Shown in pieces: positions 1-21,247 of a DNA stretch of 21,247 bases. Origin of the DNA: a virus. Numbering within the stretch: position 1 is the first letter of the stretch; the number at the start of each line of letters is the position of its first letter. The DNA lies in the IMG/VR virus record IMGVR_UViG_3300027782_000429, positions 1 through 21,247 of that record; one strand, written 5' to 3'. The position numbers and the translations under genes are program-made. The notes under the pieces are model-generated. The model did no database searches and was not told where the DNA came from. It saw nothing but the letters and a program-made list of their open reading frames with translations.

Positions 1-1
1 G

Positions 2-115
2 CCACACTTGACATACAATAGATTAATTGCTATGATTGAGAGTGCCCAGTATGAAAAAGAAGGTATTCTAGACCCCAACCTACAGAGAGAGCGGTGGAGA
101 AGTGGACTTTGGTAA
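2..115 (+). CDS. C-terminal end of an upstream phage protein (partial)
   Basis: This frame is open from base 2 to a TAA at 113-115 and overlaps the GTG start of the next gene by 14 bases, a usual spacing in phage operons. The residual 37 residues are polar and charged (pattern NRLIAMIESAQYEKEGIL, then a basic RERWRSGLW end), as in the tail of a soluble protein. I do not recognise the family. An ATG at 32-34 lies in this frame, but a 27-residue protein from there is less likely than the end of a larger gene that begins outside the window. Confidence 0.5.
   Translation, partial: PHLTYNRLIAMIESAQYEKEGILDPNLQRERWRSGLW
8..36 (+). promoter_or_regulatory. possible sigma70-like promoter at the window edge
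   Basis: TTGACA (8-13), a 17-base spacer and TATGAT (31-36) form a near-consensus promoter that could transcribe the two genes starting at 102 and 374. It lies inside the putative end of an upstream gene, so it may be an internal promoter or chance. Confidence 0.35.
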
Positions 116-377
116 GATTGCTATTATCCTTTCACAGATTAATACAGACGCATTAGAGTTAGAAGATGTAGAGTATCTGCCTTCTGACTTTTGGAAAGAC
201 CTTGAAGACGGTCTTGGTCTTGCAGACTTTATTGCAGGTGGTTGGGCAGAGCCTACAGAGGCAGGCAAGTCACAGTTAGAGTTAGCATGGCGTACTCTTT
301 GTGACATCAGAGAGATTGACCCTGAGACAATGTATGACAACCCTGCTGACTTTTTCAAGGCACAGGAAACCGAGTGA
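102..377 (+). CDS. small acidic phage protein, tandem paralogue A
   Basis: This is a 91-residue acidic protein with no signal peptide or membrane segment. The GTG start at 102 is preceded by a purine-rich Shine-Dalgarno stretch (GGTGGAG, 93-99). Its stop overlaps the next start as GTGA (374-377), so the two genes are probably translationally coupled. The sequence resembles the next gene product: both begin with a DF...(I/V)IL pattern, have a central (L/F)xDLGL-like block, a G-W/L-x-E/V segment, and a C-terminal acidic helix pattern (RTLCDIREIDPETM against FLQSIKLTEDDI). The middle (helix, turn with T-E-A-G, helix) could be winged-helix-like, but this is weak. Two small adjacent genes of similar size recall tail assembly chaperone pairs, but there is no slippery site or long shared N-terminus, so function stays unknown. 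Confidence 0.75.
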   Translation: MDFGKIAIILSQINTDALELEDVEYLPSDFWKDLEDGLGLADFIAGGWAEPTEAGKSQLELAWRTLCDIREIDPETMYDNPADFFKAQETE

Positions 378-652
378 CAGACTTTGCAACCCAGTGTGTA
401 ATCCTGGGGGAGTTGTATGAAGGCTATAAGGAAGAAAAAGATTTCAGGGCATTCATAGAGTTCAACGATCTTGGTTTACCATTAGCATATCTAACTGCCC
501 AGGGATTAGTTGTAGAAGTTTCAGATGATGGACGCAGATATATAATTGATACCTTTGAGATGTTTCTTCAGTCTATTAAACTAACTGAAGATGACATCAT
601 TGAGGGCATGACCCTTGATGAGGTTTTGGAAATGGCTGCCTCAGAAGACTGA
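374..652 (+). CDS. small acidic phage protein, tandem paralogue B
   Basis: This 92-residue acidic protein starts at a GTG that shares bases with the stop of the previous gene (GTGA). A Shine-Dalgarno-like AGGAAAC lies at 364-370. The sequence carries FNDLGLPLAYLTAQGL, then a D-D-G-R-R turn and a long helix, which matches the layout of the preceding protein and suggests a tandem duplication followed by divergence. There are no cysteines that suggest metal binding and no membrane segment. Its stop codon lies inside a short hairpin followed by five Ts, which probably ends transcription of this operon. I do not recognise the family; a DNA-binding or virion-assembly role is possible but not shown. 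Confidence 0.75.
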   Translation: MTDFATQCVILGELYEGYKEEKDFRAFIEFNDLGLPLAYLTAQGLVVEVSDDGRRYIIDTFEMFLQSIKLTEDDIIEGMTLDEVLEMAASED

Positions 653-659
653 GATTTTT
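640..659 (+). terminator. short rho-independent terminator overlapping a stop codon
   Basis: CTCAG (640-644), an AAGA loop and CTGAG (649-653) form a 5-bp hairpin, followed after one base by TTTTT (655-659). The TGA stop of the preceding gene (650-652) lies in the 3' arm. The stem is short but the T-run and position support a terminator. Confidence 0.55.
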
Positions 660-754
660 CGACAAACCTTTCAACCATCAAACCTTATTACGAATCGAAG
701 ATCTTTTTCCCAGGATTCTAGACATTACGAACCAATAAAAAATTTTGCAGGGTT

Positions 755-796
755 TTAGCCTTTACCTAACAAACCTTAGCCTTTACTTAACAAACC
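755..796 (+). repeat. 21-bp tandem direct repeat (two units)
   Basis: The units at 755-775 and 776-796 differ at one base (C or T at unit position 12) and each ends in CAAACC. A unit of two helical turns places the CAAACCT motifs on the same face of the DNA, as in iterons or multi-site operators. Confidence 0.75.
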
Positions 797-894
797 TTAT
801 ATCATACAAACCTTTGCATGTCAAACCTCTATATCCCAAAAGCCAGAATGTATGGTTTGTTATTCCTATAGGGGTATTACGAACTCTCTTATTT

Positions 895-948
895 ATCCCC
901 CGCCCTACCGTGAATCATAATCCTGTTAGACATTCTGCAGCGGGGGAT
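895..948. repeat. GC-rich inverted repeat
   Basis: ATCCCCCGC (895-903) and GCGGGGGAT (940-948) are perfectly complementary over 9 bp and enclose a 36-base loop. The arms are strikingly GC-rich in an AT-rich region. No T-run follows on either strand, so it is not an ordinary terminator. It may be a structured RNA, a cruciform or a protein site. Confidence 0.55.
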
Positions 949-1124
949 CAGAAGATATACTAAACCCTATAGTATAAAAGACATTACGAAGGGCTTATTT
1001 TTTTCCCTGGATTTTAGAATATTATCAAACCTTTATAGATTTTTATGTAAGGTTTTCTACATTTTTCTCACATTTTCCACAGTTTTTATACAGGGTTTTG
1101 TTATCAAATCGTTATCAAATATGG

Positions 1125-1153
1125 TTGACAAATGGGAGGTTTGGGAGTATAAT
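1125..1153 (+). promoter_or_regulatory. perfect sigma70 promoter with CAAACCT motif in the spacer
   Basis: TTGACA (1125-1130), a 17-base spacer and TATAAT (1148-1153) match the consensus exactly. The spacer contains AGGTTTG (1137-1143), so a protein bound there would block RNA polymerase. Transcription would start near 1160 and run through three more AGGTTTG copies towards the DnaA boxes, with no gene until 1388. It may make an origin-activating or regulatory RNA, or the leader of the 1388 gene. Confidence 0.75.
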
Positions 1154-1303
1154 CCAGGCAAAGGTTTGATATGTGAAGGTTTGGGAAGGGGAGGTTTGTC
1201 CGCTGTGACATTACGAAGCCCCTCTTATAAATGCTCAATAACCCACTATCCTCCACTTTCCTCCACTTTAAGATAAATCTAAAAAATATCAGTAACATTT
1301 AAC

Positions 1304-1367
1304 TGTGGATAACTTGTGGATAAACCTGTGGATAACTAAGATTTTCACGGTATTGACATGTGGATAA
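1304..1367 (+). other. four exact DnaA boxes
   Basis: TGTGGATAA, the reverse complement of the consensus DnaA box TTATCCACA, occurs at 1304-1312, 1315-1323, 1327-1335 and 1359-1367, all in the same orientation. The first three start 11-12 bases apart, about one helical turn. A near-match in the opposite orientation, TTTTCCACA, is at 1073-1081. Together with the AT-rich DNA to the left this is a plausible DnaA-dependent origin or a DnaA titration site. Confidence 0.75.
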
Positions 1368-1381
1368 CTATGTGATATCCT
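1353..1381 (+). promoter_or_regulatory. promoter overlapped by a DnaA box
   Basis: TTGACA (1353-1358), a 17-base spacer and TATCCT (1376-1381) lie exactly six bases before the ATG at 1388, predicting a leaderless mRNA. The fourth DnaA box (1359-1367) sits directly after the -35 element, so DnaA binding should repress this promoter. The -10 box matches the consensus at four of six bases. Confidence 0.5.
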
Positions 1382-1387
1382 TGATGT

Positions 1388-1507
1388 ATGACATGTACAA
1401 AGTATGGCTGTGACTACGAATTAGACCTTGATGGACAGGTTACATGTACTGTTTGTGGTGCTATGGATGATGATAGACAACCAGTAAACCCTCATGTGAT
1501 AGAATAG
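1388..1507 (+). CDS. 39-residue zinc-ribbon mini-protein
   Basis: The protein has two cysteine pairs, C3-x4-C8 and C20-x2-C23 (TCTVCGAM), separated by an acidic hairpin-like segment, as in single zinc ribbons. No Shine-Dalgarno sequence precedes the ATG at 1388. Instead a -10 box ends six bases upstream, so the transcript probably begins at the ATG. It is the first gene after the DnaA-box cluster, and a DnaA box overlaps its promoter. A role in replication or transcription control is an inference from position only. The stop overlaps the -10 box of the next gene. It is very short, but the cysteine pattern and promoter geometry make chance unlikely. Confidence 0.6.
   Translation: MTCTKYGCDYELDLDGQVTCTVCGAMDDDRQPVNPHVIE
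1497..1505 (+). promoter_or_regulatory. extended -10 promoter for the gene at 1512
   Basis: TGA followed by TAGAAT (1500-1505) is an extended -10 element that ends six bases before the ATG at 1512. I see no good -35 box at the usual distance. The spacing predicts a leaderless mRNA. Confidence 0.5.
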
Positions 1508-1511
1508 AGTT

Positions 1512-1703
1512 ATGCTAACATTAACTCTTATACTAATTACTTGGTATGCCACAAAGGTATACTATACAAAAACCTTAACTATCCAAGCACCAGCAAAAGA
1601 AGAAGGTCCTATGGTCCATGCAAGATGTGCTAAGTGTTCTCAAACCATCTACACACATAAAGACAACCTTCGTGCTCCATACTACTGTCTAGCCTGTAAG
1701 TAG
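1512..1703 (+). CDS. small membrane-anchored zinc-ribbon protein
   Basis: This 63-residue protein has an N-terminal hydrophobic helix (residues 1-16, LTLTLILITWYATKVYY), a basic linker, and a C-terminal zinc-ribbon pattern CAKC ... CLAC with about 18 residues between the pairs. It would be anchored in the cytoplasmic membrane with the metal site probably inside, since basic residues follow the helix. There is no Shine-Dalgarno site; a TAGAAT box lies six bases upstream, so the mRNA is probably leaderless. The next gene is on the opposite strand and ends just after it. Function is unknown. Confidence 0.65.
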   Translation: MLTLTLILITWYATKVYYTKTLTIQAPAKEEGPMVHARCAKCSQTIYTHKDNLRAPYYCLACK

Positions 1704-1711
1704 CCAGGCTA

Positions 1712-2029
1712 TCAAACCTCTTTAATCGCCTTATTGACCATACGGATCAACATTCTCCTGGTTACTTTAGTTGCATCAAATGTCTCCGTATATCCACCAT
1801 GAGGCATTTGTTCTTTAGTTAGATAGTGTCCGTATCTATCCCTTAGTGTTCTTAGTACTATAGTTTCTACTTCTTTTGCCCTATACCGTTCAAAAAAGTG
1901 CCAATACTTAATTAAGATCCAACCCTTGGTCCTGTGGCTTGCAAACCTTTTACCTGAGATATCTGATATGCCTATCTTAATAGCCTTATGCTCTGGACTG
2001 TATAGTAGGTATAAGACTGCTTGCTCCAT
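1712..2029 (-). CDS. T5orf172/GIY-YIG-like nuclease-family protein
   Basis: The 105-residue protein reads YLLYSPEHKAIKIGIS, then R-F-x-x-H, a W-x-x-x-K-Y-W segment, A-x-x-V-E-T, and a C-terminal GGYTET. This matches the T5orf172/MUG113 branch of the GIY-YIG superfamily, where a Y-x-x-x-x...K-I-G-I-S core is followed by a helix with a conserved E (here in the AKEVETIVL segment). Members are found in phages and are thought to act on DNA. I chose the ATG at 2029 and not the one at 2092, because a TATAAT on the minus strand (2036-2041) ends six bases upstream of it and the family core begins directly after. It is the only minus-strand gene in this stretch and shares a divergent promoter region with the gene at 2057. 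Confidence 0.75.
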   Translation of the reverse strand: MEQAVLYLLYSPEHKAIKIGISDISGKRFASHRTKGWILIKYWHFFERYRAKEVETIVLRTLRDRYGHYLTKEQMPHGGYTETFDATKVTRRMLIRMVNKAIKEV

Positions 2030-2050
2030 GCATACATTATAGGCTATACT
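2021..2050. promoter_or_regulatory. compact divergent pair of leaderless promoters
   Basis: On the minus strand TATAAT (plus-strand ATTATA, 2036-2041) ends six bases before the ATG at 2029. On the plus strand TATACT (2045-2050) ends six bases before the ATG at 2057, with a weak -35 TTGCTC (2021-2026). The -10 boxes are three bases apart and the start codons 27 bases apart, so only one promoter can be occupied at a time. Confidence 0.6.
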
Positions 2051-2056
2051 AGGCCT

Positions 2057-2221
2057 ATGCCATCCAAAAAGGAAAAACAGGATTTGCAACAAAAATATTT
2101 TAATAAAGTAAGATTAAATAATAAAGAACTCTGGAGCCTATGCTATATATGTTCCAAACCTAGATATTCCTTTAGCCCTGTAGAGAATATACCTATGCCT
2201 GTGTGTAAAGAGCATTCTTGA
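2057..2221 (+). CDS. 54-residue basic zinc-finger-like mini-protein
   Basis: The protein begins with a lysine-rich helix (PSKKEKQDLQQKYFNKV) and ends with C-Y-I-C ... C-K-E-H, a plausible four-ligand zinc site with three cysteines and one histidine. An upstream in-frame ATG at 2021 exists, but the ATG at 2057 fits the TATACT box located six bases before it and avoids overlap with the divergent gene. The stop codon TGA (2219-2221) overlaps the TTGACA of the next promoter. The family is not recognised; DNA or RNA binding is possible. Confidence 0.6.
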   Translation: MPSKKEKQDLQQKYFNKVRLNNKELWSLCYICSKPRYSFSPVENIPMPVCKEHS

Positions 2222-2246
2222 CATACCGTGGAATTTATGAGATAAT
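2218..2246 (+). promoter_or_regulatory. near-consensus promoter for the gene at 2253
   Basis: TTGACA (2218-2223), a 17-base spacer and GATAAT (2241-2246) end six bases before the ATG at 2253. This is the clearest example in the window of a strong promoter placed to give a leaderless transcript. Confidence 0.7.
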
Positions 2247-2252
2247 GGCTAT

Positions 2253-2468
2253 ATGAAGAAAAACGATGTAGATTTTGACAAACCTTTGCCTATGTATATT
2301 TTTGAGTCCTGTATCTATTGTGGTAGGTTTACTAGAACCAAGGACAAAGCCAAACTAATCCTATTTATGTATGATCATTATGGGGAAGATGGTATTAAGC
2401 GTTGTAATAAGACTTGGTATGGGGAGTTTGTATATACCTTGCTAAATTGGAAGCATAGAAATTATTAA
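2253..2468 (+). CDS. 71-residue hypothetical protein with CxxC motif
   Basis: The sequence has C-I-Y-C-G-R near residues 20-25 and a further cysteine in K-R-C-N, with aromatic-rich helices in between (FMYDHYGEDG) and at the C-terminus (WYGEFVYTLLNWKHRNY). It may bind one metal ion. The gene has its own strong promoter with a predicted leaderless start at 2253. Its TAA stop (2466-2468) overlaps the likely ATT start of the HNH gene that follows, so the two are probably co-transcribed and coupled. No family is recognised. Confidence 0.65.
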   Translation: MKKNDVDFDKPLPMYIFESCIYCGRFTRTKDKAKLILFMYDHYGEDGIKRCNKTWYGEFVYTLLNWKHRNY

Positions 2469-2928
2469 AAACAAATCTTTAAGGCATAAGTCAGAGCCAG
2501 AACATGGTACTCGCTCTGGTTATGATTGGCATAGACGAGACATGAAGCAAGAACCTTGCCTATCTTGTCAAGATGCCGAAAGATCTTATTGGAAAAACCA
2601 AAGAATTATTCGTAAGCATCAAATAAATACATTACGAAAGGACTGGAGATTTCGCACTCCTAATGCTAATAGGCATTTTCGTAGAAATAATACAGAGCCA
2701 GGAAACTATTCAGATGCTGATGTACTCTCAACATATGGTTTAGACTGTCATATTTGTCAGACTCCAATAGATTTAAATGCTCCAAGACAAGTAGGAAAAA
2801 ATGGATGGGAAAAAGGTCTTCATATAGATCATGTCTATCCTTTGTCAAAGGGCGGTTTAGATACTATTGAAAATGTAAGACCTTCTCACGGAAAATGTAA
2901 TATTATAAAGTGGGCAACTGTAGGATAG
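2464..2928 (+). CDS. HNH endonuclease with probable ATT start
   Basis: The C-terminal half is an HNH domain: C-H-I-C, then HIDHVYPLSKGG, N-V-R-P-S-H and C-N-I-I-K. The first conventional ATG is at 2542, but the in-frame sequence before it continues the protein with HGTRSGYDWHRR, directly followed by the cysteine pair PCLSC and A-E-R-S-Y. The pattern H-G-T-x-S-G-Y-x-x-H ... P-C-x-x-C is typical of the N-terminus of actinophage HNH-type proteins, so the real start must lie upstream. No ATG, GTG or TTG exists between the frame's TAA at 2443-2445 and 2542. ATT at 2464 (or 2461) overlaps the previous stop and is the best start. The full form has 154 residues; the ATG form has 128. A +1 frameshift from the previous gene is the alternative. 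The enzyme would nick or cut DNA, as homing or packaging-associated HNH proteins do. Confidence 0.7.
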   Translation: MKNKSLRHKSEPEHGTRSGYDWHRRDMKQEPCLSCQDAERSYWKNQRIIRKHQINTLRKDWRFRTPNANRHFRRNNTEPGNYSDADVLSTYGLDCHICQTPIDLNAPRQVGKNGWEKGLHIDHVYPLSKGGLDTIENVRPSHGKCNIIKWATVG

Positions 2929-2986
2929 TAACCAATGTTGCCCGTATAGGGCATGTGGAGGTTTGCTACTCTATTTTGCGCCGAAC

Positions 2987-3015
2987 TTTACATCTAACTT
3001 AGTTTATGATACAAT
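2987..3015 (+). promoter_or_regulatory. promoter for the gene at 3022
   Basis: TTTACA (2987-2992), a 17-base spacer and TACAAT (3010-3015) end six bases before the ATG at 3022. An AGGTTTG motif lies just upstream (2959-2965), where an activator or repressor could bind. The transcript is predicted to be leaderless. Confidence 0.65.
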
Positions 3016-3021
3016 TATTTT

Positions 3022-3699
3022 ATGTTTAAAAAAACTCCTGTGTTAAAATATGAGTCCTCAATAGAAGCATATCAAGATTCAATAGTTCCATCAAAAAAAG
3101 TTGTACCAGATTGGTATAAAAAAATTCCAAGGTGGCAAAATGGAATGAAACCAACAGTTAAACAATGTATGCCTTTTCTTGAGTCTTTAACTATTGGTTA
3201 TTTAATTACTTTACCTTACGATGTTTTTGTTAAAAACGACAATGGTGCACTACAATTGAGTTGGCCTGATTTTGTTAAGAATCACCCCGTTTTAAGAAAC
3301 AATGTTGCAGACATAAGGCTTGTTCCAGCAGGTCACTATGCAGCAGAATTTGAATGGGATTATAATGTTGCCTACACATTACCAAAAGGTTATAGTGCTA
3401 TTTTTACTCATCCATTTAACAGAAATGATTTGCCTTTCACGACTATAACTGGAGTTATTGATGGTGGAATAGTTATGCATCCTCATGGAAATCCTGGATT
3501 TTATATTAAAGAGGGATTTGAAGGATTGATTCCACAAGGAACTCCTATAGCCCAGTTGATTCCATTTCGTCAAGAAAACTGGAAATCTAAAAAAACACCA
3601 GGTTTAGTGGAGATTGCAGAGTCCCAATCAATGGGGAAAGGACTTGTTTTTAGTGGTTGGTATAAAAAAACATTTTGGGTACATAAAAAATATGAATAA
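3022..3699 (+). CDS. phage conserved protein, cupin/beta-sandwich-like
   Basis: This 225-residue protein has the layout of a family I know from many environmental phages: P-D-W-Y-K near residue 30, T-V-K-Q-C-M-P-F, a Y-L-I-T-L-P-Y-D segment, then PKGYSAIFTHPFNR, G-V-I-D-G-G, and I-P-Q-G-T-P-I-A-Q-L-I-P-F. The predicted fold is mainly beta strands, and the family has no established activity, though a cupin-like or jelly-roll enzyme or structural protein is possible. There is no signal peptide. It has its own promoter with a leaderless start. The 237-residue protein encoded at 5919-6632 has a comparable layout and may be a remote relative. A stop followed by a ribosome site links it to the small gene downstream. 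Confidence 0.75.
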   Translation: MFKKTPVLKYESSIEAYQDSIVPSKKVVPDWYKKIPRWQNGMKPTVKQCMPFLESLTIGYLITLPYDVFVKNDNGALQLSWPDFVKNHPVLRNNVADIRLVPAGHYAAEFEWDYNVAYTLPKGYSAIFTHPFNRNDLPFTTITGVIDGGIVMHPHGNPGFYIKEGFEGLIPQGTPIAQLIPFRQENWKSKKTPGLVEIAESQSMGKGLVFSGWYKKTFWVHKKYE

Positions 3700-3714
3700 G
3701 GAGATAATTAATAC

Positions 3715-3876
3715 ATGAGCCTAGACGATATGATATTACGAGAAGAGATTGCAAGAGCCATAGAGGCCATTCCAATTCAAGACTCTATTACGAACGCACT
3801 TGGTATGCGTATGCTTGCTGCAGAGGCTGCTAGAGGCGGTAACACCATGTTTGAGAGCCAGGTAGACTTTGAATAA
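3715..3876 (+). CDS. 53-residue hypothetical protein
   Basis: The ATG at 3715 follows a good Shine-Dalgarno AAGGAG (3698-3703, eleven bases away). The product is a helical protein (SLDDMILREEIARAIEAI, then ALGMRMLAAEAARG), probably a small alpha-helical bundle or partner protein. An ATTACGAA octamer (3787) lies within the coding sequence, where it encodes part of S-I-T-N. The gene overlaps the next mini-gene by 8 bases. No family is recognised. Confidence 0.6.
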   Translation: MSLDDMILREEIARAIEAIPIQDSITNALGMRMLAAEAARGGNTMFESQVDFE

Positions 3877-3985
3877 GAAAGAATGCGATAAGTGTGAAAT
3901 GTCACACAAAGATCCTTTATTTTGGGATCTTCATCAAACCATGACAGATAGCAGGATTTGGTGTGCATATGGCAAAAGAGTGTAG
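3869..3985 (+). CDS. 38-residue CxxC mini-protein
   Basis: A TTG at 3869 opens a frame encoding N-K-K-E-C-D-K-C, H-K-D-P, then a third cysteine near the C-terminus (I-W-C-A-Y-G-K-R-V). The CxxC plus H and C suggests one zinc site. The start overlaps the end of the gene at 3715, and the end overlaps the next start, as in a tightly packed operon. The start codon is inferred, and the reading frame is short, so this is tentative. Confidence 0.45.
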   Translation: MNKKECDKCEMSHKDPLFWDLHQTMTDSRIWCAYGKRV

Positions 3986-4064
3986 CCATACTTGGTATAT
4001 GCGTGAATTGGGTATACAATGTACTAAGTGTCTAGTTTTATGGGAGAGCGATGAAAGAGCCTAA
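3969..4064 (+). CDS. 31-residue zinc-ribbon mini-protein
   Basis: The ATG at 3969 encodes a 31-residue peptide with C-S-H-T-W near the start and C-T-K-C in the middle (GIQCTKCLVLWES). The pairing of C-x-H and CxxC looks like a minimal zinc knuckle or ribbon. It overlaps both neighbours by 14-17 bases. The function is unknown. Confidence 0.5.
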   Translation: MAKECSHTWYMRELGIQCTKCLVLWESDERA

Positions 4065-4173
4065 GATAGCCCAAATGGACTGGCGTAGCCTAGGTTATTG
4101 GCCTGTATGGAAAGATGGAAAGAAAGTGTGGGTACCCAAAGATGAACCATTCAACAAAGATTCAAAAAACTAA
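4051..4173 (+). CDS. 40-residue hypothetical protein
   Basis: The ATG at 4051 encodes a basic, tryptophan-rich peptide (MDWRSLGYWPVWKDGKKVW, then PKDEPFNKDSKN). A GGGAG sequence at 4042-4046 is a reasonable ribosome site. It overlaps the preceding gene by 14 bases and the next by about 30-60 bases, depending on which start the next gene uses. No family is recognised. Confidence 0.45.
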   Translation: MKEPKIAQMDWRSLGYWPVWKDGKKVWVPKDEPFNKDSKN

Positions 4174-4468
4174 GATACTTCCATTACGATGGATAGGTAA
4201 TTTTTGTGGGGAATATGCAGGTAATCATCTTGTTAAGGCTATTGATTTAGATGAAGAGTTAGATAGTAACTTAGGGTTTCGTTATAAATACCACGCAAAA
4301 ATGTGGGTACTGCTTAACAAACCTTACGAATGGTGGGGCACATATTACCAAATAGATACTGATAAATGGAAGAACGAGATAGATCAAATGAGAATTGATA
4401 TGGCAGATGAAGGCTGGGATGATTACGATGCCCTTGGTAAAGCATATTGGGATAAAACAGATGACTGA
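4115..4468 (+). CDS. conserved phage hypothetical protein, tryptophan/tyrosine-rich
   Basis: The product has up to 117 residues; the ATG at 4142 would remove nine and reduces the overlap with the preceding gene. The recognisable body starts at LPLRWIGNFCGEYAGNHLV and runs through FRYKYHAKMW, NKPYEWWGTYYQIDTDKW and an acidic C-terminus. The composition is typical of a soluble phage protein of early or structural class, with no membrane helix. Its stop overlaps the start of the glycosyltransferase gene (ATGACTGA at 4461-4468), which suggests a joint operon. A CAAACCTTACGAA composite (4318-4330) lies inside the coding region. No function can be assigned. Confidence 0.65.
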   Translation: MERKCGYPKMNHSTKIQKTKILPLRWIGNFCGEYAGNHLVKAIDLDEELDSNLGFRYKYHAKMWVLLNKPYEWWGTYYQIDTDKWKNEIDQMRIDMADEGWDDYDALGKAYWDKTDD

Positions 4469-5105
4469 TATTGTATTTTTAATACCAGGGAATAGTTTTA
4501 GCCCAGAGTTTTTAAGTGCTTGGACTGCAACAATTAATATGCTTAATAAAAATAATATTAAGTCTATAGCAAGGTTTGGATATAGTCCTATTATTACAGA
4601 GATTAGAAATGATTTACTAGGGTATAGCCCTGTTGGGCTTCCAGACTATAATGAAGAAATTCGTGATATTTTTGCTGGTAAGTTTGAATGTAGCAAAATT
4701 GTTTTTATAGATAGCGATATTATTTGGACACCAAATGATATGAAAATTCTTTTAGAATCAGATAAAGATGTTGTATGCGGTATCTATCCACTTAGTGATA
4801 GGACTCACATATCTATTACTCAAGATGGTATTACTTTCCTTACCAAGGAAGATTTAGAAAATAAAGATACAGTCTTTGAAATACATTCAGGTGGCTTAGG
4901 ATTTTTATCAGTTTCATTTAATGCATTAAATAAACTTAAGTTTCCATGGTTTGAAATAGAACAATTTGAATCGTTACAATATGGTAAAGGCTTAATAGGT
5001 GAAGATATTTTTTTCTTTAATAAACTAAAAGACTTAGGATATACTATATATGCAGACTCTAGAATAAAATTAGGTCACTTAAAGTCTAGCATTCTTACAA
5101 TATGA
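4461..5105 (+). CDS. GT-A fold glycosyltransferase-like protein
   Basis: This 214-residue protein has the order expected of a compact GT-A transferase: an N-terminal Rossmann-like strand (DIVFLIPGNSFSPEFL), a D84-S-D86 metal and nucleotide-sugar motif in KIVFIDSDIIWT, then G-I-Y-P, H-S-G-G-L-G-F, and GEDIFFFNKLKDLGY (residues 180-194) with H206 in K-L-G-H-L. The G-E-D and late H match the acceptor and metal-binding elements of this family. The ATG at 4461 is chosen over the longer frame because the core begins directly after it and it overlaps the previous stop. The sugar and acceptor are unknown; phage DNA, virion protein or host surface are candidates. Confidence 0.8.
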   Translation: MTDIVFLIPGNSFSPEFLSAWTATINMLNKNNIKSIARFGYSPIITEIRNDLLGYSPVGLPDYNEEIRDIFAGKFECSKIVFIDSDIIWTPNDMKILLESDKDVVCGIYPLSDRTHISITQDGITFLTKEDLENKDTVFEIHSGGLGFLSVSFNALNKLKFPWFEIEQFESLQYGKGLIGEDIFFFNKLKDLGYTIYADSRIKLGHLKSSILTI

Positions 5106-5202
5106 GCAGAAAAATTATCTGTATAAATTGTAAAAAACAATGAGAACTGCGTTGGAGCATTATGGCAAATGAAAGTTTGTTTATACACACAAAGGAAAAT
5201 CA
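5102..5202 (+). pseudogene. possible decayed small zinc-binding gene
   Basis: An ATG at 5102 encodes MSRKIICINCKKQ then TGA. Overlapping it, an ATG at 5140 encodes MRTALEHYGK, then TGA (5170-5172), after which the same frame continues as KFVYTHKGKS into the MREAKK gene at 5203. Read with one frameshift and one stop ignored, the pieces form a plausible zinc-binding protein. Sequencing error, decay or recoding could explain this. A merely non-coding spacer with chance frames is the alternative. Confidence 0.3.
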
Positions 5203-5370
5203 ATGAGAGAAGCAAAAAAGTTTGAAGAATTACAGGAGTCTATTAATCTTATTGTTAAGACTAAGTGTCCAGATAAGTGGATGCTTATAGATAAAGAAAC
5301 TGGACAAACATATGTTGGAAATAAAATGGGGCATTGGGACAGACTTGATCCAGTCATTAGAGATTCCTGA
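5203..5370 (+). CDS. 55-residue hypothetical protein
   Basis: The ATG at 5203 follows AAAGGA (5191-5196). The product begins with an amphipathic helix (MREAKKFEELQESINLIV) and continues with C-P-D-K-W, an E-T-G-Q turn and GHWDRLDPVI. It may be the C-terminal part of a longer ancestral gene whose N-terminus is broken upstream. It overlaps the next gene by at least 26 bases. No family is recognised. Confidence 0.55.
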   Translation: MREAKKFEELQESINLIVKTKCPDKWMLIDKETGQTYVGNKMGHWDRLDPVIRDS

Positions 5371-5554
5371 TCCATTCCAAACCTTTGTAGCCAGAAAGTA
5401 TGCTAACGCAAAGGGTTATGTACATGATTTCTTTACTGGAGAATGGTCTTATAAGTGTTTAACTTGTAAGGAACATCTTTCTGCTCCATCCCGCAAAATT
5501 ATGACAAAGATTAGACTATATCATACAAGAAATGAGTGCACAGGTGGATATTGA
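5345..5554 (+). CDS. conserved phage protein with CxxC-H zinc motif
   Basis: About 69 residues from the TTG at 5345; an ATG at 5312 would add 11 residues but increases the overlap with the previous gene. The body reads PDPFQTFVARKYANAKGY, then FFTGEWSYKCLTCKEHL, and ends in R-L-Y-H-T-R-N-E-C. The C-x2-C-x2-H ... H ... C spacing suggests a single zinc finger. The basic, aromatic character suits a DNA-associated protein. Its stop is directly followed by the start of a small membrane protein gene. The start is uncertain. Confidence 0.6.
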   Translation: MIQSLEIPDPFQTFVARKYANAKGYVHDFFTGEWSYKCLTCKEHLSAPSRKIMTKIRLYHTRNECTGGY

Positions 5555-5555
5555 T

Positions 5556-5675
5556 ATGTTATTAAATATACTTTGGGGTATGTTTTTTGGATACATAATT
5601 GCTACATTTCAAATAGCAAAACTTTTGGTTAAAAAAGGTTATCGTAGGTTTGATGAAATACCAGATAAAGATTAA
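5556..5675 (+). CDS. 39-residue single-helix membrane protein
   Basis: The ATG at 5556 follows the ribosome site AGGTGG (5542-5547). The product has one membrane helix (residues 2-18, LLNILWGMFFGYIIATF), then a basic region (KLLVKKGYRR) and an acidic tail (DEIPDKD). It converges with the minus-strand gene ending at 5672, the two stops overlapping. Possible roles include a small holin-like or host-modifying protein, but none is shown. Confidence 0.6.
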   Translation: MLLNILWGMFFGYIIATFQIAKLLVKKGYRRFDEIPDKD

Positions 5676-5878
5676 TCTAAAACCAGTGCATTATCAAGCG
5701 GTACTTCAATAGTACTTGGCTCTTGACATCTTCTACAGTATGATCTAGGGTGGTTGGTATATCTTTCTGCTGGTCCCGACAAAATTATCTGACCAGTTTT
5801 ATGCATACCAAGTAGTACATCATCTACTACTCTAGAATATACGATAGGGGTTAAAGTTCCCCTGCAAAATGCACACAT
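5672..5878 (-). CDS. 68-residue zinc-ribbon protein
   Basis: Two cysteine pairs, M-C-A-F-C at residues 2-5 and C-R-R-C near residues 48-51, flank a beta-rich middle with conserved G-M-H-K-T-G. This is a full zinc-ribbon layout. On the minus strand TGG-TAAACT (plus-strand 5885-5893) is an extended -10-like element ending six bases before the ATG, so the gene may be leaderless; no good -35 box is seen. It is the last gene of the minus-strand module. Function is unknown; transcription or DNA-associated roles are typical for such ribbons. Confidence 0.65.
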   Translation of the reverse strand: MCAFCRGTLTPIVYSRVVDDVLLGMHKTGQIILSGPAERYTNHPRSYCRRCQEPSTIEVPLDNALVLD

Positions 5879-5918
5879 GTTATAAGTTTACCATACATGT
5901 AAAGTTATTTTTAATATA

Positions 5919-6632
5919 CTAATCAAATAAATTTTCTTTTATTAATTTTAATAACCTTTTGTGTCTATTATTTTTAATAAAATGTGGATAGCGGTTTTTT
6001 AATGGTTGTAAATGTAAAAATAAAGATGTAAAAACTACTTGACGAGACAGGCTAAGTATTTCTGGGGTACATTCAAATTGCTTTAAAATAATTTTTTTAT
6101 CAGTTAAGAATTGAAAATATATTGCTGGATCTCCTTTTTTAACTGTTAAAGAATTTTGACCTTCCCATAAGATGTATGAAAGATTTATAGGACGAAACCA
6201 TTTACTAATATTCATTCCTCCAGAGGACATCATTCCGTTATTTTTATCAAAAGTGTTATGCATATATGGTGGAGTTACTTGAAGTTCAACAGACTCTTCT
6301 GAAAAAAATGCCCAACTGTGATCATAATCTAGCCTATAAGAATTTTTTAATGGTGCTGGATATACAGACCATGGCCCATCTTTTTCTTCAATAACAGGAG
6401 TTTCTGGCGTACCGCCTAGTTTTACAGATGTTGTTACTGGATGAACAACAGCAAAAGTATTTTTTATAATATTTTGAGCACCACTACATAACCTGTAGTT
6501 ATGACTATCTTCAGTATTACCTCCTGGTGGAAGTAATGTTATTAATGGTTTTGGTGAATCCCAAAGCATATTCATTGTTGTATGTAGATCTGGATCACTT
6601 AGTATTGTCCAATATACTGTTATTGTTTTCAT
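5919..6632 (-). CDS. phage beta-sandwich-like conserved protein
   Basis: This 237-residue protein has a central block D-H-S-W-A-F-F-S-E-E-S, then P-P-Y-M-H, SSGGMNISKWFRPINLSYIL, and V-K-K-G-D-P-A-I-Y-F-Q-F-L-T. This pattern is known to me from uncharacterised environmental phage proteins. It has the same order of elements (aromatic strand, P-P/H-P motif, glycine, K-x-G-D/T-P-x-x-x-x-F) as the protein encoded at 3022-3699, suggesting two remote members of one fold. It lies downstream of the glycine-rich adhesin genes, which suggests a structural, tail-associated or carbohydrate-related role. The start ATG at 6632 is preceded by TTGGGG, a weak ribosome site. Confidence 0.65.
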   Translation of the reverse strand: MKTITVYWTILSDPDLHTTMNMLWDSPKPLITLLPPGGNTEDSHNYRLCSGAQNIIKNTFAVVHPVTTSVKLGGTPETPVIEEKDGPWSVYPAPLKNSYRLDYDHSWAFFSEESVELQVTPPYMHNTFDKNNGMMSSGGMNISKWFRPINLSYILWEGQNSLTVKKGDPAIYFQFLTDKKIILKQFECTPEILSLSRQVVFTSLFLHLQPLKNRYPHFIKNNRHKRLLKLIKENLFD

Positions 6633-6685
6633 AAATACCCCAATTTATTTAATATTTATAAGTATAACACAAAGTAAAATATATT

Positions 6686-6880
6686 TTAATTTTCAGAAGT
6701 TATAACTGCAGGATTAACAAGTTTTTCTCCATCATAATACCAGTCTGTAGAAACAAGGTCAGAAGGCTGAGACTCAATAGCAATTGCTCCTTGTGGAGAT
6801 ACTGCTAAAGCCGTTTCTATATCATCGGCTACAATAATATTATAAACTTTATTATTAACAACTATTGCATACTGTGTCAT
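6686..6880 (-). CDS. small tail-fibre-associated protein, paralogue 3
   Basis: The 64-residue protein begins TQYAIVVNNKVYNIIVADD, close to the start of the 59-residue (8773-8952) and 84-residue (7596-7850) proteins. It ends in W-Y-Y-D-G-E-K-L. Small proteins with this 'A-V-I-x-N-N-x-V-x-N-I-I-V' opening are common next to phage tail-fibre genes and may form part of the fibre or help its folding. A strong ribosome site AAGGAG precedes the ATG. It lies directly after the glycine-rich gene at 6890-7594. Confidence 0.7.
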   Translation of the reverse strand: MTQYAIVVNNKVYNIIVADDIETALAVSPQGAIAIESQPSDLVSTDWYYDGEKLVNPAVITSEN

Positions 6881-6889
6881 TTTTTCTCC

Positions 6890-7594
6890 TTAGTAATAAA
6901 TAAGAACGCATCCAGTGCCACCTGCGCCACCACCATTGTAATTTGTACCTGCACCGCCACCGCCACCACCTTGTCCTCCTGCACCTCCTGCGTGACCTGA
7001 AGCAGCACTACCAGCAGCAATAAAACCACCGCCACCACCGCCACCATTAGAGCCAGCGCCTCCAGGATAAACACCTGCTCCGCCTGTTGCGCCAGTTCCA
7101 GAACGGAAACCAGTTCCACCGCCACCGACATAAATTCCAGCAGCGCCTGATCCACCACTAGTTCCAAAACCACCTGCTGAACCACCAACTGCTGTTAAAA
7201 ATACACTGCCTGCACCATTGGCGCTACCAGATCCACCACCACCTGAACTTCCTGCACCGCCATAAGCACCACCACTGCCACCACCTAAAGCAATAAGACC
7301 TCCAACAACAGTTGTGCCAGCACTACCTGCAATAGTTACTTCTGTTGGTGATGGAATCCACCCCATTAGTACTGCTCCTCCACCGCCACCAGAAATTCCT
7401 CCATTACTATCGTTTCCTATACCACCATTGCCACCGCCACCAACAAGTACTGCAAATACTTGCGATACTGGAAATGAAAGACCAGTTGTAGTGGTTGTAT
7501 AAGTATTACGAAGCGTTAATCCTACAGGAATTGCTGTTGGAAGTGTAGGGGGATTAGATGCTGTTGATGCTGCAGGGAATACTGTTGATGCCAT
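6890..7594 (-). CDS. glycine-rich tail-fibre/adhesin-like protein 3
   Basis: The 234-residue protein has a short N-terminal domain (MASTVFPAAS, then a T-rich region and a beta strand VSQVFAVLVGGGG), a long run of glycine-rich motifs, and a C-terminal strand G-C-V-L-I-Y-Y. Glycine-rich segments like these form packed polyglycine-II helices in phage receptor-binding proteins such as T-even gp38 adhesins, with the loops carrying receptor specificity. The gene is GC-rich and repeats GGN codons, which makes it look different from its neighbours. The start shares the AGATCTAA junction seen before the other two fibre genes. Confidence 0.75.
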   Translation of the reverse strand: MASTVFPAASTASNPPTLPTAIPVGLTLRNTYTTTTTGLSFPVSQVFAVLVGGGGNGGIGNDSNGGISGGGGGAVLMGWIPSPTEVTIAGSAGTTVVGGLIALGGGSGGAYGGAGSSGGGGSGSANGAGSVFLTAVGGSAGGFGTSGGSGAAGIYVGGGGTGFRSGTGATGGAGVYPGGAGSNGGGGGGGFIAAGSAASGHAGGAGGQGGGGGGAGTNYNGGGAGGTGCVLIYY

Positions 7595-7595
7595 T

Positions 7596-7850
7596 TTAGA
7601 TCTGCTCTGTTATTTCTACAAATGAAGATTCTGGATATACAAATATATCATTTTCTGCATCATAAATATCTCCAAATGTAGCAAACTTGCCACGGAAATT
7701 ATTATTGTAAGATGTCTGAACCCAAGTGCCTTCAAATCCAATACGTGCAAGATATTCTTTTCCAGTTGTTTCATCTGGTGCATCTTCATTACGTACTACA
7801 AGAACTTGTATTACTTTATTATTTTCATCAATCTGTGCAAAATGTGCCAT
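7596..7850 (-). CDS. small tail-fibre-associated protein, paralogue 2
   Basis: The 84-residue product starts MAHFAQIDENNKVIQVLVV and contains W-V-Q-T-S-Y-N-N-N-F-R-G-K-F-A-T-F-G and Y-D-A-E-N-D-I-F, a pattern I know from small proteins of cyanophages and other environmental phages located near tail genes. Its opening matches the other two small proteins of this module. It sits between two glycine-rich fibre genes and ends with T-E-Q-I, only a base away from the start of the next fibre gene. It may be a structural component or folding partner. Confidence 0.7.
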   Translation of the reverse strand: MAHFAQIDENNKVIQVLVVRNEDAPDETTGKEYLARIGFEGTWVQTSYNNNFRGKFATFGDIYDAENDIFVYPESSFVEITEQI

Positions 7851-7853
7851 AAT

Positions 7854-8771
7854 TTATCCAATCACTACTACTACGTATCCAGAACCGCCGTTACCGCCGA
7901 GCCCACATTCACCTTGTGTGTCAAAACGAGACCCGCCGCCACCTCCGCCACCGCCAAGATTTGCAGTACCATCTGTTGCTGTTGCTGTTGTAACACTTCC
8001 TGCGCCGCCGCCACCTGAACCGCCTGCTCCACCGCCGCCAGTATTTGCATTGCCACCTCCACCGCCTCCAGAAAAAGTTGTAGAGGTTCCAGTAATTGAT
8101 GAGGCAAGACCAGCACCGCCTGCTTTACCAGCAGCACTTCCGCCACCACCGCCACCGCCACCAGCGCCTCCACCACCACCGCCTCCTGTTTGGCTCTCTG
8201 ATGTACCACCACTATTTCCTTGTCCTGCTAATGATCCTCCAGGACTTCTTGCAGCGTTATCGTTTGAACTTCCATTACCACCGCCAGAACCTCCATCGGC
8301 TGGACGTATATAGGCTCCATAAATGCGTCCACTAGAACCACTTCCTCCACCAATAGCAGAGTAAACAAGTGGAGCAAGACCAATAAAAGATGCACCACCT
8401 TGAGAAGGATTTGAATCTCTTCTGCATCTACCTGCACCAGCACCTACTCCAATAGTCTGTGTTCCGACAGGAAGATAAGCAATTTCACTGTAAAGATAGC
8501 CTCCTCCGCCACCGCCACCGCCACCAAAAGCATAAGCATTGTCTCCTGAGCCTCCGCCGCCGCCGCCTGCAATACAAAGTATTTCGGCGTAGCCAGCCTC
8601 AGTTATAGTAATTTCACCAGAACCGCTAAATTTATAAATAGTTTTACCTGGACGAGAACTAGTGTCAACAGTAGCACCACTAGAACCTGATGCTGCTGCT
8701 TTTCCTATTCCAGCAGCAAGTGGTGGGATTATAGTTGATTTTATTGTACCTGGAAATATTGATAGAGCCAT
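7854..8771 (-). CDS. glycine-rich tail-fibre/adhesin-like protein 2
   Basis: The largest of the three fibre-like proteins (305 residues) starts MALSIFPGTI, has a beta-strand region (TIYKFSGSGEITITEAGYAE), then about 200 residues rich in glycine blocks (G-G-G-G-G-G) and ends in G-Y-V-V-V-V-I-G. This is the pattern of a phage adhesin tip with polyglycine-II packing. The overlapping plus-strand frame is an antisense shadow, proline- and alanine-rich. The start follows GGAGATCTAAG, which includes the stop codon of the preceding small gene. The repeats make this gene prone to slippage and recombination. Confidence 0.75.
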   Translation of the reverse strand: MALSIFPGTIKSTIIPPLAAGIGKAAASGSSGATVDTSSRPGKTIYKFSGSGEITITEAGYAEILCIAGGGGGGSGDNAYAFGGGGGGGGGYLYSEIAYLPVGTQTIGVGAGAGRCRRDSNPSQGGASFIGLAPLVYSAIGGGSGSSGRIYGAYIRPADGGSGGGNGSSNDNAARSPGGSLAGQGNSGGTSESQTGGGGGGGAGGGGGGGGSAAGKAGGAGLASSITGTSTTFSGGGGGGNANTGGGGAGGSGGGGAGSVTTATATDGTANLGGGGGGGGSRFDTQGECGLGGNGGSGYVVVVIG

Positions 8772-8772
8772 C

Positions 8773-8952
8773 TTAGATCTCCTCTGTAGTTACTGGTACT
8801 GGGAAGAATGATCCTCCATCAATACCGTTGTTATAATCCCAGCCATTTGTATATTCAATATACTTGCCAGGGTTAGCAGCAACTACTTCATCTTCTACGC
8901 CAACAATAATGTTGACTACTGTGTTGTTTTCAATAACTGCAAATGTTCTCAT
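8773..8952 (-). CDS. small tail-fibre-associated protein, paralogue 1
   Basis: The ATG at 8952 opens a 59-residue frame MRTFAVIENNTVVNIIVGVE ending in V-T-T-E-E-I and TAA, one base before the next fibre gene. Its opening is nearly that of the small proteins at 6686 and 7596, so three paralogues alternate with three glycine-rich genes. A ribosome site (GGAGATAATAAT) precedes it. Confidence 0.7.
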   Translation of the reverse strand: MRTFAVIENNTVVNIIVGVEDEVVAANPGKYIEYTNGWDYNNGIDGGSFFPVPVTTEEI

Positions 8953-8961
8953 TATTATCTC

Positions 8962-9441
8962 CTATACCCAGTACTCAATATCAATTTTACCTGCGCCACC
9001 TGCGCCTGTGTTGTTTGGATAAAAATACCCACCAACTCCTCCATTATTTGCTGAAGAAGCCCCTGTTGCGCTTGTAGCATTAGAACCAGAACCAGTGTTA
9101 CCACCATTACCGCCAGATGCAGATGCTGCTCCAGTAAATGTTGTAGTTCCTCCAGGATTTCCTTGAGCGTTAACAGAAGCACCGCTTCCTCCTGCGCCAA
9201 TAGAATACGCAATAGAAGTGCCAGGAGTTGTTGCTAAAGTTGAAAAAATTACTGCGCCAGGATATCCATTATGGTCAATGCTATTGGCGTTATCTCCGCC
9301 ACCGCTTCCTCCACCACCCATAAGACAAACATTTACGTAAGTAACTCCAGCAGGAACGGTCCAGGAAGTGCCAGAAGTAAGAGTTGTTTTATATTCAGTT
9401 TTGCCACCTGCACTAGGGGCTGGAAATACTGTTGATCCCAT
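8962..9441 (-). CDS. glycine-rich tail-fibre/adhesin-like protein 1
   Basis: The 159-residue protein starts MGSTVFPAPSAGGKTEYKTT, then has S-W-T-V-P-A-G-V-T-Y-V-N-V-C-L-M-G-G-G-G, glycine, serine and threonine rich loops, and a C-terminal strand I-D-I-E-Y-W-V. The W-T-V-P-A-G-V strand followed by a glycine block is common in phage fibre proteins that end in polyglycine bundles. It is the first fibre gene after the Ig-like protein, and the start follows AAAAGGAGATCTAAATT, a strong ribosome site. Confidence 0.75.
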   Translation of the reverse strand: MGSTVFPAPSAGGKTEYKTTLTSGTSWTVPAGVTYVNVCLMGGGGSGGGDNANSIDHNGYPGAVIFSTLATTPGTSIAYSIGAGGSGASVNAQGNPGGTTTFTGAASASGGNGGNTGSGSNATSATGASSANNGGVGGYFYPNNTGAGGAGKIDIEYWV

Positions 9442-9486
9442 AATTTAGATCTCCTTTTAATTAGTTAAACAATCTTAATGAAGAGC

Positions 9487-9506
9487 CCTCTAGATTTTTC
9501 TAGAGG
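9487..9506. terminator. perfect 8-bp hairpin between structural genes
   Basis: CCTCTAGA (9487-9494), TTTT and TCTAGAGG (9499-9506) form a perfect stem-loop between the Ig-like gene and the first fibre gene. Neither side carries a good T-run, so it may be a weak or partial terminator, an RNA stability element or a processing site on the minus-strand transcript. Confidence 0.45.
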
Positions 9507-9520
9507 ACCCTCCAACAAGA

Positions 9521-9823
9521 TTACGAAATCTCTACGCCGCTGATGTGGAATTGAACGGTAGTTGCTGATGCGAAACCAGCAATAATCTTAGTTGTTGCAA
9601 GAACCTGCTTTAGATCAAACATTGCTGTTGAGTTAGCCGCTAGTGCAACTGTCTTGAACAGGTCAACGCTATCCAAAGTAATTGTAAATGTTGCAGCAGT
9701 TCCTGCTGAGTTTGTTACAACAATGTTGCTTACCACTGTTGTTGTTGATGCTGGCACTGTGTATAGTGTCGCACTTGATGTTGCTGCTGCTGTTCTAGAC
9801 AGCGCTTTAGTTGTTGTAGCCAT
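9521..9823 (-). CDS. Ig-like or decoration small structural protein
   Basis: The 100-residue protein is rich in T, A, S and V and reads as alternating strands: ATLYTVPASTTTVVSNIVV, T-N-S-A-G-T-A-A-T-F-T-I-T-L-D, A-L-A-A-N-S-T-A-M-F-D-L. This is a common small phage structural protein that may decorate capsids or attach to fibres, with an immunoglobulin-like beta-sandwich. It begins at ATG 9823 after TAGGAGGTAGGAATTA, an excellent ribosome site. The upstream extended -10 TGATATAAT is probably the promoter of the whole minus-strand module down to 5672. An ATTACGAA octamer overlaps the end of the gene. Confidence 0.75.
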   Translation of the reverse strand: MATTTKALSRTAAATSSATLYTVPASTTTVVSNIVVTNSAGTAATFTITLDSVDLFKTVALAANSTAMFDLKQVLATTKIIAGFASATTVQFHISGVEIS

Positions 9824-9856
9824 TAATTCCTACCTCCTAAGTAGTGTTGTAAGATG

Positions 9857-9865
9857 ATTATATCA
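9857..9865 (-). promoter_or_regulatory. extended -10 promoter for the minus-strand structural module
   Basis: On the minus strand TGA-TATAAT (plus-strand 9857-9865) is a perfect extended -10 element located about 34 bases before the ATG at 9823, with no convincing -35. It would transcribe the nine genes from 9823 down to 5672. Confidence 0.55.
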
Positions 9866-9886
9866 TATTTTTATGGGGGATAAGGC

Positions 9887-9915
9887 TTGCAATACCGCCC
9901 CAAACCTGATAGAAT
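9887..9915 (+). promoter_or_regulatory. promoter with CAAACCT in the spacer
   Basis: TTGCAA (9887-9892), a 17-base spacer and TAGAAT (9910-9915) precede the ATG at 9934, with AAGGAG as ribosome site. The spacer holds CAAACCT (9901-9907), as does the perfect promoter at 1125. The motif is therefore placed where a repressor would act in two unrelated promoters. Confidence 0.6.
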
Positions 9916-9933
9916 AGGTATATAAGGAGAGGT

Positions 9934-10035
9934 ATGTTTTGTAATTATTGTGGGAATAGATTAGAGTTTGGTGATTGTAATTATTGTAATGATAATAACA
10001 ATGCCCTGAGAGAATTTGAGGAAGAAGATGATTAA
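9934..10035 (+). CDS. 33-residue zinc-ribbon mini-protein
   Basis: The ATG at 9934 follows the ribosome site AAGGAG. The protein starts MFCNYCGNRLEFGDCNYCND, giving C-x2-C and C-x2-C pairs eight residues apart, and has an acidic tail (REFEEEDD). It is a minimal zinc ribbon resembling the zinc-ribbon segment found at the start of many bacterial proteins. It overlaps the next gene by 8 bases and belongs to the operon that leads to endonuclease VII and the tRNAs. Confidence 0.6.
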   Translation: MFCNYCGNRLEFGDCNYCNDNNNALREFEEEDD

Positions 10036-10111
10036 TGCTTTAGTTTTGATCCCTGCATTTATTGCTGGGTATGTAGCATGTTATTTTGTTATGACTTACA
10101 AGGTCAAGTAA
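10028..10111 (+). CDS. 27-residue membrane peptide
   Basis: The frame from ATG 10028 to TAA 10109-10111 encodes a single hydrophobic helix (INALVLIPAFIAGYVACYFV) with a short basic tail, MTYKVK. It overlaps the preceding gene by 8 bases. The endonuclease VII frame follows in the same frame immediately after its stop codon. It may be a tiny membrane protein or just a translational coupling device. Confidence 0.45.
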   Translation: MINALVLIPAFIAGYVACYFVMTYKVK

Positions 10112-10483
10112 ATTAAGGTTTGTAGCAAATGTGGGCTTAACTTAGATAAGTCCCAGTTTTCTCCATCTTCTGGTGGAAAGTACTTAAGGCCAGAGTGTAG
10201 GTCTTGTGCTTCCAAATTGGCAAAGCAAAGGCTAGAACTAAGGAAGGTTTGGGGTTATCCAGAAGAAGATCACGTATGTCCTATCTGTTTAAAGAATGAA
10301 CAAGAACTCAAGGGTACTGGAGGAAATGCCAGCATCTGGGTAGTAGATCATGACCATATCACTAATAGTTTTAGAGGTCATATCTGCCACAACTGTAATC
10401 GTGGCCTTGGTGTATTCCAAGACAATGTTGATAGATTAGAAAGAGCAATCAACTACTTAAGCACCAGTAGCCAAGTTGGTTAA
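10112..10483 (+). CDS. recombination endonuclease VII family protein with probable ATT start
   Basis: The protein has an N-terminal zinc ribbon C4-x2-C7 and C29-x2-C32, then C-P-I-C, D79-H-D-H82, R-G-H-I-C-H-N-C-N and D-N-V-D-R-L, the hallmarks of phage endonuclease VII (T4 gp49 type), which resolves branched DNA such as Holliday junctions before packaging. The zinc ribbon precedes the first usual start codon, TTG at 10217, so the 88-residue frame from there lacks the first metal site. ATT at 10112, right after TAA, opens the full 123 residues, with AAGG eight bases upstream. The end of the gene runs 23 bases into the following tRNA; its stop codon TAA (10481-10483) lies in the tRNA's D loop. 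Confidence 0.75.
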   Translation: MKVCSKCGLNLDKSQFSPSSGGKYLRPECRSCASKLAKQRLELRKVWGYPEEDHVCPICLKNEQELKGTGGNASIWVVDHDHITNSFRGHICHNCNRGLGVFQDNVDRLERAINYLSTSSQVG

Positions 10484-10534
10484 GGCACCGAACTCATAAT
10501 TCGGCTATCGTAGGTTCAAGTCCTACCTGGTGTA
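10461..10534 (+). tRNA. tRNA with CAT anticodon (Met, or Ile2 reading AUA)
   Basis: The 74-base cloverleaf has acceptor GCACCAG paired with CTGGTGT (one G-U), D stem GCC/GGC, anticodon stem CCGAA/TTCGG around loop CTCATAA (anticodon CAT, 10495-10497) and T stem GTAGG/CCTAC. The initiator signs (C1-A72 mismatch, three G-C pairs by the loop) are absent. If position C34 is lysidylated it would read AUA codons, which are common in this AT-rich phage. CCA is not encoded. Confidence 0.85.
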
Positions 10535-10538
10535 CTAA

Positions 10539-10611
10539 ACCTATGTAGTTCAGTGGACAGAACACAGGACTTCTAAGCCTGGTGTCGCAAGTTCGATTCT
10601 TGCCATAGGTG
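10539..10611 (+). tRNA. tRNA-Arg (TCT anticodon)
   Basis: The 73-base cloverleaf has acceptor ACCTATG/CATAGGT, D stem GTTC/GAAC, anticodon loop CTTCTAA (anticodon TCT, 10572-10574), T stem GCAAG/CTTGC and discriminator G. One anticodon stem pair (position 31-39) is an A-G mismatch. It would read AGA and AGG, frequent arginine codons in this window. Confidence 0.85.
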
Positions 10612-10612
10612 C

Positions 10613-10618
10613 TATAAT
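10613..10618 (+). promoter_or_regulatory. TATAAT box after the tRNA genes
   Basis: A perfect TATAAT lies two bases after the tRNA-Arg gene and 21 bases before the TTG start of the glycan operon. No good -35 is seen, so this is an uncertain promoter for the GT operon; the tRNAs and operon may also be cotranscribed. Confidence 0.4.
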
Positions 10619-10639
10619 AGATAAAACAAAGGGGTAGTC

Positions 10640-11596
10640 TTGGCTAATATAGTTTTTCTTGGCAATTTTGAAGTGTCTTATAGTAGTGAGAATCATCATG
10701 CTAGTAGTCTAGAGTCTTTAGGCCATACCGTGACAAAATTGCAGGAGCGTAAGGCCAAGACACAAACCATCCTAGAAAAAGCATCAACCTCTGATCTATT
10801 TATCTGGGTACACACACATGGCTGGGAAACCATTGGTAACATTACAATGGATGAAGTTCTTAAGCAACTAAACGCCTCTGGTGTGCCTACAATGACATAC
10901 CATCTGGACCTTTGGTTTGGCTTAGATCGTCAGAAAGATCTCAAGCATGATAGTTTTTATAGAACTATTGGACACTTTTTTACTGTAGATAAACTTATGG
11001 CTGATTGGTTTGATCACAATACCGCAGTAAAAGGCCACTTCATGCCTGCGGGAGTATACGATAAGGAATGTTACATCCACCCAGACTACGACACACAAAA
11101 CTTTGAGTACGATGTTATTTTTGTTGGCAGCAAGAGATATCACCATGAACATAAATATCGTCCAGAACTAATTGACTTCTTAAGAAAGACATATGGCAAA
11201 CGATTCCTTCACGTTGGTGGAGATGGCGACACAGGGACTATCCGTGGGGATGCATTAAACCGTATCTATGCTAAGAGTAAGATTGCAGTTGGAGATAGTC
11301 TTAACATAGGCTTTGAGTATCCCTATTACACTAGTGATAGATTGTTTGAGTCTACTGGTCGTGGTGGTTTTACCATCTACCCAGAAATTAAGGGACTAGA
11401 TGAATACTTTATGCCTGATGAAGTTGTGTTTTATAAGCATGGAAACTTTAATGACTTAAGAGATAAGATAGATCAGTATCTTGAAAACTCTTTGGTAAGA
11501 GAAAGAATCAGAGTCAACGGTCACAGCCGCACAAAGAAAGAACACACTTATGTCCATAGATGGACTGCAATCTTAGAAGAGTTGGGTATTAAATGA
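10640..11596 (+). CDS. CgeB-like GT-B glycosyltransferase
   Basis: The 318-residue protein starts MANIVFLGNFEVSYSSENHH, a GT-B N-terminal Rossmann fold opening, has a W-V-H-T-H-G-W segment, then D-V-I-F-V-G-S-K-R near residue 155 and R-L-F-E-S-T-G-R-G-G-F near 235, which matches the C-terminal sugar-donor domain of the CgeB/Glyco_trans_1_2 family. It starts at TTG with GGGG six bases upstream. Its stop overlaps the start of the epimerase gene (ATGA). A nucleotide sugar would be its donor; the acceptor may be another sugar, a protein or a surface polymer. Confidence 0.8.
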   Translation: MANIVFLGNFEVSYSSENHHASSLESLGHTVTKLQERKAKTQTILEKASTSDLFIWVHTHGWETIGNITMDEVLKQLNASGVPTMTYHLDLWFGLDRQKDLKHDSFYRTIGHFFTVDKLMADWFDHNTAVKGHFMPAGVYDKECYIHPDYDTQNFEYDVIFVGSKRYHHEHKYRPELIDFLRKTYGKRFLHVGGDGDTGTIRGDALNRIYAKSKIAVGDSLNIGFEYPYYTSDRLFESTGRGGFTIYPEIKGLDEYFMPDEVVFYKHGNFNDLRDKIDQYLENSLVRERIRVNGHSRTKKEHTYVHRWTAILEELGIK

Positions 11597-12480
11597 ATTG
11601 CTTAGTAACTGGAGGAGCAGGCTTCATTGGATCTAATCTGGTTGATAAACTTATAGACCTTGGTCATAATGTTATTTGTATAGATAATGAGTCAGCAGAG
11701 TGTCATGAGCAATTTTACTGGAACCCAAAAGCAAATAATTATAAATATGATATATGTGACTATAACAAGATAGAACATTTGTTTAATGGAATTGACTATG
11801 TATTTCATATTGCATCTGATGCAAGAATTCAACCAGCAATCCTAAACCCTAGAAAATCTATTGAATCTAACGCAGTTGGAACCGCCAATGTATTAGAACT
11901 ATCTCGCTTAGCAAAGGTAAAGAAGTTTGTTTATTCTAGTACATCTTCTGCTTATGGCAAGAAAGCAATACTTCCAAACATAGAAACGCAGGCATCTGAC
12001 CCACTAACACCATACTCTGCTGCAAAGGTATTTGGTGAAAACCTTGCAAGAGTCTACTATAATCTTTATGGACTAGAGACCATCTCTCTTAGATACTTTA
12101 ATGTATATGGAGATAGACAGCCATTAAAAGGTCAATATGCACCAGTTATAGGTTTATTTTTAAAGCAACATGAAGAAGGTAAGCCACTAACAGTTGTTGG
12201 AGATGGATCTCAACGCAGAGACTTTACACACATATCTGATGTAGTAGAAGCAAACATTCTTGCATCTGAAGTAAGTCATGGCTTTGGTGAGGTATATAAC
12301 ATTGGGTATGGAAGTAACTACTCTATAATTGATATTGCTAATATGATTTCAAACGATGTTAAGTTTATCCCGTCAAGAATTGGGGAAGTGCAAGAAACTC
12401 TTGCATCTAATGAAAAGTTTAAGGGTTTAACGGGATGGACACCAAAGGTATCTTTAATGGATTGGTTACAAGATGACTGA
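11593..12480 (+). CDS. NAD-dependent nucleotide-sugar epimerase/dehydratase
   Basis: The 295-residue protein is an extended short-chain dehydrogenase: T6-G-G-A-G-F-I-G13-S NAD motif, D31 binding the adenosine ribose, Y-S-S-T-S-S-A-Y-G (residues 114-122), catalytic Y141-S-A-A-K145, then R-Y-F-N-V-Y-G and R-D-F-T-H-I-S-D-V. It belongs with UDP-glucose 4-epimerase (GalE-like) and related epimerase or dehydratase enzymes and would supply a sugar nucleotide to the transferases around it. The start overlaps the previous stop as ATGA, and its end overlaps the methyltransferase gene by 8 bases. The precise substrate cannot be read from the sequence. Confidence 0.85.
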   Translation: MNCLVTGGAGFIGSNLVDKLIDLGHNVICIDNESAECHEQFYWNPKANNYKYDICDYNKIEHLFNGIDYVFHIASDARIQPAILNPRKSIESNAVGTANVLELSRLAKVKKFVYSSTSSAYGKKAILPNIETQASDPLTPYSAAKVFGENLARVYYNLYGLETISLRYFNVYGDRQPLKGQYAPVIGLFLKQHEEGKPLTVVGDGSQRRDFTHISDVVEANILASEVSHGFGEVYNIGYGSNYSIIDIANMISNDVKFIPSRIGEVQETLASNEKFKGLTGWTPKVSLMDWLQDD

Positions 12481-13186
12481 AATGAGAAAAGTAATAATCA
12501 ATGGTGAGTTTGAGATTACTCTACCAGAGCATCGTGCTGCACGTCCTGATTGGTATCAACCACATGGTTGGGAAAAGCCAAGACTAAAACACATGTCTGA
12601 AAATATTTTTTCTGGAGATGTTATGTATTATGTTGGTGCAGAAGAAGGCGAGTTTGCTGCACTATGCCAAATGTGGGGTGCGGAAGTAGTTGTATTTGAG
12701 CCAAACCCCAAAGTCTGGTCACACTTTCCATTGCTTTGGAGTGCAAACAATTTAGATCTTCCAATGGTTTGTATTCCTGGATTTGCATCTGATAAGATAA
12801 ACAGTCTTTCAAGAATATATTATAATGAATGGCCACCAGAAGTTAACGATGTAATTGAAGCAGCCCATGGATTCAAAGAACTATACCTTGAAGGAGAAAC
12901 CTATGGTCAGATTACTATAGATTCTTGTGTATATGATCATGGTATTAAGCCACCTACCGCCATCTCCTTGGACGTAGAGGGTAGTGAATGGAGGGTCCTA
13001 GGAGGGGCTGAGAGGGTGCTTAGAGAGCACAAACCAAAGATTTGGCTATCTGGACACCCTGAGTTCATGCTACAGCAGTGGGATGAATCTTTATATAATC
13101 TTAGACAATGGATTAAAGGATTAGGTTATACTGAAATAATTTTAGACTATCAGCATGAGGTTCACTTATACTATGAATCAATATAA
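12473..13186 (+). CDS. FkbM-family methyltransferase
   Basis: The 237-residue protein contains the SAM-binding motif G-A-E-E-G-E-F (variant of GxxxG, following Y-Y-V), E-V-V-V-F-E-P-N-P-K, and the later A-I-S-L-D-V-E-G-S-E-W-R-V-L-G-G block, which are the signature of FkbM methyltransferases. These O-methylate sugars or lipids, often in glycan biosynthesis. The opening (RRAARPDWYQPHGWEK area) is shared by some phage and cyanobacterial versions. Within this operon it would methylate a sugar made or transferred by the neighbours. It overlaps the epimerase by 8 bases and the next gene by 14 bases. Confidence 0.85.
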   Translation: MTEMRKVIINGEFEITLPEHRAARPDWYQPHGWEKPRLKHMSENIFSGDVMYYVGAEEGEFAALCQMWGAEVVVFEPNPKVWSHFPLLWSANNLDLPMVCIPGFASDKINSLSRIYYNEWPPEVNDVIEAAHGFKELYLEGETYGQITIDSCVYDHGIKPPTAISLDVEGSEWRVLGGAERVLREHKPKIWLSGHPEFMLQQWDESLYNLRQWIKGLGYTEIILDYQHEVHLYYESI

Positions 13187-14027
13187 CGCATACTTATATT
13201 CTCATGATGGAAAAGATTATGCAAGCGACAAGTGGGACTATGGATTAATAAAAGAAATATTTGATAAGTACGAAGTTAATCAAATAAAAGTTACAAAGAT
13301 TCCAGAAAGTGAGAAAGCCTTTGTTGTAATTCCTGGACCTCAAACTGCTGGCAATGAAGATAGACTATCTAAGGAGTTAAGTAAAATCTCTAGAGTTGTT
13401 TTATTTATTAATGGAGATGAGAATGCTAGGTTTGATGTAAGTAAAATTAGGCATAATAATATTGAGATATGGATTCAATACCCTCATGAAAAGCATGATC
13501 AATATAACAAGATGCCAATTGGAGTTCCACAGCACTTAAGTGATAATTCTCCAGAATACAAAGAAAAAGAATACGATGTTTATTTTGGTGGACAGATTAC
13601 TCACCAAAGAAGGGTAGAGTTATCTCATGTTATGCCAAACCTAAAGAATTCTTTGTATGGACCAACAAAAGGTTTTTCACAAGGAGATAAACCAAAAGAC
13701 TACTATGCCAAACTTGCAAGTGCAAAAATTGCACCATGTCCATCTGGTGCAGCAGTAATAGATACATTTAGATTTTTTGAGTCAATAGAGTTATTAACGT
13801 TGCCAGTAGCAGATACAATAAATCCAAAAGGAATACAGACAGATTTTTATAAAAACATGTTTGGAGTTAATGTTCCATTTAACTATGTATCAAATTGGAA
13901 TGAACTTAATAAATTAGTTCCAAAACTATTAGATCAGTATCCAAATAATATGCACCAAGTAGTATGTTGGTGGATCAAACAAAAAAGAGATCTAGGAATT
14001 AAGATTATGAGGCAGATAAATGCATAA
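13173..14027 (+). CDS. GT-B-like, exostosin-like glycosyltransferase candidate
   Basis: The 284-residue protein has an N-terminal Rossmann-like region, then Y-D-V-Y-F-G-G-Q-I-T-H-Q-R-R near residue 135, followed by K-D-Y-Y-A-K-L-A-S-A-K-I-A-P-C-P-S-G, and T-F-R-F-F-E-S-I-E-L-L-T-L-P-V. That last section is the pattern of exostosin-like and GT-B donor-binding domains (F/Y-x-x-x-x-R, P-x-G, R-x-x-E-S/A). The alternative ATG at 13155 lacks a ribosome site, so I use 13173. It overlaps the methyltransferase gene by 14 bases and the following gene by 8 bases. No sugar specificity can be assigned. Confidence 0.6.
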   Translation: MNQYNAYLYSHDGKDYASDKWDYGLIKEIFDKYEVNQIKVTKIPESEKAFVVIPGPQTAGNEDRLSKELSKISRVVLFINGDENARFDVSKIRHNNIEIWIQYPHEKHDQYNKMPIGVPQHLSDNSPEYKEKEYDVYFGGQITHQRRVELSHVMPNLKNSLYGPTKGFSQGDKPKDYYAKLASAKIAPCPSGAAVIDTFRFFESIELLTLPVADTINPKGIQTDFYKNMFGVNVPFNYVSNWNELNKLVPKLLDQYPNNMHQVVCWWIKQKRDLGIKIMRQINA

Positions 14028-14781
14028 AAGAGATGTAACTATTATTCTTGCAACATCAATAATTCCAGGGCACCCAAGTACAGACATGATAGATGAAACT
14101 ATTAAATCTATTAGGCATCACTTTCCTAATAATGAAATTATAATGCAAATTGATGGATTAAGATCAGAACAGTTGCATCGCAAACAAGATTATGATGAAT
14201 ACAAAAATAGAATTTTATGGAAGTGTCTTCACCAATATAAAAATGTTTTGCCAATTATATTTAATAAGCATAGCCATCAAAGCACAATGCTAAAGCAGAC
14301 TATCAATCTTATAAATACACCTTGCCTTCTTTATGTTGAAGGAGATGCTCCACTTACACCCGATGTTGAGATTGATTGGGACAAATGTTTAGATATGATT
14401 GAGTATGGAAAAGCAAATACAATTAGATTTCATTTTGAGTCATCAATACCTGAACCTCATAATCATTTGATGTTTGGATTAGAGGATGGATTTATGAAAA
14501 CATCTCAATGGAGTCAAAGGCCACACCTATCTACTGTTGAATACTATAGAAAAGTTATTCTTCCAGAAGTAGAAGATTTTGCTTTTATTGAAGATACTAC
14601 ACACGGAAGAGTTCAAGATGATATTTCTCCATACGGTGTATTCTCTGAGGATGGATGGAATAAGCATAAGTTATGGATATACCATCCAGAAGGAAACATA
14701 AAGAGATCTTATCATCTAGATGGTCGTCAGGGTACAAGAAAGTATACTAGTGATGACCTTACTTGGGGGTATTCTGAATGA
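14020..14781 (+). CDS. GT-A (GT2-like) glycosyltransferase
   Basis: The 253-residue protein starts with RDVTIILATSIIPGHPS, a GT-A nucleotide-binding opening, has E-T-I-K-S-I-R-H-H-F-P, then the D-x-D-like E-G-D-A-P-L-T-P-D near residue 108, and later E-D-F-A-F-I-E-D and Y-H-P-E-G. The family is distant from well-known GT2 enzymes but the order is right. The start overlaps the previous stop by 8 bases; the end overlaps the next start by 4 (ATGA). It would transfer a sugar onto the same glycan as its neighbours. Confidence 0.7.
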   Translation: MHKRDVTIILATSIIPGHPSTDMIDETIKSIRHHFPNNEIIMQIDGLRSEQLHRKQDYDEYKNRILWKCLHQYKNVLPIIFNKHSHQSTMLKQTINLINTPCLLYVEGDAPLTPDVEIDWDKCLDMIEYGKANTIRFHFESSIPEPHNHLMFGLEDGFMKTSQWSQRPHLSTVEYYRKVILPEVEDFAFIEDTTHGRVQDDISPYGVFSEDGWNKHKLWIYHPEGNIKRSYHLDGRQGTRKYTSDDLTWGYSE

Positions 14782-15812
14782 GAGTTGGAATGATTGCAAG
14801 ATGTGATGATACTGGCCTTGGCAATCAAACCAGGGAATTAGTTAACATGCTAAACCCTGATAAAATTATGCTTATTAATTCAAAATTTTTTAATGAAAAT
14901 AAACAACATCCTGAGTGGTATGACGGATATAACTATACTGCTACACTAAAAGGTTTTCCAACAACTGCTGAGATAGCAAATTTTATCACAGATGTTGACG
15001 TAGTTATTAGTTGTGAGACATTTTATAGTCCAAGATTTATTGATTTAGCAAGACACCGTGGTATTAAAACAATACTTCAATATAACTATGAGTTCTTTGG
15101 AAACCTTGTGCATACAGAGTGGTCACTTCCAGACGTTCTTGTTGCCCCAAGCCTATGGAATATGGATAAGATAGTTGAACGTTTTGGTGATAAATGTAGG
15201 GTTGTTTATCTACCCCCACCAACAAACCATGAAAACTTTAAGAATGCAAAAGAAAACAATATGTCAAAGAGTCATAATCGTATAATACATATTGGTGGTA
15301 AGGCTGCAGTTAAAGATAGAAATGGCACTAACTCTGTCATAGAGATGCTTAAGTATTCTGAGGGAGATTACGAAGTTGTAATTAAAACTCAAACTGACTT
15401 AGGTATTAGAAATACTAATGAAAGACTAACCATTCAAACCAATACAACAATGGAGCCAGAAGATCTATACTCTGGCTATGATGCAATGGTATTACCTAGA
15501 AGGTATGCTGGACTATGTTTACCTATGAATGAGGCTCTTCTTAGTGGGCTACCTGTTTTTATGCCCCGCATTTCTCCAAACAATGCCATCCTTCCTGATA
15601 AATGGACGGTAGAGGCAAGTAAGATTGATGAGTTTAAGGCTAAGGCTGTTATTGATGTGTATAATATTGATGCAAAAGCCCTTGCAAAAACACTTGATGA
15701 GTATATGGAAAAGAAAGATAATTTAATTAAACAAGAGGCATTTGATCTTGGTTTTCTTAATTTTTCAACAGAGTCATTAAGAGATAAATATATAAACTTA
15801 ATTAACTCGTAA
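14778..15812 (+). CDS. GT4-like glycosyltransferase
   Basis: The 344-residue protein is a GT-B fold enzyme: opening MRVGMIARCDDTGLGNQTRE with the G-x-G-N-Q acceptor-side loop, a V-A-P-S-L-W-N-M-D segment typical of the domain boundary, V-V-Y-L-P-P-P, then H-I-G-G-K-A-A-V-K-D-R-N-G and the donor-site block LPRRYAGLCLPMNEALLSGLPV, where E is the ribose-binding residue. It is the last gene of the plus-strand glycan operon. An ATTACGAA octamer is embedded at 15367. It ends close to a bidirectional hairpin, facing the minus-strand operon. Confidence 0.85.
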   Translation: MRVGMIARCDDTGLGNQTRELVNMLNPDKIMLINSKFFNENKQHPEWYDGYNYTATLKGFPTTAEIANFITDVDVVISCETFYSPRFIDLARHRGIKTILQYNYEFFGNLVHTEWSLPDVLVAPSLWNMDKIVERFGDKCRVVYLPPPTNHENFKNAKENNMSKSHNRIIHIGGKAAVKDRNGTNSVIEMLKYSEGDYEVVIKTQTDLGIRNTNERLTIQTNTTMEPEDLYSGYDAMVLPRRYAGLCLPMNEALLSGLPVFMPRISPNNAILPDKWTVEASKIDEFKAKAVIDVYNIDAKALAKTLDEYMEKKDNLIKQEAFDLGFLNFSTESLRDKYINLINS

Positions 15813-15843
15813 AACAAAAAAGCCAGCCTATCTCTAGACTGGC
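15811..15843 (-). terminator. rho-independent terminator of the membrane-protein cassette
   Basis: On the minus strand GCCAGTCT, loop AGAGAT and AGGCTGGC (plus-strand 15843-15822) form an 8-bp stem with one G-T pair, followed by TTTTTTGTTTT. This is a strong terminator for the minus-strand genes; the hairpin could also help to end the converging plus-strand operon. Confidence 0.8.
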
Positions 15844-15860
15844 AATTCTGTAAGTAAATA

Positions 15861-16145
15861 TTACTTCTTTGGTGCTGCCTTCTTAGCAACAGCCTTCTTA
15901 GCAGCCTTCTTTACAGGTGCCTTAGCAGCCTTCAGAGCCATCTCTACAGCCTTAGCATCTGGCAAGATACCAAAAGCCTTGTCGTTAGGATTGATTGCTC
16001 TAATTGCAACTGGTGCAAGTGCTGCTACAAGTGCAGTCCATAGATCCTTTGGATCTGTTACGCCTGCCATGTATAGTGCAAGGCCTGATGCAAGGACTGA
16101 ACGTCCATATGATGCAAGTAGTGCCTTTAGTTGTTCTGTGTTCAT
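15861..16145 (-). CDS. holin-like membrane protein with lysine/alanine tail
   Basis: The 94-residue product starts MNTEQLKALLASYGRSVLAS and has one or two membrane-compatible helices (YGRSVLASGLALYMAG and TALVAALAPVAIRAI), followed by a Lys/Ala-rich tail (K-K-A-A-K-K-A-V-A-K-K-A-A-P-K-K). This combination, plus the XapX-type protein and a promoter upstream, is what holins of actinophages look like: a hydrophobic section that forms lesions and a charged C-terminus in the cytoplasm. The ATG at 16145, after AGGAGGAAAA, is far better than the upstream ATG at 16274, which would overlap XapX. No endolysin is visible in the window. Confidence 0.6.
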   Translation of the reverse strand: MNTEQLKALLASYGRSVLASGLALYMAGVTDPKDLWTALVAALAPVAIRAINPNDKAFGILPDAKAVEMALKAAKAPVKKAAKKAVAKKAAPKK

Positions 16146-16153
16146 TTTTCCTC

Positions 16154-16312
16154 CTAGGATAGAACCTTTATTAGTATAGCATATCCAGCCCATAGCCCTA
16201 CAATTCCTGCGACTCCCGCAAAAACTGGTGGTGCTGGGACTGGCAATTTGAATGCAGCAAATACTACGCCACATCCAAAACCTGTTAGTGTTGACAACAA
16301 TATATCTCTCAT
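16154..16312 (-). CDS. XapX-domain small membrane protein
   Basis: The frame from ATG 16312 to TAG encodes 52 residues: a helix TLTGFGCGVVFAAFKL, then PVPAPPVFAGVAGIVGLWAG. The P-V-P-A-P-P-x-x-A-G-V-x-G-I-x-G sequence is the hallmark of XapX (DUF1427) proteins. XapX-type genes are found in several actinophages close to holins. ATGA at 16309-16312 shows overlap with the upstream gene. Confidence 0.75.
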   Translation of the reverse strand: MRDILLSTLTGFGCGVVFAAFKLPVPAPPVFAGVAGIVGLWAGYAILIKVLS

Positions 16313-16755
16313 TGTTTTATTTCATCCTCTGGCAATAGTGTTTTTAATTCTTTATATGCTTTTGATATATTTTTCATAGATGGATAGTCTGGTCTTGACA
16401 TAGAAAGCGCCTCTCCATATTCATCAAAGTGAGATATATCTGCATCAACATCACTAACAAACTTAGTTAATCCTTTTTGAACACTTTCAATATATTCAAA
16501 TGCCCATAGTCTAGAATCAGAAAGAAACTTAATAAAGTTTTCTTTATGTATTGAATCATCTGAATCTTCTTTTATCTTTGTAGACTTAGTTATATCAACA
16601 TACTCTTGAAGCAAAGTCTTTTCAATAAAAAGTTTTGAAACATCTCTTTTAAGTTTAATGGACTGTCTTAAAACTAATAGGTATGATGCTGCAAAGCAAA
16701 CTGACAATGTTGCAAAAACAACAATAAAAATATCTTTCATATCACCACTCCACAT
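16309..16755 (-). CDS. N-terminal membrane-anchored helical protein
   Basis: The 148-residue product has a membrane helix near residues 9-29 (FIVVFATLSVCFAASYLLVL), then a charged, mainly helical tail (IKLKRDVSKLFIEKTLLQEY ...). The ATG at 16755 lies six bases after a perfect TATAAT and so fits a leaderless mRNA; the ATG at 16740 has a GGAG about nine bases upstream and would give 143 residues. It is the first gene of a three-gene membrane cassette (with XapX and the holin-like protein), and overlaps the XapX start. It could be a lysis accessory or signalling protein; the family is not recognised. Confidence 0.65.
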   Translation of the reverse strand: MWSGDMKDIFIVVFATLSVCFAASYLLVLRQSIKLKRDVSKLFIEKTLLQEYVDITKSTKIKEDSDDSIHKENFIKFLSDSRLWAFEYIESVQKGLTKFVSDVDADISHFDEYGEALSMSRPDYPSMKNISKAYKELKTLLPEDEIKQ

Positions 16756-16761
16756 GTTTTA

Positions 16762-16790
16762 ATTATATCCTAACACTACGGCTTTGTCAA
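16762..16790 (-). promoter_or_regulatory. perfect sigma70 promoter for the membrane cassette
   Basis: On the minus strand TTGACA (plus-strand 16785-16790), a 17-base spacer and TATAAT (16762-16767) match the consensus exactly. The -10 box ends six bases before the ATG at 16755. The promoter overlaps the end of the preceding GT gene, so it separates the lysis-like cassette from the upstream operon. Confidence 0.75.
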
Positions 16791-17690
16791 ACTATAAAAA
16801 TCTTTAAAGTTAGTATTAGTAAAGATCTCATACTCAGCAAGGGTTCTAACGTTTCCAGCACCAAACACACCTTCTTCTTCACCACAAAGAATTCTTTTTT
16901 GTTTGTTATATGATATTTCTTCTATTTCTTTCCAAGATATTCCACGTAGATTTCTATCTTTCCATATCTTACTATATCCTCCACGAGAATAAAAGTGGTA
17001 TACAATATTTTTTGAAGGAGAGTATATGTCCCATCCCCTTGTCCATGACCTCATAGCAAAGCAAACCTCTTCACCAAAGAAACTAATTTCTGAATCATAG
17101 GGCACTTCATTAACTATTGAACCATCTGAAAACATAAAGCCACCAAGGACTGTCTCAGAAAGTTCTGGGTTTTCTTTTAGTTTACTATCAAACTCAAATC
17201 TTTCTGCTGTCCATTGCTTTCTTTTATTTAATAATATCCTTTGTCTAGTTGGATATGACTTTATTTTTGGATTATTTTTAACTAAAAACATACCGCCATT
17301 TCTTTCTGGCTCGTATGGGGCTGGAAAGTATGACAATAATACACGACTATGACTAGATATATTCTTAGCCCTATTTAACTGATCAATACATATTGCATCC
17401 CAACCAGGAACAAACCTTGTATGTGAATCAATTTGAAGAAAATACTCTTGCCCAGAGTATAGTTCCATTGCTTTTGCTCTTGCAAATCCTGCACCTTTTG
17501 CCTCTTTTGGATGCATCTTGATTAAGGACATGTTTTTAATTGTGTTAATGTCAAATAGTTCTGAGTCAACCCCTTGATGAACAACCCCAAAATATAGGTT
17601 GTCTGGATTGTTAGCATTTTCAATAGCACTTTTAATTGTCCACTGAAGTTCTGGATCACGATAAGATGCAATAGATATAAATATTCTCAT
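16776..17690 (-). CDS. GlcNAc-transferase-like glycosyltransferase
   Basis: The 304-residue protein starts RIFISIASYRDPEL, followed by T-I-K-S-A-I-E-N-A-N-N-P-D and F-G-V-V-H-Q-G. It carries D88-S-H90 for metal and nucleotide sugar binding in the F-L-Q-I-D-S-H-T-R-F segment, F-F-G-E-E-V, and Y-H-F-Y-S-R. This is the pattern of Pfam GlcNAc transferases (Skp1-GlcNAc transferase type), which use UDP-GlcNAc. It shares one base with the halogenase's stop (TAATG), showing coupled translation. It probably glycosylates a protein, a glycan or a small molecule related to the halogenated product. Confidence 0.8.
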   Translation of the reverse strand: MRIFISIASYRDPELQWTIKSAIENANNPDNLYFGVVHQGVDSELFDINTIKNMSLIKMHPKEAKGAGFARAKAMELYSGQEYFLQIDSHTRFVPGWDAICIDQLNRAKNISSHSRVLLSYFPAPYEPERNGGMFLVKNNPKIKSYPTRQRILLNKRKQWTAERFEFDSKLKENPELSETVLGGFMFSDGSIVNEVPYDSEISFFGEEVCFAMRSWTRGWDIYSPSKNIVYHFYSRGGYSKIWKDRNLRGISWKEIEEISYNKQKRILCGEEEGVFGAGNVRTLAEYEIFTNTNFKDFYSLTKP

Positions 17691-19219
17691 TAAATATAAA
17701 CGGTATCTCTTAAAAATTCATAATGTGTGGGAGACTTTTTAATAATTTTTGCCCATTCATTTATTTTAATAGATCTAGCATCTGAAAGTATTTTCATTTG
17801 TTTTTTAATATTTATTCCTTTTTGATGAGATATGATTTCTAGATCTGTTAAGAAATAATTTCTAAAACCCCACCCCATGGGAACAGAAGAAATATGTTTA
17901 CCATAAAGATTATACAAGTATTCTAAAAGTTTGTCTGAAGACTCTTTTGATGTTATTGATTTCCAATATTCAGTATCATTTCTTTGTGACATAAAATAAT
18001 GTAGCGCAACAAAAAGATATTGATTTTCAAAATTTCTAAAAGATCTTATGTTATATCTATCTATATCAAATTGAGTTATAATTCCATCTCTTTGTAATGA
18101 ATCAACAAGAAACATAGCAAACATATGAACTTGTGCCAGTCCAGTGCTTTCAAGTGGCTCTAAAAATCCAGCAGCAAGACCAAGAGCAACAACATTTTTT
18201 ACCCAAAACCTTTTATAATGACCATTTTTAATTTGAATTTTTCTAAATTCCATATTTTTAGACCTGTTTGGATTATAGCAAACCATGTTTTTTGAGTCTA
18301 AATGTTTTTTAAATTCATCAAGTGCAGAATCTTCATCTATAAAATCAGTATTAAAAACATAGCCAGATCCAATTCTTGACCATAATGGTGTATTCCATAC
18401 CCATCCATTTCCTAATGCGGTTGCATTTGTAAAAGTTTGCATTTCTTTGTTCTTGTCAGTATACTCAATTGGTGCTGCATATGCAGCATTATTTGGTAAT
18501 AACTCTCTCGTTGATATAAATTCTTCTTTCATAAATCCACCAAGTAGTATACTTTTAAAACCAGAACAATCTACAAACAAGTCTGCATAAATTTCTCTGC
18601 CATCTTCCAATTTTAGATACTCTATACCGTTTTCATTACCAGAAATATCTACAACAGTTCCAATCACTCTGCTAACGCCACGTGGTATTGCATAATTGTC
18701 TGCAAGCCAAGAACCAAAAAGAGATGCATCAATCTGATAGGCTATATCACGAGATGGCTTAAAAGGATACATATCTATATTATCTTGCATAAATACTCTG
18801 TTAGTATATAATGATTCTGATTGTGGATAATAATATTTAACAAAATTGTCATCAGGTATTTCTGGATTTATTGCCTTAAGAACTTGCCAATCCATTAAGC
18901 CACTATCTGTTTCTTCTAGGTTTGGCAAACCAAATGTATAAAAAACTGTAGAGTTATCATTTTTAACAAAGTTTGTAAAACCTAGTCCAACTTTTAATGA
19001 TCCATTGACATCTTTTAAAAAATCACGGTGCGATATTCCTAAATAAGATAGCCATTCTACAAACTCAGCAATAGTGCTTTCACCAACTCCTACTGTTGGT
19101 ATTGATGAACTTTCAACAAGTGTTATTTTTTTATTTGGGAATGCCCTTATAAGAGTTGATGCAGACATCCATCCAGCGGATCCTCCACCAAGAACTACAA
19201 TACTCTCAACTTTGTTCAC
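17690..19219 (-). CDS. flavin-dependent (tryptophan-type) halogenase
   Basis: The 509-residue protein has the FAD motif G11-G-G-S-A-G16-W, P-T-V-G-V-G-E-S-T (41-49), a putative catalytic lysine K76 in S-L-K-V-G-L-G-F-T-N-F, D-C-S-G-F-K-S (217-223), the halogenase signature in the form W273-V-W-N-T-P278, and E354-P-L-E357-S-T-G. Lys and Glu correspond to the K79 and E346 of PrnA that hold HOCl and orient the substrate. The signature normally reads WxWxIP; here T replaces I. It would use FADH2, O2 and a halide to halogenate an aromatic compound. Start is GTG, overlapping the upstream stop (GTGA). No flavin reductase is nearby, so a host reductase must supply FADH2. Similar genes are known in cyanophages. 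Confidence 0.85.
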   Translation of the reverse strand: MNKVESIVVLGGGSAGWMSASTLIRAFPNKKITLVESSSIPTVGVGESTIAEFVEWLSYLGISHRDFLKDVNGSLKVGLGFTNFVKNDNSTVFYTFGLPNLEETDSGLMDWQVLKAINPEIPDDNFVKYYYPQSESLYTNRVFMQDNIDMYPFKPSRDIAYQIDASLFGSWLADNYAIPRGVSRVIGTVVDISGNENGIEYLKLEDGREIYADLFVDCSGFKSILLGGFMKEEFISTRELLPNNAAYAAPIEYTDKNKEMQTFTNATALGNGWVWNTPLWSRIGSGYVFNTDFIDEDSALDEFKKHLDSKNMVCYNPNRSKNMEFRKIQIKNGHYKRFWVKNVVALGLAAGFLEPLESTGLAQVHMFAMFLVDSLQRDGIITQFDIDRYNIRSFRNFENQYLFVALHYFMSQRNDTEYWKSITSKESSDKLLEYLYNLYGKHISSVPMGWGFRNYFLTDLEIISHQKGINIKKQMKILSDARSIKINEWAKIIKKSPTHYEFLRDTVYI

Positions 19220-19449
19220 TTGTCTAATGCCTCTCTCGTAACTAAAACAATGGCACCTTCAGCCTCTAGTGCATTTTTTAATTTTACCACATATTGTAAT
19301 GCCTGTATTTTATCATCATGAACCATCTTTGCAAAAACGTATTCGTTTAGTTTAATTGTAAAAAAGTGCTCGTTATCAATCAACTCTACGTTAAAGCCTT
19401 TTGGAGGAATGATAGAGTGAAAGGCCCTACGCATTTGATCTGTATACAT
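19216..19449 (-). CDS. conserved hypothetical phage protein (77 residues)
   Basis: The product from ATG 19449 reads MYTDQMRRAFHSIIPPKGFN, V-E-L-I-D-N-E-H-F-F-T-I-K-L-N-E, and a helix K-I-Q-A-L-Q-Y-V-V-K-L-K-N-A-L-E-A-E-G-A. A compact alpha/beta fold is likely. A six-residue longer start exists at 19467, but TAATG overlap with the preceding gene and GAGAAGAG nearby favour 19449. It ends with GTGA shared with the halogenase start, so the two are coupled. Function unknown. Confidence 0.7.
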   Translation of the reverse strand: MYTDQMRRAFHSIIPPKGFNVELIDNEHFFTIKLNEYVFAKMVHDDKIQALQYVVKLKNALEAEGAIVLVTREALDK

Positions 19450-19664
19450 TACTCTTCTCGTTTCCAATGAAGGTATGATTTAATATAAACAGCAGCATAA
19501 GCCAAGGCACTAAATATAAAACCATATTGGTCTGTGATTAAGGCATATGCTATCCACAAACATTCATTGAATAACAAAACAAACCATCCCCAGATGGTCT
19601 TGCGACCAACAAAAAAGATTCCTGTTACTCCTATGACGGCAAGAAGCCATGACCAATATTGCAT
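19449..19664 (-). CDS. small polytopic membrane protein
   Basis: The 71-residue product has three hydrophobic stretches: YWSWLLAVIGVTGIFFVG, TIWGWFVLLFNECLWIAYAL and YGFIFSALAYAAVYIKSYL, ending in HWKREE. The W-G-W and lone G-R-K motif with Q-Y-G-F recall PnuC- or SWEET-like small membrane proteins carried by actinophages; a transport function is not shown. It overlaps its neighbours by one base at each end (TAATG). Confidence 0.65.
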   Translation of the reverse strand: MQYWSWLLAVIGVTGIFFVGRKTIWGWFVLLFNECLWIAYALITDQYGFIFSALAYAAVYIKSYLHWKREE

Positions 19665-19948
19665 TATTTCTCCATTGTCAATGCTTGCCAGGTGTTAGCC
19701 CAGTCTTGCTTAGTTTTATGTTTATTAAACTCTCTAGATATATTTCCAAGTTCAAGGAATACACCACCCCATACACCATACTCTTTACCAGAAACACCAT
19801 TAGCAAAGCAAACCTTTGATACTGGACATCTTTGACACATTGAATCTACAATTGGGCGTACATCTACATTGTCTTCATACTTATCAAAAAAGATATTAGT
19901 ATCAAGACCCAAGCATACGGCTTCATCTTTCCATAAATGTTGTTTCAT
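19664..19948 (-). CDS. WhiB-like iron-sulfur transcription factor
   Basis: The 94-residue product carries C12, then C38-x2-C41-x5-C47, the four cysteine ligands of a [4Fe-4S] cluster, followed by the family turn G58-V-W-G-G62 and a charged C-terminal helix. These are the defining features of WhiB-like (Wbl) proteins, which exist only in Actinobacteria and their phages and act through the principal sigma factor. Phage examples include WhiBTM4, which interferes with host WhiB2. The C-terminus lacks a long basic DNA-binding tail, so it may act by sigma binding or competition. It starts directly after the stop of the gene at 19949. Confidence 0.9.
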   Translation of the reverse strand: MKQHLWKDEAVCLGLDTNIFFDKYEDNVDVRPIVDSMCQRCPVSKVCFANGVSGKEYGVWGGVFLELGNISREFNKHKTKQDWANTWQALTMEK

Positions 19949-20158
19949 TTACTGACCGTATTTGTTTGGAATATCCCAACCATTACGATCAAGGTTAAAG
20001 GTTTTTTGTAGGTACCATGCATTTTTTACACGCACTCCGCTTGGAGATGTTCTTGCAAGGTCTGATCTCTTACGCTCTACAACGTCCCAACCAACCCACT
20101 CAAGTTCTTTATTCTTTGAAACAATCTTTTCCATGTGTGCTAACGAATTAATTATCAT
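19949..20158 (-). CDS. conserved hypothetical phage protein (69 residues)
   Basis: The product begins IINSLAHMEKIVSKNKELEW, continues with G-W-D-V-V-E-R-K-R-S-D-L-A-R-T, and ends with K-N-A-W-Y-L-Q-K-T-F ... G-W-D-I-P-N-K-Y. It resembles a small family I associate with actinophages, of unknown function; basic and aromatic residues suggest nucleic-acid contact. It lies directly before the WhiB-like gene. Confidence 0.65.
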   Translation of the reverse strand: MIINSLAHMEKIVSKNKELEWVGWDVVERKRSDLARTSPSGVRVKNAWYLQKTFNLDRNGWDIPNKYGQ

Positions 20159-20171
20159 TGTATTCTTTCTT

Positions 20172-20522
20172 TTAGTAACGGAAGATTCCCACTTCTACAT
20201 TTTTTGATTCTGCAAAAGTAGTTAATTTTGATACTGGCTCTTTAGGTTTGCTAAGAAATGCAAAATAGTTTACTTGATCCATGTTGTCATGTACCCAACT
20301 TTCTGGAACTTTATAAAACTTTATCTTACGACCCCTTGCTTTCATTCCTCTTTCTGAAAGGTTTGAAAACTCTGAAACAAAAGAATTAATCTTTGTTGGA
20401 CCAACAGAATAAATTATAAAATCTTTTTCTTCTTCCTTCATTCCAGATAAAGCAACACTTATAGCACGAAGGAATAGGTTATAGTCATCAAACTCATTAG
20501 TTCCCTGTACTGCCACTATCAT
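20172..20522 (-). CDS. Rossmann-like (SLOG-type) hypothetical protein
   Basis: The 116-residue product begins MIVAVQGTNEFDDYNLFLRA, then D-F-I-I-Y-S-V-G-P-T-K-I-N-S-F-V, G-M-K-A-R-G-R-K-I-K-F-Y and a late F-A-F-L-S-K-P. The opening strand with V-Q-G-T and the following helix look like SLOG/YspA-type nucleotide or ligand-binding Rossmann domains that sense nucleotide derivatives. The match is by pattern only. It overlaps the upstream gene by 26 bases. Confidence 0.55.
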   Translation of the reverse strand: MIVAVQGTNEFDDYNLFLRAISVALSGMKEEEKDFIIYSVGPTKINSFVSEFSNLSERGMKARGRKIKFYKVPESWVHDNMDQVNYFAFLSKPKEPVSKLTTFAESKNVEVGIFRY

Positions 20523-20913
20523 TTAGTTTCCCATTCTTTAAGTTATCCAGGATGAATAACATCTTATCTATTTCTCTCTTTGACATTTTAGTTGTATCTA
20601 AAGGTCTTCCAGTTTCTGGTCTGACCTTTCCATCTACTGTATCTCCAACATAGAACATGTTATTTGATACCCAATATGCCTTTTGATCTATTATGACTAC
20701 CTTAGTTGTTTGTTTATCTTTCCAAATTTTGGACTGAGATGTAACAACTTTTTCATCAAAAATGTCTTTAAAGAAAAAATCTTTTAATATATTATGCATA
20801 TCGCTTTGACGATATAGCACTTTACTAAAAGACTTTTTTCTTTTTTTGTTCATTACTATAATTATAGATGAAAAAGAGATCAATGTCAAGCCGATAATTA
20901 AAATAGCCTGCAT
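20497..20913 (-). CDS. membrane-anchored hypothetical protein (138 residues)
   Basis: An N-terminal membrane helix (ILIIGLTLISFSSIIIVM) is followed by a basic stretch (NKKRKKSFSK) and a soluble domain with strand-rich V-V-I-I-D-Q-K-A-Y-W-V and a C-terminal helix (R-E-I-D-K-M-L-F-I-L-D-N-L). It would stay in the cytoplasmic membrane with the domain inside. AGGAGAAAAA precedes ATG 20913. No family recognised. Confidence 0.65.
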   Translation of the reverse strand: MQAILIIGLTLISFSSIIIVMNKKRKKSFSKVLYRQSDMHNILKDFFFKDIFDEKVVTSQSKIWKDKQTTKVVIIDQKAYWVSNNMFYVGDTVDGKVRPETGRPLDTTKMSKREIDKMLFILDNLKNGKLNDSGSTGN

Positions 20914-20925
20914 TTTTTCTCCTAA

Positions 20926-21105
20926 TTATTTAGTTGTTTTTTCTGATGTTTCTTTTTTTAGAGCATTTTGATCTGAAACTAATTGAGAAGAGATAAACTT
21001 ATTTAGTTTTATCTGTGTCTGCAAAAATGTAAACTCTACATCTGACGCTCTTTGCTTATAAAATGTTAGCAGTTGTCTTAATTCATCAATCGTTAAATCT
21101 TCCAT
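20926..21105 (-). CDS. 59-residue helical hypothetical protein
   Basis: ATG 21105 follows AAGGGGGAATAAAT. The product is a largely helical protein (EDLTIDELRQLLTFYKQRA ... TQIKLNKFISSQLV) with a lysine-rich, polar end, suggesting a coiled-coil or partner protein. Its ribosome site overlaps the stop of the upstream partial gene. No family recognised. Confidence 0.65.
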   Translation of the reverse strand: MEDLTIDELRQLLTFYKQRASDVEFTFLQTQIKLNKFISSQLVSDQNALKKETSEKTTK

Positions 21106-21107
21106 AT

Positions 21108-21247
21108 TTATTCCCCCTTAAAACTAAATGGACTTCCTTGCCAAACCTTTTCTGTCTTGTTTTTTTCACGTTCAACGATGCTGCGACTCCATGAGAAACC
21201 AGCATCTCCACCCCAAGCATCCCACATTATTCTTCCATTTGATGGAA
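21108..21247 (-). CDS. C-terminal end of a phage protein (partial)
   Basis: The frame is open from the window edge to TAA at 21108-21110 (45 residues), reading RIMWDAWGGDAGFSW, S-R-S-I-V-E-R-E and a C-terminal G-S-P-F-S-F-K-G-E. The (W/L)-W-G-G-D-A-G-x-x-W motif recurs at the C-terminus of uncharacterised phage proteins. The start lies outside the window. Confidence 0.65.
   Translation of the reverse strand, partial: PSNGRIMWDAWGGDAGFSWSRSIVEREKNKTEKVWQGSPFSFKGE

Follow-up and report, generated by a model that had tools for sequence, protein, structure and literature searches.

Eight genes of an IMG/VR virus are very probably leaderless genes of an actinobacteriophage, each with a host-type promoter whose −10 box ends six bases before the ATG. 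They lie in the window, the whole 21,247-base virus fragment analyzed here (~36% GC), and are named by the first base of the start codon, with (−) for the minus strand. The sites picked out by the sequence-only reading were all confirmed, including 5878(−), which had been listed as a possible eighth, and each has exactly six bases between −10 box and ATG, a spacing denoted N6 (Table 1). From the arrangement we infer where transcription starts, that the host polymerase is used and that translation is leaderless. In the proposed mechanism, the promoter is of host type (sigma-A/sigma-70), pairs TTGACA with TANNNT at a distance of about 17 nt, often carries an extended TGN −10, and has the end of its −10 box at N6, so that RNA polymerase would start at the A of the ATG or within a base or two. 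Ribosomes would then bind the 5′ AUG itself, with no need of a Shine-Dalgarno (SD) site. Genes at the head of a unit would use the leaderless start, and behind another gene the same genes would use an SD site or stop-start coupling.

The virus and its window

The window encodes a WhiB protein, tail-like glycine-rich genes, two tRNAs and sugar-related genes. A WhiB gene has been proposed as an actinophage indicator (PMC10202952), and the WhiB match scores above the Pfam cut-off (Table 1), in agreement with the earlier assignment of the virus to the actinophages. The virus is lake-type and infects actinobacteria, with the host placed no lower than Actinobacteria; freshwater Nanopelagicales would be our guess from GC content and WhiB. 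Contigs related to the window reach 95–115 kb. A contig search with the epimerase at 11593 as single query had no actinobacterium among its matches. An Rfam search of the window returned the tRNAs and nothing else, so that no known RNA lies behind the consensus promoter at 1125.

Table 1. Promoters, start codons and genes of the window discussed in the text
Feature	Position	Strand	−10 box	ATG	Spacing	Remarks
Promoter TTGACA-17-TATCCT of gene 1388	1353–1381	plus	TATCCT, 1376–1381	1388	N6	Kept in related loci L004, L148, L160, L163
Zinc-ribbon-like ORF, 39 aa	1388–1507	plus		1388		Predicted leaderless
−10 box and 63-aa ORF (1512–1703)	1500–1703	plus	TAGAAT, 1500–1505	1512	N6	Predicted leaderless
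−10 box and GIY-YIG-like ORF, 105 aa	1712–2041	minus	TATAAT, 2041–2036	2029	N6	Predicted leaderless; phrog_681, E 1e-10
−10 box and 54-aa ORF (2057–2221)	2045–2221	plus	TATACT, 2045–2050	2057	N6	Divergent from 2029(−)
Promoter TTGACA-17-GATAAT (2218–2246) and 71-aa ORF (2253–2468)	2218–2468	plus	GATAAT, 2241–2246	2253	N6	Predicted leaderless
CTATTTTGCGCCGAACTT (2971–2988), promoter TTTACA-17-TACAAT (2987–3015) and 225-aa ORF (3022–3699)	2971–3699	plus	TACAAT, 3010–3015	3022	N6	Predicted leaderless
Gene with SD AAGGAG	3715–3876	plus				Internal in the window; contrast case
−10 box, extended TGG, and 68-aa ORF from 5878	5672–5890	minus	TAAACT, 5890–5885	5878	N6	Predicted leaderless
Full-consensus promoter TTGACA-17-TATAAT (16790–16762) and 148-aa ORF from 16755	16309–16790	minus	TATAAT, 16767–16762	16755	N6	Predicted leaderless
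WhiB	19664–19948	minus				PF02467, 44.1 bits, cut-off 23.6
Promoter TTGACA-17-TATAAT (20889–20861)	20853–20889	minus		20853	N7	

Promoter geometry in the window

Among the 44 gene starts of the window, nine have TANNNT at N6, where 1.5 are expected from the remaining offsets within 0–35 (binomial P 1.4e-5); these nine exclude 2253, whose box is GATAAT, and include 13155 and 19948, which are probable chance matches. The match at 13155 falls within the upstream ORF, and at the WhiB gene, 19948(−), the TACGGT forms the end of the upstream coding sequence; both were rejected as leaderless starts. The enrichment is confined to gene starts. On both strands of the window, TANNNT-N6-ATG occurs 35 times, against 25.6 expected and a shuffle maximum of 42, which is not significant; as this count is within the shuffle range, we do not use it as evidence.

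The −35 region carries a regularity that had gone unmentioned. Four sites have a −35 exactly 17 nt from the −10, TTGACA at 1388, 2253 and 16755(−) and TTTACA at 3022, and these four have the form of sigma-70/SigA-type promoters (TTGACA-like −35, 16–18 nt spacing). The promoter of 16755(−) matches consensus at 12/12. At 1512, 2029(−), 2057 and 5878(−) the −35 is weak or outside that form; no clear −35 precedes 2057 or 5878(−), and that of 2057 is the weakest of the set. The pattern TT[GT]ACA-17-NANNNT is found eight times in the window, compared with 1.8 in shuffles, and four of the eight lie at N6 of an ORF. An extended −10 (TGN), also missed by the earlier reading, is present at five of the eight sites. 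At seven sites a TANNNT starts about 12 bp ahead of the start codon, the exception being 2253 with its GATAAT.

Conservation among relatives

The start-wide profile covered 198 viral loci plus the window, with 1,326 starts in the relatives and genes called by a home-made caller. It has one sharp peak, at N6, and at unit-head genes. Counted per family, 29.5% of unit-head families and 9% of internal ones have TANNNT at N6, with mostly 1–9% at other offsets; these pooled rates are inflated because the relatives were recruited by homology to genes with the feature. A fairer rate, about 10–12%, comes from the related whole contigs G002 and G007, where N6 accounts for 11.8% and 10.5% of ATG starts and other offsets for about 3%. 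An ATG stands exactly at N6 after 45 of the 114 distinct TTGACA-17-TATAAT sequences. Ten related contigs together contain 30 instances of TTGACA-17-TANNNT-N6-ATG and none of the pattern read backwards. In the T4 control (34% GC), N6 was found at 1/75 annotated starts, and stretches of Rhodococcus phage Grayson and Streptomyces phage Satis showed little or no N6 signal.

The gene-2029 family is the cleanest conservation case. TATAAT lies at N6 in 46/49 distinct upstreams with an aligned start codon among the IMG/VR relatives, and across 54 distinct upstreams the letters are near-random except for TATAAT at −12 to −7, with columns outside it mostly at 0.1–1.1 bits. In the 16755(−) family, TTGACA, the 17-nt distance, TATAAT or TATACT, and N6 are kept in all 40 distinct upstreams, and the spacer columns between −35 and −10 vary. 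Gene 1388, which has a weak Pfam zinc-ribbon match (E 0.03) and a DnaA-box-like TGTGGATAA (1359–1367) within its promoter spacer, has N6 in 10/12 distinct relative upstreams. For 1512, whose TAGAAT overlaps the stop codon of gene 1388, the count is 7/10. Both relatives of 2253 have TATGAT or TATGCT at N6 (2/2). The relatives of 2057 have N6 in four of six upstreams and otherwise lie behind another gene without a promoter; those of 5878(−) have TAGAAT or TAAACT at N6 in 8/20, and most of the remaining upstreams appear to lie behind another gene.

The 3022 ORF belongs to the phrog_7084 family, in which a TGATACAAT-type −10 is found 5–7 nt from the ATG in 14/24 relative upstreams with diverged surroundings. 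The proteins with a conserved TGATACAAT-like box are ~50–73% identical. The −10-to-ATG spacing in this family drifts, from 5 to 7. A further promoter, 20889(−), is embedded in codons 9–18 of an SD-led ORF starting at 20913. Its motif is kept in 34/35 relatives; the motif codons TTG, ACA and ATA are kept in 25/26, with neighbouring codons varying, and the codon at N7 is ATG in 14/26.

Shine-Dalgarno sites and position in the unit

The sequence-only reading held that none of the eight starts needs an SD site. This agrees with seven, which have no SD-like letters; 16755(−) has a match, the AGGA of ...TTAGGATATAAT, within its promoter. A second ATG follows the first at 16755(−) by 15 nt, with an SD-like GGAG between, and a short leadered start is therefore possible there. 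Two N-termini of this family (MWSGDI, MWSSDI) have no second ATG.

SD sites and N6 promoters avoid each other in the relatives, where an SD was found at 6/137 N6 unit heads versus 141/426 of the others (P 1.5e-13). N6 starts are almost all ATG (136 of 496 ATG starts, 1 of 67 GTG/TTG starts), and a −35 with at least 5/6 matches precedes 45/136 N6 unit heads versus 17/360 others. The claim that genes inside operons have SD sites is true of about half only, 18/36 in the window and 51% of closely spaced genes in the relatives. That leaderless starts belong to the first genes of units is supported by the N6 peak, which in the relatives is concentrated there.

Position in the unit thus appears to decide the initiation mode, a unit head having a promoter at N6 and a gene behind another having an SD site or stop-start coupling. 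Among relatives, gene 3715 has a promoter at N6 where it heads a unit, in 14/30 distinct upstreams and with many different promoter sequences. The gene 1388 homologue in locus L034 lies behind another gene and has no promoter. Spacing, conservation, SD exclusivity, restriction to ATG and enrichment at unit heads were each obtained directly by computation. The geometry, the conservation and the SD exclusivity fit promoters that would start transcription at the A of the ATG.

Alternative explanations

That scanning an AT-rich genome for a pattern simply returned a chance pattern is scarcely credible. The bare motif count, within the shuffle range, and the spurious-looking matches at 13155 and 19948 are what chance would give, but chance does not produce a sharp peak at a single offset and at gene starts only, kept in dozens of diverged upstreams with a −35 at 17 nt and absent from T4 of equal GC. 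Conservation refutes it for 1388, 2029(−), 16755(−) and the 3022 family, and 2057 is the weakest case. The promoters could also be real and the genes not strictly leaderless, with very short leaders or a downstream start codon. The second in-frame ATG after GGAG at 16755(−), the N7 codon at 20889(−), which is ATG in only part of the relatives, and the variable spacing of the 3022 family point this way. We nevertheless consider it unlikely: in the large families the ATG at N6 never varies, and starts with this spacing are seldom GTG/TTG or preceded by an SD site, as would be expected only if translation began at the N6 codon.

Leaderless starts at N6 remain our preferred reading, and the regulon into which the earlier reading had gathered them was not borne out: the eight sites have only a sigma-70-type core promoter in common, with no shared operator. 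Joint control of these promoters by one phage or host regulator is very improbable. Recurring upstream elements in the relatives speak for it: CGCCGAA precedes 10 families that have N6 starts versus 5/193 control families, and a DnaA-box-like TGTGGATAAC precedes 5 families. Each element, however, touches a single promoter in the window. CTATTTTGCGCCGAACTT lies at one window site, upstream of the 3022 promoter, and its CGCCGAA core has one plus-strand site in the window. With 0–2 copies per related genome, the cassette was rejected as a genome-wide operator and seems to be a conserved intergenic unit with changing genes behind it. Leaderless candidates occur in all parts of the two related whole contigs, so that no early-only group stands out; glycosyltransferase-, polynucleotide-kinase- and tail-fibre-like proteins are among those of G002 and speak against a purely early set. 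The further suggestion of the sequence-only reading, that leaderless starts may keep translation going while ribosomes or initiation factors change during infection, is conjecture.

Discussion

The leaderless architecture might give this phage lineage a socket into which exchanged genes can be plugged: promoters and ORFs would reassort freely, since an ORF need only begin with ATG and stand six bases after a −10 to work. We regard this as speculative and on balance doubtful. Supporting signs are that gene 3715 homologues stand behind many promoters, all at N6, that one cassette precedes 10 gene families, and that a promoter closely similar to that of 2253 precedes the gene 3022 homologue in L034. 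If true, an ORF would not need to bring a leader or SD with it, and a gene would switch between leaderless and SD or coupled initiation by position.

Leaderless starts at N6 would provide a sequence-only rule for placing promoters and start codons in uncultured actinophages, which are abundant and in which gene callers that rely on SD sites likely misplace starts or drop short first genes. As the initiation mode of one gene changes with its position, the evolution of leaderless initiation could be traced in a fast-evolving lineage.

A search of the literature for leaderless transcripts in phage promoter mapping found nothing. Cluster K mycobacteriophages likewise have recurring start-proximal elements with SigA-like promoters before several genes, the 13-bp SAS, of ribosome-binding-site type and within 3–9 bp of the start, and the 17-bp inverted repeat ESAS (PMC3203893, PMC11373665). 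Spacing and sequence differ from those here, where the sites are not one repeated sequence and the six bases before the ATG vary between sites and relatives. Cluster O mycobacteriophages have predicted leaderless promoters PL1, PR2 and PL2, with a predicted divergent pair in the layout of 2029(−)/2057 (PMC4351075). Those are few promoters per genome, whereas here the arrangement marks ~10–14% of called genes in two related contigs and was tested across many relatives.

The closest likeness is to TA-led genes of Actinobacteria and Deinococcus-Thermus (Zheng et al. 2011, PMC3160421). There too, many genes lack an SD, and leaderless genes are recognized by a TANNNT whose first T precedes the start codon by about 12 bp, on average 19% in Actinobacteria; about 14% of genes are leaderless in M. 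smegmatis (PMC7148126). The TA-led survey covered bacterial and archaeal genomes, whereas ours concerns a phage lineage of ~36% GC, some of whose sites keep a near-consensus −35. The −10/N6/ATG arrangement is thus a known actinobacterial habit and no new regulatory system, and the comparative evidence for leaderless starts is unusually clean here.

Promoters and repeated elements

Promoter and repeat features of the window
Feature	Position	Strand	Detail
TTGACA-17-TATAAT promoter	1125-1153	+	12/12 consensus
DnaA-box-like TGTGGATAA, four copies	1302-1375		within a 700-bp noncoding stretch
Intergenic cassette	2936-3021		also in relatives; order: GCCC..GGGC hairpin, AGGTTTGCTACTCTATTTTGCGCCGAACTT, promoter
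TTGACA-17-TATAAT promoter inside an ORF	20853-20889	-	codons 9-18 of a transmembrane-segment ORF

The embedded promoter is kept in 34 of 35 relatives, while the adjoining codons are variable. An ATG seven bases past its -10 box occurs in only 14/26 relatives, and a second, shorter product may arise from this site. The perfect-consensus promoter has no ORF six bases downstream (N6) and is directed into noncoding DNA, where Rfam found no known RNA. The noncoding stretch that holds the DnaA-box-like copies is a possible replication origin. One copy falls within the promoter of gene 1388, a predicted leaderless ORF, and in relatives similar boxes lie upstream of N6 starts in five gene families.

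The cassette ahead of gene 3022 precedes different genes in different phages; its -35/-10 spacer, in the window and relatives, often holds a second CGCCGAACT. Across the whole window, ATTACGAA occurs 10 times on the plus strand and 0 times on the minus strand (expected, 0.7 per strand). The word shows a strand bias in the related contig G002 too (1 versus 11, 7 of those within its last 5.9 kb). CAAACCT (19 copies) and AGGTTTG (13 copies) are also over-represented (expected, about 1.3 each).

Gene identities

This phage fragment also carries a tryptophan-halogenase-like gene (17690-19219, minus strand; PF04820, E 1e-97). Gene 3022-3699 is a member of phrog_7084; tailed viruses of haloarchaea (Halorubrum and Haloarcula) encode homologues that are roughly 30% identical to it, a wide gap between hosts.

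Follow-up and report, generated by a model that had tools for sequence, protein, structure and literature searches.

The record analysed here is a viral contig of 21,247 bases with a GC content of 37%, and the whole of it is referred to below as the window. An 8,516-base contig (L001) duplicates positions 12728-21243 of the window at 100% identity. The features of interest are listed in Table 1. At their centre is a tight run of genes on the minus strand, consisting of a WhiB gene, a gene for a 71-amino-acid protein, a small gene recognised by the motif MYTDxMRxAFHS, a flavin-dependent halogenase (FDH), a PF11397 glycosyltransferase and two small genes. The stop of the MYTDxMRxAFHS gene overlaps the halogenase start (GTGA), and the halogenase stop and glycosyltransferase start share one base (TAATG). 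Homologues of the MYTDxMRxAFHS gene lie one to three genes upstream of the halogenase in six loci. Proteins like that encoded at 15861-16274 are found downstream of the halogenase in three relatives (L017, L018 and L021), and no family match to it was seen in Pfam or PHROG. A cassette of sugar and surface genes converges on the run from the opposite strand.

Table 1. Features of the window, in order of position.
Feature	Position	Strand	Basis or remark
HNH-type endonuclease-like gene	2542-2928	+	PF01844
DUF6065-like protein, dUTPase-like predicted fold	3022..3699	+	Halogenase-neighbour family HMM, E 3e-46
Three glycine-rich fibre/adhesin-like proteins	6890-7594, 7854-8771, 8962-9441	-	Composition; 7854-8771 matches phrog_2295, E 2e-30
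HNH-type endonuclease-like gene	10217-10483	+	Cys/His pattern only
tRNA-Met(CAT) and tRNA-Arg(TCT), in tandem	10461-10612	+	Ahead of the sugar cassette
Sugar/surface cassette: Glyco_trans_1_2, NAD-dependent epimerase, FkbM methyltransferase, further glycosyltransferase-like genes	10640..15812	+	PF13524, PF01370, PF05050; phrog_28745, phrog_540, phrog_8156; further glycosyltransferase matches weak
Small clade-conserved protein, holin-like by appearance only	15861..16274	-	Downstream of the glycosyltransferase
GlcNAc-transferase-like glycosyltransferase	16776..17690	-	PF11397, E 4.7e-58; phrog_24687 glycosyltransferase
Flavin-dependent halogenase, VirX1-type	17690..19219	-	509 aa, GTG start; PF04820, phrog_2928, 6qgm
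WVWNTP, codons 273-278 (WxWxIP position, T277)	18386..18403	-	Sequence and translation
Small conserved gene MYTDxMRxAFHS...	19216..19449	-	ORF open from 19467; homologues in 6 loci
71-aa hydrophobic protein	19449..19664	-	NMN_transporter-like, PF04973 E 1.8e-5, under gathering score
WhiB-family transcription factor (host marker)	19664..19948	-	PF02467, E 3.2e-11; phrog_472, E 1e-12

The original prediction of a phage-borne FDH with all of its key motifs is borne out. The reading frame has no internal stops and matches the Pfam profile PF04820 (Trp_halogenase) with an E value of 1.2e-97 and 328 bits, against a curated cut-off of 21, and PHROG_2928 (tryptophan halogenase) with an E value of 9.1e-130. 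These family matches exclude chance, and the halogenase gene is real. The motif GGGSAG at residues 11-16, conserved among relatives, corresponds to the GxGxxG dinucleotide-binding motif. K76 and E357 are at the residues given in the original prediction; K76 aligns with K79 of PrnA, E357 with E346, and Y94 and F96 with H101 and F103. All active FDHs are reported to carry the tunnel motif FxxPxxSxG (PMC8407142), which the window protein has as F352, P355, S358 and G360 within FLEPLESTG. Across the 127 sequences of our tree, K76 is invariant, E354 and P355 occur in all rows, and E357 is kept in 124; in a few homologues, Q or D replaces the catalytic glutamate. Apart from that of its own sister contig, no sequence found is more than 54% identical to the window protein, which has kept all of the catalytic residues at about 50% divergence from its clade mates. 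Judged by its sequence, the gene encodes an intact FDH and is a further member of a known viral halogenase group.

An AlphaFold (AF2) model of the protein, built on 35 aligned sequences, had a pLDDT of 92.3 and a pTM of 0.90. The six highest Foldseek ranks were all VirX1 chains (TM about 0.9; E 7.7e-52 and TM 0.92 for the best), followed by PyrH, PrnA and Thal, and in a sequence search of the PDB, VirX1 (6qgm) was again the best match (E 5e-88). In a tree of 127 sequences, obtained by a quick search with SH-aLRT values rather than bootstraps and with seven long branches flagged, the window halogenase fell within a 71-row clade that includes VirX1 (SH-aLRT 100). The clade is made up of viral sequences and one MAG-derived sequence; PrnA and 34 of the 35 cellular FDHs lie outside it. 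Within it, an eight-row subclade with a support of 100 unites the window with L014-L017, L021, L022 and L023, and L018, a near relative of L017, had been dropped from the tree as redundant. Fold, motifs, catalytic residues and clade are read directly from the sequence and the model. Phylogeny and structure prediction were among the checks proposed with the original prediction, and both place the enzyme with VirX1 and not with non-halogenating monooxygenases.

Two records in the tree call for comment. The MAG-derived member of the viral clade (L095, JABDFK010000005.1) is an 84-kb deltaproteobacterial contig that may itself be phage. Conversely, the halogenase of L094 (MT835646.1, 'Bacteriophage sp.', from human faeces) pairs on very short branches with an enzyme of Sphingomonas pseudosanguinis, and the record may be bacterial DNA. 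A scan of IMG/VR with the single halogenase sequence recovered only the sister contig, and an alignment-based scan was required to recover further relatives there; at least 589 FDH relatives were confirmed in uncultured viral contigs.

The original prediction also drew attention to an altered signature at the WxWxIP motif. The alteration is genuine, in that both tryptophans and the proline are kept (W273-V-W275-N-T277-P278) and the strict isoleucine is absent, but it is not special. Counted over 112 distinct viral homologues, this position holds I 84 times, T 19 times, V eight times and S once. One of the two seeds of the collection scan was GWVW[ND][IT]P, a pattern biased towards I and T at the expense of V. 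Threonine is found in six of the seven clade mates and in the cultured Synechococcus phage S-B64, in none of the 35 cellular rows, and requires at least seven changes on the tree. T277 as a unique signature is therefore ruled out, and from these sequences it is a recurrent viral variant, not damage. Variants of WxWxIP, and even its absence, occur in active FDHs (PMC8407142). Since the equivalent isoleucine lines the substrate pocket of another FDH, CHEESY1 (PMC12645471), T277 may, by analogy, affect the substrate, and rate or specificity may differ.

VirX1 from cyanophage Syn10 (PDB 6QGM), an iodide-preferring viral FDH, has been characterised both biochemically and structurally (PMC8407142), and annotations of halogenases in cyanomyovirus genomes go back at least to 2010 (PMC2984593, PMC3037559). 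A broad range of substrates and a trimeric form count among the further traits of the VirX1 type. The window enzyme shares with VirX1 its fold, the catalytic lysine and glutamate, the F.P.S.G motif, the viral clade, a phage genome, a C-terminal PTHYEFLRDxxY match and the lack of a Trp-binding C-terminus. It differs in being about 35-39% identical, in the T for I at the Trp motif, in belonging to a separate sub-clade, in its WhiB-bearing phage as opposed to a cyanomyovirus, and in having a glycosyltransferase as neighbour where VirX1 has tandem halogenases. In many viruses, a single locus holds at least two divergent halogenases (L026, L031, L035, L045, L053, L072, L087, Syn10 in L005 and P-TIM40 in L008). 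The halogenase of Synechococcus phages S-B64 and S-H35 also reads WVWNTP and is homologous over its full length (38.5%), but these are cyanophages with another gene context, outside the eight-row clade. PrnA and RebH share the FDH core, the K79 and E346 equivalents and the fold (TM about 0.83); they differ in lying outside the viral clade, as found for PrnA, the one tested, and in their C-terminal Trp-binding stretch, to which the window protein has no match.

A parallel in gene content is the lake actinophage DSL-LC01 (Actinomycetia phage, OQ999401), in which a halogenase is followed by a glycosyltransferase and adjoined by WhiB. Halogenase and WhiB have thus already been published together for a freshwater actinophage (PMC10611076), and the pairing in the window is not new. 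However, the two halogenases are only 24% identical and sit on different branches of the tree, and the DSL-LC01 glycosyltransferase belongs to family 2 (GT2), not PF11397. We therefore rejected the idea of one operon shared by descent: as far as sequence comparison goes, the loci are alike in content, and descent as a single operon is not supported.

WhiB is restricted to actinobacteria and their phages (PMC6802176, PMC10611076), and in our 14-genome control the WhiB model matched only in Corynebacterium (C. glutamicum). The actinobacterial host proposed from the WhiB gene is thereby supported, and the host of the window virus is probably an actinobacterium. The same WhiB gene lies near the halogenase in L013/L014, L018 and L019-L021, and WhiB is present in the records of L014, L016, L018 and L021; it was not found for L015, L022 and L023, whose contigs are short, or for L017, represented by a 42-kb fragment. 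The best match of the phage tRNA-Arg was 88% in 296 genomes from the phylum of Streptomyces olivaceus (L150), a set that had no outgroup control.

The explanation of this gene that we favour, and consider likely, is an intact halogenase of the two-component, FADH2-dependent type that belongs to the viral VirX1 clade and has predicted activity. By analogy with the biochemistry of PrnA and VirX1, we suggest that a host flavin reductase would supply FADH2 and that the enzyme would form a flavin hydroperoxide, which bound halide would attack to give hypohalous acid. The acid would travel through the internal tunnel marked by the FLEPLESTG motif to K76, from which the halogen would be put on an electron-rich aromatic compound with the assistance of E357. 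The absence of a flavin reductase nearby, as originally stated, holds for the window genes scanned against Pfam and PHROG and is normal for the group: in a set of 12 related phage records, which span 17-129 kb and include several fragments, none had a match over the cut-off, and DSL-LC01 had one sub-threshold match. We accordingly discarded the idea of a reductase hidden elsewhere in the larger relatives. FDHs can use host reductases (PMC8407142).

This reading has competitors. The enzyme could be a true tryptophan halogenase, making free halo-tryptophan as an antimetabolite or a natural-product precursor, as the Pfam and PHROG family names, an identity of about 36% to the PrnA core and the presence of PrnA among the top structures might imply. 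However, the match to PrnA stops at PrnA residue 409, before the C-terminal Trp-binding stretch, which is absent from the group C FDHs, including VirX1 (PMC8269204); the protein groups with VirX1 and not with PrnA; and the window has no recognised tryptophan or natural-product pathway genes. Because the Trp-binding part of PrnA is unmatched, free tryptophan is probably not the aromatic target, and we regard this alternative as improbable. Only marginally better is the case for a non-halogenating FAD monooxygenase or a decayed halogenase, for which the missing reductase and the change from I to T, in a motif thought to block monooxygenation, could be cited. Its chances appear small when every catalytic residue is kept at such divergence in a frame free of stops, T277 recurs across intact viral FDHs and the fold equals that of VirX1.

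The proposed coupling of the halogenase and glycosyltransferase genes stands as far as their overlap and the PF11397 match are concerned, but a halogenated and glycosylated product is poorly supported. Of the 12 other halogenase-carrying records searched, only L014 and L021 share PF11397 with the window; the ten without it rule it out as an obligate partner. A halogenated glycan product is speculative, since just two of those 12 records have the glycosyltransferase. Its close homologues in phages come from Xanthomonas and Stenotrophomonas phages (320-385 kb), which do not appear among the listed halogenase matches, and a PDB search with its sequence gave zero matches.

To place the halogenase in a broader context, we counted neighbouring genes by distance in 67 deduplicated viral halogenase loci, drawn from L013-L092 and L003-L012. 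Genes for 2OG-Fe(II) oxygenases (PF13640/PF13759) made up 28% of genes at distance one compared with 4% at a distance of eight or more; no oxygenase of the modelled families was found in the window. Glycine-rich or collagen-like genes, assigned by a composition rule only, accounted for about 9-13% at distances two to four (13% at two to three) compared with 2% at eight or more. The DUF6065-like family reached 7% and 5% at distances of one and two genes, against 1% far away, and its members are immediate neighbours of the halogenases in Syn10 (VirX1), S-CREM1, P-TIM40 and Sf-FP1. Further members were seen at L005:5574-6362, L013:2404-3132, L014:4449-5189 and L021:10087-10785, and we found no mention of DUF6065 in the literature searched. 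Carbamoyltransferase genes of the NodU/CmcH type lie near viral halogenases at nine loci, including L024. A 'MAHFAxID' gene, considered as a marker of halogenase vicinity, showed no distance decay after deduplication and was set aside. The decay with distance controls for general abundance in these genomes, but either a common function or a common insertion hot-spot could produce it. The recurrence of 2OG-Fe(II) oxygenases, glycine-rich fibre genes and the DUF6065-like family with its dUTPase fold may be the new part of these results.

What the enzyme acts on is a matter for more tentative suggestions; for VirX1, no native substrate is given in the literature searched. One possibility, for which the gene neighbourhood is the sole basis and in whose favour we count the neighbour decay, is that the target is a surface or virion component, modified by the halogenase while the phage infects an actinobacterium; we hold it with low confidence. 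The halogenase would belong to a group of tailoring enzymes, with glycosyltransferases in the window and 2OG-Fe(II) oxygenases in the relatives, sited by fibre genes. In the window, roughly 8 kb separates the fibre genes from the halogenase, and the same neighbour pattern could arise because diverse moron genes collect near tail genes. A specific version of this role, which does not rival the chemistry and to which we give a similarly low likelihood, is halogenation of virion fibres or host-surface glycans by a post-translational or post-assembly cassette that includes 2OG-Fe(II) hydroxylases and the PF11397 glycosyltransferase. It gains from the strong distance decay of the oxygenases and the glycine-rich or collagen-like genes, from the DSL-LC01 halogenase, which adjoins collagen-like genes and a glycosyltransferase, and from the overlap of halogenase and PF11397 genes in the window. 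PF11397 is named for the (Skp1) hydroxyproline GlcNAc-transferase (Pfam/CAZy GT60). Against this version are the scarcity of PF11397 among halogenase-carrying viruses, the different glycosyltransferase family in DSL-LC01, the requirement of FDHs for electron-rich aromatic substrates and the tendency of tail regions to accumulate unrelated morons.

A nucleotide or DNA-base halogenase acting with the DUF6065-like neighbour is far less credible. The family does adjoin VirX1 and other phage halogenases, its S-CREM1 member is annotated as a 'triphosphate nucleotidohydrolase', and the top 50 Foldseek matches to the model of the window protein were all dUTPases or dCTP deaminases. However, these matches had a low TM of 0.3-0.4 to a moderate model (pLDDT 73), the family occurs in just 16 of the 67 loci, and the window gene is 14 kb from the halogenase on the other strand.

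In returning to a surface or virion role, we would also put forward, as a long shot, that halogenase, 2OG-Fe(II) hydroxylases and hydroxyproline-type glycosyltransferases act together to halogenate either the glycine-rich or collagen-like tail fibres of the phages themselves or the receptor to which these bind. If this were true, enzymatic halogenation would tune adsorption or block superinfection. The recurrent neighbours provide concrete partner genes for asking what phages halogenate, and the window enzyme, whose pocket carries the natural variant T277, is a candidate biocatalyst. Viral halogenases have mostly been described from marine cyanophages; the gene reported here extends the VirX1 clade to WhiB-bearing phages, which are probably phages of actinobacteria.
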